Shown: positions 1-61,672 of the stretch, in pieces
How the letters are laid out: the number at the start of each line of letters is the position of its first letter
Numbering within the stretch: position 1 is the first letter of the stretch
Origin: Gluconacetobacter tumulicola
GTDB taxonomy: Bacteria > Pseudomonadota > Alphaproteobacteria > Acetobacterales > Acetobacteraceae
NCBI RefSeq assembly: GCF_014174215.1
Contig: NZ_JABEQL010000023.1
Span: forward strand, 1 to 61,672
DNA: 61,672 nt
Reading direction: 5' to 3'
Notes under the pieces: model-generated
What the model was told of the DNA's origin: nothing
Databases searched by the model: none
Seen by the model: the letters and a program-made list of their open reading frames with translations, nothing else
Position numbers and translations under genes: made by a program

Positions 1-185
1 CCGCCCCGCTCAATCATCTCCTCGACGCACACCCAACGCCCAAACCAAGGGTGCCAGGGGTAGAGAACCTCCCGCTCGTCGGTATTATGGGTCTTGCAGA
101 GTAGCGCTCTATAACGGGCAGCGTCCGCACTCGGCACTGGCTGGACGCACGCCCGATGAGGCGTATCATAAGGTGCCGACGCCAT
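1..185 (-). CDS. Partial hypothetical protein (N-terminal part, runs off the window)
   Basis: An open frame reads from an ATG at 185 down to base 1 without a stop. The visible 61 residues include YPWHPWFG followed by a VCVEEM stretch. The pattern of a basic start followed by HPxFG resembles short proteins encoded beside transposase genes (DUF5372-like), but this is from memory and weak. The start lies inside a 36-bp palindrome. The frame is also open upstream of this ATG, so the start is uncertain and the C-terminus is not in the window. Confidence 0.45.
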   Translation of the reverse strand, partial: MASAPYDTPHRACVQPVPSADAARYRALLCKTHNTDEREVLYPWHPWFGRWVCVEEMIERG

Positions 186-216
186 CTGGTCCGGGGTTAA
201 CCCCGGCCCAGATGGC
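181..216. repeat. Near-perfect 36-bp palindrome
   Basis: The left arm GCCATCTGGTCCGGGGTT and the reverse complement of the right arm, GCCATCTGGGCCGGGGTT, differ at one base of 18. There is no loop at the centre (GGGGTTAACCCC). It overlaps the start of the partial minus-strand ORF and lies about 95 bp before the truncated SDR gene. It could be an operator, a cruciform or a mobile-element end. There is no T-run for a terminator. Confidence 0.8.
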
Positions 217-311
217 CAACAGCAACGCCGTCAGAAGGGCAGCATGACAATAACAGGGTATAGCTTATTCATCCCCAAAAGCTGTCCGAAAAACGGGGCC
301 ACCTCTATGCA

Positions 312-1155
312 ATGCGGGTTTTCGTCACTGGAGCAACGGGCTTCATAGAGTCTGCCATTGTTGATGAACTGGTCGCCGCCGGCCATGAGGTGACCGGGCT
401 TGTCCGCTCGATGGAGGCGTCCCAAAAGCTCGAAGCGCGCGGGGCGAAAGCGCATCGCGGCACGATCGAGGACCTGGACAGTCTTCGCAGCGGCGCGGCT
501 GCTGCCGATGGCGTGATCCACACAGCCTTCTATCACGCCTTTTCGCACGCGAGCCTGCGCACACGGCTGCGCGTCATTCTCGGTGGAAGCCCCTCGAACA
601 TCGTCAAACGGTTCATGGAGGCTGCGGTCGAAGCCGATCGGCGCGCGATCGAAGCGCTGGGCGGTGCTCTTCGAGCCGGCAGCCGGCCTCTGATCACAGC
701 CTTTCCAACGATGGCGATGACACCCGGTCACGCAGCTGTCGAGACAGCGAGTGCGGATTCCCATGCGGTTGGCGGCCTCAGAGCGAGATCCGAAGAGGCA
801 GCTCTCTCCTTGGTTAAACGCGGTGTCAGGGCCATGATCATTCGACTGCCACCCTCGGTCCATGATGAGACCAAGCAGGGTCTTGTTACGCAGCTGATCG
901 CCACCGCTCGCAAGACGCAGCTATCGGCCTATGTCGAAGACGGTAAGAATCGCTGGCCGGCGGTGCACCGGCTTGATGCTGCGCACCTCTTCCGCCTCGT
1001 GCTCGAAAAGGGCGAGAGTGGCGCCCGCTACCACGCCGTCGCGGAAGAAGGCCTGCCCTTTCGCTATATCGCCGAGGCTATTGGTCGCGACCTCGGCGTC
1101 CGAGCGGAAGGATTTTCGTTTGCCGAGGCCGGCAAGCATTTTAGGTGGCTTGCAC
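312..1155 (+). pseudogene. NAD-dependent epimerase/SDR-type oxidoreductase, 3' truncated
   Basis: The frame opens with MRVFVTGATGFIES, an atypical/extended short-chain dehydrogenase Rossmann start, and continues through family-typical blocks (GLVRS, VIHTAF, RLPPSVH, WPAVHRLDAA, EGLPFRYIAEAIG) to about residue 280. The third glycine of GxxGxxG is replaced by glutamate (GATGFIE), which should disturb cofactor binding. After HFRWLAHK the family similarity stops. The same frame then reads a 13-residue stretch like a methyltransferase motif I (VLDLGCGSG) and later a meaningless tail to 1265. The true C-terminus is therefore missing and the copy is probably non-functional. The end coordinate is my estimate of the breakpoint. 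Confidence 0.7.
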
Positions 1156-1219
1156 ACAAACGTGTACTCGATCTCGGTTGCGGTTCGGGATTATTGACGC
1201 AGAGAGTGGTGGCAGCGAC

Positions 1220-1858
1220 GGCCTTGCGACATTGTTGTTCTTCAGCACGGCCAGGACGTCGTTGATCCCGATATGGTACCGGTTCAGTGCATCCGGATCG
1301 AGCAGGAGCTGATATTCCTTGGTTAACCCGCCGAAATTGCTGACCGCCGCCACCCCTGGGATTTGCATCAGCGTCGGGATGACGACCCAGTTCTGGATGT
1401 CCGACAACTGCATCAGGTTCAGGCTGCTGGAACCCAGCGTGTAGCGGTAGATCTCGCCGGCGGGCCCGTGACCGGGCCAAGGGCCGGGGTGACGTTGGGC
1501 GGCAGGTTGGCCTGGGCGATCTGTTCGGTCACGCGCTGTCGCGCGAAATAGCCGTCTGTCCCGTCGCGGAAGATCAGGGTGATCAACGACAGGCCGAAAG
1601 TGCTGCTGGACCGGCTGTCGATCAGGCCCGGGACGCTGGCCAGTTGTCGCTCCAACGGCGTGGTGATCTGCTGCTCGACCTCCGCGGCAGCCAGGCCGCC
1701 CGCCTGCGTCGTGATCATGACATTGACGGAACCGAGATCCGGATATGCCTCGACCGCGATATCCCGCCACGCCAGGGTAACGAAACAGGCCAGCAGTGCC
1801 ATGATCATGAAGACGATGCGGCGCTGGCGCAGGCACAGCCCGACGCAGGGCGATCGTC
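1220..1858 (-). pseudogene. Fragment of a CusA/CzcA-type RND efflux pump, frameshifted
   Basis: Two minus-strand frames together give an RND heavy-metal pump N-terminal region. One frame has the first transmembrane segment (RRIVFMIMALLACFVTLAW), EAYPDLG, VEQQITTPLE and the GLSLITLIF block. A second frame, from about 1475 down, has SLNLMQLSDIQNWVVIP, GVAAVSNFGG, LDPDALNRYHIGINDVL and KNNNVA. A frameshift near 1475 separates them, and similarity ends near 1220. A full pump is about 1000 residues, and only about 200 are left. It abuts the truncated SDR gene, so two broken genes have been joined. Confidence 0.75.
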
Positions 1859-1867
1859 CTCAATTCT

Positions 1868-2779
1868 CTATGCACTGTCCTTTGACCATCTTCGATGGAA
1901 CCATAGCCACGATGACGGGTACCTGCGAATCCATCCTTCGAGATGGCGGTTGATCGCCGACATAATTGAAATTTCGTCTTCCCTCTGGTCATCGGACAAA
2001 TTGATCTGGAGTGCGGGTTCGCAAATAAGACGAAAACGTGCAGGACCGGTTCGTACGACGCTGACGGGAACGATGTTTCTATCAAAGCGTAATGCGAAAT
2101 GCGCAATGGCGGGTGCGGTCCATGCCGGCCTTCCAAAAAAAGGAATCTTTATTCCATCGTTCATTTTTTGGTCGACCAGAAAGCCAACCGTACCACCGGC
2201 GGACAAATGTGCGATAATCGCTCTGGCACCATGACGACCCTTGGGGAACATTTTGCTTCCCCGGCCGGCACGTTTCCTGATGTCCTGAATCAGCCCGTCG
2301 ATAACGGGGTTCCTGGTCCTGCGGTACACTCCACCCACTGGCAAGCCAAGTGCGCCGGCGATCGGGAGGATCATTTCCCAATTTCCCAAATGCGCCGAAA
2401 AAAATAGTGGTGGATTTCCCTTGCGCCATGCCTGCTCGATAAACTCTTCTCCGACGATCTCCCAGCCTGGGCCATCCTGTGTACGGACAAGGTTCGGCAG
2501 ATGTGGAAACTCGGCAACGAGGCGGCCGAGATTATCCCATGCATCACGCATGATGGCGTGTCGGGAGGATTCGGCCATCTCCGGAAATGCGATTTTAAGA
2601 TTATTAAGGGCCACATGGGACACTGCGAGGGTAGGACCGATGGCCCGTGCGAGAATGGCCCCGAAGTGGGAACACATCGTGGGCTCCAAACATTGGAGCA
2701 GGCGAATGGCGCCGCCCAATGCCAGCCCTTGCAAACGCTGTAGCGACCGGGTGACGCCGACATCGCTCATTAAGGTCAT
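1868..2779 (-). CDS. Lipid A biosynthesis acyltransferase (LpxL/HtrB family)
   Basis: A 303-residue protein of the lysophospholipid/lipid A acyltransferase superfamily, which transfers an acyl chain from acyl-ACP to a lipid A precursor at the inner membrane. The catalytic HX4E motif is visible as HLGNWE (His130, Glu135). Family landmarks follow: GGVYRRTRNP, a GxVGFLVDQ block with the FFGRPAWT element, and the C-terminal SSWLWFHRRW. Length is normal for the family (about 300). It lies before mlaA on the same strand and near a two-component system and mlaC, which suggests a role in outer-membrane lipid homeostasis. An ornithine-lipid or other acyltransferase role cannot be excluded. Confidence 0.85.
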   Translation of the reverse strand: MTLMSDVGVTRSLQRLQGLALGGAIRLLQCLEPTMCSHFGAILARAIGPTLAVSHVALNNLKIAFPEMAESSRHAIMRDAWDNLGRLVAEFPHLPNLVRTQDGPGWEIVGEEFIEQAWRKGNPPLFFSAHLGNWEMILPIAGALGLPVGGVYRRTRNPVIDGLIQDIRKRAGRGSKMFPKGRHGARAIIAHLSAGGTVGFLVDQKMNDGIKIPFFGRPAWTAPAIAHFALRFDRNIVPVSVVRTGPARFRLICEPALQINLSDDQREDEISIMSAINRHLEGWIRRYPSSWLWFHRRWSKDSA

Positions 2780-3130
2780 GATTGGTCACGCGTCGCGAAA
2801 CGCTCTTGAACATCTCGGCCCCCATGATGATTGCCGCATATGAGACGATAATTGACTGGCATCCAATTGCCTCATTCGGTTAGAGTTAAAGGACGTCAAG
2901 AGTAAAGCGGACGAATCCGCGGGAGACGTCGGATAAATTCTCATCAAGGGGCCTCACCATGACATGGCGCGTTATGTCATGGTGGCATGTCCTGGAATCG
3001 TCCTGAGGTCAGTTAAACGATTTCTGAACTCTGTATTATGAATATTGCATTGTGGGATGCATTGGTATCTTGCGATATATACGGTTATTGAAAGGAGTAT
3101 ATAAATACAAAAATATTAGATCAGCGTTCA
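2780..3130. other. Intergenic region with an 11-bp-stem hairpin
   Basis: There is no convincing gene here. A stem-loop at 2955-2984 has perfect 11-bp arms, CACCATGACAT and ATGTCATGGTG, around an 8-base loop. It lies about 150 bp past the mlaA stop and about 175 bp before the acyltransferase start, both on the minus strand. It could be an attenuator, a regulator site or a weak terminator; no T-run follows. The rest is AT-rich and probably carries the acyltransferase promoter. Confidence 0.55.
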
Positions 3131-3901
3131 TTATTTCATGGAGATGACATTCTGATTCGCAGCGGCGGCGAGGTCGTCAGGTTTAACTTTTCCCTGGATA
3201 CCCTCTTGTATGAACGCCGCTCGGTGTTGAGTCGTCATTGCGCGCAGGCTTGCATATTCGTCGAGAGAATTCCTTTCGACATCATCGGTTACGGCGAGGG
3301 TGTCCGCCCTTCCGTCCACGACACCCAGGCCAGATGATGCGCCCCTGACCACGGACACCACGCCCGCGCTAACGAAAGTCGTCGGATTCAGGACAATTCC
3401 CGCGAGACTTCCCGTGGCATCACGTACATTGGAAAATCCCATAAGAGGCAATTGAACATCCGGACCAGGTCCTATGCCCCAGACACCAAGTGTCTGGCCG
3501 AAGTCGGCGTTGTGGTATGGCATTCCCCATAGCTGGGCAAAATCGAAGATCCCGAGGACTCCTACCGTCGAGTTTATGGTAAACCGTTCAAGGGTATTCC
3601 AGGAGCGGCTGAAGTTTCCCTGCAGGACATCATTTACAAGTACCTTCGGCTCATTGAGATTGGTGGAAAAATTATGAACTCCATGTTTGACGCTGCCAGG
3701 CACATTGGCCGCATATGTCCGCGCCACCGGACGCAGCACATGATGATCGACGAAGAGATTCCCGCCGAATACGGTACGATTGGTCGGCTCGGCCGGATCA
3801 TTCGCGGCGAGGTCATTTTTATTGTGCGCGCACCCGGCGACGAACATTGCTGGAACGAAAAACAAGATATACTTGGAAGATCTGACTTGTGGTACCTGCA
3901 T
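3131..3901 (-). CDS. mlaA: MlaA/VacJ family outer-membrane lipoprotein
   Basis: MlaA removes misplaced phospholipids from the outer leaflet of the outer membrane. The start at 3901 (MQVPQVRSSKYILFF) gives a lipoprotein signal ending in FVAGC, a lipobox, with an AGGAAC-like ribosome site before it. A longer frame starting at 3970 would bury the signal. Family blocks are visible: DPAEPTNR near the N-terminus, FSTNLNEPKVLVNDVLQG, RFTINSTVGVLGIFD, and DFGQTLGVWG. The length of about 256 residues fits the family. The partner mlaC gene is 2.2 kb away on the other strand. The mlaFEDB transporter genes are not in the window. Confidence 0.9.
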   Translation of the reverse strand: MQVPQVRSSKYILFFVPAMFVAGCAHNKNDLAANDPAEPTNRTVFGGNLFVDHHVLRPVARTYAANVPGSVKHGVHNFSTNLNEPKVLVNDVLQGNFSRSWNTLERFTINSTVGVLGIFDFAQLWGMPYHNADFGQTLGVWGIGPGPDVQLPLMGFSNVRDATGSLAGIVLNPTTFVSAGVVSVVRGASSGLGVVDGRADTLAVTDDVERNSLDEYASLRAMTTQHRAAFIQEGIQGKVKPDDLAAAANQNVISMK

Positions 3902-4081
3902 GACGAACCTGTTCCTTCGGATTATGTTTGCGCCAGTGCGTCGTATCCTTGGCACTCTACCGGATCGCATCCAGTTTTTGATGTCAGCTTTTTTTCAAGA
4001 AAGGTGTATTGTGTAAGCTCCGACATAAAACTGAAGCAACCTTGACATCATTTTGGGACAACTTCCTGCTAAAAGGGGCGC
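3902..4081. promoter_or_regulatory. Divergent promoter region of mlaA and the two-component operon
   Basis: This 180-bp spacer separates mlaA (minus) from the response-regulator gene (plus). A TTGACA hexamer lies at 4042-4047, with a TGCTAA-like element about 19 bp on. An AAAAGGGG ribosome site directly precedes the ATG at 4082. The promoter assignment is tentative because the spacing is long and the leader would be very short. Confidence 0.3.
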
Positions 4082-4798
4082 ATGACGAACATGACCCACC
4101 TTCTGATCGTAGACGATGACGAAGAAATCCTGTCGCTTCTAACTCGCTTCTTCGAAACTTACGGGCATGAGGTCAGCGTCGCTAGCGGCGGACGTGAAAT
4201 GTTCGCCGTATTGGAGACGGCATCGATCAACCTCGTTATTCTTGACCTTATGATGCCCGGCGAGAATGGCCTCGAACTCTGTGCGGAACTGCGCCAGAAA
4301 TCACAGGTTCCCATCATAATGCTGACCGCTGTTGATACCCCGACCGACAGGGTCGTCGGACTTGAACTTGGAGCCGACGACTACATTACCAAACCGTTCG
4401 ATCAGCGTGAGTTGCTGGCACGAGTCAAGGCAGTCTTGCGTCGCATAGAGCCGATGCGGCAGCTGACAACCCAGACACGACCCTTGCTGTTATTTGGTTC
4501 CTGGCGCCTGGACATTGCACGCCGGGAATTGAGGACGGCAAAAAATATACTGATCCCGCTGTCCGGGCGGGAGTTCGATTTGCTGCTTGCGTTCGCCGAG
4601 CGCCCCCATGAGGTCATGAGCCGCGATCAACTCCTCGATCTGGCCCATGGGGAGCGCCATGATGCCTTTGACCGTTCCATCGATACTCAGGTAAGCCGGT
4701 TGCGACGCAAGCTTGAGCCGAATGCGAAGGATCCAGCTATTATAAAAACCGTTCGGAGTGGCGGATATATATTCACTTTGGACGTGCGGCCGGGATGA
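4082..4798 (+). CDS. OmpR/PhoB-family response regulator
   Basis: A 238-residue DNA-binding response regulator. The receiver domain (about 6-120) has the acidic pocket DDD at 11-13, the phospho-acceptor Asp55 in LVILDLMMPGENG, Thr82 in IIMLTAVD and the conserved Lys104 in DDYITKPF. The C-terminal winged helix (about 140-235) has LSGREFDLLLAF and a final VRSGGYIF. The last codons overlap the start of the kinase gene by 4 bases, so the two are co-translated. Its position between mlaA and mlaC suggests it may sense envelope stress and control these lipid-transport genes. That is inference from location only. Confidence 0.93.
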   Translation: MTNMTHLLIVDDDEEILSLLTRFFETYGHEVSVASGGREMFAVLETASINLVILDLMMPGENGLELCAELRQKSQVPIIMLTAVDTPTDRVVGLELGADDYITKPFDQRELLARVKAVLRRIEPMRQLTTQTRPLLLFGSWRLDIARRELRTAKNILIPLSGREFDLLLAFAERPHEVMSRDQLLDLAHGERHDAFDRSIDTQVSRLRRKLEPNAKDPAIIKTVRSGGYIFTLDVRPG

Positions 4799-6126
4799 AG
4801 AACTTGCTCATGCGTGATACAATTGCAAAACGTCTGGCCTTGACCGTCCTGCTCGCGGTGTCGGCCTCGGTTTGCTTGTACATATTCTTCATCAATACCG
4901 CGGGGGTTTGGGCTGGGCCGGATTTGAGCGAGACGGGACTGGAAGGGCAGGCGGCAACGCTGGTACGGATATATTCGGCTATTCCGCGTGACCTGCGGTC
5001 CCAGATCGCCGATGCGGCGACAAATGATGTGTTCAGGGTGGAGTGGCGTCCGGACATTCCCTCATCTCCCAGGGAAAGCGCCTCGTCATCCGTCCAGGCT
5101 GCGATGCGTCGCCTTCTCAATGATCCCGAGCGTAAAATCGTGCTTCATCAGACACCGCTCTTCGCACGAACCATTCCGCACGACAGGATTTTCGGCACGG
5201 ACGCCTACGGTATGGCCATATCTCTTTCCGACGGATCCTGGCTGATCTTCAAGCTGCCGAAACGGCGATGGGGTATGGGGCCCTGGATGCGCTATACTCT
5301 GATAGGCTGCTTCGTCCTTGTTTCAACAAGTGCGGTTTCATGGTTAGCCGCACGAAATCTCGTTCGCCCGTTCGAGGTCTTTACCATCGCGGCCCGCCGT
5401 TTCGGCACAGATCCAAACGCACCGCCGATGATCGAGCGAGGTCCAAGAGAGCTTCAGGCGGCGATAGCATCGTTCAACGCGATGCAGACCCAGATTCGTC
5501 GATTCATAACGGATCGTACGAACATGCTTGCCGCTATATCACATGATCTCCGGACGCCATTGACACGGGTACGTCTGAGGGGCGAATTCATTAATGATCT
5601 CGATCAACGGCACCGACTCTTTCGCGATGTCGACGAGATGCAGACAATGATCGACTCGGCGCTTGCTTTCTTTCGCGATGAGACGTTGGCCGAGCAGTCC
5701 ACGACCTTCGCACTGACGGAGTTGCTGCAAGTGATTGTAGATGACCTTGTCGATCAGGGTCGTGACGCGAAGCTTAATGAGGCAGAGCCTGTTGTCTATA
5801 GCGGCCGGCCAGTTGCTCTCAAGCGGGCATTTGGAAATATTATTGAAAATGCTTGTGCGTATGGAGAGGAGGCTGTGGTTTCCATAGAAGCGAGCGACCA
5901 TGGAACCATGGTTGCCGTCCGGGATCGGGGACCAGGTATTCCGGAAGACCATATCGGGAAGGTCTTCTCGCCTTTCTACCGCGTCGAGCTTTCGCGCAAC
6001 CGCAAAACAGGTGGTGTCGGATTGGGGTTAACATCGGCTCGCGCCATCGTCCATGCCCATGGAGGCGAAATTAAACTGCTCAATCACGAGCAAGGCGGCC
6101 TACAGGTTCTCATTGTTCTTCCGTAG
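4795..6126 (+). CDS. Sensor histidine kinase (EnvZ-like)
   Basis: A 443-residue membrane kinase. Transmembrane helices are at about 13-35 and 166-186, with a periplasmic sensing segment of about 130 residues between them, then a HAMP-like linker (RNLVRPFEVF). The H-box AAISHDLRTPLTR carries the phospho-acceptor His250. The ATP-binding domain shows the N-box NIIENACAYG (Asn352), the G1 box DRGPGIP and the G2 box GGVGLGL. It overlaps the upstream regulator gene by 4 bp, the normal arrangement for a cognate pair. The mlaC gene follows 32 bp later on the same strand and may be co-transcribed. Confidence 0.93.
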   Translation: MKNLLMRDTIAKRLALTVLLAVSASVCLYIFFINTAGVWAGPDLSETGLEGQAATLVRIYSAIPRDLRSQIADAATNDVFRVEWRPDIPSSPRESASSSVQAAMRRLLNDPERKIVLHQTPLFARTIPHDRIFGTDAYGMAISLSDGSWLIFKLPKRRWGMGPWMRYTLIGCFVLVSTSAVSWLAARNLVRPFEVFTIAARRFGTDPNAPPMIERGPRELQAAIASFNAMQTQIRRFITDRTNMLAAISHDLRTPLTRVRLRGEFINDLDQRHRLFRDVDEMQTMIDSALAFFRDETLAEQSTTFALTELLQVIVDDLVDQGRDAKLNEAEPVVYSGRPVALKRAFGNIIENACAYGEEAVVSIEASDHGTMVAVRDRGPGIPEDHIGKVFSPFYRVELSRNRKTGGVGLGLTSARAIVHAHGGEIKLLNHEQGGLQVLIVLP

Positions 6127-6158
6127 GAAGATGCGGGTCGTATTCAGAGGAGGCCGTT

Positions 6159-6776
6159 ATGCGGAAACATTCTTCCCGTCGAGAAGTTTTCATTACATTC
6201 ATCGGCATTGCATGTCTGACGGTAACACGTTCGGCATTTGCAACCGATTCCGCGCTTTCCGCGAAGATGTTCGTGAAGACGCTTGGCGGTCAATTGGTCG
6301 ACATTATTAACAGCGATATGTCGCCTTCAGAAAAGAAGACGCGGATCCGCCCGTTCCTGGATAGGATGGTGGATGTGGATGATGTCGCCCGCTACTGTTT
6401 GGGCACATATTGGCGGACTTCGACACCCGAACAGAGGCGGCATTACCTGGATCTGTTTCATGCAATGTTTACGAATTCGATCGCCGACAAGCTTGGTGAT
6501 TATCGCGGGGTGACGTTCAGTATAGGTCGCGCTTCACCCTCCGGTGAAGACATGGCTGTGGAGACAGTTATTGTTCGCCCCAACCAGGCCAGCGCCAACG
6601 TCCTGTGGATTGTCAATCAGGCGAGTGGCGGTCCAAAGGTCGTGGATATGATCGCTGAAGGTGTCAGTCTACGCCTGACGGAGAGACAGGATTACGTCTC
6701 CTATATCGAGCGCAATAACGGCAATATAGATGCGCTGATTCGGGCTCTGACACGCCAGATCGAGCGGCATGGATAA
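6159..6776 (+). CDS. mlaC: MlaC/Ttg2D family phospholipid-binding ABC transporter protein
   Basis: A periplasmic lipid carrier of the Mla (toluene-tolerance Ttg2D) family, 205 residues. It has a basic N-terminus with a hydrophobic signal (VFITFIGIACLTVTRSAFA). Family features follow: FLDRMVDVDDVARYCLGTYWRT, the TPEQRRHYLDLF block, and a C-terminal VSLRLTERQDYVSYI region before the closing helix. A strong AGGAGG ribosome site lies 6 bp before the ATG. With mlaA and an acyltransferase nearby it makes a small outer-membrane lipid cluster arranged around a two-component system. The MlaFEDB permease would have to be encoded elsewhere. Confidence 0.88.
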   Translation: MRKHSSRREVFITFIGIACLTVTRSAFATDSALSAKMFVKTLGGQLVDIINSDMSPSEKKTRIRPFLDRMVDVDDVARYCLGTYWRTSTPEQRRHYLDLFHAMFTNSIADKLGDYRGVTFSIGRASPSGEDMAVETVIVRPNQASANVLWIVNQASGGPKVVDMIAEGVSLRLTERQDYVSYIERNNGNIDALIRALTRQIERHG

Positions 6777-6801
6777 TCTGATGGCCGTACAACGCGAATG
6801 C

Positions 6802-7615
6802 TTAGATGTTTAGTACCGGGATTTGATGGTGCGGATTTTGTATGAACCGTGATGGTTCTTTTTCCCACTGCTGGCAAATGAATTCATATGGAGTGAGGCC
6901 TCGCAGCGTTTTGAGCCTTCGGGCGAAATTGTAGGCAGCGACGAAATCGGTGAGGTGCTGGCGCAACTGGTCATGCGTTTCGTAGTAGAAGCGCTTGACT
7001 GTTGCCTCCTTGATTGTGCGGTTCATGCGTTCGACCTGACCATTCGTCCATGGATGTCGAGGCTTTGTCAGACGATGCTCGATATTGAGATCAGCACAGG
7101 ACAGTTCAAAAGAATGGCAACGGAACAGGACGCCGTCGGCCCGCATGGCCTTGATATCTTCCGATGTCCATCCATTGCCAGCCGGATCGGTGAAATGTGT
7201 GCCGTTATCAGTCAGCACGGTGTGGATGCGATAGGGGACTGCAACGGCCAGGGCGCGCAGGAAGTCACCGGCGACGCGACGTGTTGCTCTCTCGTGCAGT
7301 TGGGCGAAAGCAAATTTCGACGTCCGGTCGATCGCCACAAAGAGATAAAGACGCCCCATTTCGGTGCGGACTTCAGCGATATCGATATGAAAATAGCTGA
7401 TCGGACAGGTCTTGAACTTCGACCGTTTCGGCTTGTCGCCTTCGATATCGGGCAGGCGCGAGATGCCGTGGCGCTGAAGGCAGCGATGCAGCGAAGAGCG
7501 CGTCAAATGCGGGATCGTCACCTGTAGCGCGTAAAGGCAGTCGTCCAGGGGCAATAACGTATGGCGGCGGAACGCCAAGACGATGGCTTCCTCCTCAATC
7601 GATAAGACCGTCGAA
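6802..7615 (-). pseudogene. IS481-family transposase, main (catalytic) part
   Basis: A DDE integrase-core transposase. Visible elements are the first Asp in YFHIDIAEV, the second Asp in VLTDNGTHF and the Glu in NGQVERMNRTIKEA, all of the rve domain, ending in the family-typical GLTPYEFICQQW and QIPVLNI. The first 22 residues lie apart at 8857-8922 (MHQIHPQARTT...). Compared with relatives as I remember them, about 35 residues of the N-terminal helix-turn-helix region are missing between the two parts, so the gene may already have been defective before the IS3 insertion. Confidence 0.8.
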
Positions 7616-8533
7616 TGACGTGCCCCCCTTTTTGTATCCACTCAAAAGGAGACTTCCCGTTCTTTTATGGCTTGGGGTTGATGGGATGGCAAGTGTCTCG
7701 GGGGCATGCCCCCGAGACACTTGCCTGGCTACCTGATCCGGCGTCCTGCCATCCAGTTGGGAATGGGGACGCACCGTATTGTAGTCTTCCCGCCAATCAG
7801 CCAGAACTTGTCGGGCATGGCTGAGGGACGTGAACAGCGTTTCGTTGAGGCATTCATCCCTCAAGCGGCCGTTGAAACTTTCGACAAAGCCGTCCTGCTG
7901 CGGTTTCCCCGGAGCGATATAATGCCACTCGATCTTCATCTCATCGGCCCATTTCAGGATGGCATGGGATGTGAACTCCGTACCGTTGTCGCTGACAATC
8001 ATGAGGGGTTTGCCATATCGTTCCACCAGGGCCGTCAATTCCCGCGCCACACGTCCCCCTGACAATGACGTGTCGGCAACCAATGCCAGGTTCTTGCGGC
8101 TGAAATCGTCGATAACAGCCAGAATGCGGAATCGGCGACCACAGATCAGGGCATCCGAGACAAAATCCAGGCTCCAGCGCTGCCCGGGTTCCTGGGGGAT
8201 GGTCACGGGAGCGCGCGTTCCCAGCGCCCTCTTGCGGCCACCCCGATGGCGGACTTTCAGACCTTCCTCCTGGTAAAGGCGGAACAGCTCCTTGTGATTG
8301 GGGCTGAACCCTTCCCGCGCCAGAAGACAGCCCAGGCGGCGATAGCCAAAGCGGCGTCTCTGGCACGCCAGATCCCGTAGACGTTGACGCAGGGCAGCAT
8401 CGTCCGATCTGGTGGAAACATACCGCGCAACACGCCTGGCAAGACCAACAAGGGCACAGGCACGGCGCTCACTCAGGGCCAGAGCCTCCTGAATATGTCG
8501 GACCGCCTGCCGCTTCGCGACAGGCGTCACCAC
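7595..8533 (-). CDS. IS3-family transposase OrfB (IS407-like group)
   Basis: The catalytic half of an IS3 transposase with the rve core: WSLDFVSD (first Asp), IVSDNGTEF (second Asp) and [19 protein letters not shown] (Glu). It is normally made as an OrfAB fusion by a -1 frameshift on an A6G run at the overlap with OrfA (about 8530). The last residues and the stop codon lie outside the element, in the flanking IS481 remnant, because the element itself ends at 7616. A 38-bp perfect palindrome sits inside the C-terminal coding part. Confidence 0.85.
7688..7725. repeat. 38-bp perfect palindrome inside IS3 orfB
   Basis: The arms GGCAAGTGTCTCGGGGGC and GCCCCCGAGACACTTGCC flank a central AT, so all 38 bases are self-complementary. 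As a result [11 protein letters not shown] is encoded on both strands. It lies about 70 bp inside the left end of the element, near the OrfB C-terminus. Confidence 0.92.
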
Positions 8534-8793
8534 TTTTTTCCAACGATCTCCTTCAGCGCCGCGTTATCCAGCATCGCATCCGCCAGAAGACGTTTCAGGC
8601 GGCTGTTTTCATCTTCCAGCGCCTTCAGCCGTTTGGCCTCGGACACCTCAAGGCCACCATAGCGGGTCTTCCATTTGTAGAACGTCGCATCACTGATCCC
8701 GTGTTTGCGGCAAAGATCAGAGACCTTCAACCCAGCCTCCTGTTCCTTCAGAACCCCTATGATCTGCTCTTCCGTAAAGCGACTGCGCTTCAT
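8527..8793 (-). CDS. IS3-family transposase OrfA
   Basis: An 88-residue helix-turn-helix protein ([19 protein letters not shown]) with the typical [21 protein letters not shown] motif and a C-terminal leucine-rich coiled stretch ([19 protein letters not shown]) used for multimerisation. It ends in the A-rich frameshift window that leads into OrfB. It binds the element ends and forms the N-terminal part of the OrfAB transposase. Confidence 0.9.
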
Positions 8794-8922
8794 CCGTCCG
8801 TATCCTTCTCGATCGGACTCTACTTTTAAATGGTTACATTTCCGGGGGGCACGTCACGTCGAGCGCGCGATTTCGGCCCGGACAGATGGAGTGGTGCGGG
8901 CTTGCGGATGGATCTGGTGCAT

Positions 8923-9317
8923 CAACGATCGCTCCAGGGGTCAGCGTCAAACCAGGGGGCGTAGGCAGCAATAGCCCATGATACCTCATCCCAATGACGT
9001 CTCACAACCTGCCAGCTAGGCGGCCAAGCACTTCAAGTTTACGCCAAACAACGGCAAACGGGTTGTGCCGATCGAATTCACCGTCAGTCCCGGCGCAGAT
9101 TGCCGGTTGGTGTTCGATGTCAAATCCGGTAACGGGGAGCCTGGCCGTCTCACCTTCGAGCTCCAGACAATGCCGGGCGAAATCTTGAATGAGATTTCGC
9201 TGCGCGGAGAGAGTGCGAGAGGTTATCGCAGGCGGGGCGGCTGTCCACTGCGCCAATCGCAGCGAGACAGAAAGCCCATGGCCCGCAGGCCATCAGAAGG
9301 TTTCCCTCGGGAAGCTT
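8923..9317. other. Gap with no assignable gene
   Basis: The region lies between the IS481 start and the stop of the dehydrogenase gene. An 84-codon minus-strand frame (9002-9256) and an overlapping plus-strand frame exist, but neither shows a family motif I can name. Two short stem-loops just past the dehydrogenase stop, TGGCC/GGCCA and TTCCC/GGGAA, may help end the inositol operon transcript on the minus strand. Confidence 0.4.
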
Positions 9318-10382
9318 TCACTGCCATTGAGAAAATTCGTCTTCTGTCAATGCAAGTTTCGTCATCCGACCCTCGGTCGCAGAACGTTGTGCCGCGTCGA
9401 TGACGGCCATAACGGCGAGCGCATCTCTGGGGGACACGGGATTTGGCCCCTGTCCCCGTATGGCGCGTGCAAGGTCACGATAGAAGGTGATCTGGGAGCC
9501 CATGGGCGACGAGAGCGTTTCCTGCCGTCCATCTCCGTGGAAAACGGTCAGCGGATCGTCGTCGCCACCGACCCCGTCGGCGTCTGGCGCCATGCCTTCC
9601 TTGAAACGATCTTCCTGAACGTCGGCCTCTTGCTTGAGAACGGAACCTGCATCCCCGTGAACGAGAAAACGCGGTACGCCCCCTTTGGCGACGAGACTGC
9701 CACCAAGCACCACCCGCAAGCCCGGATAGCGCAAAATAGCCTCAAACCAGTCGTCGGTCTTCGCGCCGGAACGCAGGGTTGCGATCTCTGCCGTGACAGC
9801 TTCGGGCAAACCGAAAAGCTGCACGGCCTGATCGACGAGGTGTGGCGCGAGATCGAACCAGAGGCCGGAGCCATCGCCACTCGTCTCACGCCAGTTCCGA
9901 TTCGGTACAGAAACAAAACGTATCATCCGCGACGCCAGTTCGACAACGCGACCGATGTACCCCTCTTCGATAACACGCCTGATACCCAGAAAATCGCTGT
10001 CCCAGCGTCGGTTCTGGAAGACCGAAACGCTCTTGCCATGTTCGTCTGCGATGCGGAGAATCGACCTAGCCTCTTCGAGAGACAGGACAAAGGGTTTGTC
10101 CACCAGAACGTGTTTTCCTGCGCACAGAGTCGCTTCCGCCAGAGGGCGGTGCGTCTGATTGGGCGACGCGATGACGATCAGGTCAAGATCGTCCCGTGCG
10201 ATCAGTTCATCCGCGCTGCCGACGCCTTCGACGCCGGGCAGATCCGCCCTCACCTGTTCCGGGCGTGAGGATGAGACAGCTACCAGTTCCATGCCGTCCG
10301 TGGCCAGAATCATGGGTACGTGAAAAGTTTTCGAAACGAATCCGTAGCCGACTATGCCAGTCCTGACAGGTTCATTCGCCAT
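9318..10382 (-). CDS. Gfo/Idh/MocA oxidoreductase, scyllo-inositol dehydrogenase-like (IolW/YdgJ type)
   Basis: A 354-residue NAD(P)-dependent dehydrogenase. The Rossmann start GIVGYGFVSKTFH matches the IolW/YdgJ subgroup (GxxGYGxxSKTFH), known to interconvert scyllo-inosose and scyllo-inositol with NADP. The catalytic EKP-type lysine is in HVLVDKPFVLS, and the downstream block has DLAPHLVDQAV. The start at 10382 (MANEPVRTG) is preceded by GGAAGG; a longer open frame upstream overlaps the next gene and is not used. It is the last gene of the minus-strand inositol operon. It could equally act on another polyol, but the operon makes an inositol role likely. It does not look like a classical IolG. 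Confidence 0.82.
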   Translation of the reverse strand: MANEPVRTGIVGYGFVSKTFHVPMILATDGMELVAVSSSRPEQVRADLPGVEGVGSADELIARDDLDLIVIASPNQTHRPLAEATLCAGKHVLVDKPFVLSLEEARSILRIADEHGKSVSVFQNRRWDSDFLGIRRVIEEGYIGRVVELASRMIRFVSVPNRNWRETSGDGSGLWFDLAPHLVDQAVQLFGLPEAVTAEIATLRSGAKTDDWFEAILRYPGLRVVLGGSLVAKGGVPRFLVHGDAGSVLKQEADVQEDRFKEGMAPDADGVGGDDDPLTVFHGDGRQETLSSPMGSQITFYRDLARAIRGQGPNPVSPRDALAVMAVIDAAQRSATEGRMTKLALTEDEFSQWQ

Positions 10383-10432
10383 AACGATATCCTTCCCGTT
10401 TTCAGCCAAATTCATCGTCGTATTTCGCCGGC

Positions 10433-11221
10433 CTATAACGTAAAAGCTGCCCGGAATCGTTCGAGCGCCTTCTCGCTGTCCTCCGATGCCCAGGCTTCCA
10501 GACCGATCGTCCCACCATAGCCGAGCCGACCCAGTTCGCGCGCGATCGCCGGGTAATTGATTTCTCCGGTTCCCGGTTCGCAGCGTCCCGGCACGTCGGC
10601 GACCTGTATTTCCCCGATATAGGGCAATGCTTCCCGAAGCAGGCCGATCAGGTTCCCCTCCCCGATCTGGGCGTGATACAGATCGAGCATCAGGCGACAA
10701 CCGGCTCGGCCCACGCTTCTGACAAGGGCCAGACAATCTTTCGCCTTGCCGAACGGCACGCCGGGATGGTCCACCGCTGCGTTCAGGTTTTCAAGGACAA
10801 AAACCACGTCGTTCGCTTCACCGAGATCGGCGAGCCGATTGAGAGTGTCACGGGCCCTGATCCACATTTCCCCGGTTTCGCCCCAACACGGGGTGACAGG
10901 AAGGCCCTGCGCGTTCAGCCCTGTTCCATGCAGGTTCAGACGGGGAATACCCAGACGTCTGGCGACTGGGATCGAGCGTGCGGCGGTCGCCAGAAGTTCT
11001 TCGGTGCCGGCCTCGTCGGCAAGACGCCCGTGGATGTAGCCGGTCATCGAGGAGAATGTCGCACCGGTACCGGCAAGCGCATCTATGTCATGCCGTGTCC
11101 AATCCCAGATCTCGACCATGAAGCCCAACGCATCGATCCGGCGCACACGCTCGACGAAAGACAGTTCCTGGAAAAGCATTTCCGCGCAGGCGGCCAACGA
11201 AAACGAAGGTATCGATGTCAT
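10433..11221 (-). CDS. Hydroxypyruvate isomerase-like TIM-barrel protein
   Basis: A 262-residue sugar-phosphate isomerase/epimerase-type TIM barrel (AP endonuclease 2 fold). Metal/substrate segments are visible: VFVLENLN (Glu ligand), LMLDLYHAQIGEGN (Asp/His) and the Hyi-type IQVADVPGRCEPGTGEINY, then GLEAW. Hyi converts hydroxypyruvate to tartronate semialdehyde. Within an inositol operon a role as inosose epimerase/isomerase is also conceivable. The ATG at 11221 is preferred over an upstream start because the barrel begins at once (MTSIPSFSLAACAEMLF) and a GAAGG site lies 10 bp upstream. Confidence 0.8.
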   Translation of the reverse strand: MTSIPSFSLAACAEMLFQELSFVERVRRIDALGFMVEIWDWTRHDIDALAGTGATFSSMTGYIHGRLADEAGTEELLATAARSIPVARRLGIPRLNLHGTGLNAQGLPVTPCWGETGEMWIRARDTLNRLADLGEANDVVFVLENLNAAVDHPGVPFGKAKDCLALVRSVGRAGCRLMLDLYHAQIGEGNLIGLLREALPYIGEIQVADVPGRCEPGTGEINYPAIARELGRLGYGGTIGLEAWASEDSEKALERFRAAFTL

Positions 11222-11341
11222 GGCGTATAAACCTTCATACATACATGAACGGACGGGACGGTCCGGATTTTGCCTCGTCAGAAAAATCCTGAAGCAAAGC
11301 CGACACACGGCATCGTAATGCGAGCGATCCTGTAGCGGAGA

Positions 11342-11506
11342 CTACAGGCGCGGCGCATACCCTTTGAGGATGGCGGGCACACGCGTTTGCATCGCCATCC
11401 TGTCTGGTTCCCGATACTGAATGTCAGCGGCGGTGGCGTCGACCATTCGTCTCGCGTCTGTCGGATGGAGGAGCGGATGATCGGGACCATTCTTTCCGTT
11501 TCTCAT
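11342..11506 (-). CDS. Possible small protein (54 residues) between iolB and the isomerase gene
   Basis: An ATG at 11506 opens a 54-codon frame (MRNGKNGPDHPLLHP ... ILKGYAPRL) in the 320-bp gap of the iol operon. Its composition looks protein-like, with balanced charges and ATAADIQYREPDRMAMQ in the middle. No ribosome site stands out and I recognise no family. The stop codon sits in the arm of a hairpin (CCTGTAG / CTACAGG, 11329-11348). It may be a real small gene or the leftover C-terminus of a deleted operon member. Confidence 0.35.
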   Translation of the reverse strand: MRNGKNGPDHPLLHPTDARRMVDATAADIQYREPDRMAMQTRVPAILKGYAPRL

Positions 11507-11540
11507 CAGCGAGTCCGAACGGTTCCGGGCATAATCGCTC

Positions 11541-12341
11541 TCAATAAGGCAAATGCGCCTGATCGGGGTCCATCGAGAATTTCCATTCCCGACGAGGTCC
11601 GCCCATCACATTCAGGTAATAGAGATCGAAGCCGTGCGGAGCGCCAACGGGGTGGTATCCTCGTGGAACGAGAACGACATCATGGTTTGCGATCGCCATG
11701 GTTTCGTCCAGCGAGCCATCCTTGGTGTAGACGCGCTGGAGCGCAAAGCCGCTGCCGCGTTTGAGCCGGTGATAATAGGTTTCCTCAAGGTAGGTTTCAT
11801 GAGGAAAGTCGTCCGTATCGTGCTTGTGCGGAGGATAGCTCGACCAGTGTCCGCCCGGCGTTATGACCTCGACGACGAGCAGCGTTTCCCCCGGGGCGGT
11901 GTCGGGGAGAATATTGCGGATGAAACGCTGGTTCGTTCCCGTTCCGCGCGAGATTTCTCCAACCTCTTCGGGCAGTATGGCGCGGGCTGGGAATTTCCCG
12001 GTGGCGGGCGACCGGCACACGGCGAGTTCGATCGGTGTTTCAGCCACGACGCTCCATGCGCTGCCTGGCGGCAGATAAACAGACCATGGGAGACCATCGA
12101 AGGGGCTCATCCGTTCCCCCATGAGACCGAAATTCTGCCCTGCGCCGCTGATGCGTGCCTTGCCGCTTATCAGAACGAGGCAGGCTTCCATTCCTTCCGT
12201 AGCGCCTTCGGTTGTCTCGTTTTCCTCAAGCGAACGCACCTCGAAATCGATGAATTTCCATCCAGCACTTTCGGGAGTCACGGTTACGATCCGCTTGAGG
12301 TCATCTCGTGGGTACGGATGAACAAGAAGGTTCGATGTCAT
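11541..12341 (-). CDS. iolB: 5-deoxy-glucuronate isomerase
   Basis: IolB isomerises 5-deoxy-D-glucuronate to 2-deoxy-5-keto-D-gluconate in myo-inositol breakdown. The 266-residue length is normal. It is a bicupin with the metal-site segment SSYPPHKHDTDD followed by ETYLEETYYHRL, and the family-typical VLVPRGYHPVGAPHGFDLYYLNVM and closing MDPDQAHLPY. Its ATG overlaps the iolE stop by 4 bases, so the two are translationally coupled. Order in the operon is iolC-iolD-iolE-iolB. Confidence 0.95.
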   Translation of the reverse strand: MTSNLLVHPYPRDDLKRIVTVTPESAGWKFIDFEVRSLEENETTEGATEGMEACLVLISGKARISGAGQNFGLMGERMSPFDGLPWSVYLPPGSAWSVVAETPIELAVCRSPATGKFPARAILPEEVGEISRGTGTNQRFIRNILPDTAPGETLLVVEVITPGGHWSSYPPHKHDTDDFPHETYLEETYYHRLKRGSGFALQRVYTKDGSLDETMAIANHDVVLVPRGYHPVGAPHGFDLYYLNVMGGPRREWKFSMDPDQAHLPY

Positions 12342-13225
12342 TGCCTGTGTCCTGTCTGAATTAAGACATCATGAAGGTAATTTCGTCCCATACGGGCGTA
12401 CAGGAGCGGCTGGGCCAGATCTGGGTCCTGCTCGGCTTCGAGCACGATCCAACCGGAATACTCCGGCAGTTCGCGCATGATTCGTGCAAAATCGATGCAC
12501 CCGTCCCCCGGCATGGTGAATACGCCGGAAAGCACGGCGCGCAGAAAGCTGTAATCGGCCAGATCCGCCTGCGCCCGCTTCAGCGGCCGGACATCCTTTC
12601 CGTGCAGATGGCCGATGCGTCCCGCATAACAGCGCGCGAGTTCCGCCGGGTCGGAGCCACCCCACAAAGCATGCCCCGCATCGAGCAGAAGATTCACGGA
12701 CTCGCCCGTGCTGTCCATCAACCTTGCGATATCCGCCCGATCCTGCACGATCGTTCCCATGTGATGGTGGTACACCAGCGCGATGCCATTGTCCTGAAGG
12801 TATGTGCCGAATGCCGTCAGACGTTCCGCGAAATGACGCCATTCCCAATCGTCGAGAACGGGACGCGTCGACAAAGGCGCGTTGATATCGCCATGGATGG
12901 CGTTGGATGTCTCGCAGACGATGCAGACGGTGCATCCCATGCCCTTGAGAAGGGCGAGGCGTGGCTGGAAATCTTCGATCTCCTTCTCCACGCTGTGAGT
13001 CAGGAGGTTGCAGGACCACCAACCGGATATGAAGTCAAGTCCGTGCGGTTCCAGGGCCGACTTCATGCCATCGACCGTCCGGGGGAACTTGTTTCCAAGT
13101 TCCATTCCTTCGATCCCGGCACGCCTGGCCTGACTTAGACAATCCTGTAGCGACGTTCCCCCGCCGATCGACGGGAGGTCGTCGTTGCTCCAGATGATGG
13201 GATTGGCGCCAATACGAATAGCCAT
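12338..13225 (-). CDS. iolE: myo-inosose-2 dehydratase
   Basis: IolE dehydrates 2-keto-myo-inositol to the cyclic trione precursor. The protein (295 residues from the ATG at 13225, MAIRIGANPIIWSNDD) is a TIM barrel with IolE landmarks: ISGWWSCNLL, LVYHHHMGTIVQ, NLLLDAGHALWGG, IGHLHGKDVRP and the GDGCIDF segment near the C-terminus. A GTG at 13237, directly after the iolD stop, would add four residues. I prefer the ATG because the known N-terminus begins there. Confidence 0.94.
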   Translation of the reverse strand: MAIRIGANPIIWSNDDLPSIGGGTSLQDCLSQARRAGIEGMELGNKFPRTVDGMKSALEPHGLDFISGWWSCNLLTHSVEKEIEDFQPRLALLKGMGCTVCIVCETSNAIHGDINAPLSTRPVLDDWEWRHFAERLTAFGTYLQDNGIALVYHHHMGTIVQDRADIARLMDSTGESVNLLLDAGHALWGGSDPAELARCYAGRIGHLHGKDVRPLKRAQADLADYSFLRAVLSGVFTMPGDGCIDFARIMRELPEYSGWIVLEAEQDPDLAQPLLYARMGRNYLHDVLIQTGHRQ

Positions 13226-13237
13226 GATCTTCGACAC

Positions 13238-15091
13238 TTAGTTTGCAAGGCGCTGCACAAGCCGCGCCTTTTCATAGGCTGCGCGCGCAGCATTCACCTG
13301 TTCGCGGGAGGACACTTCCGGCACGGCGACATCCCACCATGCGCTTCCTTCCTTTGTGGCAAGCATGGGATCTGTATCGATCACGATCACGGTCGTGCGA
13401 TCTGCCGAACGCGCCTCGGTGACCGCTGCGGAGAGTTCGGCAAGGCTGGCAACTTTTTTCGCCCGCGCGCCCAGACCGCGGGCAAGCTGCACGAAGTCGA
13501 TCTCGGGAGACTCAACCTGATAGCAGTCTTTCCAGAGATTGTTGAACGATGCGCTCCCGGTGTAATTCTGCAGTCGGTTGATGCAGCCGTAACCATGATT
13601 GTCGAGCAGCACCACGGTCATCCTCAGGCCGAGCGATATGGAAGCGGCGATCTCGGAATTCAGCATGAGGTACGAGCCGTCCCCCAGCATCACGATGACC
13701 TCTCGCTCCGGGTGTGCGAGCTTGACCCCCATTCCACCGGCAAGTTCGTAGCCCATACATGAAAAGCCGTATTCCATGTGATAACCGCCGGGCTGTTCCA
13801 CGCGCCAGTGTTTCTGCAACTCCGCAGGGAGTCCGCCAGCTGCGCAAACCACCGTGTCGGTCGGTTCGGCCACAGCCTGCACAGCACCGATGACCTGTGC
13901 GTCGGTCGGAAGCCCGGAAGTCCCCGGAGCCTGATAGCGCGCGGAAATCTCGTGCCAGGATGCGCGTTCCCGTTCGGCCTTCCCGGTCCATTCCGATCGT
14001 GCCGCCCAGTCACCCAGCGCGTCCGAAAGCGCAGCGAGGGAGATCTTCGCATCCGCGATCAGTGGCACGGAGGCATGTTTGACCGCATCGAAAGGCTGCA
14101 CGTTCAGGGCGAGTATCTTGAGGTCCGGATTCTGGAACAGCCCCCAAGATCCGGTCGTGAAGTCCTGAAGGCGCGTACCGACGGCAATCAGAAGGTCCGT
14201 CTCTTTCGCCATTGCATTCGCCGCCGTGGTTCCACTGACGCCGATCCCTCCCATACCGAGCGAGAACGATGTCGGAATGGCGGAACGACCGGCCTGCGTC
14301 TCGGACACCGGCACCCCTGTTCGGGCACAGAATGACACCAGATCGCCCTCCACCCCGGAATAGAGCGTGCCGCCCCCCGCGACGACCAGCGGCCTGCGCG
14401 ATTGTCTGATCAACGCGATGGCCTCGTCCAGCTCTCGCACATCCGGTGCGAGACGCCGCACACGATGAACACGCTCGGCGAAAAAGCTTTCCGGGTAATC
14501 GAACGCTTCAGACTGCGTATCCTGACAGAGCGACAATGTCGCCGGCCCGCAATCCGCCGGATCGGTCAACACGCGCATGGCCTGCTGGAATGCCGGGATC
14601 AACTGTTCCGGGCGCGTGATGCGATCGAAATAACGTGACACGCTGCGGAAAGCGTCGTTGGCGGTGGATGTACCGTCGGCGAAATTCTCGATCTGTTGCA
14701 GGACGGGGTCGGGAATACGACTGGCGAACACATCGCCCGGAAGCAGGAGGAGCGGCAGCCGATTGACGTATGCCACAGCCGCTCCGGTCACCATGTTCAG
14801 CGCTCCCGGCCCGATGGAACTTGTGCAGACCATCGCCTGCTGCCGACGCGACGCCTTGGCGAAAGCGGTTGCGGCGTGAACCATCCCTTGCTCGTTATGC
14901 GCGCGCAGCGTCGGCAGATAGTCGCGATGCTCGTATAGCGCCTCCCCCAGCCCGGTGACGTTGCCATGTCCGAAAATAGCCCAGACGCCCTTGAAGAACG
15001 GTTCGATTCGTCCTTTGATTTCCGTCTTCTGGGCCATCATGACCCGGACCAGGGCCTGCGACATCGTCAATCGGATCGTTTTCATCGTCAT
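13238..15091 (-). CDS. iolD: 3D-(3,5/4)-trihydroxycyclohexane-1,2-dione hydrolase
   Basis: IolD is a thiamine-diphosphate enzyme that opens the inositol ring, yielding 5-deoxy-glucuronate. It has 617 residues in three acetolactate-synthase-like domains: the N-terminal Pyr domain with RAHNEQGMVHAA (cofactor-activating Glu), a central domain (VVAGGGTLYSG, VGTRLQDF) and a C-terminal PP domain with MLGDGSYLMLNSEI, the GDG-N metal/diphosphate motif. The start follows the iolC stop by 8 bp, with an AGGGATC ribosome site. Length and motif order are normal, so the enzyme appears intact. Confidence 0.95.
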   Translation of the reverse strand: MTMKTIRLTMSQALVRVMMAQKTEIKGRIEPFFKGVWAIFGHGNVTGLGEALYEHRDYLPTLRAHNEQGMVHAATAFAKASRRQQAMVCTSSIGPGALNMVTGAAVAYVNRLPLLLLPGDVFASRIPDPVLQQIENFADGTSTANDAFRSVSRYFDRITRPEQLIPAFQQAMRVLTDPADCGPATLSLCQDTQSEAFDYPESFFAERVHRVRRLAPDVRELDEAIALIRQSRRPLVVAGGGTLYSGVEGDLVSFCARTGVPVSETQAGRSAIPTSFSLGMGGIGVSGTTAANAMAKETDLLIAVGTRLQDFTTGSWGLFQNPDLKILALNVQPFDAVKHASVPLIADAKISLAALSDALGDWAARSEWTGKAERERASWHEISARYQAPGTSGLPTDAQVIGAVQAVAEPTDTVVCAAGGLPAELQKHWRVEQPGGYHMEYGFSCMGYELAGGMGVKLAHPEREVIVMLGDGSYLMLNSEIAASISLGLRMTVVLLDNHGYGCINRLQNYTGSASFNNLWKDCYQVESPEIDFVQLARGLGARAKKVASLAELSAAVTEARSADRTTVIVIDTDPMLATKEGSAWWDVAVPEVSSREQVNAARAAYEKARLVQRLAN

Positions 15092-15098
15092 GATCCCT

Positions 15099-17000
15099 TC
15101 AAGCCGTCTCTGTGATCTTCAGGCCGTTCCAGGCATCCACGAACGTGCGGAAGCGTCTGGCCATTTCCGCCACGGCGCTTTCGTCGTCGATCTCGCCGGC
15201 AAGCCATGCCCGGGCAGGTTGCACGAAGATCGTGCGTCCGATCGCAAAACCCTTGACCCATTTCGTCACCGAAGCCGCCTCGAAGGCGTCGATCAGATCC
15301 TGCATCGGCGCATCGAGGCCAAGGATCATAACGCCCCGACAATGCGGATCGCGCCGCTCGATGACGTCACCTATGGCAAGCCAAGCTTCTGGGTCTTTCT
15401 GACCTTCGAGTTTCCACCAGTCCGGCTTGATTCCGATATCGTAAAGTCGTGAAAGAACCTTTGAAATGGTGTCCCGCCCGAGCGATCCATGTTTGCCTGC
15501 AATGATTTCGATCAGGATTTCCCGCCCTTCCTGTCTGCAGGCATCGTAAGCGCGCGACAGTTCACGTTCCTGACGTTGCTTGAGTTCTTCAGGATCGTCC
15601 GGATGATAGAAGCACAGACACTTGATCGTCTGTTCCGTCGGCCATTCGACCAGATGGGCTCCGAGGCTTCCGCCGCATTCAAACTCCAGCGGACGCGAAC
15701 CTGTCTTCTCGATCGGACGGGCAATCCACAGCCCTTTGTGAGACGCCTCGAACAATGCGTCTTGTCCATAGCGACCGTCCATGAACACGCCGAAGCCTGG
15801 CCGCCCCTGGGCGACGCGCGCTGCGGCTGCGATGGCCAGAGATTTGAACTGGCGGATTTTTTCGAATGGCGCGCCCGCGTCACGGGCGATATCTTCGAGT
15901 TGCAGGCGATGATCGCAAGCCAGCGCCATGATCGGCGTCGCCTGTTCGCAACGTGTCGTGACCCAGTGGAGGTGGTTCAGTTCCCGATCCCGACGCAACT
16001 CCTTATGGGGGCTACCTTCCTTCAGGAAATACTGAAGCTCTTCCCAGCTTGGAATTTCTGAAGAGCAAAGGAGCCGCGAGACGGCAAAGGCACCGCAGGC
16101 ATTGGCGTAGGTGCAGCAGTCGGAGAGCCGCTCGCCCCGCACCCATCCGCGCAGGAAACCGGACATGAAGGCGTCACCGGCCCCCAGCGTGTTGTAGACT
16201 TCGATGGGGAAGCCGCTTCCTTTCACGCCGCCTTCGAGACTTGCGGGAATTTCTCCCTCGAATACAACACAGCCCATCGGCCCCCGCTTGCAGACAATCG
16301 TGCCGTTCGAGATCACCCGGATTGCCCGGATTGCCTCCAGCGTGTCCTCGCTTCCGCCGGCGATGTGCAACTCCTCCTCGGTGCCCACGATCAGATCGCA
16401 ATCCGGAAGAATCTCCGAGAGATGCTTCGTCACTTCCTCGGAACGGACGTAACGTGCCTCGCCATCCCCGATGGCGGCCAGGCCCCAGAGATTTGGGCGA
16501 TAATCGACATCGAAAACGACCTTGTGGCCATGTGCTTTGGCGATCCGCATGGCCTTACGTTGCGCGGCAGCCGAGTGGGGGCGGGAAAAATGGGTTCCGG
16601 TGACGACGATAACTTTCGCGGACGCGATGAAATTCTCGTCGATGTCGTCTTCACACAATGCCGCATCCGCACAGTCTGTACGGTAGAAAATCAGAGGGAA
16701 GCTCTCACGGTCGCGGATTCCCAAAATCGCCAAAGCTGTCAGACGCTGCGGATCGGTGACGATTCCATCGGTCGCCACCCCCTCACGCACCAGTTGCTCG
16801 CGGATGAAACGTCCGAAATGCTCGTCGCCCACCCGCGTGATCAGGCCCGAGCGCAGGCCAAGCCGCGCCGTGCCGATCGCAATGTTCGCCGGACAGCCAC
16901 CGACGGCCTTGCTAAAAGTTGCCATATCCTCGAGACGACCGCCAATCTGCTGGCCATACACATCAATCGAGGAACGCCCTATCGTGATAACGTCAAGCAT
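15099..17000 (-). CDS. iolC: 5-dehydro-2-deoxygluconokinase fused to a DUF2090 aldolase-like domain
   Basis: The first half (to about residue 320) is a PfkB-family kinase that phosphorylates 2-deoxy-5-keto-gluconate. It starts MLDVITIGRSSIDVYG and has VGGCPANIAIGTARLG and the ATP/anion-hole motif YNTLGAGDAFMSGF with its catalytic Asp. The second half (about 325-630) is DUF2090, an aldolase-like TIM barrel (PIMALACDHR, GFGVFMDGRYG, KCLCFYHPDD). Such fusions are thought to supply the IolJ aldolase step, and no separate iolJ is seen. The ATG at 17000 has AAGGA in front; a start at 17057 would run through the operator. First gene of the operon. Confidence 0.93.
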   Translation of the reverse strand: MLDVITIGRSSIDVYGQQIGGRLEDMATFSKAVGGCPANIAIGTARLGLRSGLITRVGDEHFGRFIREQLVREGVATDGIVTDPQRLTALAILGIRDRESFPLIFYRTDCADAALCEDDIDENFIASAKVIVVTGTHFSRPHSAAAQRKAMRIAKAHGHKVVFDVDYRPNLWGLAAIGDGEARYVRSEEVTKHLSEILPDCDLIVGTEEELHIAGGSEDTLEAIRAIRVISNGTIVCKRGPMGCVVFEGEIPASLEGGVKGSGFPIEVYNTLGAGDAFMSGFLRGWVRGERLSDCCTYANACGAFAVSRLLCSSEIPSWEELQYFLKEGSPHKELRRDRELNHLHWVTTRCEQATPIMALACDHRLQLEDIARDAGAPFEKIRQFKSLAIAAAARVAQGRPGFGVFMDGRYGQDALFEASHKGLWIARPIEKTGSRPLEFECGGSLGAHLVEWPTEQTIKCLCFYHPDDPEELKQRQERELSRAYDACRQEGREILIEIIAGKHGSLGRDTISKVLSRLYDIGIKPDWWKLEGQKDPEAWLAIGDVIERRDPHCRGVMILGLDAPMQDLIDAFEAASVTKWVKGFAIGRTIFVQPARAWLAGEIDDESAVAEMARRFRTFVDAWNGLKITETA

Positions 17001-17041
17001 CGGAGTGTCCTTGCTCCTATCCGGCATCTCTGCCGCATGAG

Positions 17042-17086
17042 GGAATTTATGTTCCATATTATGGCATAAAAAGGAATTACACTTCC
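17042..17086. promoter_or_regulatory. Paired IolR-type operator upstream of iolC
   Basis: Two perfect GGAA-N6-TTCC boxes, at 17042-17055 (spacer TTTATG) and 17073-17086 (spacer TTACAC), start 31 bp apart. The first begins 42 bp before the iolC ATG. GGAA-N6-TTCC is the motif I recall for rhizobial RpiR-type IolR. The same 31-bp pair geometry recurs in front of the regulator gene and the transporter gene. Confidence 0.8.
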
Positions 17087-17283
17087 ACTTCCTGATTTGG
17101 GAATTCGTTCACGCTCTCCCGATTGTGAAAGCGCGGAGTTGTTGCAAACGATGATAAGTATGTCTCAATATATAAGTGAAAACGAAAGTTTTCGCGAAAT
17201 AAATAATGGAAATAACGAAATTACTACAAAATCACATTGCCCCGATCGACGAACGACGTGCCGGTCGGGGCTGGATTACTCGT

Positions 17284-17694
17284 TTAGTGAACCGGTTTTC
17301 CGGCTCCGAGTTCACCTGTCAGAAACTGCGCGCGGCCACGACCGAACGACCAGTGTGCGTCCTGATTTTCCACCACGGACACCATCACGTCCGAGGAGGC
17401 AATTCCACATTCCGCTTCCAGTCTTTCCGTCAAAAGTTTGTAAAAAAGCGCGATCTTCTCTTCACCACGGGGGCGACTGAACATCTGGACCAGAACCACC
17501 TTTTCGGTGCGCGGGATATCAAGCCCGGTATCTTCCACAATGAAGCGAGAAGGTTTGTATTCGCTCACCAACTGGTAGCGATCCCGGCGGGGCACGGAAA
17601 ACGCTTCGAGCATCGCTTCGTGGGCGGCATCCAGCAACGCCTTGATTTCGTCATCCGTGCGGCCCCCGAGCACATGAAAGTGAAGAAGCGGCAT
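17284..17694 (-). CDS. Tautomerase-family protein
   Basis: A 136-residue protein starting MPLLHFHVLGG. Removal of Met would expose Pro1, the catalytic base of the 4-oxalocrotonate tautomerase superfamily. The length fits two fused beta-alpha-beta units, with VVLVQMFSRPRGEEKIALFYK and DVMVSVVENQDAHWSFG typical of the YusQ/YrdN-like subfamily. It lies between iolC and the regulator gene, on the iolC strand, with its own upstream spacer carrying the second operator pair. It may tautomerise an inosose or keto-acid intermediate; that role is inference. Confidence 0.82.
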   Translation of the reverse strand: MPLLHFHVLGGRTDDEIKALLDAAHEAMLEAFSVPRRDRYQLVSEYKPSRFIVEDTGLDIPRTEKVVLVQMFSRPRGEEKIALFYKLLTERLEAECGIASSDVMVSVVENQDAHWSFGRGRAQFLTGELGAGKPVH

Positions 17695-17839
17695 GATTTT
17701 TCGTTTTCACAACACTAAGAACGTATCGTTTCGTCAAAGACTTAACAGGCAGGCCTTCGACCTGATAAGACTATGGGTAGCTAGGAATCTCCTCAAGCCA
17801 ACGCCATTTTCACCGAGAAGGAGGTGACACCCAGGAAAT

Positions 17840-17884
17840 AGAACATAAGTTCCTCTTCCTGTCACCTTAAAGAATTATACTTCC
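17840..17884. promoter_or_regulatory. Paired IolR-type operator in the tautomerase/iolR divergent spacer
   Basis: AGAA-N6-TTCC occurs at 17840-17853 (spacer CATAAG) and 17871-17884 (spacer TTATAC), again 31 bp apart, each with one mismatch to GGAA-N6-TTCC. The spacer (17695-18035) separates the tautomerase gene (minus) from the RpiR-type regulator (plus), so the pair could give both autoregulation and control of the tautomerase. The rest of the spacer is AT-rich, with no other feature seen. Confidence 0.72.
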
Positions 17885-18035
17885 ATAACAATATAATGTT
17901 ATTATCACATTCAGATCATCTCTTTGAACGATCTTACGATGCCGTGACGATTGGTCATATAACCGAAGATCGGGCATTCTGAATTCGCACATACATCGCA
18001 TCGCGCGGCGACGCGACAGTTCTGAGGAGACATCA

Positions 18036-18896
18036 TTGGCGACCGGAAATACAGGCAGATCGCCGCACGCGGGCGAAGACACACACACTGTCACAGACGA
18101 ATACGACGCGTTTCATCAGCAGCTTCGCGCTCGTTACGACGGCCTCCCGCCTCGTCTTCAACAGATTGCGGATTATATTTTGGCCCAGCCGGAAGATATC
18201 GCCCTTGGGACAGTCGGAAGCCTCGCGGCAGGCGCAAAAGTACAGCCATCGTCGGTCGTGCGCTTTGCGCGGACTTTCGATTTCAACGGCTACTCCGAGA
18301 TGCAGGCGCTCTTTCGCAAAAAATTGAAGAGTCGCACCACCCCTTATCGCGATCGCGTCAACTCCCTTCATGCACAGAATGGCGCGCATGTCGGAGCGAT
18401 TACGATTCTGGACGGCTTCTGCCGGGCTGCCAACGAGTCTCTGGATGCTCTTCGCCATATCAACCCCACCAGTCTGGAGCGGGCCATCGGCACGCTGGCG
18501 GCGGCGCGCTGCATCTATATTCTAGGTCTTCGCCGCTCAATGCCGGTCGCGCGTTACATGTCTTATCTTCTGACCAGACTCGAGATCCGCCATCACGTGA
18601 TCGGCCTCGAATCAGGGATGGAGGAGGATACGATGACGACGGCGACATCACGGGATGCCGCCGTCGTCATCAGTTTTACCGACTATGCGCAACGAACGAT
18701 CGAGTTGTGCTCGGCTCTCGAGCGTCGGCGTGTTCAGGTTGTCGCACTGACAGACAGCCCCGCCAGTCCTGTCATTCCTCCGTCCGGCCTTTGGCTGGAG
18801 GTTACAGAGGCGGACTTTAAGGGGTTTCGCTCGAATGCCGCGACGATGGTACTGATCATGGCGCTCGCCACATCCGTCGCCGAACGCCGAAAATAG
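18036..18896 (+). CDS. iolR: RpiR-family transcriptional regulator with SIS domain (inositol regulator)
   Basis: 286 residues. The N-terminal RpiR helix-turn-helix domain (about 25-100) has LPPRLQQIADYILAQPEDIA, GSLAAGAKVQPSSVVRFAR and FNGYSEMQALFRKKL. The C-terminal SIS sugar-phosphate-binding domain (about 130-270) has IYILGLRRSMPVARYM and VVISFTDYAQRTIELC. The start is a TTG at 18036, supported by AGGAG six bases upstream. By analogy to rhizobial IolR it probably represses the iol genes until an inositol-derived phosphate binds the SIS domain. The paired GGAA-N6-TTCC-like sites at three promoters of this island are its likely targets. Confidence 0.85.
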   Translation: MATGNTGRSPHAGEDTHTVTDEYDAFHQQLRARYDGLPPRLQQIADYILAQPEDIALGTVGSLAAGAKVQPSSVVRFARTFDFNGYSEMQALFRKKLKSRTTPYRDRVNSLHAQNGAHVGAITILDGFCRAANESLDALRHINPTSLERAIGTLAAARCIYILGLRRSMPVARYMSYLLTRLEIRHHVIGLESGMEEDTMTTATSRDAAVVISFTDYAQRTIELCSALERRRVQVVALTDSPASPVIPPSGLWLEVTEADFKGFRSNAATMVLIMALATSVAERRK

Positions 18897-18919
18897 GCGC
18901 GAGCGTCCGCCGGTTTTTC
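18897..18919 (+). terminator. Possible weak terminator after iolR
   Basis: Directly after the iolR stop, GGCG and CGCC can form a short stem around an 8-base loop, followed by GG and a T5 run. The stem is short, so this is a low-confidence intrinsic terminator. Confidence 0.3.
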
Positions 18920-18952
18920 TGCCCCTCTACGTGTAACTAGAGCACAATCCGA

Positions 18953-19553
18953 TCAATTTGGTTCATATCCCGCGGCGGCGAAGCAGGCAGCGGCCTGGCT
19001 GTGACAGACATCGTCGATTGCACCGCACACCGCGTCCTGGAGTGCATCGAGGGTTCGGGGGCGCCACTCGTCTGATCCATGCCTTCATCTTGGCGAAGAT
19101 GTTTTCGATAGGGTTGAAGTCGGGACTGTAGGGCGGCAGGAACAGCAGGCGGGCACCGACTGCCTCTACAGCCTCCCGCGCTTCAGCACTCTTGTGTGCC
19201 GGAAGATTATCCAGAATGACGACGTCTCCCGGCGACAGTGTTGGAGCGAGCACCTTGCGAGCATAGGCGGCGAACCATTCGCCGGCCATTGGGCCGTCCA
19301 GCATCATCGGCGCGGTCATGCCGGACAGGCGCAGTCCACCGATGAACGTCGTGGTTTTCCAATGCCCATGGGGCACAGACATCCGACAGCGCGTGCCACG
19401 ACGTGACCGTCCCCGCAGACGGGCCATCTTCGTCGAGACGGCGGTTTCGTCGATGAAGACCAGCCGGGCCGGATCAAGGTCAGGCTGCCTGTCGAACCAG
19501 GCCTCGCGCCGCTCTGCGACGTCGGGCCGTGTCTGCTCGCTGGCGTGCGCCGT
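18953..19553 (-). pseudogene. IS630 transposase, catalytic part, frameshifted near its end
   Basis: Read after the A8 slippage run, this frame gives EAWFDRQPDLDPARLVFIDE (first catalytic Asp), VVILDNLPAHKS (second Asp) and DFNPIENIFAKMKAW (Glu). Shortly afterwards, at about 19070, one extra C in a C-run shifts the frame. The family-like C-terminus TLDALQDAVCGAI...CFAAAGYEPN continues in another frame to the TGA at 18953-18955. The copy is probably inactive. Confidence 0.75.
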
Positions 19554-19902
19554 TTTTTTTAACGGTCATGTCGTGACGGTCAAGGCAGCGCCAGATCGTG
19601 CTCGGCGCGAAGCGGACCCCATGTTCCGTAGCAAGTTTCTCCGCCAGTTCGATAAGGGAAATGTCAGCCCTGGCTTCAATCGCAGCCAGCAGGACGCCCG
19701 ACCAAGCCTCGATCCGATGGGAGCGACGATCGCCACCCTGCCGCAGCGCGTGCTCCCGGCCGCTCGCACGCCATTCCGATACCCACCGGATCACGCTGGA
19801 GGCAGAGACACCAAAGCGCTCGGCAGCCGCCCGGCGGGTCATGCCAGAGGAAACCGCAGCAATGGCTCGCCGCCGCAGATCAGACGATAGGGCTCGGGTC
19901 AT
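19480..19902 (-). CDS. IS630-family transposase, N-terminal ORF
   Basis: 140 residues with a helix-turn-helix (SSGMTRRAAAERFGVSASSV) and a second winged DNA-binding part (STIWRCLDRHDMTVKK). The frame runs into an A8 tract, a usual site of programmed frameshifting in this family, after which the catalytic part is encoded in another frame. The remaining tail (RADTARRRRAARGL) is out-of-frame reading. Confidence 0.82.
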   Translation of the reverse strand: MTRALSSDLRRRAIAAVSSGMTRRAAAERFGVSASSVIRWVSEWRASGREHALRQGGDRRSHRIEAWSGVLLAAIEARADISLIELAEKLATEHGVRFAPSTIWRCLDRHDMTVKKNGARQRADTARRRRAARGLVRQAA

Positions 19903-19997
19903 AATCGCCGGCCTCCATCCATCCCGGCAATCAGGATGAAGCAGATTTCGCCCAATAACGGAATCCTAAAATGACCCAGTTAGGTCAGATTATGCTT

Positions 19998-20504
19998 CAA
20001 ATCCGCCACGGGCATGTTACGGCCTTTCAGCACCTCTCCTGATTACGTACCCGACGTTTTTGGCGAACCGTTTTCGCCTGCGGGTGGATGCATCACCTTC
20101 CTCCCGGCCATTCGCACCTGCCCTCGATCTCCGAGAATCGGTCGCTCTTTTGGTTGTTGGTATGGCAATTTTCGGGCCATTTCGCGAGCCGACATCATTA
20201 TGTTACGAGAGTATCAAAAATGCGCGATTTCAGCAGGTCGAATAACGGAATCTACGTTCTTTTTGTTGCCGAATGCGGGAATATATGTTCTTTTCCTTTT
20301 CAGTCACCGTCCGGCACAGTTGCTGAATTGAGGGATGGGCAGGATGAAAAGATGTGCGATCCGATGATGCCGAGCATTCGCTATCTGCCTGTGCATGACA
20401 GCAACGGACGACATCGTCGCTGTTCGGCCCATGCTCGATCGTTCCCTAGTTGAACCGACCTTGGGAGAGACAAGCCTCGTGCCTGCTTTCCGGAGCCAAA
20501 TGCA
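19998..20504. other. Leader region of the transporter/dehydrogenase unit
   Basis: This is a 500-bp region between the IS630 right end and the transporter ATG. It contains the third operator pair (20247-20291). Small open frames exist but none has a ribosome site or recognisable family. GGAG lies 9 bp before the transporter start at 20505. Confidence 0.5.
20247..20291. promoter_or_regulatory. Paired IolR-type operator upstream of the transporter/dehydrogenase unit
   Basis: GGAA-N6-TTCT boxes lie at 20247-20260 (spacer TCTACG) and 20278-20291 (spacer TATATG), starting 31 bp apart, the same distance as at the other two promoters. Each box has one mismatch to GGAA-N6-TTCC. The pair is about 215 bp before the transporter ATG and links the transporter and FAD dehydrogenase genes to the inositol regulon. 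Confidence 0.75.
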
Positions 20505-21977
20505 ATGAAATCGATCTCCGACATTATCGTGGTAAAATCCGAGAGACACGATGTCGCCTACGTGTTGAGGATATGCGCCGTCGCAGCACTGGGCGGCATT
20601 CTCTTCGGCTATGACACCTCCGTTATTTCCGGCGCGATCGGGCCATTACGCGATTACTTCCATCTTTCCGCCGCTGAAACCGGATGGGCCGTCTCGAACG
20701 TCGTCGTTGGATGTATATTCGGAGCACTTGCGTCAGGCTGGCTCGCCCATCATTTCGGGCGCCGCCTGACCCTCTTTTTCTGTGCCCTTCTTTTTTCGGC
20801 CCAGTCCGTGGGCGCGGCACTTGCACCGACATTTTTCTGGTTCGTAATTTTCCGCCTGATCGGCGGCGTCGCTGTGGGCGTCGCTTCGGCAGTGTCACCG
20901 ATGTATATGTCGGAAGTTTCTCCAAAAGACATGCGCGGTCGTGCGCTGAGTATGGAACAGTTCGCCATCGTCTTCGGGCAGTTGGTGGTTTTCATCGTGA
21001 ACTATCTCATCGCACGCAGCGCGACAGAGACGTGGCTGCAAACGCTGGGATGGCGCTGGATGGTGGGATCGGAAATCGTCCCGTGCATCCTGTTCTGCGC
21101 CACGATCTTCCTCATTCCCGAGTCACCGCGCTGGCACATGACGATAGGCCGGGAGGAAGACGCAAAGAAAACACTGACGCGCATATCCAACGAGCAACAT
21201 GCGCTCACGCTCATGTCGGAAATTCGGGAATCCCTCAGTGCGGAAGGCACCCAGACGAATTTTAGCCTTCGGCGCCTGTTCGCCGATCGCAATGCGCGCT
21301 GGATCGTTTTTATTGGCGCGATGATCGCTGCGTTGCAGCAGGTCACAGGCATCAACGTCATGATGTATTATGCGCCGATGGTTCTAAAAAATGCCGGAAG
21401 CGATATGCGCGGCGCGCTTTTCCAGACGATCTGGATCGGTCTCGCACTTCTGATCGGCAGCGTTCTCGGCGCGTGGATCGTGGACCGCAAGGGTCGTCGT
21501 TTCCTGATGCAATTCGGCTCCATCGGGATGATCCTGAGCCTGCTCGTCGTTTCATGGGCGCTCTATATGCAGACGACCGGGCCACTCGCACTGAGCGGTA
21601 TGCTGTTCTTCATGCTGATGTTCGGCCTTTCGTGGGGACCTGTCGCCTGGATCCTTATCTCTGAAATCTTCCCCAACCGCTTCCGCGCCATCGGCATGAG
21701 CATCGCCGTCGCATCGAACTGGGTCGCCAATTTTCTGGTAGCACAGGGCTTCCCGATGATCAGCGAAAATGAATGGCTGAAAAGCCACTTCCACGGTGCG
21801 TTCTCAATGTGGCTCTTTGCGGCTTTCGGTGTCTTCGCCATGTGGTTCGTGCTCCGCTTCGTGCCGGAAACGAAAGGTATCTCCCTCGAAAAAATCGAGA
21901 CCACAATGATGGGTGCGCCCCTTCGGCAGCAGGCGCAGCCGGTCATCACACCTCAAACCGCTGCCAAACCCCGGTAA
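20505..21977 (+). CDS. MFS sugar-porter family transporter (probable inositol transporter)
   Basis: A 490-residue, 12-helix inner-membrane transporter of the sugar-porter family. Signature motifs are GGILFGYDTSVISGAIG in helix 1, HHFGRRL, PMYMSEVSPKDMRGRA, the LIPESPRW motif after helix 6, QQVTGINVMMYYAP in helix 7, DRKGRR and FVPETKG at the C-terminus. Bacterial IolT and many hexose transporters share these. The operator pair upstream and the iol genes nearby point to inositol or inosose as substrate. It is followed 20 bp later by the dehydrogenase small subunit, so the four genes probably form one transcript. Confidence 0.88.
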   Translation: MKSISDIIVVKSERHDVAYVLRICAVAALGGILFGYDTSVISGAIGPLRDYFHLSAAETGWAVSNVVVGCIFGALASGWLAHHFGRRLTLFFCALLFSAQSVGAALAPTFFWFVIFRLIGGVAVGVASAVSPMYMSEVSPKDMRGRALSMEQFAIVFGQLVVFIVNYLIARSATETWLQTLGWRWMVGSEIVPCILFCATIFLIPESPRWHMTIGREEDAKKTLTRISNEQHALTLMSEIRESLSAEGTQTNFSLRRLFADRNARWIVFIGAMIAALQQVTGINVMMYYAPMVLKNAGSDMRGALFQTIWIGLALLIGSVLGAWIVDRKGRRFLMQFGSIGMILSLLVVSWALYMQTTGPLALSGMLFFMLMFGLSWGPVAWILISEIFPNRFRAIGMSIAVASNWVANFLVAQGFPMISENEWLKSHFHGAFSMWLFAAFGVFAMWFVLRFVPETKGISLEKIETTMMGAPLRQQAQPVITPQTAAKPR

Positions 21978-21997
21978 CGACCCAGGCGAGCACGGAC

Positions 21998-22444
21998 ATG
22001 AGCGAAGACGATCTGGATCGGGAGTTTCTGCGCCTCTCCCGCATCCTGACCAAACGAGAAGTAATCGACCCCACGACAAGTGCGCGTTGCCGGCGCGCAC
22101 TTCTGGCAGCAGATCCCGCGATAATCGATCCGCTGCATAACCTGATTACGGTCACAACACGCGAAAACTTCACGAACGTGGATGAGTTCGAGAAATTTTC
22201 GCAACGACATCCCGAATTACGCCTGACGGCGCTTGCCATCATTCGTGCGTGGTATCTTGGTTATGCCGGAACTCCGGCGCCTCTCGACCAGGGAGATAAC
22301 GCGCAGTTCGTATCATACGAACGCGCCCTGATGTTCGAACCTACAAGGGATGCGACGGTCATTCCGACATATGCCCGAGGGGGCACCGACTATTGGCGGG
22401 AGCCACCTAATGGCATCGCGCACGATAAAGAGAGTTCCACTTGA
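21998..22444 (+). CDS. Small subunit of membrane-bound FAD dehydrogenase (FAD-SLDH family)
   Basis: A 148-residue protein of the family represented by the small subunit of acetic acid bacterial D-sorbitol dehydrogenase. Visible landmarks are DREFLRLSRILTKRE near the start, LTALAIIRAWYLGY in the middle and, near the end, SYERALMFEPTRDATVIPTY with TDYWREPP. In this family it supports folding or export of the FAD subunit. No clear Tat signal is seen at this start, unlike many homologues, so export may depend on a start further upstream or on the large subunit. Its stop overlaps the large-subunit ATG (TGATG). Confidence 0.82.
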   Translation: MSEDDLDREFLRLSRILTKREVIDPTTSARCRRALLAADPAIIDPLHNLITVTTRENFTNVDEFEKFSQRHPELRLTALAIIRAWYLGYAGTPAPLDQGDNAQFVSYERALMFEPTRDATVIPTYARGGTDYWREPPNGIAHDKESST

Positions 22445-24033
22445 TGACGACCCACTACGATGCCGATGTGATCATTGTCGGCTCCGGCGTGATTGGCAGC
22501 AATATGGCGCATGTCCTCGCCACGCAGGGTAAATCCGTCATTCTTCTCGAGGCGGGCGTATGGATTCCGCGCTGGAAGATCGTCGAGAATTTCCGCACCT
22601 CTCCACGCAAGATAAACAGAAACGACCCCTATCCAAGCCAGCCATGGGCGCCGAACTCCTATTCGCCGGGTTACGTCGAGAATACAGGCTCGTTCTTGTT
22701 TCGCCCCGGAATGCTGCGACTTGTGGGAGGAACAACGTGGCATTGGGGTGGGGCGACATGGCGCTTCCTTCCCAACGACATGAAGCTGAAAACACTCTAT
22801 GGCGTTGGTCGCGACTGGCCCATCTCCTATGACGATCTGGAACCATGGTATGCTCAGGCCGAGTATCGCCTGGGCGTGTCGGGCGCGGACGATCAGGACC
22901 AGTCAGGACAGCACGGCGCCCCCTACCCGCCTCGTTCGACTCCATATCCCGTCAAAGCCGAGGCACAGACGTATTATTTCCGGCGCCTCAAGGAGCGGAT
23001 CGGGGCTGAGGGCTACGAGTTTCTCCATGAACCTCATGTCCGGACAAACCAGCCGTGGGACGGTCGTCCTGCCTGCTCCGGAAACAACAACTGTATGCCG
23101 GTCTGCCCGATCGGCGCGCTTTACTCCGGGGATGTCCATGCCCGACATGCCGAGAAAGCGGGATGCCGGGTGCTGACGGACTCGACGGTGTTTCAGATAG
23201 AAAAGGGCGCGAAGGGCCTTATTGAAGCGGTGCATTGTCGCAGTTCGAAAGGCGTCGAGACCCGTCTTAAGGCACGAACATTCGTTCTTGCCTGCAATGG
23301 TCTAGAGATTCCCAAGCTCATGCTGGTCTCGGATGTCGGCAATTCCTCCGATCTCGTCGGACGGAACCTTATGGATCATACAGGGATCGGGTTGCAGTTC
23401 ATTGCCGACGAACCTCTCTGGCCCGGCCGTGGGCCAATCCAGCAGGGAGGTATCTTCAACTGGAGAGACGGTCCGTTTCGCGCCCGTCATGCGGCCATCA
23501 AACATGCGATCAACAACGCCGTTCCCAATCAGGAAGTGGCCAGAATTCTCATAGACCGGGGTGTCGTCGGGTCAAAACTCGATCACGATATCCGCCATAT
23601 GGCCGCGCGCTGGGTGGAATTTTCGACCACGTTCGAGATGCTGCCGTATTCCGGCAATCGCATCACCCCCTCAACGACACGCAAGGACGCTCTGGGCATT
23701 CCGACAATGGTCGTTCATTACGATACCGACGACTACATCGCCGCCGGCGCGGCAAAAGCAAAAGAGGATTTTGTCAGATTTGTGAAAATCATGAACGGTA
23801 CCATCATCGATGACAATACCGGCTGGCAAAACCGGGATCATTTGATGGGTACGGTCATCATGGGTGACGACCCCGCACATTCCGTGGTCACGCATGAGGG
23901 GCGCTGCTGGGACCACCCCAATCTTTTCATAGCGTCCACCGGCGTCATCCCAGCCTCAGGCGTCGTCAACCCGACACTGGCTGCTCTGGCAATCGGGCTG
24001 CGCACGGCCGATATCATCGCACGGGAGACCTGA
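22444..24033 (+). CDS. GMC-family FAD dehydrogenase, large subunit (candidate inositol dehydrogenase)
   Basis: The 529-residue catalytic subunit of a membrane-bound, cytochrome-linked polyol dehydrogenase. It has the FAD-binding motif VGSGVIGSNMA at the N-terminus, GTTWHWGG, a CSGNNNCMPVC segment whose three cysteines match the 3Fe-4S site of bacterial FAD glucose/sorbitol dehydrogenases, and the GMC C-terminal part with MGTVIMG and STGVIPASGVVNPTLA. ATG 22444 overlaps the small-subunit stop. Relatives oxidise sorbitol, gluconate, fructose or glucose in the periplasm. Membership of the iol regulon suggests inositol oxidation here, which is inference. Confidence 0.88.
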   Translation: MTTHYDADVIIVGSGVIGSNMAHVLATQGKSVILLEAGVWIPRWKIVENFRTSPRKINRNDPYPSQPWAPNSYSPGYVENTGSFLFRPGMLRLVGGTTWHWGGATWRFLPNDMKLKTLYGVGRDWPISYDDLEPWYAQAEYRLGVSGADDQDQSGQHGAPYPPRSTPYPVKAEAQTYYFRRLKERIGAEGYEFLHEPHVRTNQPWDGRPACSGNNNCMPVCPIGALYSGDVHARHAEKAGCRVLTDSTVFQIEKGAKGLIEAVHCRSSKGVETRLKARTFVLACNGLEIPKLMLVSDVGNSSDLVGRNLMDHTGIGLQFIADEPLWPGRGPIQQGGIFNWRDGPFRARHAAIKHAINNAVPNQEVARILIDRGVVGSKLDHDIRHMAARWVEFSTTFEMLPYSGNRITPSTTRKDALGIPTMVVHYDTDDYIAAGAAKAKEDFVRFVKIMNGTIIDDNTGWQNRDHLMGTVIMGDDPAHSVVTHEGRCWDHPNLFIASTGVIPASGVVNPTLAALAIGLRTADIIARET

Positions 24034-24036
24034 GAG

Positions 24037-25494
24037 ATGAAACGGCTTCTCATTGCGACGATACTTCTCGCCGCCTGTCGGCCCTGTACCGATGCACGCG
24101 CCGCGGATTCAGTGATCGCACGAGGCGCTTATGTGGCGCGCATGGCGGACTGCGCCGCATGTCACATGGGTAATGACGGCACGCCGTTCGGCGGTGGCCA
24201 TGTCATCGAATCTCCGTTGGGAAGCATTGTCGCCCCCAACATCACGCCATCCCGGCAATTCGGCATCGGGAACTGGACGGAAGCGCAGTTCGCACGTGCC
24301 GTGCGCAGGGGGCTATCACCGGATGGCCATCTTTATCCCGCCATGCCCTACCCTGCCTATGCCGGCCTGAGCGATGAGGATATTCACGCACTCTATGTCT
24401 ATCTGAAATGGTCGATCGTGCCTGTCGAGCACGGGCCGAGCGTCGAAACGGCGCTTCCCTTCCCCTTCAATCTCCGCACACTGATGGTGGGATGGAACGC
24501 GCTTTACGCGCGAGGCAAGCCCATGAAGCACGCCGATACGGCCTCCGGCGGCTCGAAGCGCGGAGAATATCTCGTGACCGTCACAGGCCACTGCGGAAGC
24601 TGCCACACACCACGCAATATTCTTTTGGGAGAGGATCAGTCGCGTCAGTTGGCCGGAGCATCTGTCGGCGGCTGGTTCGCGCCCAATATCACCTCCGACC
24701 CGATAAGCGGGATCGGCGGATGGAGCGAGGATGAACTGGTCATCTATTTTCGCACCGGCGCCGTGGTTGGCAAAAGCCACGCGGCGGGCGGTATGGCGGA
24801 TGCCATCGAACACGGACTGAGCCATCTTGACGACGACGATCTGCACGCTATCGCCCGACATCTCAAAAATGTCCCACCCATTCGTGACGCCAATACCACA
24901 CAACCGGCCTACGGCGTTGCATCGGCACGCCCCGCCCCGCCCGAACCTGTCGATTTGGGTGTACGCACACCCGACAGTCTTACCGATGCGACCGATACTG
25001 ACGGAGCGCGCCTTTATACGGCCGCATGTGCGGCCTGCCATCAAGCCAATGGCGAGGGAACCGCAGATCAGTTCTATCCTTCGCTTTACGCCAACACTGC
25101 GACCGGTGGCCCAAACCCGCAAAATCTGGTCATGGCTATTGTAAAAGGCGTTCGACGCTCCACACATAGCGGTTTCGCATCAATGCCGTCTTTTGAGCAT
25201 GAATTGACTGACGATCAGATTGCCGCGGTGTCCAACTATGTTCTGAACAGGTTCGGCAACGCATCCCTTTCAGTGAGCGCCTCGGATGTCTCTGCGATCA
25301 AGGCCGGCGGAGAAAAGCCGTTACTGCTTCGTCTGATGGGGCGTCTCGACATAGCCGCAATGGCCGGAGCATTGGGCTTTGGCGGGCTTGCGGGAGGCGC
25401 TGCGATCCTGCGCCGGAAGGAGCGCATAAAAGCACAATTCGCCCCTTCTCCCGAGCATCTGCCGGAGCAGGGCGAGCACCTGACGCCACGATGA
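24037..25494 (+). CDS. Tri-haem cytochrome c subunit of the membrane dehydrogenase
   Basis: 485 residues with an N-terminal export signal and three CxxCH haem sites: CAACH (about 39-43), CGSCH (186-190) and CAACH (331-335). A hydrophobic C-terminal helix (IAAMAGALGFGGLAGGAAI) followed by RRKER anchors it in the cytoplasmic membrane. This is the standard electron-transfer subunit that passes electrons from the FAD/3Fe-4S subunit to ubiquinone in acetic acid bacteria. It begins 3 bp after the large-subunit stop. A Tn3-type terminal repeat starts 2 bp beyond its stop codon. Confidence 0.92.
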   Translation: MKRLLIATILLAACRPCTDARAADSVIARGAYVARMADCAACHMGNDGTPFGGGHVIESPLGSIVAPNITPSRQFGIGNWTEAQFARAVRRGLSPDGHLYPAMPYPAYAGLSDEDIHALYVYLKWSIVPVEHGPSVETALPFPFNLRTLMVGWNALYARGKPMKHADTASGGSKRGEYLVTVTGHCGSCHTPRNILLGEDQSRQLAGASVGGWFAPNITSDPISGIGGWSEDELVIYFRTGAVVGKSHAAGGMADAIEHGLSHLDDDDLHAIARHLKNVPPIRDANTTQPAYGVASARPAPPEPVDLGVRTPDSLTDATDTDGARLYTAACAACHQANGEGTADQFYPSLYANTATGGPNPQNLVMAIVKGVRRSTHSGFASMPSFEHELTDDQIAAVSNYVLNRFGNASLSVSASDVSAIKAGGEKPLLLRLMGRLDIAAMAGALGFGGLAGGAAILRRKERIKAQFAPSPEHLPEQGEHLTPR

Positions 25495-25495
25495 A

Positions 25496-25533
25496 GGGGT
25501 CACTACACGAAAGTGCGTTTTACGTACGCTAAG
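25496..25533. repeat. Tn3-family-like 38-bp terminal inverted repeat
   Basis: A 38-bp stretch begins GGGGTCACTACACG and ends ACGTACGCTAAG. Length 38, the GGGG outer end and the ACGCTAAG inner end are hallmarks of Tn3-family ends. A transposase C-terminal remnant reads toward it from the right, in the expected orientation. No partner end was found in the window. Confidence 0.7.
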
Positions 25534-25565
25534 GGAGAACCTATCGTGAGCACGGGCGAGCGCCA

Positions 25566-25748
25566 TCATGCGGCCAAGAGCGATGAAGGCGTGCGCAGCG
25601 GACGGCGCTGGTCCGGAGCGGGGAGACTTTCCACATTCCAGCGATAATCGCCAGTGAGCGAGATATGCTCCCATCCCAACGGGCGATGTGGCAAGAAATG
25701 TTCTCCGGGATCGATAGCGCACCGATTTCCCATGGAAGTGTTCGGCAT
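25566..25748 (-). pseudogene. C-terminal remnant of a Tn3-family transposase (TnpA)
   Basis: The minus-strand frame reads HRPLGWEHISLTGDYRWN and then RRPLRTP before a stop at 25566. This matches the well-known C-terminal SPLGWEHINLTGDY / RPLR motif of TnpA. The stop is 33 bp inside the 38-bp repeat, the normal geometry. Upstream the similarity is lost, with frame changes, so only about 45 of roughly 1000 residues remain. The 250 bp further right show no gene. Confidence 0.72.
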
Positions 25749-25998
25749 GGCGACAACTGACTATCTCGCAAGGCGCGCGGAAAAGGAGCCATTTTGACTT
25801 GATGCCGGCAATGGCTGCTATCAGCGTGGCGCTTCCCAAATGCAAACTGGCAGGAAGTTCCCCGCATAGCCGTCATCCCGACATGGCTTTCGTCGAGGGA
25901 GTTTACGCATATCCTCGGCTGCGCCCCCTACCCTGCCCTTTGTCTACTGCGCCCGCTTACGCCGGAGCACGCCCATTTACGCTTGCGTATGGAGCAGA

Positions 25999-26184
25999 TG
26001 GTTGCGGGTGTCAGGCACCCCGATTTGAACCCACGGGTGCCAATGATAGGCGTGTCATGTGGGGTGCAACAAAAAAAACCCGCCAAGTCAGTGACTTAGC
26101 GTGGTTTTTGTGTGATTTTATGGTTGCGGGGACTGGCTCTGTTCAGAACTTGCGCGATCCCCAAGTTGAAGTGGTTGCGGGGAC
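25999..26184. repeat. Three tRNA-3'-end-like repeats, candidate attachment sites
   Basis: TGGTTGCGGG occurs at 25999, 26121 and 26172; the last two extend to TGGTTGCGGGGAC. The reverse complement, GTCCCCGCAACCA, has the form of a tRNA acceptor 3' strand with CCA, as in initiator-Met tRNA. The first copy is followed by CGATTTGAACCC, a T-arm-like sequence, but no complete tRNA can be folded. Such repeated tRNA ends are usual scars of element integration. The island to the right is different in composition. Confidence 0.55.
26074..26109. terminator. Bidirectional intrinsic terminator
   Basis: A-rich and T-rich flanks surround a stem formed by AAAAACC-CGCCAAGTCA and its near-complement TGACTTAGCGTGGTTTTT (one bulge, one mismatch). 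The T5 and A-run tails make it work in both directions. It lies between the tRNA-like repeats, in a region with no gene. Confidence 0.7.
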
Positions 26185-26522
26185 ACGCAGCCTCCGATAC
26201 CGACAGTCACTTCTCGTATTTCCTGTTTAAGCAAGCCACTATATCAATCAGCAAAAGAATACCAGGTAATGGTGTAGAATCTGCAGATTTCTACGCCACA
26301 TTGAGCAGAGACTTTACAAAAAAGCATTCATTCCATAAAAACCCAATCGATCTTCAAACAGCTTATCAAACATTATTGCGCTGTTCATGGCGCCAATCGG
26401 ACATAACTCAATATTCTGTCCGATTTTCCAATTAATATAATAAATTCCAAATAAGATTTGTTATTATTTTTTATAAAATAATATAGTTCAATAACATATT
26501 CTGCGTGTTCGAAAAAAAATCA
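26185..26522. other. AT-rich gap at the left border of the defence island
   Basis: No gene is recognised. Base composition changes abruptly from GC-rich to very AT-rich at about 26220, and this continues into the HNH gene. It marks the start of acquired DNA. Confidence 0.5.
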
Positions 26523-27389
26523 TCATATATCTAGAATTTCGAATTTCATCTCGTTGGATATTTCTCTAATATCAATATTTTCGTTTGCACAAAATTCAGC
26601 AAGGTCTATCCATAAAGGCCAACCACTGGGAAGGTCGAAAAGAAACGCCCCATAAGGTGGGTTTATCCCTTCACAGGAAATTTCTTCAACAGCACCAAGA
26701 CGATAATGGCGCATTTGAGAAAATATTTGATTTACCTGTGAACTGCTTAAATTGAAGACGCTCTCGACATCCTTCACTGGCATGAACTCGTAGGCACCCT
26801 CTCTAGGTAAACCAAATGTTTTTGAAGCATACTGCATACGATAGGCTATTTGACCCAAAAAATGTCTTGTTTCCAATGGTATTCTATGAAAAGTTTCTAT
26901 ATAAGAATTTAACTCTTCTATATTTTCTCTTAATTCTTCTGAAGAAAGGCTCCACTTTAAAGATTGAGAGATACGGGCCAAATTTTTAACACCGCTTGGT
27001 GCAGAAGATGAAGTCCAATCTTGGATAGATTGCAGCATTATGTACGATGGATCTGAAAAACGCCTTTCATGATTTTGCTTTATTTGCCTCATTGCCGCAG
27101 TTGGAAACTGATTTACGTCATCTGTTATTTTATGATGCGCATGACACATCAATAACAAATTTGATTCGTGTCGTCTCTGTTCATTAGTCATATGAGGATT
27201 AAATCGTTCTCCTCCTTCCAGTGCGCCTTCTATATGGCAAATCTGACCAACAAACGTACCGTCCGCAGTCATCATGAGATGACTACAGTTTGGAAACGCG
27301 CACAAATTTCCAGAACGAAGAAACAACATTCTTAGGGTTTCCGGAACGGGTTGAAGACGTTTGACTTTTTCCAACATTTCAAAAAACAC
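26523..27389 (-). CDS. HNH endonuclease domain protein (putative defence nuclease)
   Basis: 288 residues, AT-rich. The N-terminal 95 residues form a zinc-containing HNH nuclease: CAFPNC (Cys30, Cys35), VGQICHIEGA (first His), then NLLLMCHAHHKITDD (Asn, Cys and the metal-binding His pair). The remaining 190 residues have no family I can name. A winged-helix-like stretch (SVFNLSSSQVNQIFSQMRHY) may bind DNA or a partner. It lies 240 bp downstream of herA on the same strand and may be a separate defence gene or an accessory to the SIR2-HerA set. Its own promoter would lie in the AT-rich spacer. Confidence 0.78.
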   Translation of the reverse strand: MFFEMLEKVKRLQPVPETLRMLFLRSGNLCAFPNCSHLMMTADGTFVGQICHIEGALEGGERFNPHMTNEQRRHESNLLLMCHAHHKITDDVNQFPTAAMRQIKQNHERRFSDPSYIMLQSIQDWTSSSAPSGVKNLARISQSLKWSLSSEELRENIEELNSYIETFHRIPLETRHFLGQIAYRMQYASKTFGLPREGAYEFMPVKDVESVFNLSSSQVNQIFSQMRHYRLGAVEEISCEGINPPYGAFLFDLPSGWPLWIDLAEFCANENIDIREISNEMKFEILDI

Positions 27390-27627
27390 TCTTCCATGAA
27401 TCTATTATATGTTTGGATATATTATCACAGGGTGACACCATTGTAACATCGAGACATAGCCCCCAATTCAAAACATGACGTTCAATTAATCAGGGCATAC
27501 GAACGCCACTCAGCCGAAAGAGCCAAATAAAGTTGCCCGCAAAAGATGGAGCAAGCTTACAATGAGCATCCTGAGATGACCCTACGCACGATTATGATTA
27601 CTCCATTGGAATAAAATAAAAATTCAT
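27390..27627. other. Spacer between herA and the HNH gene
   Basis: This is 238 bp with no gene or clear hairpin terminator. An AT-rich stretch (TATATG and TATATTA elements near 27405-27425) could hold the HNH promoter on the minus strand. Confidence 0.35.
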
Positions 27628-29814
27628 CTAAAAAGATATGTCATCATCTAAATCAAAGGAACTTTCGTCTGTCGGTGTATCCATCGCTACGTCAGCATTT
27701 CTGCCTTCCGCAGTTTCAATAGGTGCCGTAGAGGCGGACCATTGGCGAGAGACTTGTCCCCAATCAACGTGACGGGCGCTTTTGCCTGTCCACACATTCC
27801 AAAAATCAGGGTCTGACGATTGCGGCTGATGCTCTTTGGCCAGTTCATCAATTTCTACCAAGACAGGAATAGGAGTTGCCCATCCTAGAAGAATTGCTTG
27901 CTTTGACGGCAGGCTTGGAAGGTCACGTAAGAGACCACCGACATTATCAGGTACGAGACGAGCAACAAGATTTTGATCTGAATCGTTCACAATGCGATGT
28001 AGGATAAAAGTGTTACATTGTGCCAGCACAGTAGCCGACAATTCAGATGGCCTCTGAGACGAAAGTACCAATCCCAAACCGAACTTTCGCCCTTCACGCG
28101 CAATACGCTCGAAAATCTCTCGACATAGCTGGCTCGGACTGGATGCCGGTCCTTCGTCTTCTTTGCCACGCCGAATAAATGTATGAGCCTCCTCCAACAC
28201 GAGAACAGTCGGCAGCGACAATCCATCAGGATGCAGCCGCCGATAGCGTTGTAGCGATTCAAAAATCACTCGCGCTAGAACAGCGACGACGACATGCACC
28301 ACTTCTGACGGAACCAGCGACAAATCAATGACCGCAAGCGGCCCATTCCGTGCCCCGTCGTCACCGACGTAGCTTTTCAACCATTCTTCGAAACTCGTCG
28401 GTGGCTCTCTGGCGATAACACCTCCAAGTCTGTGATCCGCAAGCATACTCCGAATGCGTAGACCGAGAGTACTGATGAAAGCCGCGAAATTTCCACCTTG
28501 TTCGGCTGCGAGGTGATCCAGATGTTCCGCAAGTAGCGTCACGTCAAACGGAACAGGCGCGTCTTCACTGATTCCAGCAGCTACACCTGATACATCTGGA
28601 AACGCGTCAGTGACTTTAGTAATCGACGCACGAACGGTCTCCAAATCAGATACAAGAAAATCGTTGAAATACTGCCCCGATCGTCTAGGGTCGACTACCG
28701 CAGCAACCTCAGTCGACAATGTTTGAAGCAACGTTGATGATGGCAGGTCAACAGACGCAGCAAAGCGAGTTGCGTCTTCCTGAACGCTTAATAATAGCCT
28801 CGCACAATCAAACCGCGCCCCTACTGCACCTGCAAATGCGGTACTCCCGATATTGAGCATTGCCGCAATACGACCACTTGATACGAGCAGATGCCGTTTA
28901 ATGACCGCTTCACGGGGTACATCTTCGTGGTGCCCGCTTTTGAGCTCCCGCAGGCCGCGCAGAAGAAGTGGACGCTGCGCGCCTGGCTGGGCATGCGCAA
29001 CAGCCGTCCATTCGTGCCCACTCCACAGCCAAGCAGGAACGTCCAGTTCCTTCTCAGTTCCCTGTACAGGTGGAACCCGGAACAACCGAAGCTGATCACC
29101 GCGATCGACAAATGCCTTTGCGTATTCTCCATTTGGATCAAGAACGATGAAGCGAGCATTGGGCTGACCTTCACAGCCAGCATCCGTCATCGCCTTTTCA
29201 CTAGCATCGAGCGACCAGCGAATCAGACCAGCGACCGTGCAAGATTTTCCGCTTCCTGTATTGCCTAGTACAGCAAGATGCCTGCCAAACAGCTTGTCGG
29301 GATCGACCTTGATTTCAGCGCTCGCCGCTAGGGCGGAAGTTCCGATGCGAACACGACGATCAGTCTCCTTCGCGCCAACAATAGCCCCGACCTGTTCTGG
29401 CGTTGGCATCAACACTTGATCGCCAACGGAAGGAAAAGCAACGACGCCGCGAGACAGTTCGAATATCGTCTGCTTCGATACACGATCACGACGAGAAGTG
29501 AGCGTGCCAACTGGTGATACGCACATTTTTCGAAGCGGGAACGGAAGATCGATCAGACCAAAATCCTTCAAGCCTGCACGCTTTGGGTATGGCGAACGCT
29601 CGATCCCGATCCACGATATATAGGCAACCGTAGCGCCTGCCTCATTAGGTATCAGCACATAGCCATTGAGACGTGGAAAAGCAGCAGGAGTCCCAGTATT
29701 GAGCGCAGTAGCCTGCGGAGCGTCAAGTTCGAGAAGGATACGAATTTCGTCGGGGGACACGGACTCCACCGTGCCAATCACCAAACCAGCAATTGCCTCG
29801 ATTGGTGTTGTCAT
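27628..29814 (-). CDS. HerA-like DNA translocase/ATPase
   Basis: 728 residues. An N-terminal HAS-barrel-like beta domain (about 1-140) precedes a FtsK/HerA RecA-type core with Walker A GNTGSGKS (184-191), Walker B VLVLEEAHTFI and the sensor/arginine region LVLSSQRPSELS. HerA forms hexamers that translocate DNA and partner with a nuclease or with SIR2. Its ATG overlaps the stop of the SIR2 gene by 4 bp, so the two proteins are probably made together. This matches the known SIR2-HerA anti-phage gene pair, where infection triggers NAD loss. The C-terminus is acidic (DLDDDISF). Confidence 0.9.
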   Translation of the reverse strand: MTTPIEAIAGLVIGTVESVSPDEIRILLELDAPQATALNTGTPAAFPRLNGYVLIPNEAGATVAYISWIGIERSPYPKRAGLKDFGLIDLPFPLRKMCVSPVGTLTSRRDRVSKQTIFELSRGVVAFPSVGDQVLMPTPEQVGAIVGAKETDRRVRIGTSALAASAEIKVDPDKLFGRHLAVLGNTGSGKSCTVAGLIRWSLDASEKAMTDAGCEGQPNARFIVLDPNGEYAKAFVDRGDQLRLFRVPPVQGTEKELDVPAWLWSGHEWTAVAHAQPGAQRPLLLRGLRELKSGHHEDVPREAVIKRHLLVSSGRIAAMLNIGSTAFAGAVGARFDCARLLLSVQEDATRFAASVDLPSSTLLQTLSTEVAAVVDPRRSGQYFNDFLVSDLETVRASITKVTDAFPDVSGVAAGISEDAPVPFDVTLLAEHLDHLAAEQGGNFAAFISTLGLRIRSMLADHRLGGVIAREPPTSFEEWLKSYVGDDGARNGPLAVIDLSLVPSEVVHVVVAVLARVIFESLQRYRRLHPDGLSLPTVLVLEEAHTFIRRGKEDEGPASSPSQLCREIFERIAREGRKFGLGLVLSSQRPSELSATVLAQCNTFILHRIVNDSDQNLVARLVPDNVGGLLRDLPSLPSKQAILLGWATPIPVLVEIDELAKEHQPQSSDPDFWNVWTGKSARHVDWGQVSRQWSASTAPIETAEGRNADVAMDTPTDESSFDLDDDISF

Positions 29815-31133
29815 GTGGACGATCCACAGCCCGACAACGGATCAAAGACCTCTCCAGGTGGCGGCTCTTCCGGTGCCGACTGATACTCTGGCGGACGATG
29901 TTTCATCAACTCTGTCATACGACTTGTAACGTAATCGAGTGTTGGTTTCGGAAGATAATTTTCTATCAATGTAGTGAGATCGCCGAAGTGTGGACCTATC
30001 AATAGCGAAACTTGTGCCTCACGGGTGCGCGCCAAAAAACTTTTCAGGCGATCATCGGCATTATACGCGAACACTACGAGATGCGTAGATGGGATCGTCA
30101 GCATGTCGAGCAAGACACGGTTTATGTGATCGTCACCGAAGCCATAACCATATGTAACGGCAACAGCGTTCGGCCTACATGTCGCTGCCGCAAAATCGCG
30201 AAACAGTTCAGCATAGGGATATTGAGTCGTCTCAACATCCTTGGCTGGGTTGGGATAAATCATCACGGTATCAACAGGATTATGTGGAAGGTCCGTGTGA
30301 TCGGCAGGAGCACCAAATGGTATGCCTTTTCGGAAAATCTTTCGATCAGCCCTGTCAAAAAACCAATCCAGAGAACCATGCAGCTTTGTGAGACGGATGA
30401 CGCCCTCCATGAAGCGAGGTTCACCCCTAATGCCCGGCGGATTGTAATGCATATCAACTTCGACACGAGCAGAGCGGAATACGGGCGTCAATGCTCCAAC
30501 AAAACGATCAATGATACGAAGTCCTGCAAGATCGCATCCATGCTCGATCAGGCGATCATAATTTGTTGTGAAAATATGTAATCGCTCGCGGGATGCTGCG
30601 CGGCTAGCAAAGCTAAGTAGAAAAGATTGAACAACTCCCTCGGCAATGATGCGCTTCGTCGGATCACCATTGATTAGCCCAGATTCCGTTGCAAGTAAGG
30701 ACTCAAGAAACGATCTAAGTTGCCTATCCATCGCGTTTTTAAGGGCTTCAGCTTTCGTCGCATCAATAACCTTCAACCCCTCGTACACCGCGAGCGCAGC
30801 ACGAAATTGATCTTCTATATTCGCAACACCACGCCCCATAAGTGCGGCTTCTCTGGCGGCATACGCATCAATCTGAATGTCGAATTCGCTTCCGAATGCG
30901 ACCTGCCCCATTCCAGTGGTTGTCGCTCCAGCTACGTAACCAATAGCAGTTGTAAAGCCGCTCCCAATCAACAGATTCAGGTGCTCTGCCTGAAATACGG
31001 CAGACAGCCACGGCTCGATACGCTTCCGTGCCGATGCAATAAACTTGTCGAGTTCATCATCATCTGAAGGCAGGTCATTCCATGACGCGGAATGGCTTCC
31101 GACGCGATAAATGTGCTTATCGGAGAGCTTCAT
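29811..31133 (-). CDS. SIR2-domain protein (NADase-type defence effector)
   Basis: 440 residues with a divergent SIR2 fold: LLIGSGFT (57-60, nucleotide loop), IFTTNYDRLIEHG with the conserved Asn191, and KLHGSLDWFF with the likely catalytic His252. A further YGFGDDHINRVL block near residue 340 is typical of SIR2_2 defence proteins. Such domains hydrolyse NAD to stop phage growth. It lies 9 bp after the restriction gene stop and overlaps herA, so it sits in the middle of a four-gene unit. The N-terminal 50 residues and the proline-rich tail are not assigned. Confidence 0.88.
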   Translation of the reverse strand: MKLSDKHIYRVGSHSASWNDLPSDDDELDKFIASARKRIEPWLSAVFQAEHLNLLIGSGFTTAIGYVAGATTTGMGQVAFGSEFDIQIDAYAAREAALMGRGVANIEDQFRAALAVYEGLKVIDATKAEALKNAMDRQLRSFLESLLATESGLINGDPTKRIIAEGVVQSFLLSFASRAASRERLHIFTTNYDRLIEHGCDLAGLRIIDRFVGALTPVFRSARVEVDMHYNPPGIRGEPRFMEGVIRLTKLHGSLDWFFDRADRKIFRKGIPFGAPADHTDLPHNPVDTVMIYPNPAKDVETTQYPYAELFRDFAAATCRPNAVAVTYGYGFGDDHINRVLLDMLTIPSTHLVVFAYNADDRLKSFLARTREAQVSLLIGPHFGDLTTLIENYLPKPTLDYVTSRMTELMKHRPPEYQSAPEEPPPGEVFDPLSGCGSST

Positions 31134-31142
31134 AATTCCTCG

Positions 31143-31889
31143 CTACTGTGATCGAGCAGCCTCGGCTGCAATATGCGCGGCGAATGACGCCACGAACGAT
31201 TTCAAGCTGGTGAGATCCGACATGTCTTCATACACACCGGTCGTTACGGCCGAGCGCGGCGATGCCAGAACACATGCGGCGGTATAGAGGCTTTCAAGCA
31301 CAAGCTTTTTGCAAAGAATGTCGTATCGATCGAGATAGGAGGCACCCCTGAACTCTTCGAAAATTGGGAAATGCCGCGAAGATTCACGCTGAGAGGGTCG
31401 ACGTGACTTGTCAGCGTCTTCCACCATCACAAGCCAACCTACGAAGGGGCGGGCTGTGTCAGTACCAAATGCGCCTTCGCGATAGGCCGTCCAAAAATCG
31501 TGTGCAGTGCCTATGGCTTCTTCGGCGCGATTGTTCGCGTTGTTTCCGAATGACGGGCCAACGTGACTCTTCATCTCGACTGCTGCAATCAACCTGCCAT
31601 CAAGAATCACGAGGATGTCCCAGAGCTTTGTTGGGCGGAAAAAGCCCGGCAGTGTTAGAACACTGCGCCGACGATAAATCTTAGCATGTGCCAGCCCATT
31701 TGCCTGCACAAGGTCGATTATCAATGCTGTGAACCCATCCATCGTGTTACCGGCAGTGACCGCGCCACGCTCACCAGTATCTACGGTTCCAGCTTCAATC
31801 TTGGCTTCAAGTGCTTTCTGACGATTACCCCAAAATGCCATCGTTGCATTACAGGCTTTCGCCTCGTAATCCGTTAAATCTAGACCCAT
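31143..31889 (-). CDS. PaeR7I/XhoI-like type II restriction endonuclease
   Basis: 248 residues, almost the length of R.PaeR7I (246 as I recall). The PD-(D/E)xK core is visible as [19 protein letters not shown] (Asp91, Glu105, Lys107). [17 protein letters not shown] after it is characteristic of this family, as is the early [11 protein letters not shown]. Relatives cut CTCGAG. The window itself has CTCGAG at 16929, 18579, 18717 and 22546, so host DNA needs the neighbouring methylase. The start codon overlaps the methylase stop. Specificity is inferred from family resemblance, not shown by sequence. Confidence 0.85.
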
Positions 31890-33607
31890 TACTTTTCGTC
31901 ACCCTCAAGTGTAACTCTGTCCTGAACGGACAATCCGTATAATTCAAAAGCGAGTTTGTTGCATGCCTCAGCGTCGCCCGCTTTAGCTGCCTTTTCGAGA
32001 GCTAGTCGCATCTTCGGAGAGACGTCCTTCCATTCAGGCAAGCGAATGCGCCTCAGATATTGCGCCTGAAACCGAAGGTACCCGCCGCGCATGCGCGTTG
32101 AGTAGGTCGCGACAAACAGCCTCGCAATGCCGGAAAGAAGCACCGCCTGAAGAGCGCGCATTTCCCAAGTGTCCGACGTAATAAAATACAGATTATGGTG
32201 GGGGTAGAGACTGCCTTCTTCGTAAACAATGTGAGGTGCCCCCTTAATATCGGGAATAAGTAACTTGGGCGTGCAGACTAGTTCGGGGTAAATCCTATCG
32301 ATAGTCCGATACCAATTTTCCGGAGCTTTCCGGGCTACATGCCGCGCAGCAATTTGATCGCGCCGCGCATTAAGATAACGTTTTAGCTTCGGAAATTGGT
32401 CGAGCTTCACAAGCTTACCATCGTCACCAAATGGATTGACCACTCCAAGACCACGCCATTTTACATATCCGTCTATGATATCGCGCGTCATCACGAGCGG
32501 CAACTTACGACAGGCCTCCACATCAAGCCCGTCAAATTCTCCGATAAACGCTTTGTCTGCTCCGGTCGCAACGCCAATACCGACTTTGCACCCCACATCC
32601 TCGATAAGGGGAAATTTTGACTCGATCTTACGCACCAAAGCCAGGCGATCCGAGGATTCTATAATCCAAGGCTCTGAACCCGATGTAAAAGACTCCAATT
32701 CCTTCACGCCGGAATCCGACGAAGGCTTTTGCGCCGAGCCAAGAATAGCGGAAAGTTGTGCTAAAGAACTTTTAGAAATATCCGGCCTATGGGCGATGCG
32801 TGTCTGCGCACCTCTCTCACGGCCAATAATAGTGATCGCGGGATATGCTACAACATCTTGATGAAAAGCTGGAGTATTCACCATATCGACATAAATACTG
32901 AGGTGGAACCCGTCCGCGACCATCGCACGAAGGGGACCGCCGTAACGATTCTTCATCCAACGATCAGCGCAGATAAAACCGAGTTGTCCCTTTTTCTCCA
33001 GCAGTCTCAATGAGCGCTCGATGAATGGAATATAGATATCAGCACGGTCATAGATGGTTTGATAACGTGCGCGATATTCCGCCATGAGCACGTCAGGGAT
33101 AAGTTCCTGCCGCACATATGGTGGGTTACCAACAACCATATCGAACTTGCCCGAAATGGGCATGAGCAGAAAATCACCTTGCACGAGCCACTGATCGGCA
33201 AGGTTTTGGGCATCTCTCTGCCCAATACCGGCCGCACGCAATTTCTGGACAACAAGGGCATGGGTTCGATCAAATGATGCTTGGTGAAGTTCCACCGCCC
33301 GAATTGCGTCTATCAGAGAATTGAGCGCAGTTCCACTCCGCTTCCACGCGATGAGCAAGCGGTCAATTGACGGAAGAAGGAAATCGCCAAAACCGAAAGA
33401 TGGCTCCAATAACCGAAACGTGTGAAGGGGTGCTGAGGCATCGTAGCCAACGAGGTCGAGAATGAATTCAACGACTTCGCGCCGCGTGAAAATCGCTCCA
33501 CGCTTTTCAATGCCCGCATTTGCCATCGTATCCAGTGCTTCAGTGACTGGGCATAAATCGGGGAGAGATGGCTCACGCAGTACGGTCGCAAGATTGATCT
33601 TCGCCAT
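31889..33607 (-). CDS. Adenine-specific DNA methyltransferase of the PaeR7I-type system
   Basis: A 572-residue gamma-class N6-adenine methyltransferase. The SAM-binding motif I is [11 protein letters not shown] (about 68-78), the catalytic motif IV is [11 protein letters not shown] (NPPY at 161-164), and the C-terminal half holds a TaqI/Eco57I-like target-recognition region ([10 protein letters not shown]). It protects the recognition site, probably CTCGAG, from the restriction enzyme encoded directly downstream. It is the first gene of the M-R-SIR2-HerA unit, an order that ensures methylation before cleavage. The promoter should lie in the 33608-33821 spacer. Confidence 0.87.
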
Positions 33608-33821
33608 TAACTTCCTTGATGTCCGTTTTGCCGTCGCAAGCCTGAGTCTCTTGTGCCCGATCGGAAGCCATACGTCGATCAGTTTCGGTCAAACGGGCGC
33701 GAACAAAAAGAGATCAGTTCGGCGTGAGCGCGAGTGCGAGAGCCACGTCCGCTCAATTTCTGGTTGACAGACATATTGAACATCCGACACCAGCGTTATC
33801 TGCAAGTTGGCCTGCCCGTAT

Positions 33822-34061
33822 TCATTTACCGACAACCCGTGATGGGCTGGTTTGCCGCGCCTTGGAGAAACCTCGATCGGCAGCAATAAACCGCACCAAC
33901 ATGGGTACAATAAGACGCACGGGATCGGCGGCGGCCTGCCCGGTCTCGCGACTGAGGATGTCAGCGTAAGCGACAAGATCACGATGTAGCGCGGCGGGCA
34001 ACTCCAGCGTGACCTTCACGGGCTTGTCGTCCTCAATCGGGCCGAGCTTCAGCTTCGTCAT
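33822..34061 (-). CDS. DUF2274 protein of the trb operon
   Basis: A 79-residue protein (MTKLKLGPIEDDKPVKVTLE) with the short DUF2274 pattern: ELPAALHRDLVAYADILSRETG and LIVPMLVRFIAADRGF. It is the usual last gene of alphaproteobacterial trb clusters. The ATG overlaps the trbI stop (ATGA). A CopG/Arc-like ribbon-helix-helix role is plausible from its size and sequence. After it the defence island begins, so it marks the left end of the conjugation module. Confidence 0.85.
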   Translation of the reverse strand: MTKLKLGPIEDDKPVKVTLELPAALHRDLVAYADILSRETGQAAADPVRLIVPMLVRFIAADRGFSKARQTSPSRVVGK

Positions 34062-35245
34062 GGGCGGAATTCCTTCTCTTTCCAAGTCTTGAGGATAAGG
34101 TCGCGATTCAGAATTAGCGTGAACGGCAGGCCGGGCCTGTCGGTCAGCGTCGGCTGAATATTCAGACTGCGGTCGATCAGACGGTTACCGACCATGGAGA
34201 AACCGTTGCTGGCCCCTGAACGGATGGCCTGCATCAGGTTGTTCTCGTTCCATGACGTGCCAGCTTCGGAACCCACGCTGAGAAGAGTCGTCACGAGGGC
34301 AGCCTTGAAAAGCTGGCCCCAGTGATTGTCGACCTCGTCAGACAGGCCGGACTGGCCGATGGCGTCACCACCGGGGAGCTTCTCCAGCACGAGGCTCTCG
34401 CCGTCGGGGTATATAAGCCGCGTCCAGATGATCTGCGTGCGCTGCTGCCCGAAGGAGATCCCACTGTTATAGGCTCCGAACAGCCTGCTGCCCTGCGGGA
34501 TCAGCAGATAGCGGCCGGTCGGGCTATCATAGACGTTCTGCGTGACGTGCCCCACGATCTGGCCCGGCAGGTCGGAACTGATCTTCGTGTTCAGTGCACC
34601 AGCGATCACCGTGCCCGCCTGGAGGACATAAGGTGAGGCAGGCGGCGCAATGTGGTCCGGGCTGGTCGTCGCGCGATCAGGCTGCCCTTCCAGAAAGGCG
34701 AGGCTCCCAGCCTGTGGCCCGGTCGTGGTGGACGCCCGCCCCTGAGTGGCAGGAGCGCCCGGCGCGGACGGCATCGTCTGTTCGCCGGCGCGGTCACGTT
34801 CCCCCGTCTGCACGAATAGCCGGCTGGCGATCGCGGCCTCGACCTCCTGCGCGACACGGCGATCATCCCCGCCTGATGCGGCTTTCCCCTGTGCCTTCAG
34901 GATGGTGTGCCCAAGGTCACCGGGCAGTGCAGGACCGAGCTTCGGGACGCCACTGCCGACGTAGTCTGAGGGCAGCCCCGCCAGCCCATCGGCGGACGGA
35001 CGCACATCCGTGTCCTGGCTGGCGGCCGGTGGCGCTTTGTGGTTGCTGTTCTCCAGCGCGTAGCCGAGTGCCAGACCAATGGCGAGCATGCCCGCACCGC
35101 CGAGCGCCCAGACCACGGTACGGTTGAGCCTTACCACGCGCGGCCGTTCGGCCCTCAGACGCAGATCGGGCGGTGGTGATGCGGAATTTCCCCCTGTTGC
35201 CGGAACCGCTGGATTTTCGCCCGCTGTTGGAACCTGCCTAGTCAT
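34058..35245 (-). CDS. trbI: TrbI/VirB10 family conjugal transfer protein
   Basis: 395 residues. A short cytoplasmic part, one membrane helix (VVWALGGAGMLAIGLALGYA), a proline-rich periplasmic linker and the VirB10 beta-barrel domain, with VLQAGTVIAGALNTKISSDL, GRYLLIPQGSRLFGAY and the RTQIIWTRLIYPDG block. TrbI spans inner and outer membranes and gates the type IV secretion channel. It overlaps trbG by 4 bp and DUF2274 by 4 bp. Confidence 0.93.
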   Translation of the reverse strand: MTRQVPTAGENPAVPATGGNSASPPPDLRLRAERPRVVRLNRTVVWALGGAGMLAIGLALGYALENSNHKAPPAASQDTDVRPSADGLAGLPSDYVGSGVPKLGPALPGDLGHTILKAQGKAASGGDDRRVAQEVEAAIASRLFVQTGERDRAGEQTMPSAPGAPATQGRASTTTGPQAGSLAFLEGQPDRATTSPDHIAPPASPYVLQAGTVIAGALNTKISSDLPGQIVGHVTQNVYDSPTGRYLLIPQGSRLFGAYNSGISFGQQRTQIIWTRLIYPDGESLVLEKLPGGDAIGQSGLSDEVDNHWGQLFKAALVTTLLSVGSEAGTSWNENNLMQAIRSGASNGFSMVGNRLIDRSLNIQPTLTDRPGLPFTLILNRDLILKTWKEKEFRP

Positions 35246-36243
35246 GTCCGCCGTCCATCGGTGCGGACGATGCGCACGCGCTGCTCGCTGTGTTTATCCC
35301 CGAGCCGCAATTCGGCGGCGGCAAACAGGCGATCGACGATCATCCAGTTCTGCCTGACCCGGTAATTGACCAGTTCCGCCCCGCCATCGGCCCCCAGCAC
35401 AAAGAGTGGCGGCAATTCCCCCTGCCCGATCCCGGACGGGAACGCGATATAGACCTTGTGGCCGTCATCGAAGGCCCGGCCGGGCAACCAGGGGGGCGTG
35501 CCCCCTTTCACCGGCTGGATGGCATAGCGGAAATTCAGCGCGTTCAGATCCAGCCCCGCGTCCACGGAGGCGGCATCATCGGCGGCACTGTCCTGCCGGT
35601 GCAGGGCGATCAGATCATCCTCGGGATAATCCCACGATACCGACGCCATATAGGTCGCGGGCGTGGAGCGCAGTTCCGCCAGATAGGTGCGCCGATCCGT
35701 GTTGACGATCAGATTGGTGGTGAGGTCCGGCCGCGTCGGCTTGATCAGGATATGGATGCGTTTTGTCGCCCCTGCTCCGCTTTCGGTATCGCCGATGATC
35801 CAACGCACCGTATCGCCGGCGGCAACCGGCCCGGTGCCCACCAGCTTTTCACCCTTCTGGAGCATGATGTCGGTAATTTCGCCCGGCGAGGCATAGACCT
35901 GATAGAGGGCACCCGGAGAATAAGGATAGACCTGCACCGCGTTGATGAACCCGGCTCGCGTGGGCTGAATGCGCGCCGCCAGATTGGCCTGTGTTACACG
36001 CGTGGTCGGATCGGCAACTTCGGGGGCCGGATGTATGACGCGTCGTGAGGGCAGCGGCTTGAGCTGCCCCGGCAGGGGAAGTGGCTGCGGGACTTCGACG
36101 ACCTGTACCGGTTTCGGCGGATCCGGCAGGCGCGTGGCCTGAACAGCGTCATCATAGCGGATGACGGGCGGATGGTAATGCTGCCCGCATCCGGCCAGGG
36201 GCAGGACAAGCAACGGCAGGACACGAAGAGCGCAACGGATCAT
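35242..36243 (-). CDS. trbG: TrbG/VirB9 family conjugal transfer protein
   Basis: 333 residues with a lipoprotein-like signal (VLPLLVLPLAGCG) and the VirB9 domain: RAGFINAVQVYPYSPGALYQ, KTHILIKPTRPDL-like KRIHILIKPTRPDLTTNL, RTYLAELRSTP, then a C-terminal domain with RAFDDGHKVYIAFP and FAAAELRLG. It forms the outer ring of the secretion channel with TrbI. The lipobox cysteine could also take over the anchoring role of a separate VirB7, which is not seen. Confidence 0.92.
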   Translation of the reverse strand: MIRCALRVLPLLVLPLAGCGQHYHPPVIRYDDAVQATRLPDPPKPVQVVEVPQPLPLPGQLKPLPSRRVIHPAPEVADPTTRVTQANLAARIQPTRAGFINAVQVYPYSPGALYQVYASPGEITDIMLQKGEKLVGTGPVAAGDTVRWIIGDTESGAGATKRIHILIKPTRPDLTTNLIVNTDRRTYLAELRSTPATYMASVSWDYPEDDLIALHRQDSAADDAASVDAGLDLNALNFRYAIQPVKGGTPPWLPGRAFDDGHKVYIAFPSGIGQGELPPLFVLGADGGAELVNYRVRQNWMIVDRLFAAAELRLGDKHSEQRVRIVRTDGRRT

Positions 36244-36926
36244 TGGCCCAGCTCCTTCGACCAGTTGATGGCGGAGACGTAGATTCCGAGGGGATTTTTC
36301 CTGAGATGGTCGGCATCGCGTGGCGTGCGCAGAACGATCGAGACGATGGCGGTCCAGCGTTCGGTGCCGGTAAAAGCGCCGTCACGGTAATGGCGTTCGG
36401 TCCAGGCCACCCGGAAGCTGCCGGACGAGGCCCGGATCACCGAAGCGATGTCCACCTCGACCTGCTCGTGCCCGATGCGCGAGAACGGATCGTTGAGGCG
36501 GGCATAGTCGTTCAGGGCCTGCGCGCCCGACGTGGTGGTGAAATCATAGGCGCGGAGCCAATTCTGCCGGACCACCACGGGGTCCGACGACAGGGCGCGC
36601 ACGTCGTGGACGAACTGCGCCAGATACCAGGCGATCTGCGGATCGGCGGGCATATAGCCCGCTGTCGCCGGGGCTACGACCTGCGCCTGCCCCAGCCGGT
36701 CCACCTGCACCACCCACGGCGTGATGGTGCCACGCATAGACTGCCAGACCAGGCCAACCCCGAGACCGGCGGACAGGAACAGGGAACCGAACGCCATCAG
36801 CCGCCAGTTACGGGCCTGGATACGGGCGGAACCAATGCGCTCGTCCCACACCTGCACTGCCTTTTGATACGGTGTCACCGGTTCGGGCGTGGTCCCATAA
36901 CGTGTGGTGGAGCGACGGAACATCAT
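36240..36926 (-). CDS. trbF: TrbF/VirB8 family conjugal transfer protein
   Basis: 228 residues with a cytoplasmic N-terminus, one transmembrane helix (LMAFGSLFLSAGLGVGLVW) and a periplasmic VirB8 domain (YLAQFVHDVRALSSDPVVV, LRAYDFTTTSGAQALNDYA, FRVAWTERHYRDG, NPLGIYVSAINWSKEL). It is an assembly factor of the type IV secretion complex. It overlaps trbL and trbG by 4 bases each, as in other trb operons. Confidence 0.93.
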   Translation of the reverse strand: MMFRRSTTRYGTTPEPVTPYQKAVQVWDERIGSARIQARNWRLMAFGSLFLSAGLGVGLVWQSMRGTITPWVVQVDRLGQAQVVAPATAGYMPADPQIAWYLAQFVHDVRALSSDPVVVRQNWLRAYDFTTTSGAQALNDYARLNDPFSRIGHEQVEVDIASVIRASSGSFRVAWTERHYRDGAFTGTERWTAIVSIVLRTPRDADHLRKNPLGIYVSAINWSKELGQ

Positions 36927-38350
36927 TCTTTCTCCGAGAGATCGATGGAAGCGGATCCGCCGCCGCCATCGGCGGAGCGGATGACATTGGCGGCCTCGGC
37001 AGCATGGGCGGCAGCATTGCGGCGCTTCATCTTCCGCGCCCAGCGGGGCGGTTCGCCGGAACCGCCACCATCTCCACCAGCCGGACCCTCACCGGTAGGG
37101 CCGCCACCCGTGGGGCCACCCCCTTCTCCAGCAGGACCACTGCCACCAGAAGGTGCCGGTCCGCTATCTCCGCCTTCGCCGCCCTCTCCACCGCCCATCC
37201 CGCGTGCCGCCCAGCGTCCGCCGGCGGCATAGCTTTCCCTGAGGGATGAACCGGCACGTGCGGCCGCTCCTTTGACGGCATTCGTGGCGTTCCCGCCGAC
37301 GGCCCGGCCCATGCCGCCAATCCCGGCGGCCATGCTGCCCGCACCACCTGATGCGCCTGCGGCTCCGGCCGAATAGGCGGAGGTCGCCGCCCCAGCGATT
37401 GCGGCCCCACCGCGCGCGGCGGCAGCGGTCGCACCAAGGGCAGCGGCACCGCCAGAGGCGACGGCCCCCACACCGGCCGCCGCAGCAGCACCCATGGCGC
37501 CAACCGCCATGCCGGTCCCGACGGCTGCACCAGCCCCAAGCTGCGGTGCGCCGGAGATCAAGCCACTGGCGATGCTGCCGCCAAAAATGGACAGGCCGAC
37601 AATTGCAAGGGAGGCCAGCACCACCGAGACGGACTGCCCGATCGTGGGAACGTCGCTGCCGTAGGAGGTTGAGAACTGGGCGAACATAACGGACGCGATG
37701 GCGGAAATGACCGCCAGCACCATGATCTTCACACCGGACGATACGACATTGCCCAGCACCTTCTCGGCGAGGAAAGCCGTACGATTGAACAGGGCGAAGG
37801 GGATCAGGACGAAGCCTGCCAGCGTGGTCAGCTTGAACTCGATCAGCGCCACGAAAAGCTGCACGGCGAGGATGAAAAAGGCTGCCAGCACGATCAGCCA
37901 CGACAGGCACAGCACGAAGATCTGGATGAAGTTGGTAAAGAAGGCGACAGGACCAAGGAGATTGTGGACAGAGTCCAGAAGCGGCTGCGCTGCCGTAAAT
38001 CCGGTCGAGGCCAGTCGGCCGGGCCGCAGGAAGTCACCCAGTGCGAGATTCCCGCCTCCGACCTTCAGACCGAGAGTCGCGAAACTGTCAAAAACAATCT
38101 TCGAGAGCGCATCGAAATCGTTGATGACCCAGGCGAAGAAGCCGATATAGAGCGTCTTCTTCACCAGACGCTGGATGATGTCCTCATCCGCCGCCCAGGC
38201 CCAGAACAGGCCAGCCAGCGCCATATCCAGCACGGACAGTGTTCCGGCCAGCGAGATCACATTCCCCTTCACCAGACCGAAGCCCGTATCGATGGTGGTG
38301 GTGAAGGTGTTCAGAAAGGTATCGATAACGCCGACATCGTTCATGGCCAT
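36923..38350 (-). CDS. trbL: TrbL/VirB6 family conjugal transfer protein
   Basis: 475 residues. The first about 270 residues are a polytopic inner-membrane domain (TFLNTFTTTIDTGFGLVKG, LIEFKLTTLAGFVLIPFALF, MVLAVISAIASVMFAQF). The last 200 are a low-complexity alanine/glycine tail that becomes proline/glycine/glutamate-rich (GGEGGEGGDSGPAPSGG) and ends in basic residues. Long Gly-rich tails are common in TrbL. It lies 5 bp after trbJ, with no trbK between them. An alternative ATG two codons later is possible. Confidence 0.92.
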   Translation of the reverse strand: MAMNDVGVIDTFLNTFTTTIDTGFGLVKGNVISLAGTLSVLDMALAGLFWAWAADEDIIQRLVKKTLYIGFFAWVINDFDALSKIVFDSFATLGLKVGGGNLALGDFLRPGRLASTGFTAAQPLLDSVHNLLGPVAFFTNFIQIFVLCLSWLIVLAAFFILAVQLFVALIEFKLTTLAGFVLIPFALFNRTAFLAEKVLGNVVSSGVKIMVLAVISAIASVMFAQFSTSYGSDVPTIGQSVSVVLASLAIVGLSIFGGSIASGLISGAPQLGAGAAVGTGMAVGAMGAAAAAGVGAVASGGAAALGATAAAARGGAAIAGAATSAYSAGAAGASGGAGSMAAGIGGMGRAVGGNATNAVKGAAARAGSSLRESYAAGGRWAARGMGGGEGGEGGDSGPAPSGGSGPAGEGGGPTGGGPTGEGPAGGDGGGSGEPPRWARKMKRRNAAAHAAEAANVIRSADGGGGSASIDLSEKE

Positions 38351-38355
38351 GGTGG

Positions 38356-39159
38356 TCAGTTCCCGCTACTGCCGAACATGGACACCGAAGTCGGGCTATA
38401 GGCGTTATATTGGGAAAAATGCTGATACTGAGCTTCGCTCTCGGCTTCGGTGGCAGCATTTCGCGCCCGCTCCAGCGCCGAGGCCCGCCCGTTGGCGGCG
38501 AGTTCGGCCTGGATGTCGGAAAGCTGGCGGGATTGCAGGGCCAGAAGCTGGTTTCCGGCCTGCGCGGCCTGCAACGCCCCGGTTGACGTCTGGCTGGCAG
38601 AGACAAGCTGGGTCATGGCGGAACTGTCGGAGGGGATGTTTCCCACCACCCGCGCCTGAAGTTTCAAGGCATCCTCAAACCCGCCGACGGAATTCTGCCA
38701 CCGCGTCTGCGCCTGGGAGAACAGGGCGCTGTCGGACATGCCCGAGGAGACCGACGTATAGGACTGCTGGTATTGCTGCTCGACGGACTGGACGCTGTAG
38801 GCGATATTCTGCGCCTGCGCGAGAAGTGCAGTCGTCTGGGAAATCGTCGATTGCAACGTTGAGAGTGTCGACAGTGGCAGTGTGGCGAGGTTCTTTGCCT
38901 GGTTAACCAGCATCTGCGCCTGATTGGCCAGCGAGGTGATCTGATTGTCGATCTGCTGGAGGGTCCGGGCCGCAATGAGAACATTCTGGACATGGTTTGC
39001 CCCGTCATAAACCGCCCACTGGGCGTGAGCCGGACGCAAGGAAGAAAACGCCCCGCCGACAGCCAGCATTGCAGAAGTGAGAAGGACACCTAGGCGGAAA
39101 TGTTTTTCGCTCTTACGACCGAAAAATTCAGTCCAAAGCGGGAAAGATTTTTCCGTCAT
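38356..39159 (-). CDS. trbJ: TrbJ/VirB5 family conjugal transfer protein
   Basis: 267 residues: a signal sequence (GVLLTSAMLAVGGAFSSLRPAHA) and a helical periplasmic/pilus-tip protein with VYDGANHVQNVLIAARTLQQ, NQITSLANQAQMLVNQAKNL and Gln-rich coiled stretches (QQYQQSYTSV). VirB5-type proteins are minor pilins and adhesins at the pilus tip. It overlaps trbE by 4 bp. Confidence 0.9.
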   Translation of the reverse strand: MTEKSFPLWTEFFGRKSEKHFRLGVLLTSAMLAVGGAFSSLRPAHAQWAVYDGANHVQNVLIAARTLQQIDNQITSLANQAQMLVNQAKNLATLPLSTLSTLQSTISQTTALLAQAQNIAYSVQSVEQQYQQSYTSVSSGMSDSALFSQAQTRWQNSVGGFEDALKLQARVVGNIPSDSSAMTQLVSASQTSTGALQAAQAGNQLLALQSRQLSDIQAELAANGRASALERARNAATEAESEAQYQHFSQYNAYSPTSVSMFGSSGN

Positions 39160-41600
39160 GGCATGCCCTCCGATTGACGATCGTCACGCAGAAGATCGGC
39201 TGCCCACGGCACACCACGCGCCTCGAACCACACTGGTAAATATCCTGCACGCCCGTGCTCCGCCAGCACTGCATCGATCAGGCGGTGGTCATCCTTCCCG
39301 GACGCTGCGCACAGGGCGAGCGCCACCGGTCCCAGCCCAAGCTCGAACAGCCGGTTGCCGCGCTGAGTCTGGCAATAATATTCCCGCTTCGAGGCCGCAC
39401 GGGCAATGATGGCGATCTGCCGGTCATTCAGCCCGAAATCCCGATAAATCGTGGCTATCTGTGGTTCGATCGCCCGTTCATTGGGCAGGAAAATCCGCGT
39501 GGGGCAGCTTTCCACCACCGCTGGCGCGATGCGGGAATTGGCAATATCCGACAGGGACTGCGTGGCGAAGATGACGCTGGCGTTCTTCTTGCGCAGGGTT
39601 TTCAGCCACTCCCGGAGTTGCCCCGCGAAATCCCCGTCGTCCAGCACCAGCCAGCCCTCGTCGATCACCAGCAGGGTCGGACGGCCATCCAGACGGCCTT
39701 CGATGCGGTGGAACAGATAGGACAGCACAGAAGACGCCGCGCCAGAGCCGATCAGGCCCTCGGTCTCGAACACCACGACATCGGCATCGCCCAGCCGCTC
39801 GGCATCCGCGTCGAGCACCCGGCCATAAGGACCACCGAGGCAGTATGGGGCCAGCGCCTGCTTCAGGGCATTGGACTGGAGGAGTGCGACCAGACCTGAG
39901 ATCGTGCGTTCATGGCTGGGCGATGACGCCAGGGAGTTCAGGGCCGACCAAAGGTGAGACTTCACCTCCGGGGTGAGCGTTACCCCTTCACCGACAAGGA
40001 TCTGCCCCAGCCATTCACCGGCCCATTTCCGTTCGTCGGGGTCATCAATCCGCGCCACCGGCTGAAGGGAGACGGTGGAATGCCCATCGCCCTCGTCTGT
40101 CAGCCCACCGCCGAGATCGTGCCAGTCTCCGCCCATCGCTAGCGTCGCCGCCCGCATCGAGCCGCCGAAATCAAAGGTAAAAATCTGCGATCCCGCATAG
40201 CGGCGGAACTGGAGCGCCATCAGCGCCAGCAGCACCGACTTCCCCGCCCCTGTCGGTCCCGCGATCAGCGTATGACCTACATCGCCAATGTGGAGGCTGA
40301 ACCGGAATGGCGTGGCACCCGCCGTCCTACCGTAGAACAGCGGCGGAGCCTTGAAATGACCGTCCCGTTCAGGCCCCGCCCAGACAGCAGAGAGCGGAAT
40401 CATATGTGCCAGATTTAGTGTCGAGACCGGGGGCTGACGCACATTGGCATAGACATGACCGGGCAAGGAGCCAAGCCACGCTTCCACGGCGTTGAGGCTT
40501 TCCGTCATGCAGGTGAAATCGCGCCCCTGAATGATCTTTTCCACGAGGCGCAGCTTCTCGGCCGCGATGGAGGCGGAACCGTCCCAGACCGTGACGGTGG
40601 CCGTGATATAGGCTTGGCCCACATCGTCAGCGCCGAGGGACTGTAGGGCCAGATCGGCGTCGGCCGCCTTGTTGGCGGCGTCGTTGTCCACCAGCACCGA
40701 CGCCTCGTTGGTCATGACCTCCCGGACAATGGCTGCAATACTCTTGCGCTTTGCGAACCACTGCCGACGGATTTTCGTCAGCACCTTCGTGGCGTCCGTC
40801 TTGTCCAGCAGGATCGCACGGGTGGACCAGCGATAGGGCATGGCCAGTCGATTCAGTTCGTCGAGGATTCCGGGAAAGGTGCGGCTGGGGAAACCCGTTA
40901 TGGTCAGGGTTTTCAGATACGCATCGCCGAGCTTCGGTTCCAGACCGCCAGAGAGCGGCTGGTCCACCAGCAAGGCGTCCAGATGCATGGGAATTTCTGG
41001 CACCCTGACCCGCTGGTTCCGGGCCGAGATCGTGCTGTGCAGATAAGTCAGGGTTTCGCCGTCATCGAGCCATGCCGCCTCAGGCATGAACCCGTCCAGC
41101 AGGGCCAGCATCCGATCAGTGCGGTCCACGAATGCATGGAGCACGCCATGCGGGTCCGGCCCGTCACGCTCCCGGCCCTCATAAAGAAAACGCTCGGCAC
41201 GGCCTGACGATTCCGCCGGTGGTAGCCAGACCAGGCTCAGGAAATACCGGCTCTCGAAATGCGCCCCTTCATCCTCGAACTGCTCCCGGCGTTCGAGATC
41301 GACCATCTGGCTGGCCGCGTCGGGGAAATCGCTCTCGGGATAGAGCGTCGCCGGCATCCGCTGTGCTTCCACGAACACGGCCCAGCCCGAGCCCAGACGG
41401 CGCAAGGCATTGTTCAGTCGGCCGGTGACCCCAACCAGTTCCGCTGGCGTGGCACTGTCCAGATCGGGACCACGGATACGGGCCGTCCGCTGGAAGGAAC
41501 CGTCCTTGTTCAGGACAACGCCTTTTCCGACCAGCGCGGCCCATGGGAGAAAATCCGACAGGAGGGCGGCACGGTTGCGATATTCGCCAAGGGACATCAT
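39156..41600 (-). CDS. trbE: TrbE/VirB4 family type IV secretion ATPase
   Basis: About 814 residues. The N-terminal CagE/VirB4 domain begins MMSLGEYRNRAALLSDFLPW. The ATPase core has Walker A AGPTGAGKSVLLAL, Walker B PTLLVIDEGWLVLDD and the ASVIFATQSLSDI motif. It powers pilus assembly and substrate transfer. An open frame continues upstream to 41705, but the MMSLGEYR start has a GAGGGC site and keeps the normal distance (13 bp) from the trbD stop. Confidence 0.94.
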   Translation of the reverse strand: MMSLGEYRNRAALLSDFLPWAALVGKGVVLNKDGSFQRTARIRGPDLDSATPAELVGVTGRLNNALRRLGSGWAVFVEAQRMPATLYPESDFPDAASQMVDLERREQFEDEGAHFESRYFLSLVWLPPAESSGRAERFLYEGRERDGPDPHGVLHAFVDRTDRMLALLDGFMPEAAWLDDGETLTYLHSTISARNQRVRVPEIPMHLDALLVDQPLSGGLEPKLGDAYLKTLTITGFPSRTFPGILDELNRLAMPYRWSTRAILLDKTDATKVLTKIRRQWFAKRKSIAAIVREVMTNEASVLVDNDAANKAADADLALQSLGADDVGQAYITATVTVWDGSASIAAEKLRLVEKIIQGRDFTCMTESLNAVEAWLGSLPGHVYANVRQPPVSTLNLAHMIPLSAVWAGPERDGHFKAPPLFYGRTAGATPFRFSLHIGDVGHTLIAGPTGAGKSVLLALMALQFRRYAGSQIFTFDFGGSMRAATLAMGGDWHDLGGGLTDEGDGHSTVSLQPVARIDDPDERKWAGEWLGQILVGEGVTLTPEVKSHLWSALNSLASSPSHERTISGLVALLQSNALKQALAPYCLGGPYGRVLDADAERLGDADVVVFETEGLIGSGAASSVLSYLFHRIEGRLDGRPTLLVIDEGWLVLDDGDFAGQLREWLKTLRKKNASVIFATQSLSDIANSRIAPAVVESCPTRIFLPNERAIEPQIATIYRDFGLNDRQIAIIARAASKREYYCQTQRGNRLFELGLGPVALALCAASGKDDHRLIDAVLAEHGRAGYLPVWFEARGVPWAADLLRDDRQSEGMP

Positions 41601-41613
41601 CGCCCTGCCCTCC

Positions 41614-41889
41614 CTATGCCCGGAGCCAGGCGGGATAGCGGAGATGCCGCCGCCCCACCTCAATGAAGAAAGGATCGCGCTTCGCCCCCCAGACCGCGAG
41701 CCCATGGCCGACGATCCAGAAGGCAGCCCCGATCAGCCACAGCCGCAGGCCGAGCGCGATCGCTGCCGCCAGCGTGCCGTTGGCGATGGCGACGGCACGG
41801 GGTGCCCCACCCAGCAGGATCGGGTCGGTCAGCGAGCGATGCACCGGGACATGAAAGCCCGACACCGCGTCATCGTCATATCCCGCCAT
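41614..41889 (-). CDS. trbD: TrbD/VirB3 family conjugal transfer protein
   Basis: 91 residues starting MAGYDDDAVSGFHVPVHRSL. It has the VirB3-type pair of membrane helices (VAIANGTLAAAIALGLRLWL and LIGAAFWIVGHGLAVW) followed by AKRDPFFIEVGRRHL. It helps anchor the VirB4-type ATPase. The ATG shares its A with the trbC stop (TGATG). A longer frame starting at 42111 runs through trbC and is rejected. Confidence 0.92.
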   Translation of the reverse strand: MAGYDDDAVSGFHVPVHRSLTDPILLGGAPRAVAIANGTLAAAIALGLRLWLIGAAFWIVGHGLAVWGAKRDPFFIEVGRRHLRYPAWLRA

Positions 41890-42257
41890 CAGATCAGTGC
41901 TCCGCCCGAGAAGCTGAAGAACGAGAGGAAGAAGCTGGACGCTGCAAAAGCGATGCTGAGTCCAAAGACAATCTGGATCAGACGGCGGAACCCGCCGGAT
42001 GTTTCCCCGAAGGCCAGCGTCAGACCGGTCACGGTAATGATGATGACCGAGATGATCTTGGCGACCGGCCCCTGCACGGATTCCAGAATCTCGTTCAGGG
42101 GCGTTTCCCACGGCATGCTGGATCCTGAGGCCCAGGCCGATGACGCGAAAGCAAGCGACAGCAGCATGGAGGTTCCGAACACACGCAGATCCGGCACATG
42201 CCGGTCAGAACGTGCGACAGCGCCCACAATGGCGCGCAGACGTGAAGGCGGCATCAT
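41889..42257 (-). CDS. trbC: TrbC/VirB2 family pilin
   Basis: A 122-residue prepilin with a long signal region ending in AFASSAWASG, then two hydrophobic helices (ISVIIITVTGLTLAFGE and LIQIVFGLSIAFAASSFFL), as in VirB2/TrbC pilins, some of which are cyclised after processing. It overlaps trbB by 4 bp and trbD by 1 bp. Confidence 0.92.
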   Translation of the reverse strand: MMPPSRLRAIVGAVARSDRHVPDLRVFGTSMLLSLAFASSAWASGSSMPWETPLNEILESVQGPVAKIISVIIITVTGLTLAFGETSGGFRRLIQIVFGLSIAFAASSFFLSFFSFSGGALI

Positions 42258-43258
42258 GATGATTCTCCATTGGCAGAGCGGGATGTTTCGGGAGAAGAGT
42301 GGCTGACCGGACGGATGCGATAGGCGCCCGTCACGGGATCAAGGCCATCGATTTCCGCCATCTCAGACAGACGGCGTGCCGTGCCGCGCCCGGACAGGAC
42401 CGCGATGACGTCGATAGTTTCGGCGATCATGGCGCGTGGCACCGTCACCACCGCCTCCTGGATCAGCTGTTCCAGCCGATACAGGGCCGCCAGCACCGAT
42501 CCGGCGTGCAGCGTGCCGATGCCACCCGGATGGCCGGTGCCCCACGCCTTGACCAGATCAAGGGCTTCAGCCCCACGCACCTCGCCAATCGGGATACGGT
42601 CGGGACGCAGGCGGAGACCAGAGCGGACGAGGTCCGACAGCGTGATGATGCCTTCGCGGGTCCGCAGGGCAATGAGGTTGGGCGCCATGCATTGCAGTTC
42701 GCGCGTATCCTCGATCAGCACGACGCGATCACCGGTTTTCGCGACCTCGGCCAGCAGGGCGTTGACCAGCGTCGTCTTGCCGGTGCTGGTCCCGCCTACG
42801 ACCAGGATATTCTTCCTGTCCGAGACCGCATGACGCAGGAAATCTGCCTGTGCATCGGTCATGATCCCGGCTTCAACATAGTCATCGAGGGTGAACACGG
42901 CGACGGCCGGTTTGCGGATGGCGAAACTTGGGGCAGTTACAACGGGGGGCAGCAATCCTTCGAACCGCTCACCGGTTGGTAGTTCGGCCGACACACGGGG
43001 TGCCGCTTCATGCACCTCCGCCCCGACATGGTGGGCGACCAGACGCACGATCCGCTCGGCATCCGCTGGCGTGATGGTTTCGCCCGTGTTGGCCATGCCC
43101 TCTGACAGCCGATCGATCCAGAGTCGCCCATCGGGATTGAGCATCACTTCGACGATCGCGGGATCGGCAAGGTGCCCTGCGATCGCCGGTCCCATCGCCG
43201 TGCGCAGCATGGAAATGCCGCGTGTCTGACTTTCCGAATTATGGTGAGAAATTGCCAT
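42254..43258 (-). CDS. trbB: TrbB/VirB11 family ATPase
   Basis: A 334-residue traffic ATPase that acts as a hexamer at the cytoplasmic base of the channel. It has the N-terminal domain with [13 protein letters not shown], Walker [17 protein letters not shown], the Asp box [11 protein letters not shown], the Walker B region [17 protein letters not shown] and the His box [13 protein letters not shown]. It is the first gene of the trb operon, about 170 bp after the copG stop. Confidence 0.95.
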
Positions 43259-43430
43259 CTGGTCCCCGCACGAACGGGACCAGAACAGATGGTCCCCACA
43301 CGGGGATGATTAAAAGAGGCCCATTTCGGCTCGATTCAACAACTATCGCATACCATGCGGTCATCGCGTGGAAACGGCGGCGATCGGCGGGATTGACGAA
43401 TCCTTGCGGCAACCCCACGCAATCTGACGA

Positions 43431-43868
43431 TTACTGGGGGTCTTCACCACCATTGCGCCGCATGTCGATGTCCCGCGACAGTTCTCTGAGAAACCGATCT
43501 CCCGTCGCCAGCTTCCGCCCGAGCGATTGCAGGAAACCCTCGAACCGCTCGACACCTTTTGCCCTGGCTGACGCCTGGGCACTGTCAGGCAGGGGTGGAG
43601 TGACGGTCAGCCAGAAGCGGATGAAGAGTGCCAGCGTCTCGCCCATAATGGCGAGGTCTTCATCCATTCCGGCGACCTGGCGGTCGATCCTGTCCATACG
43701 ACGGGCGAACACCGCTTCCAGCCGCTCCGATGCGTCGGCCGAGAGAAAGGACGCAACAGCGGCCTCAATCACCGCCGATTTCGAGACATTGCGCCGCAGG
43801 GCCAGCGCTTCGACCTGCTTCAGAAGCTCCGGCTCGAAATACACATTCATGCGGGTCTTGCTCGACAT
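43431..43868 (-). CDS. CopG-family ribbon-helix-helix protein
   Basis: 145 residues. The N-terminal MSSKTRMNVYFEPELLKQVE and NVSKSAVIEAAVASFL form a CopG/Arc DNA-binding unit. The rest is a helical region (RLEAVFARRMDRIDRQVAGM) of the kind found in the CopG-like gene between traG and trbB in these modules. The ATG at 43868 has GAGG six bases upstream. A GTG at 43880 would overlap the traG stop (GTGA) and add four residues. It probably regulates transfer genes. Confidence 0.88.
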   Translation of the reverse strand: MSSKTRMNVYFEPELLKQVEALALRRNVSKSAVIEAAVASFLSADASERLEAVFARRMDRIDRQVAGMDEDLAIMGETLALFIRFWLTVTPPLPDSAQASARAKGVERFEGFLQSLGRKLATGDRFLRELSRDIDMRRNGGEDPQ

Positions 43869-43876
43869 GGGCATCC

Positions 43877-45865
43877 TCACAGATCAAGGCCATCGGCCGG
43901 GTCCATTGTCGCCTGACGGACGACCGAGCGGGCCTGCTGGCGTATGGTGCGTGCCTTGGCAGCATCGACATCCGGCTCGTCGTCGAGCACATCGAACTCC
44001 TGCATGCCCGGAGGCTCGGGCGGCACGACGTCCTCATGCTCCGGCAATTCCGGTTCGCGGCGGATGCCGGCATTGGCTGAATCGCCATCAGCGCTCGTGC
44101 CGCCATCCGGTGCCGGCCCTCCGGATGGAACCTCCACCTCCTGCGCCGACCAGTCATCGGGCGGGAACGTGGACGGGCGTTTCGTTCCTGTCGCGGGTGG
44201 CGGCAGGACACGCTCCATGAACCGCGCGTCCTCATAATAGCGCGCTTTCTTCGCGCGAACGGGTGCCACACCCGCGACCAGCAACAGTTCATCGGTCGGC
44301 GGAAGCTGCATCACCTCACCGGGCGTGAGCAGCGGTCGTGCCGTTTCCTGCCGCGACACCATGAGATGCCCGAGCCAGGGCGATAGCCGGTGCCCGGCAT
44401 AATTGGTGGAATCACGCATCTCGGTCGCGGTGCCGAGCGCGTCCGACACCCGCCGGGCGGTGCGCTCGTCGTTGGTGGCAAACGCGACGCGGACATGACA
44501 GTTGTCGAGAATGCTGTTGTTCGCACCGTAAGCTTTTTCGATCTGGTTCAGGCTTTGCGCGATCAGGAAGGATTTGATCCCATACCCCGCCATGAAGGCC
44601 AGCGCACTCTCGAAGAAATCCAGCCGACCGAGGGCGGGGAACTCATCAAGCATCAGCAGCAACCGATGCCGATGGGCCGAGACATGCAGATCCTCCGTCA
44701 GCCGCCTGCCAATCTGGTTCAGGATCAGGCGGATCAGCGGCTTGGTGCGGGCGATGTCGGATGGCGGCACGACAAGGTAGAGACTGGCAGCTTGGCGGCC
44801 GGACACCAGATCCGCCATGCGCCAGTCACACTGTGCCGTCACCTTCGCCACCACGGGGTCGCGATAAAGGCCCAGGAACGACATGGCGGTGGACAATACA
44901 CCTGACCGCTCGTTGTCGCTCTTGTTCAGCAGTTCGCGCGCCGATGAGGCGATGACGGGATGTACGCCCGCCTTGCCGAGGTGCGGCGTGGACATCATGG
45001 CGCGCAGAGTCGCCTCCACCGGCCGCTTCGGATCGGAGAGGAAATTGGCGACACCGGCCAGCGTCTTGTCCGGTTCCGCATAGAGGACATGCAGGATCGC
45101 GCCGACCAGCAGGGAATGCGAGGTCTTCTCCCAATGGTTGCGCCGGTCCAAAGCACCTTCGGGATCGACGAGAATATCGGCGATGTTCTGGACGTCGCGC
45201 ACCTCCTTGTCGCCACGCCGGACCTCAAGCAGCGGGTTGTAGGACGAGGATGCCGGATCGGTCGGGTCGAACAGCAGCACGCGCCCGTGCCGGGCACGAA
45301 ATCCGGCAGTGAGCCCCCAGTTCTCGCCTTTGATGTCATGCACGATGGCCGAACCCGGCCAGGTCAGCAGCGTCGGCACGACCAAGCCGACGCCTTTGCC
45401 CGAACGGGTCGGCGCAAAGCATAGGACATGCTCGGGGCCGTTATGCCGGAGATAGTCCCGATCCCACCGGCCCAGAACCACGCCGTCGGGGTCGAGCAGT
45501 CCTGCCTGCTTCATCTCGGCAGCATCCGCCCAGCGGGCCGAACCATACGTGGCGACATTCCGGGCTTCCCGCGCCCGGAGGATGGACAGGCCGATGGCGA
45601 CGACGCTGCCGATAATTCCACCGGACGAGGCGATGTATCCGCCCGTCACGAAAATCGACGGGGCGTAGGCGTCGTAGAAATACCACCACCAGAAGAAGGC
45701 CGGCGGATAGTAGAACGGCCAGCCCGCCACCATAAACCAGGGAGCGCCAAGCTGGGGCTGAAAGCCCAGGCGCCAGGCCGTCCATTCCGTGGCACTCCAG
45801 ATGGCGACGAAGACGATCAACAGAACGAGGGCGACCTGCCCCCACAGGACACGGCTTCCGGACAT
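43877..45865 (-). CDS. traG: TraG/VirD4 type IV coupling protein
   Basis: A 662-residue coupling ATPase that brings the relaxosome to the secretion channel. Two N-terminal membrane regions are followed by the nucleotide-binding domain: Walker A CFAPTRSGKGVGLVVPTLL, IVHDIKGENW, Walker B LLMLDEFPALGRLDFF and the SFLIAQSLNQIEKAYG motif. The proline/acid-rich tail (residues about 560-662) is typical of this TraG subgroup. It is the first gene of the tra/trb set; copG and trbB follow. Confidence 0.95.
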   Translation of the reverse strand: MSGSRVLWGQVALVLLIVFVAIWSATEWTAWRLGFQPQLGAPWFMVAGWPFYYPPAFFWWWYFYDAYAPSIFVTGGYIASSGGIIGSVVAIGLSILRAREARNVATYGSARWADAAEMKQAGLLDPDGVVLGRWDRDYLRHNGPEHVLCFAPTRSGKGVGLVVPTLLTWPGSAIVHDIKGENWGLTAGFRARHGRVLLFDPTDPASSSYNPLLEVRRGDKEVRDVQNIADILVDPEGALDRRNHWEKTSHSLLVGAILHVLYAEPDKTLAGVANFLSDPKRPVEATLRAMMSTPHLGKAGVHPVIASSARELLNKSDNERSGVLSTAMSFLGLYRDPVVAKVTAQCDWRMADLVSGRQAASLYLVVPPSDIARTKPLIRLILNQIGRRLTEDLHVSAHRHRLLLMLDEFPALGRLDFFESALAFMAGYGIKSFLIAQSLNQIEKAYGANNSILDNCHVRVAFATNDERTARRVSDALGTATEMRDSTNYAGHRLSPWLGHLMVSRQETARPLLTPGEVMQLPPTDELLLVAGVAPVRAKKARYYEDARFMERVLPPPATGTKRPSTFPPDDWSAQEVEVPSGGPAPDGGTSADGDSANAGIRREPELPEHEDVVPPEPPGMQEFDVLDDEPDVDAAKARTIRQQARSVVRQATMDPADGLDL

Positions 45866-45982
45866 CGGGGCTCCAATCGGCTTGGGGAATGAAACCGATC
45901 AGAGAAGGGGCGACCCAGCGGCAGGCAATATATAATGAGTCGCGATCGTACCGCCGGATACCATGGCGAAGAAAAAGGACGG

Positions 45983-46279
45983 TCAGTGCCGGGTTGCGCG
46001 GGCGTCGATCACGGCCTGCTCGAGAATCTTCCGGTAACCGATTTTCGTCATCCACTGTGCACGGGCAAGATGGCTTTCCCAACAGATGCGCGTGCGCTCT
46101 CCATCAGCCGGGTCGCGGTGCAGCACGATCCGCGCCACCTCCGTCCAGTCGGCCCGATCCGCCTCGGCGTCGAGCAGGCGGAGATAGGTGATGAAATGCA
46201 CTTCGTCATAGCTCGTGATCTCCGGCACGGTCGGCGCCAGGTCATCGACATCGGGGTCCAGTTCGGGTTTTGCTGTCAT
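45983..46279 (-). CDS. Conserved hypothetical protein of conjugative elements
   Basis: 98 residues. The core TSYDEVHFITYLRLLDAEADRADWTEVARIVL, with LHRDPADGERTRICWESH and ARAQWMTKIGYR, is a small conserved family found next to traG or near DUF2285 regulators in alphaproteobacterial elements (remembered association). It has no catalytic motif. The ATG at 46279 has GGAGG eight bases upstream; a TTG at 46309 would be an alternative. It is divergent from the XRE gene and shares its operator region. Confidence 0.75.
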   Translation of the reverse strand: MTAKPELDPDVDDLAPTVPEITSYDEVHFITYLRLLDAEADRADWTEVARIVLHRDPADGERTRICWESHLARAQWMTKIGYRKILEQAVIDARATRH

Positions 46280-46313
46280 CCGACAGCCCTCCAGCAGGAT
46301 TGCAGTCAACTAT

Positions 46314-46344
46314 ATCCTAAAATGGGATAATCCTAAATCGGGAT
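46314..46344. promoter_or_regulatory. Tandem dyad operators in the divergent XRE promoter
   Basis: ATCCTAAAATGGGAT (46314-46328) and ATCCTAAATCGGGAT (46330-46344) are two copies of ATCC-N7-GGAT, 16 bp apart. They lie between the hypothetical gene (minus) and the XRE gene (plus), the expected place for XRE autoregulation. Confidence 0.65.
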
Positions 46345-46384
46345 TATCGGAACAGCTCCCCTCCCCGCCAGAGAGCCGTTCCGC

Positions 46385-46669
46385 ATGAAGAAATCCCTGC
46401 GCACACCCCGGCAGCTTTTGCTGCAATCGCTTCTTACAGAAGCGCGCAAGACCGGGGGTATGACGCAGGCGGAACTGGCCGCCGCACTTGGCAAACCGCA
46501 ATCCTTCGTCGCCAAATACGAGAATGGCGAGCGACGAATCGATGTCATTGAGTTCGCTGACATAACAGCCGCCCTTGGCGTTTCCGGCGCCGATCTTCTC
46601 GTTCGTCTCGCACCTGGCGCAGAAAAGCCCCCGCCAGGGGGCGAGGATACCACGGTCCAGGACGAATAG
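46385..46669 (+). CDS. XRE-family helix-turn-helix regulator
   Basis: 94 residues with a canonical XRE domain: GGMTQAELAAALGKPQSFVAKYENGERRIDVIEFADI. The short C-terminus is proline/acid-rich. It is preceded by two ATCC-N7-GGAT dyads that may be its own operators. Its stop codon overlaps the start of a 29-bp palindrome in front of a second XRE gene. It probably controls transfer or cargo genes of the element. Confidence 0.88.
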   Translation: MKKSLRTPRQLLLQSLLTEARKTGGMTQAELAAALGKPQSFVAKYENGERRIDVIEFADITAALGVSGADLLVRLAPGAEKPPPGGEDTTVQDE

Positions 46670-46697
46670 GAACGATCATTCCTGGAATGATCGTTCC
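46669..46697. promoter_or_regulatory. 29-bp perfect palindrome before the second XRE gene
   Basis: The arms GGAACGATCATTCC and GGAATGATCGTTCC surround a single central T, with all 14 positions paired. Each arm is itself a near-palindrome (GGAA-N6-TTCC form). It begins at the last base of the upstream stop codon and ends 21 bp before the next ATG. It is likely an operator; no T-run supports a terminator. Confidence 0.75.
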
Positions 46698-46718
46698 GAC
46701 GCAGGTCTCGATGATGGC

Positions 46719-46943
46719 ATGGACCTCAAGGAGGTCATGGCGGTCAACCTGCGTCGGATGCGTCATGACAGGGACATGACGCAAGAAGAGCTGGCCGATC
46801 GCGCCGGCCTGAGCACCCGCTATATCGGAGCGATCGAACGCGCGGATGTTTCGGCAAGCGTTACGATCTTGGGAAAGATTGCGGAGGCACTGGACGTGGA
46901 ACCGGGGGCGCTATTGAAAGCTGTCCTGGCCAGCCCGCGCTGA
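46719..46943 (+). CDS. Small XRE-family regulator
   Basis: 74 residues (MDLKEVMAVNLRRMRHDRD), almost entirely one XRE helix-turn-helix: MTQEELADRAGLSTRYIGAIERADVSASVTILGKIAEALDVEPG. It resembles regulators of restriction-modification and element genes. CAAGGAGG downstream of the first ATG suggests that the inner ATG at 46737 (MAVNLRRMR) could be the true start. A 29-bp palindrome lies just upstream. Confidence 0.85.
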   Translation: MDLKEVMAVNLRRMRHDRDMTQEELADRAGLSTRYIGAIERADVSASVTILGKIAEALDVEPGALLKAVLASPR

Positions 46944-46947
46944 CCGG

Positions 46948-46970
46948 CTGAGGGGAAAAAACGCCCTCAG
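46948..46970. terminator. Convergent hairpin terminator
   Basis: A 7-bp perfect stem (CTGAGGG / CCCTCAG) with an A-rich loop sits between the XRE stop and the stop of the convergent hydrolase gene, whose last codon lies in one arm. No long T-run follows. Confidence 0.5.
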
Positions 46971-47569
46971 TCCTTCCACGCGGTGCTGTCCTTCACGACG
47001 ACGGCGAACATATCCGCCAGTTCGGCCAGCGCAACGCGGCGCACGGTTTCGGCCGCGATCGTTCCGCCCAGCGGATCAACGACATCACGTGCGGCAATGG
47101 CGTCCGCCACAAGGGTCACGCGCAGACCGTATTCCTCCGCCGCCGCGCGGGCCGTGGTGGACACGCAGACACCCACCGTATCCCCGGCAATGACGACCTC
47201 ATTCCGACCTGTCTCCTTGATCCGGTCCGCGAGCCCGGTGCCGATAAACGCATTCGCATGGGTCTTGAACAGAACCGTCTCCCCTTCGCGGGGCGTCACC
47301 TGGGGCAGGAAATCGCGATACGGACTATCGCTGGCGAAGGCGGGAGCACCTGGTCCTGCGTCATGGGCGATATGGATGACCGGCACGCCATTGCGACGCG
47401 CAAGGGCAAGAAGCCGCCCGGCCTCATCCGCCGCCGCATCGACATTGGCAAGTGGCACCCGTCCGTCGCGATATTCGCGCTGGATGTCAATCAGGACCAG
47501 CACCGACCGGCCAAGCGGCGACGGGCTGTCGTCGAGACCGTAGATCTGGCGGAAGGTTTCAAGGGTCAT
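46967..47569 (-). CDS. Isochorismatase-family cysteine hydrolase
   Basis: A 200-residue cysteine hydrolase with the family triad: Asp28 in VLIDIQREY, Lys102 in VLFKTHANAF and the nucleophile Cys135 in GDTVGVCVSTTARAA. Relatives cleave isochorismate, nicotinamide, N-carbamoyl amino acids or peroxyureidoacrylate, and the substrate cannot be told here. The LysR gene lies 48 bp upstream on the same strand, so the two are likely co-transcribed or functionally linked. Confidence 0.88.
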   Translation of the reverse strand: MTLETFRQIYGLDDSPSPLGRSVLVLIDIQREYRDGRVPLANVDAAADEAGRLLALARRNGVPVIHIAHDAGPGAPAFASDSPYRDFLPQVTPREGETVLFKTHANAFIGTGLADRIKETGRNEVVIAGDTVGVCVSTTARAAAEEYGLRVTLVADAIAARDVVDPLGGTIAAETVRRVALAELADMFAVVVKDSTAWKD

Positions 47570-47616
47570 GGGGATTTTCCTCCTGATAATAGGCTATTTT
47601 GACAGCCGGCGCTTCA

Positions 47617-48636
47617 TCAGGGTGCGCCGCCTGTTTCGTGATGTCCCGGTGTCTTGACTGGAAACGAGGATGGCATGGTTTGAGCCTGCATGGTCCAACC
47701 ATCCATGCGACTCATATGCGTGGCAAGGTCCAGAAGCTTACGCAGCGCAGGGCTGCGGTTCTGAGGCGACCAGACGGCGCTGAACCGGGCCTGTTCGTTT
47801 TCGTCATCGATCGGACGGAAGACGACACCGGGAAATGGCACATAGCTCCCCGCCTCGTGGGTCAGCGTGATCCCCTCTCCTGCGGCAACCATGTGCATCA
47901 ACGTATCCCGCCCTACATTGCGCCGATGGAGGCGCAGCGATCGTCCATGTTCAGCCACACGCCGGACGATATGTTCGAGAACCTGCGGCCCTGCGCCGCC
48001 CTGCCGCACAAGGAAGTTCTCTGCCGCAAGATCTGCCCACGCAAGGGATTCTAGCCTCACAAGCGGATGTGCAGCAGGAAGAGCGATCACCAGCGCCTCG
48101 TTCCAGAGATGTCGGCAATGGCAATCCGGCACATTGGCAACATTGACGATGAAGGCCACGTCGAGTTTGCCCTCGCGGATCATGGCAAGAGTATGTGAAG
48201 ACGATCCTTCGACGATGCTCTGTTCAATTGCCGGATGGGCTGCGCGATAGCGCTGGCGCAGATCAGCGAGGAAACCGGTTGCAATCGAACCGTGTAGCCC
48301 GATCGTGAGCCGCCCCACTGTACCATCAGAAATTGCGCCTGCCGTCCTAACGGCATGATCGATCTGCTCTATCCCTGCGGAAACCTCTGCGACGAAACGG
48401 TGTCCGGCCTCGGTCAGCCGGACACCGCGATGACGCCGCTCGAACAGGACGATGCCCAATGTCTCTTCCAGGGCCTTGATCCGGGTGCTTACGCTCGATT
48501 GGGCAACACCGAGCGCGTTAGCCGCATGTCGGAAATTCAGATGCTCCGCGACGACCAAAGCCTGAACAAGAGAACGCAAAGGAAACTGTGCCCCCAAAGA
48601 CGTATATCGGGCTTCAGCTCTCTCGCAGCGCCTCAT
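47617..48636 (-). CDS. LysR-family transcriptional regulator
   Basis: 339 residues. The N-terminal winged helix starts at LRSLVQALVVAEHLNFRHAA, with NALGVAQSSVSTRIKALEETLG and LFERRHRGVRLTEAG. The C-terminal periplasmic-binding-like domain has RLTIGLHGSIATGFL and EALVIALPAAHPL. It lies just upstream of the hydrolase gene and downstream of the MFS gene, all on the minus strand. It probably regulates the hydrolase. The N-terminal 15 residues before the HTH are longer than usual, so the start may be later. Confidence 0.88.
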   Translation of the reverse strand: MRRCERAEARYTSLGAQFPLRSLVQALVVAEHLNFRHAANALGVAQSSVSTRIKALEETLGIVLFERRHRGVRLTEAGHRFVAEVSAGIEQIDHAVRTAGAISDGTVGRLTIGLHGSIATGFLADLRQRYRAAHPAIEQSIVEGSSSHTLAMIREGKLDVAFIVNVANVPDCHCRHLWNEALVIALPAAHPLVRLESLAWADLAAENFLVRQGGAGPQVLEHIVRRVAEHGRSLRLHRRNVGRDTLMHMVAAGEGITLTHEAGSYVPFPGVVFRPIDDENEQARFSAVWSPQNRSPALRKLLDLATHMSRMDGWTMQAQTMPSSFPVKTPGHHETGGAP

Positions 48637-48702
48637 TCTATTTTCTCAAGACCAAATGAATTAAAGCACCTGAATTGCCATAATGAGGAGGAGATTTTGT
48701 CA

Positions 48703-49926
48703 TTACCCTTCTCCCTGCTGCCGGTTTTCAGACTTTCTTGAAGCCGCAATGAAGAAGCCGACTAGGCCCAAAAGTCCACCGAACAGGCTCACTCCGATCC
48801 AACCTGCATAAGCATAGATCATTGTGGACAAAACGGCCCCTATGGCACTGCCTAGCGAATAGAAAGCCATATATGCGCCGACGATGCGGCTCCCCACCCC
48901 GCGCGCGTTTGCTAGGATGAGACTCTGGCTGGTGACGTGAATCGCCTGAATGGCAAAATCCAAAAGCAGAACACCGATGATTAGGGACCAGATCGAAAAG
49001 GGCAGTCCCGCGATAAAAACCCATGAGACGACTGCCAGGAGGAAGCATAGGATCGTCGTGCGCCGTGCGTATCCATGATCGGCCCAGGCGCCAGCCCTTC
49101 CTGCGCCGAGCGCGCCCGTCAGCCCGGCAAAGCCGAACAGCCCGATTTCTGTGTGGGGAAGGGAGAACGGCGGCGCGCTCAACGGCAGGACGAGCGGCGC
49201 CCATAGCGCGTTGAACATCGCGAAGATCAGAAATGCCATGACTCCGCGCCCTCGCAGGATCGGCATGTCGCGGTAGAGCGAGAGAGTCGAGCGGATCAGC
49301 GCGAGGTAGGACAGTTGTGCCTCTGGAGCCTCCTGTTTCGGCAGAACTGCAGTGAGTGTAACTGCCATCACGACCGTCAGCACGGAAGAAACCGCATAGA
49401 CCGCCCGCCAGTCGATGAGATCGGTCAGAGCACCGGCGATGATGCGCGCGCACAAGATTCCGATCACGACGCCGCTCGTCACCTGCCCAACCACCCGGCC
49501 ACGTTCGGTGGGAGCCGCCCGGTTTGCGGCATAAGCCACCAAGGTCTGCACGAGAACGGAGAGCAGTCCGACCGCGAAGAGGCTGATGAGCAGGAAGACA
49601 AAGGATGGTGCCAGCGCGACGCCTGCCACCGAGATAGAAGCTGCCACTCCTTGCCAGAGGATGAGACGACGAGATGGCAACAGGTCACCGAGCGGGACGA
49701 CAGCGAGCAACCCAAATCCATAGCCGATCTGCGTCGCCGTGATCGCGCTGCCGATCATGCTGGGGGCGACGTGAAAATCCCGAGCAATCTGATCCAGGAG
49801 CGGCGCCGAATAATAGACATTCGCCACGCTCAGGCCGCACGCTGCTGCCAGCAACAGCACGATCACCCCGCTCAAAGGAGGCTGAGAGGAGACGCATAAA
49901 GGTTGTTCTGAAGGGGGCAGGAGCAT
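48703..49926 (-). CDS. MFS transporter (drug/arabinose-efflux type)
   Basis: A 407-residue, 12-helix MFS protein. Landmarks: PLSGVIVLLLAAACGLSVANVYYSAPLLDQ is the family N-terminus (split here as helix 1 and the YYSAPLL motif), then PLGDLLPSRRLILWQG (motif A), APTERGRVVGQV and ARGVGSRIVGAYMAFYSLG. It belongs with YbcL/YdhP-like exporters. The ATG at 49926 has GGAG eight bases upstream; an open frame upstream to 50520 overlaps the divergent HxlR gene and is rejected. It is probably controlled by that regulator through the GGTTCTA dyad between them. Confidence 0.88.
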   Translation of the reverse strand: MLLPPSEQPLCVSSQPPLSGVIVLLLAAACGLSVANVYYSAPLLDQIARDFHVAPSMIGSAITATQIGYGFGLLAVVPLGDLLPSRRLILWQGVAASISVAGVALAPSFVFLLISLFAVGLLSVLVQTLVAYAANRAAPTERGRVVGQVTSGVVIGILCARIIAGALTDLIDWRAVYAVSSVLTVVMAVTLTAVLPKQEAPEAQLSYLALIRSTLSLYRDMPILRGRGVMAFLIFAMFNALWAPLVLPLSAPPFSLPHTEIGLFGFAGLTGALGAGRAGAWADHGYARRTTILCFLLAVVSWVFIAGLPFSIWSLIIGVLLLDFAIQAIHVTSQSLILANARGVGSRIVGAYMAFYSLGSAIGAVLSTMIYAYAGWIGVSLFGGLLGLVGFFIAASRKSENRQQGEG

Positions 49927-49944
49927 CAATCGGACTCCATTAAT

Positions 49945-49961
49945 GGTTCTATAATAGAACC
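49945..49961. promoter_or_regulatory. Dyad operator between MFS and HxlR genes
   Basis: A perfect GGTTCTA-TAA-TAGAACC inverted repeat in the 93-bp divergent spacer. It lies 19 bp before the MFS ATG, the expected place for repression by the HxlR protein encoded on the other side. Confidence 0.7.
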
Positions 49962-50019
49962 TATTGAATGGAATCCTGTCCAGTCTTATTTTAGGACCAA
50001 GTTCGGAAAGGAGCACCGC

Positions 50020-50466
50020 ATGGTCAAACGGGTCAGCATGAAGGCGGCCGACTGCCCAGTCGCCCGGTCTCTTGATGTGATCGGCGATTGGTGGTCCTTG
50101 CTGATCGTTCGCGATGCGTTCGATGGCGTGCGCCGTTTCGGCGAATTTCAGAAGAGTCTCGGCATCTCGAAGGGAATCCTGACCAGCCGACTCCTTGCTC
50201 TTGTGGAATTTGGTGTTCTCGCCGTCGAGCCGGCTTCCGACGGAAGCGCGTGGCAGAATTACGTGCTCACGCCAAAAGGCGAAGGGCTGTTCCCGATGAT
50301 CGTAGCCCTTCGCCAATGGGGCGAGGTGTTCTGCTATGAGAAGGGAGAGGCTCATTCGATCCTCATAGAACGCAAAACTGGAAAATCCCTGGCGCCGTTG
50401 CGTGTCCGTTCTTCGTCCGGCCGAGTGCTGGACGCACGCGATACCTTGGTAAAGAAAATATCTTGA
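50020..50466 (+). CDS. HxlR-family transcriptional regulator
   Basis: A 148-residue winged-helix regulator: CPVARSLDVIGDWWSLLIVRDAF with the family Cys near the N-terminus, RRFGEFQKSLGISKGILTSRL and YVLTPKGEGLFPMIVALRQWGE. The N-terminal Cys (residue 12) is a redox/electrophile sensor in some relatives. AGGAG precedes the ATG. It is divergent from the MFS exporter, which is its likely target. Confidence 0.9.
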   Translation: MVKRVSMKAADCPVARSLDVIGDWWSLLIVRDAFDGVRRFGEFQKSLGISKGILTSRLLALVEFGVLAVEPASDGSAWQNYVLTPKGEGLFPMIVALRQWGEVFCYEKGEAHSILIERKTGKSLAPLRVRSSSGRVLDARDTLVKKIS

Positions 50467-50523
50467 GAAATATTGACTGATGGAATCCTCTATTTCATTG
50501 AAACGATGAAATAGATTCATGCC

Positions 50524-51591
50524 TCATTTCTCGATCGCGAAGTCGATAGCGACGATGCCGACCGTGTCGTAGCGTCCCATTGCCTCCAAGACCGGGGTTA
50601 TTCGGTCAAGCTCCACGGTTTGGCTCACCACCTTACCAGGGTCGAGAACGCCAGCCTCACACATGGCGAGCATCGTGTCATAGCGATGTGCCTGAAGCCC
50701 GAAAGCACCAAAAAGTCGAAGCTCATTGAGAAGGATGATGTCGATCGGAAGTCTCACGTAGCCAGCTTCGACACGGGTCGTATGACCAATCTGCACATGA
50801 CGACCACGCTTGCGCAGCGACAGAACTGAATTGAGGCAGGTTTCCTCAATGCCCAGTGCATCAATCGAAACGTGAACGCCGCCACCGGTCAATTCACGAA
50901 TGGCCTCGACGGGATTCGCTTCACGAGGATCTACCACGATGGCCGCGCCAAGCTTTCTGGCGGCATCGCGTGCATGTGGCGAAGGATCGACGGCAATGAC
51001 CTTAGTTCCAACCGCAGCTGCGATCTGCACGGCCGATAGACCCATGCCGCCACATCCATAGATCGCCACCCACTCGCCGCCTCTTGCGTCCGCCTGATCA
51101 ACAACAGCATGAAAGGCTGCGATATAGCGGCAGCCAAGGCTAGCAGCGGCAAGCAATGTCATACTTTCAGGAACGCGCACAAAGTTTACGTCTGCGTGGC
51201 GGACCATTGAATACTCTCCGAACGCTCCCCAGAAAGACACGCCAGGAACAAGAAGATGGCCTTCGTCGCAGATATGCTGCTGTCCATCTCGGCATTGCAG
51301 GCAGGTGCCGCACCCGGGATTCATCGGATAAACGACGCGATCTCCAGGTTTCCATTGGCGCACGTCAGCACCAACCTCCTCAATGATGCCGGCGAACTCA
51401 TGCCCGAGGACAAAAGGCGGTTTAATCGAGAGGCCACGCCAAGCCCAATCGTCAGTCCATAAATGCCAATCGGTACGGCAGATGCCATTCGCTCCGATCC
51501 TGACAATCGCGCCATCCGGCGGACATTCAGGGTCGGGAATCGAACGAACAACGAGAGGTTTTTGCAGTTCCTCGACAACGGCGGCACGCAT
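50524..51591 (-). CDS. Zinc-dependent alcohol dehydrogenase
   Basis: A 355-residue medium-chain dehydrogenase. Catalytic zinc ligands are Cys38 (NGICRTDWH) and His64-Glu65 (VLGHEFAG). The structural zinc site is Cys94, 97, 100 and 108 (CGTCLQCRDGQQHIC). The NAD-binding motif is YGCGGMGLSAVQIA, with an acidic/DPSP turn (VIAVDPS) that favours NAD. MRAAVVEELQ at 51591 is the likely start; an ATG four codons upstream is possible. It is divergent from a TetR gene, which probably represses it. Confidence 0.9.
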   Translation of the reverse strand: MRAAVVEELQKPLVVRSIPDPECPPDGAIVRIGANGICRTDWHLWTDDWAWRGLSIKPPFVLGHEFAGIIEEVGADVRQWKPGDRVVYPMNPGCGTCLQCRDGQQHICDEGHLLVPGVSFWGAFGEYSMVRHADVNFVRVPESMTLLAAASLGCRYIAAFHAVVDQADARGGEWVAIYGCGGMGLSAVQIAAAVGTKVIAVDPSPHARDAARKLGAAIVVDPREANPVEAIRELTGGGVHVSIDALGIEETCLNSVLSLRKRGRHVQIGHTTRVEAGYVRLPIDIILLNELRLFGAFGLQAHRYDTMLAMCEAGVLDPGKVVSQTVELDRITPVLEAMGRYDTVGIVAIDFAIEK

Positions 51592-51657
51592 GTCTTTCTC
51601 CATTCCTTAGTGACCAACAAAGAATGGAGGCTTGCCTTTCGATGTCAAGCAAATTAT

Positions 51658-51675
51658 TTGTCGTTCGACCAACAA
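51658..51675. promoter_or_regulatory. Candidate TetR operator between adh and tetR
   Basis: TTGTCGTTCGACCAACAA is an 18-bp imperfect palindrome centred on TCGA (14 of 18 positions symmetric). Its right half, GACCAACAA followed by ATGGAG, is repeated at 51612-51629 (GACCAACAA-AGA-ATGGAG) near the adh start. Both copies lie in the 96-bp divergent spacer. Confidence 0.55.
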
Positions 51676-51687
51676 TGGAGATCCAAC

Positions 51688-52269
51688 ATGGCCGGACGGC
51701 CGAGAGAGTTCGACCGGGACGCCGCATTAAGGAAGGCACGCGACGCTTTTTGGTCGCGCGGTTATGAAGGTGTCTCGATGGCCGATCTAGTCAACCTGTT
51801 AGGATTGGCTTCGGCACGTATCTATGCCGCCTTCGGATCGAAGGAATCGCTATTCCGTCAGGCGATAGCACTCTATGACGCAGATGAAGGTGGTTTCGCC
51901 ACAAGAGCGCTTGCTGAAGAGCCTACGGCAAAGGCCGCATTCCGACGTATCCTGATTGAAGCAATCGAAACCTACACGAAGCCGAATCATCCGCGCGGAT
52001 GCATGGTCGTTTCCGCCGCTACCAACTGCTCAAGCGAGAATGACAGATTACGGGAATGGCTTGCGGCGTTTCGCTGCCGTCGCACAGCTTCGCTCGTCGA
52101 GCGGTTGGAGAAAGCCGCTATTGACGGCGAGCTTCCTCCTGATGCTGATCCGCAGGCTCTTGGAGATTATTTTGCGACGGTTCTCCACGGCCTTTCTGTT
52201 CAAGCACGTGACGGCGTGCCGAAAGAGCGATTGCTGGCCATCGTTCCCACAGTCATGCGAAGCATCTAG
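51688..52269 (+). CDS. TetR-family transcriptional regulator
   Basis: 193 residues starting MAGRPREFDRDAALRKA. The TetR helix-turn-helix is GYEGVSMADLVNLLGLASARIYAAFGSKESLF. The C-terminal ligand domain has the TetR_C-type NHPRGCMVVSAATNC and DPQALGDYFATVLHGLSVQARDG, as in AcrR/YxaF-like regulators of alcohol or aldehyde stress genes. A longer frame from 51463 is not used because it overlaps the divergent adh gene and lacks a ribosome site. AATGGAG precedes the chosen ATG. Confidence 0.9.
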   Translation: MAGRPREFDRDAALRKARDAFWSRGYEGVSMADLVNLLGLASARIYAAFGSKESLFRQAIALYDADEGGFATRALAEEPTAKAAFRRILIEAIETYTKPNHPRGCMVVSAATNCSSENDRLREWLAAFRCRRTASLVERLEKAAIDGELPPDADPQALGDYFATVLHGLSVQARDGVPKERLLAIVPTVMRSI

Positions 52270-52289
52270 TAAAACTCGTCGGGCCTTCA

Positions 52290-54341
52290 TTAAATCTCTA
52301 TCCCTCTCTGCCGTCCCACGTTCCACGACACCGATCCTCCCTGCACAACGCCTGTCACCTCCTGACCGAGGTGGCGCTCGATCACAGGCCGCCACGGGAC
52401 CAGCGTGAACTCATGGGATTTCTCGACAATGGCGAATTTCCCGCTGGATAGCTGGGCGGTGCCGGTGAACGTGCCACTGACCGTCTCACCATCAGCAACC
52501 ACCCGAAACGGCACGGATTTCGTTGCCGCCAGCTCTGCCCCAACACGAGCAACCTCCCGCTCCTGAAGCGTGGCGATCAGGTTACGCCGATAGCTGACAC
52601 GCCCATCCGGTCGGCGGACAGCATCACCCTGCTCGATCAACCGCTCCCGCCGCTGTTCCATCGCTTCGCGCACCTGTTCCCCGAAGCCGGCAGGCACCAG
52701 ATCGGACACCGCACCTCCGACCAGCCGCCGGTCGAGCCAGGTCGCGCCATCCGCGCCGATCTGCCTGTCGAGGTCGAACGACGACAGGACACGAATATTG
52801 GCCCTGCCGCCCCTCCCCGCATCGTGGGCAGCAGCACGGGTGGCGAAATCCTCGGGAATACGCCACTGGTCGGCGTCGATCCTCTCGACGATCCCGGCCC
52901 GGCGCAGGGCCTCCAGCCGCCGGACATGGGAGGCGACGAAACCGTCATAGTCGCCGCCCGGCACGCGCCCCTCAAACCGGGCCTGTTCCAGATGACGGCT
53001 CGGCCGATAAACCCCTCCCTCGGCCATGCTGGCAATCGCGCGATCGGAGGGACGCCCGGCGCTATCAGGCGGGCCAATCTCGACGATGCTGCCAATCCGC
53101 GCCTCCGCGACGCGGACCGCATCCATGCCGGAAACGTGGTGCGTGCGGCCATCGATCCCATCGACCACCAGCGTCAGTTCTTCGCCCAGTTCGTCCGACA
53201 GATGCTTGTCGATGACGCGACCGACGATCTGCGTCGCCGGTGCTGCATCATGGATCGCGAAGCTCATCGGGTCGCGCTCGGCGCCCTCCGCTCGGAGTGC
53301 CTTCTGCATCGTGCGGATGATGTCGCCGCGCTCGCCCATCTCGCGCAGCGTCGGCTCCAGCCGCTCGCTCAGTTCCCACACGCCGGGCGCATGTTCCGTG
53401 GCGAGACCCATATCGCCCAGCTTGCCAAGACGACGCAGGCGGAGCGTCCGGTCCGCCTGGACGCGCGGATCATCAGGCTCGTGGCGCAAGTCGAGAAACC
53501 GGTCATTGGCTTCCCCGAGCATCGCCCGGTCGATGCGGGTAAAACGATCCTGGCCGATTTCGGCAACCAGCTTGCGGCGCTGCTCGATCTCCGTGACGGG
53601 GCCGAGTTCCAGCGTCACCAGTTCGCTCGCCCGTTCGCGGATGCCGTTGGCGAGATAGTCGCCGTTGATGACCAGATCCTCGCCCAGCTCGTCACGGCCG
53701 TTGACGACGACATGCACATGCGGATGGCCGGTATTATGGTGGTTGACGGCCACCCAATCGAGCTTCGTGCCGAGATCGGCTTCAACCTGCGCCATCAGGT
53801 CGCGGGTATAGTCCGTCAGGTCGGCAAGATCCCCGGCATCCTCCGGTGAGACGATGAACCGGAACTGATGGCGGTCGTCACGCCCACGATCGAGAAAGGC
53901 TTCGCCATCGGCACGGTCTTCCGTCCCCGAATAGAGCCGTCCCCGCTCGCCATCGCGGGCGGTGCCGTCGCGCTGGATGTAGCGGAGATGGGCAGCGGCC
54001 TTGCCGTTTCGGCCTGCTCCACGGACGGAACGGGATTTTACGATGACACGACGGCTCCCCGGCCGACGATGGCTCCAGCCATTCGAGAGGTTCCGGGCGC
54101 GCACGAACGTCGCCCCCCTTCCACGTCGCACGCCACGCCCGGACGCGATGCTTCCCTCCCCCTTCGGGGAACGTCCGGGACCGCCTCCTCGGAGACGTCC
54201 GCTCCCACCGCTCGCCGCCTGCTGCTGGCGCGTAACCGTCCGCACCCTGGTCAGGAAACTCCTGGCACGACCGACCTTCGGCGTGTCGGCGCGGATACGG
54301 CCCGGCCTCGGGCGGAAGAGGTTGTCGTCGCCCGCGTTCAT
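52290..54341 (-). CDS. Relaxase/mobilization protein with DUF3363 domain (VirD2-like)
   Basis: About 683 residues. The basic N-terminus (MNAGDDNLFRPRPGRIRA) is followed by the relaxase domain, with the three-His metal motif in NHHNTGHPHVHVVVNGRD, and then a long DUF3363 C-terminal part (RLRRLGKLGDMGLA, WRIPEDFATRAAAHDA, HEFTLVPWRPVIERHLGQ). It nicks the transfer origin and pilots the DNA strand into the channel. A frame reaching 54500 is open, but 54341 fits the known N-terminus. The origin of transfer should lie nearby, and I could not pinpoint it. Confidence 0.92.
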   Translation of the reverse strand: MNAGDDNLFRPRPGRIRADTPKVGRARSFLTRVRTVTRQQQAASGGSGRLRGGGPGRSPKGEGSIASGRGVRRGRGATFVRARNLSNGWSHRRPGSRRVIVKSRSVRGAGRNGKAAAHLRYIQRDGTARDGERGRLYSGTEDRADGEAFLDRGRDDRHQFRFIVSPEDAGDLADLTDYTRDLMAQVEADLGTKLDWVAVNHHNTGHPHVHVVVNGRDELGEDLVINGDYLANGIRERASELVTLELGPVTEIEQRRKLVAEIGQDRFTRIDRAMLGEANDRFLDLRHEPDDPRVQADRTLRLRRLGKLGDMGLATEHAPGVWELSERLEPTLREMGERGDIIRTMQKALRAEGAERDPMSFAIHDAAPATQIVGRVIDKHLSDELGEELTLVVDGIDGRTHHVSGMDAVRVAEARIGSIVEIGPPDSAGRPSDRAIASMAEGGVYRPSRHLEQARFEGRVPGGDYDGFVASHVRRLEALRRAGIVERIDADQWRIPEDFATRAAAHDAGRGGRANIRVLSSFDLDRQIGADGATWLDRRLVGGAVSDLVPAGFGEQVREAMEQRRERLIEQGDAVRRPDGRVSYRRNLIATLQEREVARVGAELAATKSVPFRVVADGETVSGTFTGTAQLSSGKFAIVEKSHEFTLVPWRPVIERHLGQEVTGVVQGGSVSWNVGRQRGIEI

Positions 54342-54579
54342 GGCCGCCGATCCGCCCGAAACTGCCACAAACAGACAGGAGTGCCGCGAAAAACGGGGCG
54401 GAAACTGACTTCGCCGCCTGTCGCGGCACCATACCCCCTCAAAGGGGGTGCCACCCAAAACAATGTGCAGACAAGGGCTTGCCCTGCGGATCGGACCCAT
54501 GGGGTGCCGTCCGCTTTAATCTTGCGCTCCCTCTTCTGCCCTCTTTTCGTCCCTCCGCCCCCTGCCCTGCACATTGTCA

Positions 54580-55233
54580 TCATGGCCGCGATCCCATGCC
54601 GCCACGCACCATGAACAGGCCCTCCGATCGCGGCATGATCCCCGACATATCTCGCGACAATGACGCCACCGCGCTGCGATCCGGCTGCACGATAAAGAGC
54701 GGCGCACGGGTCCAGGCAAACCGATCGGCCGCCGCGAGCATGACGGGAGCATCGCCGCCACCTCCGATGAGCGGCGCAACGGCAGCGACATAAGCGCGTG
54801 TTTCCGATGGCAGCGGACGCCCTGCCAGAGACGCCTCGTAGCGATCGGGACCGGCATTATAAGCAGCGAGAAAACCCGGCGAACCGTAGCGGTCATGCAG
54901 TTCACGGAGATACGCCGCGCCCGCCAGAATGTTGTCGCGCGGATCATTAGGATCACGGCCGAGATGATGACGGACACGCAGTTCCGCCCATGTGCCGGGC
55001 ATGATTTGCATCAGCCCCATCGCCCCCGCCGACGAAATGGCACCCGGATCACCAGCACTCTCAGCGCCCATCACGGCCCTGATCCATGTCGCCGGAATGT
55101 CGAAACGCCGTGCAGCATCAGCGATCTCGGCAGCATACGGGACGTCGAATGTCTGCGCCGACACAGCGACTGGCAGCATGGACACGAGACATCCCGCTGC
55201 CAGCAGACACGCAATCCGGGTCTGATTGCGCAT
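54580..55233 (-). CDS. Lytic transglycosylase (VirB1-like)
   Basis: 217 residues: a signal sequence (RIACLLAAGCLVSMLPVAVSA) and an SLT domain with catalytic Glu in AVMGAESAGDPGAISSAGAMGLMQ, then LMQIMPGTWAELR and GPDRYEASLAG. It opens the peptidoglycan for the secretion apparatus. The ATG at 55233 (MRNQTRIACLL) gives a clean signal peptide; an upstream start at 55308 would overlap the DUF736 gene. Its tail is about 50 residues longer than the SLT core and is unassigned. Confidence 0.92.
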   Translation of the reverse strand: MRNQTRIACLLAAGCLVSMLPVAVSAQTFDVPYAAEIADAARRFDIPATWIRAVMGAESAGDPGAISSAGAMGLMQIMPGTWAELRVRHHLGRDPNDPRDNILAGAAYLRELHDRYGSPGFLAAYNAGPDRYEASLAGRPLPSETRAYVAAVAPLIGGGGDAPVMLAAADRFAWTRAPLFIVQPDRSAVASLSRDMSGIMPRSEGLFMVRGGMGSRP

Positions 55234-55237
55234 GGTA

Positions 55238-55573
55238 TCAGTCCCGTCCATCGCGCTTGTGGGGGCGGCTCCAGTGCAACGACCAGATGCCGCCATCACT
55301 GCCATCACGGAACAGATTGGCGCGCACCGGCTGCGGCAGGATCGGATCGTCGATCAGCAGGGCAACGTAATCGCCGGCACGCTCGCCCGTGCGTTTCCAG
55401 CCGGCACCGATCTCGGGACCGTCCTCGTCATCGCGATGGATGCGATAATCCGGTGCGTTGTCGGATTCCGATTTCTCGGCCGACACGATGACGATCTCAT
55501 GAGAACCAAGGAAGGTCTGGATGCGTCCGGCAAAACCGGTCTTGTCGCGCGTGAAGCTACCGATCTGCGGCAT
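55238..55573 (-). CDS. DUF736 family protein
   Basis: A 111-residue protein beginning MPQIGSFTRDKTGFAGRIQT, the classical DUF736 start, with VIVSAEKSESDNAPDYRIH and VALLIDDPILPQPVRANLF. It is found regularly in alphaproteobacterial conjugation modules between traF and the transglycosylase. Its biochemical function is not known to me. The ATG overlaps the traF end by 17 bp, so the two are coupled. Confidence 0.92.
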   Translation of the reverse strand: MPQIGSFTRDKTGFAGRIQTFLGSHEIVIVSAEKSESDNAPDYRIHRDDEDGPEIGAGWKRTGERAGDYVALLIDDPILPQPVRANLFRDGSDGGIWSLHWSRPHKRDGRD

Positions 55574-56162
55574 GGGAAGTCTCCGTAGCGATGTTGGGAA
55601 GGAACTGCATGGGCCTATCAGCGAACAGGTCATGCCAGACGAAATGGCCATCGCCGCGCACGTCGGTGTAGAGCGGCGTCGCCCGGCCGATCAGGGTGGC
55701 GCGCGGGAGCGGGCCGAAATAGCGGCCGTCCAGGCTGTCGCGAACGGCTGGGTTCATGAGAAAAATCTGATCTGGTGCGATGCGGCGGCAGCCCTGCCAG
55801 ACCAGCAACATACGCCCGCGCCGGTCACGCTCCTGCGCCTCGCCGAGCCACACACCATCCACGGTGACGGTGCGCCCGACACGGCACACCTGTTGTCCCG
55901 GCAATGCCGCCACAGACTTGAGCAACGGCACACCCCACCCGATATAGCCGCGTCCGACCATGAAGTCGGCTAGTGGTTTCGGTGGCCTGACGGCGACCAG
56001 ATCACCGACCTTCAGCCCATTCGGTGCGACAAGGTCGTAGAGACCGAGCGGCGTGCTGGCGGAGGCATTCCAGAGCAGCTTCACCGGCACGGGGACGATG
56101 GCAGCAACGGCCACACCCATCGCGGCGAAATACGTCGCCATGACATAACCGAAGCGGGTCAT
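55557..56162 (-). CDS. traF: TraF-like S26 family signal peptidase
   Basis: A 201-residue S26 serine peptidase: an N-terminal membrane helix (YFAAMGVAVAAIVPVPVKL), the nucleophile region NASASTPLGLY (Ser34/Ser36) and the general-base Lys in PLLKSVAALPGQQVC, then RYFGPLPRATLIGRATPLYT. In RP4, TraF matures and cyclises the TrbC pilin, and a trbC gene is present in this window. It overlaps DUF2840 by 4 bp and DUF736 by 17 bp. Confidence 0.92.
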   Translation of the reverse strand: MTRFGYVMATYFAAMGVAVAAIVPVPVKLLWNASASTPLGLYDLVAPNGLKVGDLVAVRPPKPLADFMVGRGYIGWGVPLLKSVAALPGQQVCRVGRTVTVDGVWLGEAQERDRRGRMLLVWQGCRRIAPDQIFLMNPAVRDSLDGRYFGPLPRATLIGRATPLYTDVRGDGHFVWHDLFADRPMQFLPNIATETSHAADR

Positions 56163-56674
56163 GGCACGATCTCCCGCCGTCTGAGCCAGGCCCGATGACG
56201 TACCATCGTGTAGACGCGCGGCGGCTCACCCGCGTTCAGCCGGTTGCCGACATGCCGCCAGTGATCGGGCGAAACCGCGCAGGCGTCGATGCCGGCCTTT
56301 TCCACCGCATCGATATGACGGAGAACCTGTTCGACCTTCGGCCAGCCCGCGACCCGCAGCAGGATTTCACCGCCCGGCCGGACGAAGGGCACTGTCTGGC
56401 AGGGTTCTCCCGATGCCACGGCGCGCAGGATGTCGATGCGTGACGCGATCGTGCCGAAATCGTTGGCCGCCCAGCGGACGAAAGCAAAGACGCTGCCGGG
56501 ATGGAAGGAGAAGATGCGACGCCGACGGTCGAGGATCTGCTCCTGAGCCTCATGGCCGAACCTGATCCAGTTCTCGACGCGCTTTTCGATGTGGGTCAGC
56601 TCGACATGGGTCAATGCGTCGTGTGCGAATGGCAGGGCGTGGCCCCGCGCACGGGAGGTTGTGGAGTTGGTCAT
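56159..56674 (-). CDS. DUF2840 family protein
   Basis: A 171-residue protein with DUF2840 features: LTHVELTHIEKRVENWIRFG, FAFVRWAANDFGT and RIDILRAVASGEP. It is a constant member of this conjugation/replication block with unknown function. In related elements a parA gene precedes it. Here it directly overlaps the end of the RepA gene by 4 bp. Confidence 0.9.
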   Translation of the reverse strand: MTNSTTSRARGHALPFAHDALTHVELTHIEKRVENWIRFGHEAQEQILDRRRRIFSFHPGSVFAFVRWAANDFGTIASRIDILRAVASGEPCQTVPFVRPGGEILLRVAGWPKVEQVLRHIDAVEKAGIDACAVSPDHWRHVGNRLNAGEPPRVYTMVRHRAWLRRREIVP

Positions 56675-57801
56675 GGCCCGTCTCCCGCTATGGGAGTCGG
56701 ACCGCGCCTATTCGCATTGCACGGCCTGTCGGCGGCACCGGCACCACGGTCGGCATCCGGTCGCCCCAACATCAAAAAGTTAGATTCTAAGTTAGACTCT
56801 AAGTTAGGAGCGCGATTCCACGTTTCAGGCCAAAGACTTAACTGGGGTTCGTGCGCCTGAAATCCCGATAGTGATGCGCCCGAAGTCCCGATAGTCCCTG
56901 CGCCCGAAATCCCGTGTCCGTCCACAGCGTCATCCACAGGCACTGTGGATAAGTTGAGAGGGCGAATATGCAGCAGGTTCCGCCGCCCTTCGCGCCGGAT
57001 CGTGAGGCGATAACCGGGAAGCGACTGGCGGGCGGCGATGCGGCGCAGGTCGAGCGCAAAATCGGAGACACGCGCCAGGCTGCCGGATTTTTCGTGGAGA
57101 TGGGCGATCTCGAACAGCCAGCCCTGCGGCTGGTGTCCTGCATGTTTGCGGGCGACGCGGTAGAGCCAGCGTTCGATACCACCGGTCAGACGGAAATAGG
57201 CCGGGTCGATGGTCAGGACCAGTGACCGGTCGATGACTCCGCGATAGAACCAGTCAGGCAGAACGCACTCCATGCCCTCGACACGGCCGTCGCGGGTGGT
57301 CCGTTCCTCCCATTCGTTGATCCAGGAGAACTGGTGGCGACGCCAATGTTCGCCATTGCGGATAGTGGTGCGGATCACGGTCGATTGCAGCCGAGCGAAC
57401 GCGGCCTTGAGCAGGCGATAATCCCGCGCACCTGTGGCACGGCCCACGGCCGTCAGAAGCTGGTACGGGGTGAAGCGCAGGAAGCGTGATGTCCTGCGTG
57501 ATGTCCTGAGGCCAGCATTCTCGGCCTCGACGATCTGCGAGGCGGCCCAGATCAGCACGTCCGCATCCCAGATCGTCGCCATGCCGTGCTCGGCCAGGCC
57601 GTGAATCTCGACACGCTGACCGCCGGCCTCATAGAGGATCGGAGCAACGCGCTTTGCCTTGGAAAGCGAGAAGAACGGCCGCTCCATCAGGTCACGCTGG
57701 TCGCGGGGGCTAGCATCGCCACCCGCGATGACGAAGGGGTCGAGGCGCAGCCGCTCACTCTCCCGCCCCTGCTGGCCGCGCTGCGGCATGACGCCGGCCA
57801 T
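56671..57801 (-). CDS. repA: Replication initiator protein RepA (RPA family)
   Basis: A 376-residue plasmid-type initiator: MERPFFSLSKAKRVAPILYE, IWDADVLIWAASQI, LRFTPYQLLTAVGR, SWINEWEERTTRDGRVEGME and YRVARKHAGHQPQGWLFEIA. The C-terminal 100 residues are low in conservation and contain a small tandem repeat (NLESNLESN). It begins 1 bp after the alpA stop. It is the main argument that this module can replicate as a plasmid or as a circular integrative element. A start at MERPFFS is possible; I keep the longer frame. Confidence 0.9.
   Translation of the reverse strand: MAGVMPQRGQQGRESERLRLDPFVIAGGDASPRDQRDLMERPFFSLSKAKRVAPILYEAGGQRVEIHGLAEHGMATIWDADVLIWAASQIVEAENAGLRTSRRTSRFLRFTPYQLLTAVGRATGARDYRLLKAAFARLQSTVIRTTIRNGEHWRRHQFSWINEWEERTTRDGRVEGMECVLPDWFYRGVIDRSLVLTIDPAYFRLTGGIERWLYRVARKHAGHQPQGWLFEIAHLHEKSGSLARVSDFALDLRRIAARQSLPGYRLTIRREGRRNLLHIRPLNLSTVPVDDAVDGHGISGAGTIGTSGASLSGFQAHEPQLSLWPETWNRAPNLESNLESNFLMLGRPDADRGAGAADRPCNANRRGPTPIAGDGP
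56777..56808. repeat. 12-bp tandem repeat in the repA 3' part
   Basis: AAGTTAGATTCT and AAGTTAGACTCT, then AAGTTAGG, form two and two-thirds units. They encode N-L-E-S repeated on the minus strand. It is probably a slippage-prone linker sequence, or a short iteron-like array. Confidence 0.75.
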
Positions 57802-58071
57802 TCAAAGGGTCGCCTTTTCGGCCGGGGTCAGCGGGCGGGCGGGAAACACTCGGCACGGTGTCTCGTCCGTCGTGGATCGACGGACGCCGTTCGCGGCCCA
57901 TCCCTGAAGATCGTCGAGGGCATAAACGATACGGCCGCCGATCTTCCGGTAAGTCGGACCGGTGCCGTAGGTGCGGTGCTTTTCCAGCGTACGGATGGAA
58001 ATGCCGAGGAAGCGCGCTGCATCGGGCGTGCGCAGGAAACGGGGCGGCAACCCCGTCTTGAGATCGAGCAT
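57802..58071 (-). CDS. AlpA/MerR-like helix-turn-helix DNA-binding protein
   Basis: 89 residues starting MLDLKTGLPPRFLRTPDAAR. The excisionase-type winged helix is visible as FLGISIRTLEKHRTYGTGPTYRKIGGRIVYALDDLQGW, typical of AlpA and DUF-type regulators located upstream of repA in these elements. The ATG at 58071 fits the family N-terminus; an open extension to 58122 exists. It probably regulates repA or excision. It is divergent from the AT-rich AAA ATPase cassette. Confidence 0.9.
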   Translation of the reverse strand: MLDLKTGLPPRFLRTPDAARFLGISIRTLEKHRTYGTGPTYRKIGGRIVYALDDLQGWAANGVRRSTTDETPCRVFPARPLTPAEKATL

Positions 58072-58350
58072 GATGGGGCCTCCGGTTGGGTTCGGCGGCT
58101 GTCGGTCACGACAGCGGGCCATGGCGAACCGTGGCGGAGGATCGGCGGTCTGGAGAGTGCCGGAATCAATGAGGGCAATTTCGTCCCTCTACGACAGCGA
58201 CGGAATTCTTATTGTGACGGAGTTCTATAGCAATGGGACTGAATGTCTGATTTGCGCAGCTCATCCGATAAAACTGCACACCATTCTCTTGTTCAAAGAC
58301 ATATATTGCTACATCATGCAATCAACGTTTTTTTAGATTTAGGCATAAAA
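58072..58350. other. Divergent spacer and composition border
   Basis: 279 bp between alpA (minus) and the AAA ATPase gene (plus). Base composition falls from GC-rich to AT-rich at about 58190. A frame in phase with the ATPase is open from 58243 but has no family similarity before 58351. The promoter of the cassette should lie here; I see no strong consensus. Confidence 0.4.
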
Positions 58351-59856
58351 ATGTTAAAAGAGATAAGATTGAGTAATTTTAAAGCATTTGGAAAAACACA
58401 AAAAATACCTTTAGGCCGCGTCACTCTAATATATGGACCAAACTCTGCTGGAAAGAGTTCAATTATACAATCTATACTATTAATGCGACAGTCCGTGATC
58501 CCGACCGCAGCATCAGCGAACGAAAGTAAAGTCGTATTTCGAGGGGAAGATGTTGATTTAGGTAATTTTAAATCAGCCCTTTATAAACACGACACAGATA
58601 ACAGAATGCAAATTGGTTTTTCATTTGACGGATATTCTACTCGCGGCACTTCTCCAGGCGGACATTTCCCGAGATCTACATTGCGAAGCATTGATGTCAA
58701 TATCGATACCATTCCAACGTCAGAAGGAGGAGAAAATGGAGATGCTTGGATTAATGAGGTAAAATTTGGAGTTCTCGATTATACCACATCGCTTGTAAGA
58801 GTCGCTCAAGGAGAAAAGTCCCATCAAGAAATGGATGAGGATATGCCTTCATTGTATAGGATAAAAGATTTAAAATCGGCCGAAGGTCTAAGTGAGATGA
58901 TTCACAATATAGATCGTCGAAGCAATAATTTTAACCGAGAAAAAGAATCCAACTCATATGATATAAATAAAAATATTAAAACCATATGGAAAGACTGGTC
59001 TTTTTTTCCTATATCCTCCTTACCAAGCCAAACTTACTTTAATAAAGATTTTTTTGAAAAAAATCGCACTCGCTTTCATTCTGATTTTTTCCATAGAATT
59101 TTGTTTGAATCGCTTCCTTTTGATACCATTAGGAAAGATCTATTGGCAGAATTTGCAAACCTCTCATATCTGGGTCCTCTGAGAAGCCCTCCTGCTCGGC
59201 ATTATATCGTTTCAGGTGGTGATAGAGGCTCGGTGGGACAACGCGGGGAACGAATGCCTCAACTCCTCTACCGAAGGAAAAGCAAGATAATTCCTCGTAT
59301 CAATGAAAAACTTGCACAATTCAAGATTCCATACACAATAAATGTCGCAAATGCTGGGAATAGTCTTACTGGAGATATTATAGCAATATCTCTCACCGAT
59401 GCTGATGGCGTGATCTTAAGTCCTTCTGATGTCGGTTTTGGAATTGGCCAACTAATGCCAATCCTCGTTGAGGGCACCGTTTCAACAGGTAAAACAATCT
59501 GCGTGGAGCAACCCGAAATCCATCTCCATCCGCGTCTACAAGGGCATCTAGCAGATTTCTTTATCAATACATCAAAATCTCAAGCTGAACCAAATCGAAC
59601 CAGCAAATCCGAAGGATTTGGAGGAAACCAGTGGATCGTAGAAAGCCATAGCGAAGCACTCATTCTTAGATTACAAACTCTCATCAAGAAAAAATCTATT
59701 CCGCCCGAGTTTGTAACTGTTTTGTACGTACAGCCAACGAAATACGGATCTCAGGTATTGCATCTCAGACTTGATATAAACGGTGAGTTTTTAGACGAAT
59801 GGCCAAATGGATTTTTTGAGGAAAGTTTTCAAGAGATATTTGTCAATAGGCAATAA
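58351..59856 (+). CDS. AAA family ATPase with DUF3696 C-terminus (putative defence)
   Basis: 501 residues of the ABC/OLD-like ATPase type: MLKEIRLSNFKAFGKTQ, Walker A IYGPNSAGKSS (29-36), a long variable middle rich in Asn/Lys, the SYLGPLRSPPARHY segment, the signature region VGFGIGQLMPILVE, Walker B ICVEQPEIHLHP and the ESHSEALILRL (H-loop) motif. The end DEWPNGFFEES is DUF3696. It is strongly AT-rich, unlike its neighbours. It ends 1 bp before the second gene of the cassette. ATPases of this form are the sensor part of several anti-phage systems (Gabija, PARIS, Septu types). Confidence 0.88.
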   Translation: MLKEIRLSNFKAFGKTQKIPLGRVTLIYGPNSAGKSSIIQSILLMRQSVIPTAASANESKVVFRGEDVDLGNFKSALYKHDTDNRMQIGFSFDGYSTRGTSPGGHFPRSTLRSIDVNIDTIPTSEGGENGDAWINEVKFGVLDYTTSLVRVAQGEKSHQEMDEDMPSLYRIKDLKSAEGLSEMIHNIDRRSNNFNREKESNSYDINKNIKTIWKDWSFFPISSLPSQTYFNKDFFEKNRTRFHSDFFHRILFESLPFDTIRKDLLAEFANLSYLGPLRSPPARHYIVSGGDRGSVGQRGERMPQLLYRRKSKIIPRINEKLAQFKIPYTINVANAGNSLTGDIIAISLTDADGVILSPSDVGFGIGQLMPILVEGTVSTGKTICVEQPEIHLHPRLQGHLADFFINTSKSQAEPNRTSKSEGFGGNQWIVESHSEALILRLQTLIKKKSIPPEFVTVLYVQPTKYGSQVLHLRLDINGEFLDEWPNGFFEESFQEIFVNRQ

Positions 59857-59857
59857 A

Positions 59858-60832
59858 ATGACTATTAAATTTGCACTAGAATCAGCGGCACTTTGGCCCA
59901 GTCCTAGCACTGGCCAAGCGACAGAAAAAGCTAACAATATTCGATTTTTGGATTTTTGGCGACGATATGGAGTTTTTTTTATGAACTCTAATACTCAACC
60001 AATCAATGATGCGCTAGAGGTGATGCCTCAGCCAATCCGTAAGCTATGGCAAGCTGCATTGCTTAGCGAAGGCTTTAGGAAAGTTGATTATTATAACGAA
60101 AATAACGAAGATTTTTTCAATACTCCAGAAATACTTCTAAATAATTTTCATGATGTAGATATCGCATGCGTAGAGGCTGATACAGCTAGTAAATATCTTC
60201 CGAAAGATGAGTATTGCGGATTTTTCGAGAACAAAAAACCCGAGATATGCCGTTTTGATTGTGTAGACAGTTCAAATCAAGTTATAAAATTTAGAAATCT
60301 ATGGGATCAAATTATTCCATCCGGGACCAGCCGCGATAATATTTGGAAAGATCGATTCTATGGCTTAACTTTTTTTGCAAAACGGATAGCTATAATAGAT
60401 CGTTACTGCGGAAAGTCGATATCTCAATGTTATACAGAAGGAAGGTTGTCAGGAACAACATTTTTTTTAAAACTTTTGAGTCAGATTCCTGGAGATATTA
60501 AAAATAAAAGCATTTCTATTTATACATCTGACAAGGACGTAGATATTTCAGATATTCAGGCATCTTTGGAAAAGCAGTTAAAAGTGAATAAAAAGAATAT
60601 CGCATCAGTTCGTTTATATATTGCGCAAGATAGAGAATTTTCAAAAATTTCTCACGATAGGTTTTTGAGATTCGATAATATTGTAACTAGTATCGGGAAA
60701 GGAATTTCCTTGTTTGAGCATGCATCATGCAAAGAAAATTTCTCATGTGCCATACAAAATGACGATGGTTCCTTTAAAGCTCATATCGAATCTTTTCTGC
60801 AAAACGTCTCTTCTTTATATTCAATTAAGTAG
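59858..60832 (+). CDS. Partner protein with degenerate phospholipase-D-like H-D-R motif
   Basis: 324 residues, AT-rich, co-transcribed with the ATPase gene (1-bp gap). The N-terminal half has no family I know. The C-terminal half has the layout of PLD/MIT-type modules: FFAKRIAIIDRYCGKSI (about 172-188), SISIYTSDKDVD (about 218-229), a helix, VRLYIAQDREF, then ISHDRFLRFDN with H266-D267-R268 and a following GKGISLF. In related modules HDR/HxK plus a GxS loop form the nuclease site. This assignment is by eye and tentative. It would be the effector of a two-gene defence system. The protein could also be inactive or structural. Confidence 0.6.
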   Translation: MTIKFALESAALWPSPSTGQATEKANNIRFLDFWRRYGVFFMNSNTQPINDALEVMPQPIRKLWQAALLSEGFRKVDYYNENNEDFFNTPEILLNNFHDVDIACVEADTASKYLPKDEYCGFFENKKPEICRFDCVDSSNQVIKFRNLWDQIIPSGTSRDNIWKDRFYGLTFFAKRIAIIDRYCGKSISQCYTEGRLSGTTFFLKLLSQIPGDIKNKSISIYTSDKDVDISDIQASLEKQLKVNKKNIASVRLYIAQDREFSKISHDRFLRFDNIVTSIGKGISLFEHASCKENFSCAIQNDDGSFKAHIESFLQNVSSLYSIK

Positions 60833-60862
60833 CAGTTGGTAGGGAAGTGTTCGCCAATCGGA

Positions 60863-60885
60863 ACTCTCAGGATACTCCTGAGAGT
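60863..60885. terminator. Hairpin after the AAA/PLD-like cassette
   Basis: A perfect 10-bp stem, ACTCTCAGGA and TCCTGAGAGT, around a 3-base loop, 31 bp after the second gene. Only a short TTT follows, so it is a possible terminator or 3' stabiliser. Confidence 0.5.
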
Positions 60886-60915
60886 CCGTTTGAGAATGGT
60901 CATGGATGGACAATT

Positions 60916-61560
60916 TGAATAGCCCCTAGATTTCTGGACGCCCGAGCTCCTAAAAATGAGGACAGGAAGCGTTGATGGGGAAGCCCAATTTCAGTGATGA
61001 GTTCAAGCGTGATGCGGTGGCGCAGATTACCGAGCGGGGATATCCGGTAGCGGAAGTTTCGCAGCGGCTTGGGGTCAGCACACATTCGCTGTATGCGTGG
61101 AAGCGACAATTCGCGAAGATAGCATCAGGCGATACCGGCAAGGATGCCGAGATCCGGCAACTGAAGCGCGAACTGGCCCGGGTGACCGAGGAGCGCGACA
61201 TCCTAAAAAAGTCACCGCGTATTTCGCCAGGGATGCAAAGTGAGATAGGCCTTCATTGCCGAGGATCGCGATCATTTTGGAATTCGGGCAATGTGCCGCT
61301 GTCTGGCCGTGCAGCCCAGTGGGTATTATGCCTGGCGGAAGGAGCCGCTGAGCCGACGGGCTTGCGAGGACGCCCGACAGACCACGTTGATCCGTCAGGC
61401 CTGGCACGACAGCGGCAGGGTTTATGGCTACCGTAAGCTGCACGATGATCTGCTCGATCAGGGCGAGACCTGCTGTCCGAACCGCGTGGCACGGCTGACA
61501 CAACTGGCGGGTATCAAGGCACAGATTGGCTACAGGAGACGGCCAGGTAGCCATAGTGGC
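60916..61560 (+). mobile_element. IS3-family element, truncated by an IS256-type insertion
   Basis: The left end TGAATAGCCCCTAGATTTCT at 60916 resembles IS51-group ends. orfA and the first third of orfB follow, then similarity stops at about 61560, where an IS256-like end begins. The right end of this element is not in the window. Confidence 0.75.
60975..61555 (+). pseudogene. IS3-family transposase orfA/orfB, multiply inactivated
   Basis: OrfA begins MGKPNFSDEFKRDAVAQITE with the helix-turn-helix PVAEVSQRLGVSTHSLYAWK and the coiled RQLKRELARVTEERDILKK. A one-base loss just after the A-run (about 61211) breaks its normal end. In the orfB frame, the usual VKYAFIAE start reads V-R-stop because of TAG at 61246. 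After that DHFGIRAMCRCLAVQPSGYY and TLIRQAWHDSGRVYGYRKLH are recognisable up to GIKAQIGYRRRPG. The rest is cut off by another element. This is a dead copy. Confidence 0.8.
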
Positions 61561-61672
61561 AGGGGGACTGTCAGGAATTTCGTGTGCGAGGCGTTGTTCA
61601 CGTTGTTGATCAGACGGTGGCGCGTGCGAAGCGTTCACCGAAGAGAATGGCGAACTGGGCCTTTGCCATGGA
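61561..61672 (-). mobile_element. End of an IS256-family element (runs off the window)
   Basis: GACTGTCAGGAATTTCGTGTG at 61566 onward is of the type found at IS256-family ends, and a transposase C-terminus is encoded just inside it. Only 112 bp are in the window. Confidence 0.65.
61610..61672 (-). CDS. IS256-family transposase, C-terminal fragment (partial)
   Basis: The last 20 residues, SMAKAQFAILFGERFARATV and stop, match the well-conserved QFAILFGERF ending of IS256 (mutator-type) transposases. The rest lies beyond the right edge. Confidence 0.7.
   Translation of the reverse strand, partial: SMAKAQFAILFGERFARATV

Follow-up and report, generated by a model that had tools for sequence, protein, structure and literature searches.

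Paired IolR-type boxes 31 bp apart at three sites of an inositol island in Gluconacetobacter tumulicola: candidate composite operators

Introduction

The palindrome GGAA-N6-TTCC has long been known as a single motif (PMC2597717). In Caulobacter crescentus, deletion of iolR causes derepression, and mutation of a GGAA-N6-TTCC site raises the expression of iolC. The iolC promoter of this organism contains two copies of the motif, 59 bp apart, and mutation of the downstream copy was without effect in complex medium. A figure legend of this report assigns a single arrow to promoters with more than one motif, and the portions of the text available to us do not state a fixed pair spacing (PMC2597717). 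The IolR of Sinorhizobium meliloti is likewise an RpiR-type protein that recognizes the same palindrome and targets iolC and inositol transport; for this regulator, specific binding and release by an inositol-derived phosphate have been proposed (PMC8877191, available excerpts).

Two other members of the RpiR family provide points of comparison. For MurR from Escherichia coli (murQP/murR), two adjacent sites lie 17 bp apart over the -35/-10 region, and a single tetramer with a span of 47 bp has been proposed to bridge them (PMC12713135). The palindromes of Pseudomonas RccR vary in length by one base (28 bp, one of 29 bp; PMC5489143). According to the excerpts of PMC12713135 at hand, structures of full-length RpiR proteins on DNA were lacking before the recent work on SpNanR. 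In the literature searched, the text of Kohler 2011 aside, we found no published statement of a fixed spacing between paired sites. The suggestion in a preliminary description of the present locus that such an arrangement may be undescribed in acetic acid bacteria fits this search.

Results and Discussion

The window under study comprises positions 1 to 61,672 of contig NZ_JABEQL010000023.1 of Gluconacetobacter tumulicola. Six RGAA-N6-TTCY palindromes in this window form three pairs: one at iolC, one in the region that separates the tautomerase gene from iolR, and one ahead of the transporter and dehydrogenase genes (Table 1). In each pair the two boxes start exactly 31 bp apart, compared to 59 bp in Caulobacter; the two 14-bp boxes and the 17 bp between them add up to 45 bp. 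The preliminary description had these six coordinates and the distance right. It had also called the spacers different, which is not wholly the case: TG[AC]C is common to all three at spacer position 7 counted towards the gene, a likeness that we spotted after the fact. The box consensus in relatives is RGAAY-N4-RTTCY; its inner R is not matched by two of the six boxes in the window. Single boxes taken alone also exceed the shuffled background: the window has 19, whereas 100 shuffles averaged 3.28 (sd 1.91) and never exceeded 8.

Table 1. Boxes, spacer motifs, and genes of the inositol island (positions in the window)
Feature	Position	Strand	Basis
iolC-DUF2090 fusion (kinase/aldolase type), leading the iolCDEB run	15099..17000	-	
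iolC pair, gene-proximal IolR-type box GGAATTTATGTTCC	17042..17055	.	pattern scan; homologous pairs in relatives
TGCC, spacer position 7 towards iolC, putative -35-like element	17063..17066	-	register of relatives' TGAC at 31 bp
iolC pair, distal IolR-type box GGAATTACACTTCC	17073..17086	.	pattern scan
Tautomerase gene, between iolC and iolR	17284..17694	-	Pfam Tautomerase_2
Pair 2, IolR-type box AGAACATAAGTTCC	17840..17853	.	pattern scan
TGAC, spacer position 7 towards tautomerase gene	17861..17864	-	as in Asaia/Swaminathania iolC promoters
Pair 2, IolR-type box AGAATTATACTTCC	17871..17884	.	pattern scan
iolR, RpiR-type regulator; HTH_6 residues 28-96, SIS 154-279	18036..18896	+	
Pair 3, distal IolR-type box GGAATCTACGTTCT	20247..20260	.	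pattern scan
TGCC, spacer position 7 towards transporter gene, putative -35-like element	20267..20270	+	
Pair 3, proximal IolR-type box GGAATATATGTTCT	20278..20291	.	pattern scan
Sugar-porter MFS transporter	20505..21977	+	
FAD-SLDH-type small subunit, with tentative start codon	21995..22444	+	PF12318, E 2.6e-35
GMC-type FAD dehydrogenase large subunit	22441..24033	+	
Cytochrome c subunit of the dehydrogenase	24037..25494	+	

We examined the regulator encoded next to these boxes. The iolR product combines an N-terminal HTH_6 domain (PF01418, 47.6 bits, cut-off 28.3) with a C-terminal SIS domain (PF01380, 61.7 bits, cut-off 25), the domain order of the RpiR/MurR family, and the earlier assignment as an RpiR-type regulator was thereby borne out; none of the NCBIfam RpiR models reaches its own cut-off with this protein. 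A Foldseek search with a structure model (monomer only, mean pLDDT 89.1) returned RccR (8ju9 and 8k3b, E about 4e-14, TM about 0.5), NanR, and a NanR-DNA complex as best matches, followed by SIS domains including that of MurR. The RccR sites, like the pairs studied here, show a one-base variation in length, but this variation occurs inside a single palindrome, and the two RccR sites at aceE are 68 bp apart (PMC5489143). With iolR beside iol genes and GGAA-N6-TTCC boxes before iolC, the locus has the makeup of an alphaproteobacterial IolR regulon. It differs from the Caulobacter and Sinorhizobium regulons in that a pair stands before an MFS transporter and a FAD-SLDH-type dehydrogenase instead of an ABC transporter.

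Exact box pairs are confined to this island in the genome. A search of the whole genome (4.29 Mb) for two exact boxes separated by 3 to 33 bp found three places, namely the three pairs of the window, all with 17-bp spacers, and none for the reversed pattern. With up to two mismatches, the pattern with the 17-bp spacer matched at 12 places and its reversed control at 4, and beyond the three exact pairs no credible operator was recognized by eye; the mismatch-tolerant scan with a 16-bp spacer gave 8 against 3, none of them inside the iol island. We reject a chance origin of the pairs: all three exact pairs of the genome share one spacer length, and in the family genomes considered below, no control pair with a 16- or 18-bp spacer lies beside a found IolR. 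As far as exact pairs show, the regulon would comprise three promoters, those of iolCDEB, of tautomerase/iolR, and of the MFS transporter with the FAD-SLDH-type dehydrogenase.

The second and third pairs call for some care. Pair 3 boxes start 258 and 227 bp upstream of the annotated transporter start, so that as a transporter operator this pair would require an extended leader, or a start overlooked in the annotation. Pair 2 is arranged on the minus strand like an iolC promoter (TGAC, then box) towards the tautomerase gene, and iolR lies on the other side at a distance of 152-196 bp; control of iolR by its own product via pair 2 is for this reason uncertain. An IS630-like element is located between pairs 2 and 3.

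To what extent is the spacing of 31 bp kept in the family? Among 299 Acetobacteraceae genomes, exact pairs with a 17-bp spacer occur at 18 places, 15 of which are iol loci. The controls with 16-bp (30 bp start to start) and 18-bp spacers (32 bp) gave 6 and 4 places, none beside a found IolR, and the reversed patterns gave 5 (17-bp spacer), 3 (16 bp), and 1 (18 bp). An IolR homologue (E<=1e-30) is encoded in 14 of the 15 genomes with an exact 31-bp pair compared to 48 of all 299, which links this pair to the regulator within the family. Twelve of the 13 family genomes with any exact pair at the iol locus have a single one; the window is the exception. The 31-bp spacing is found in Asaia, Swaminathania, and relatives, but it is not constant in the family. 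Of the three same-genus genomes in which iolC was found (the present one, G004, and G012), the latter two are spaced at 30 bp, and one of the boxes in each deviates by a single letter. In two Gluconobacter loci (L157, L158), the distance between two exact boxes is about 155 bp. Other loci have 52 bp (L124 in G082), 53 bp (L088), 51 bp (L103), or 44 bp (L105), and 19 of 36 family regions that include sequence upstream of iolC are without a pair scoring at least 15 at 29-31 bp. Loci L088 and L103 also hold a 30- or 31-bp pair. One 31-bp pair (G021) is not part of the iol locus; it precedes a xylose-isomerase-like gene by about 60 bp. An exact double box at 36 bp before a tautomerase gene (L117) was rejected as probably due to chance, with GC-rich cores and a start 3 bp past the iolB match.

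A broader set of relatives was collected by a contig search with an IolC alignment, from which we took the best 80 of 575 loci; this selection is biased in favor of close relatives of IolC and includes 15 Microvirga. The contig search yielded no relative when IolR served as the query. The iolC promoters were scanned for strong pairs (at least 15 of 16 matches) at spacings from 14 to 80 bp. Among these best 80 of 575, strong pairs occur once at 29 bp, in 36 promoters at 30 bp (14 Microvirga), and in 7 at 31 bp; the only others, 12 in number, fall at 56-59 bp. The chance level is about 0.007 promoters per spacing, as estimated by first-order resampling, not by an exact dinucleotide shuffle, and the counts ignore common descent. 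Of the 15 perfect 30-bp pairs, 14 are from Microvirga, and 29 of the 44 promoters with a strong pair at 29-31 bp are from other genera. Merging identical cores left 54 distinct pairs; of the 53 spaced at 30 or 31 bp, 41 remained after thinning at 85%. When the threshold was lowered to 14, we counted 40 iolC promoters at 30 bp, 9 at 31 bp, and at most 8 of 80 at any other spacing.

Outside the iolC promoters of these 80 loci, strong pairs average 0.23 per spacing, and 23 bp (3 pairs), 29 bp (2), 30 bp (3), and 120 bp (2) stand out. The three at 30 bp all carry TTGAC; at threshold 14, this spacing has 21 pairs (mean 3.4, sd 3.1). A pair scoring at least 15 at 29-31 bp is absent from 36 of the 80 iolC promoters. 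In some of these the upstream sequence looks coding by eye; others have one full box and a half-site.

We also placed the spacings on a tree of 46 IolR proteins, from which 7 doubtful or partial loci had been dropped and in which identical proteins were merged. Labeled by the best 28-33-bp pair at any position of the locus, this tree, flagged for long branches, requires 5 changes of spacing. A strict 31-bp rule, as put forward in the preliminary description, is ruled out by these changes and by the greater frequency of 30 bp (36 of 44 strong-pair promoters). The underlying idea of a spacing near three helical turns survives, with a non-random preference for 30 or 31 bp in homologous loci, and the earlier interpretation as a whole is partly supported.

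How might these pairs work? We consider it probable that each pair is one composite operator, bridged by one IolR tetramer astride the core promoter. The operator would consist of two 14-bp palindromes, 30 or 31 bp from center to center, about three helical turns, with a -35-like TG[AC]C in the spacer and the downstream box reaching the -10 region. Without inducer, two IolR dimers joined via their SIS domains would form the tetramer and hold the two palindromes on almost the same side of the DNA, covering the core promoter; a phosphorylated intermediate of the inositol pathway would loosen IolR. Binding as a dimer of dimers is plausible given the precedent of MurR (PMC12713135): homologous pairs in our set are separated by 16 or 17 bp, compared to about 17 bp for MurR, and the span is 45 bp here and 47 bp there. 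MurR differs in effector and pathway, and three copies in one genome and the alternation of 30 and 31 bp across a class, both seen here, go beyond it. The MurR spacing is taken from PMC12713135; our direct search for MurR palindromes in the E. coli K-12 sequence did not find them.

From the register of TGAC we infer that the paired boxes would lie over a core promoter. An E. coli-type promoter scan lent little weight to this placement: pair 1 was without a predicted promoter, one minus-strand prediction overlapped pair 2, and the sole prediction at pair 3 was for the opposite strand; -10 matches were poor. The same register lends itself to a different reading, in which IolR dimers bind independently, one box upstream of -35 and one over the -35/-10 spacer, and RNA polymerase sets the 30 or 31 bp. 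The place of TGAC is indeed nearly fixed. Among 24 distinct 30-bp pairs with TGAC, 23 have it 12 bp ahead of box 2, and of 14 distinct 31-bp pairs, 12 carry TGAC, all of them 11-12 bp ahead of box 2 (two of these pairs contain two TGAC, and the second was counted), and the shared position 7 in the window spacers agrees with this. However, the spacer lacks TGAC in 15 of 39 distinct 30-bp pairs (14 Microvirga), and these pairs retain their spacing, although Microvirga may have its -35 element elsewhere, in which case these pairs are not decisive. Furthermore, relative to box 1, TGAC moves from spacer position 5 to 6 or 7, but the box-to-box distance changes by only 1 bp, and independent dimers should allow the distal box to vary beyond 29-31 bp. 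We regard this polymerase-set spacing as unlikely.

Bridging by one tetramer can be extended to the more speculative and rather doubtful proposal that IolR is a molecular ruler. The dimers of its tetramer would hold sites 30-31 bp apart across Alphaproteobacteria, and perhaps likewise in further RpiR proteins, MurR among them; an inducer at the dimer-dimer interface would break the register instead of the affinity for the palindrome, and shifts from 30 to 31 bp would track retuned tetramers.

Looping between the promoters at 17.0, 17.8, and 20.2 kb, with the pairs merely raising occupancy, is very improbable. RpiR proteins crystallize as tetramers, looping has been considered for SpNanR (PMC12713135), and the three pairs fall inside 3.3 kb of the window, but the IS630-like element separates two of them, and with a single pair at the iol locus in 12 of 13 family genomes, looping between exact pairs cannot be the function they have in common. 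That a regulator other than the iolR product binds the boxes is hardly credible: our assignment of this product to the boxes is itself deduced, a same-genus genome (G001) lacks iolC but encodes an IolR of 64% identity, with no exact box in the 20 kb around it, and among the best 80 of 575 loci the stored flanks contain IolR in 36 of 44 cases with a strong pair and in 26 of 36 without, which hardly separates the groups, but the enrichment of IolR homologues in genomes with exact pairs and the genetics in Caulobacter, which tie IolR to the module and the mutated site to repression (PMC2597717), argue against it.

Conclusions

In many alphaproteobacteria, including plant-associated genera, a well-known single motif appears to act as a unit of two boxes at a fixed distance. 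The fixed pairs lead to a sharp and testable prediction on how RpiR repressors use their tetramers. Searches for inositol regulons are sharpened as well, with two boxes separated by 16 or 17 bp being far more specific than a single box. Finally, regulatable expression systems are sought for acetic acid bacteria (PMC8102297, available excerpts), and the pair could provide these organisms with a compact inducible promoter.

Three Putative Operator Pairs in the Inositol Island

The preliminary description had noted three promoters with operator pairs of an exact 31-bp period and inferred that the regulator encoded at 18036 binds them (Table). We could confirm all six RGAA-N6-TTCY boxes, arranged as three pairs with 17-bp spacers (N17). 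These three pairs, all N17, are the only matches to the exact pattern box-N{3,33}-box in the 4.29-Mb genome, and the reversed-pattern control gave none. With up to two mismatches, N17 was found at 12 places and N16 at 8, against 4 and 3 in the respective reversed controls. By eye, no N17 place beyond the three exact pairs looked credible, and no N16 place lay in the iol island. With these three pairs alone credible, the regulon would, as far as pairs show, comprise three promoters. Single boxes are enriched in the window too (19 versus 3.28 in shuffles). Elsewhere in the window, the boxes GGAACGATCATTCC and GGAATGATCGTTCC, spaced by 15 bp, together form one long inverted repeat.

Table. Features of the window and of related loci
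Feature	Position	Strand	Remarks
iolC, iolD, iolE, iolB		minus	iolC fused to DUF2090
Hydroxypyruvate-isomerase-like protein, then Gfo/Idh/MocA oxidoreductase		minus	after iolB
Pair 1	17042/17073		at iolC
Tautomerase gene	17284-17694	minus	between iolC and iolR
Pair 2	17840/17871		
iolR	18036-18896	plus	divergent from iolC; HTH_6 and SIS domains
IS630-like transposase	about 18960-19900		between iolR and transporter unit; split over two reading frames that match DDE_3 and HTH_Tnp_IS630
Pair 3	20247/20278		
Transporter/dehydrogenase unit	20505-25494	plus	
Sugar-porter MFS gene			downstream of IS630-like element
Three-subunit dehydrogenase	21995-25494		small subunit matching FAD-SLDH (PF12318), GMC large subunit, cytochrome c
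Two boxes, inverted repeat	46669-46697		
L118 (G001)	9834-10640		orphan IolR
L250 (G021 contig 1)	4966-5010		N17 pair
L095 (G161)	5882-16926		broken-looking iol locus

Spacing in the Acetobacteraceae

IolR homologues (E ≤ 1e-30) were found in 48 of 299 family genomes. Around these IolR genes we took 49 regions, each at most 20 kb long, and scanned 400 bp before each iol gene; the stretch upstream of iolC was readable in 36. Tabulated in this way, the 31-bp spacing recurs exactly in 12 of the 36, the window not counted (L116, L117, L119-L123, L125, L126, L129, L132, L133); five hold a 30-bp pair with one box a letter off (L127, L128, L090, L102, L103) and 19 are without a pair scoring 15/16 at 29-31 bp. 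The transporter pair has a relative of 15/16 at 31 bp in L117 and another at 31 bp, each box a letter off as read by eye, in L116; other MFS genes in the family scan showed none. In L095 the matches to iolC, transporter and cytochrome lie in pieces, and IolR is matched in its C-terminal half only.

Across the 299 genomes, exact N17 pairs occur at 18 places in 15 genomes (reversed control: 5), N16 pairs at 6 (control: 3) and N18 pairs at 4 (control: 1). Judged by coordinates, 15 of the 18 N17 places lie at iol loci, in 13 genomes, and none of the N16 or N18 places adjoins an IolR homologue of E ≤ 1e-30. The N17 pair in L250, a second one in its genome and unlinked to the iol locus, is located some 60 bp ahead of a xylose-isomerase-like gene; the remaining two (G310, judged from the list of reading frames alone, and G288 contig 8) are taken as chance.

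Spacing across the Class

By way of an IolC alignment against the genome collection, we analyzed 400 bp before iolC in the best 80 of 575 loci, to which all counts in this paragraph refer. Pairs of at least 15/16 occur in 1 promoter at 29 bp, 36 at 30 bp and 7 at 31 bp, against a null expectation of 0.007 promoters per spacing. The 31-bp period therefore stands for the window and part of its relatives, but not as an exact rule, since 30 bp is commoner before iolC. Between 14 and 80 bp the only other spacings at this threshold are 56-59 bp (12 counts), 11 of them from a third box in Microvirga, a genus that also supplies 15 of the 44 promoters counted at 29-31 bp and 14 of the 15 perfect 30-bp pairs. 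Six perfect pairs were found at 31 bp (Swaminathania, three Asaia, which is a member of the Acetobacteraceae, one Microvirga and strain AT-5844) and two at 57 bp. In rhizobia and others, the 30-bp pairs mostly deviate by a single letter in one box, usually with TTTC as the right half of box 2. At a threshold of 14, we counted 40 promoters at 30 bp, 9 at 31 bp and at most 8 at any other spacing; in the rest of the loci 30 bp is the sole outlier (21 versus a mean of 3.4, sd 3.1). The other 36 of the 80 promoters are without a strong pair at 29-31 bp; by eye, the sequence ahead of iolC appears to be coding in several, and in others a single full box is accompanied by a half-site around TTGAC. In eleven Microvirga promoters (L160, L162, L165-L169, L173, L175, L176, L179) an extra box precedes the 30/31-bp pair by 57-59 bp; the published Caulobacter motifs are separated by 59 bp.

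A class-wide sample of 240 genomes contained 16 with IolC, our own genome counted. Six of 16 non-window loci hold a pair of 15/16 at 29-31 bp, either just before iolC (30 bp in L139, L140, L141; 29 bp in L142) or about 1 kb before it (29 bp in L144; 30 bp in L150), and ten do not. Other spacings are also present in L138, L142 and L144.

What Sets the Spacing

A serious rival to protein geometry as the main constraint on spacing is promoter geometry: if the TGAC found in many spacers belongs to the -35 element, box 2 would coincide with the -35/-10 spacer and the -10 element. We examined the register of TGAC in 54 distinct pairs before iolC from the family and class loci, the window left out. 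In the 39 pairs at 30 bp, it stands at spacer position 5 in 23, at position 7 in one, and is absent from 15, of which 14 are from Microvirga. In the 14 pairs at 31 bp, it stands at position 6 in three and at position 7 in seven, while two have a first TGAC at 2 and a second at 7 (by eye) and two have none; the single 29-bp pair has it at position 4. In the three spacers of the window, each read in the direction of its gene, position 7 holds TGCC, TGAC and TGCC, as noticed after the fact. Because Microvirga maintains 30 bp without TGAC, and because TGAC shifts by one or two positions while the box-to-box distance changes by one, we favor protein geometry over promoter geometry.

Link to IolR and Proposed Mechanism

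An IolR homologue is present in 14 of the 15 family genomes with an exact N17 pair, compared to 48 of 299 overall. Among the class loci (best 80 of 575; stored flanks of at most 6 kb) the link is weak, with a homologue at 36 of the 44 strong-pair loci versus 26 of the other 36. The orphan IolR of L118, from a same-genus genome without iolC, is about 64% identical; the 540 bp before its gene are free of boxes with 7 or 8 matches.

In Caulobacter, deletion of iolR is reported to derepress the iol promoters; of two GGAA-N6-TTCC sites, one is reported to raise iolC expression when mutated, whereas mutation of the second had no effect in complex medium (PMC2597717). IolR of S. meliloti is described as acting as a repressor, and a phosphate from the pathway has been proposed to be its inducer (PMC8877191). 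RpiR proteins are described as tetrameric in crystals, with the effector located where the dimers meet; for MurR, bridging of two sites separated by 17 bp has been proposed (PMC12713135). Over its whole chain, the AlphaFold2 monomer of the window IolR (mean pLDDT 89.1) has matches in RccR, NanR and the NanR-DNA complex (TM about 0.5); it also matches the SIS domain of MurR. From these precedents and the model we infer that one IolR tetramer would bind each pair, cover the core promoter, and be released by a phosphorylated intermediate.

The GGAA-N6-TTCC motif and the class of regulator are already known, as is the MurR precedent. The titles, abstract openings and passages searched contain no statement that IolR operators are widely built as pairs with a fixed 30/31-bp spacing; a prior description is possible, as the search did not reach Kohler 2011, Jaeger and Mayer 2008, or the 2022 MurR structure paper.

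History and Function of the Island

On a tree of 46 IolR proteins the spacing labels need 5 changes, versus 13.6 when shuffled. The 31-bp state occurs in the window/Asaia/Swaminathania group, L129, Roseomonas-like genomes and one Microvirga, and on this tree has more than one origin. G004 and G012, the genomes of the same genus that carry iolC, have 30 bp. In Asaia and similar relatives the interval between iolR and iolC has a single pair for both; in the window it is occupied by the tautomerase gene. Since pair 2 has TGAC in the same register as the iolC pair of these relatives and iolC has its own pair 1, the latter is probably newer. The island may have moved between genera, as iolC is present in only 2 of 13 other genus members and the window IolR is closer to its counterparts in L116 and L117, which belong to other genera, than to those of the two iolC-bearing members.

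Judging from its MFS gene and dehydrogenase subunits, we read the third unit, behind pair 3, as one for transport and membrane-bound polyol oxidation. With its transporter behind an IolR-type pair, the dehydrogenase is possibly a membrane-bound inositol/polyol oxidase under inositol control.
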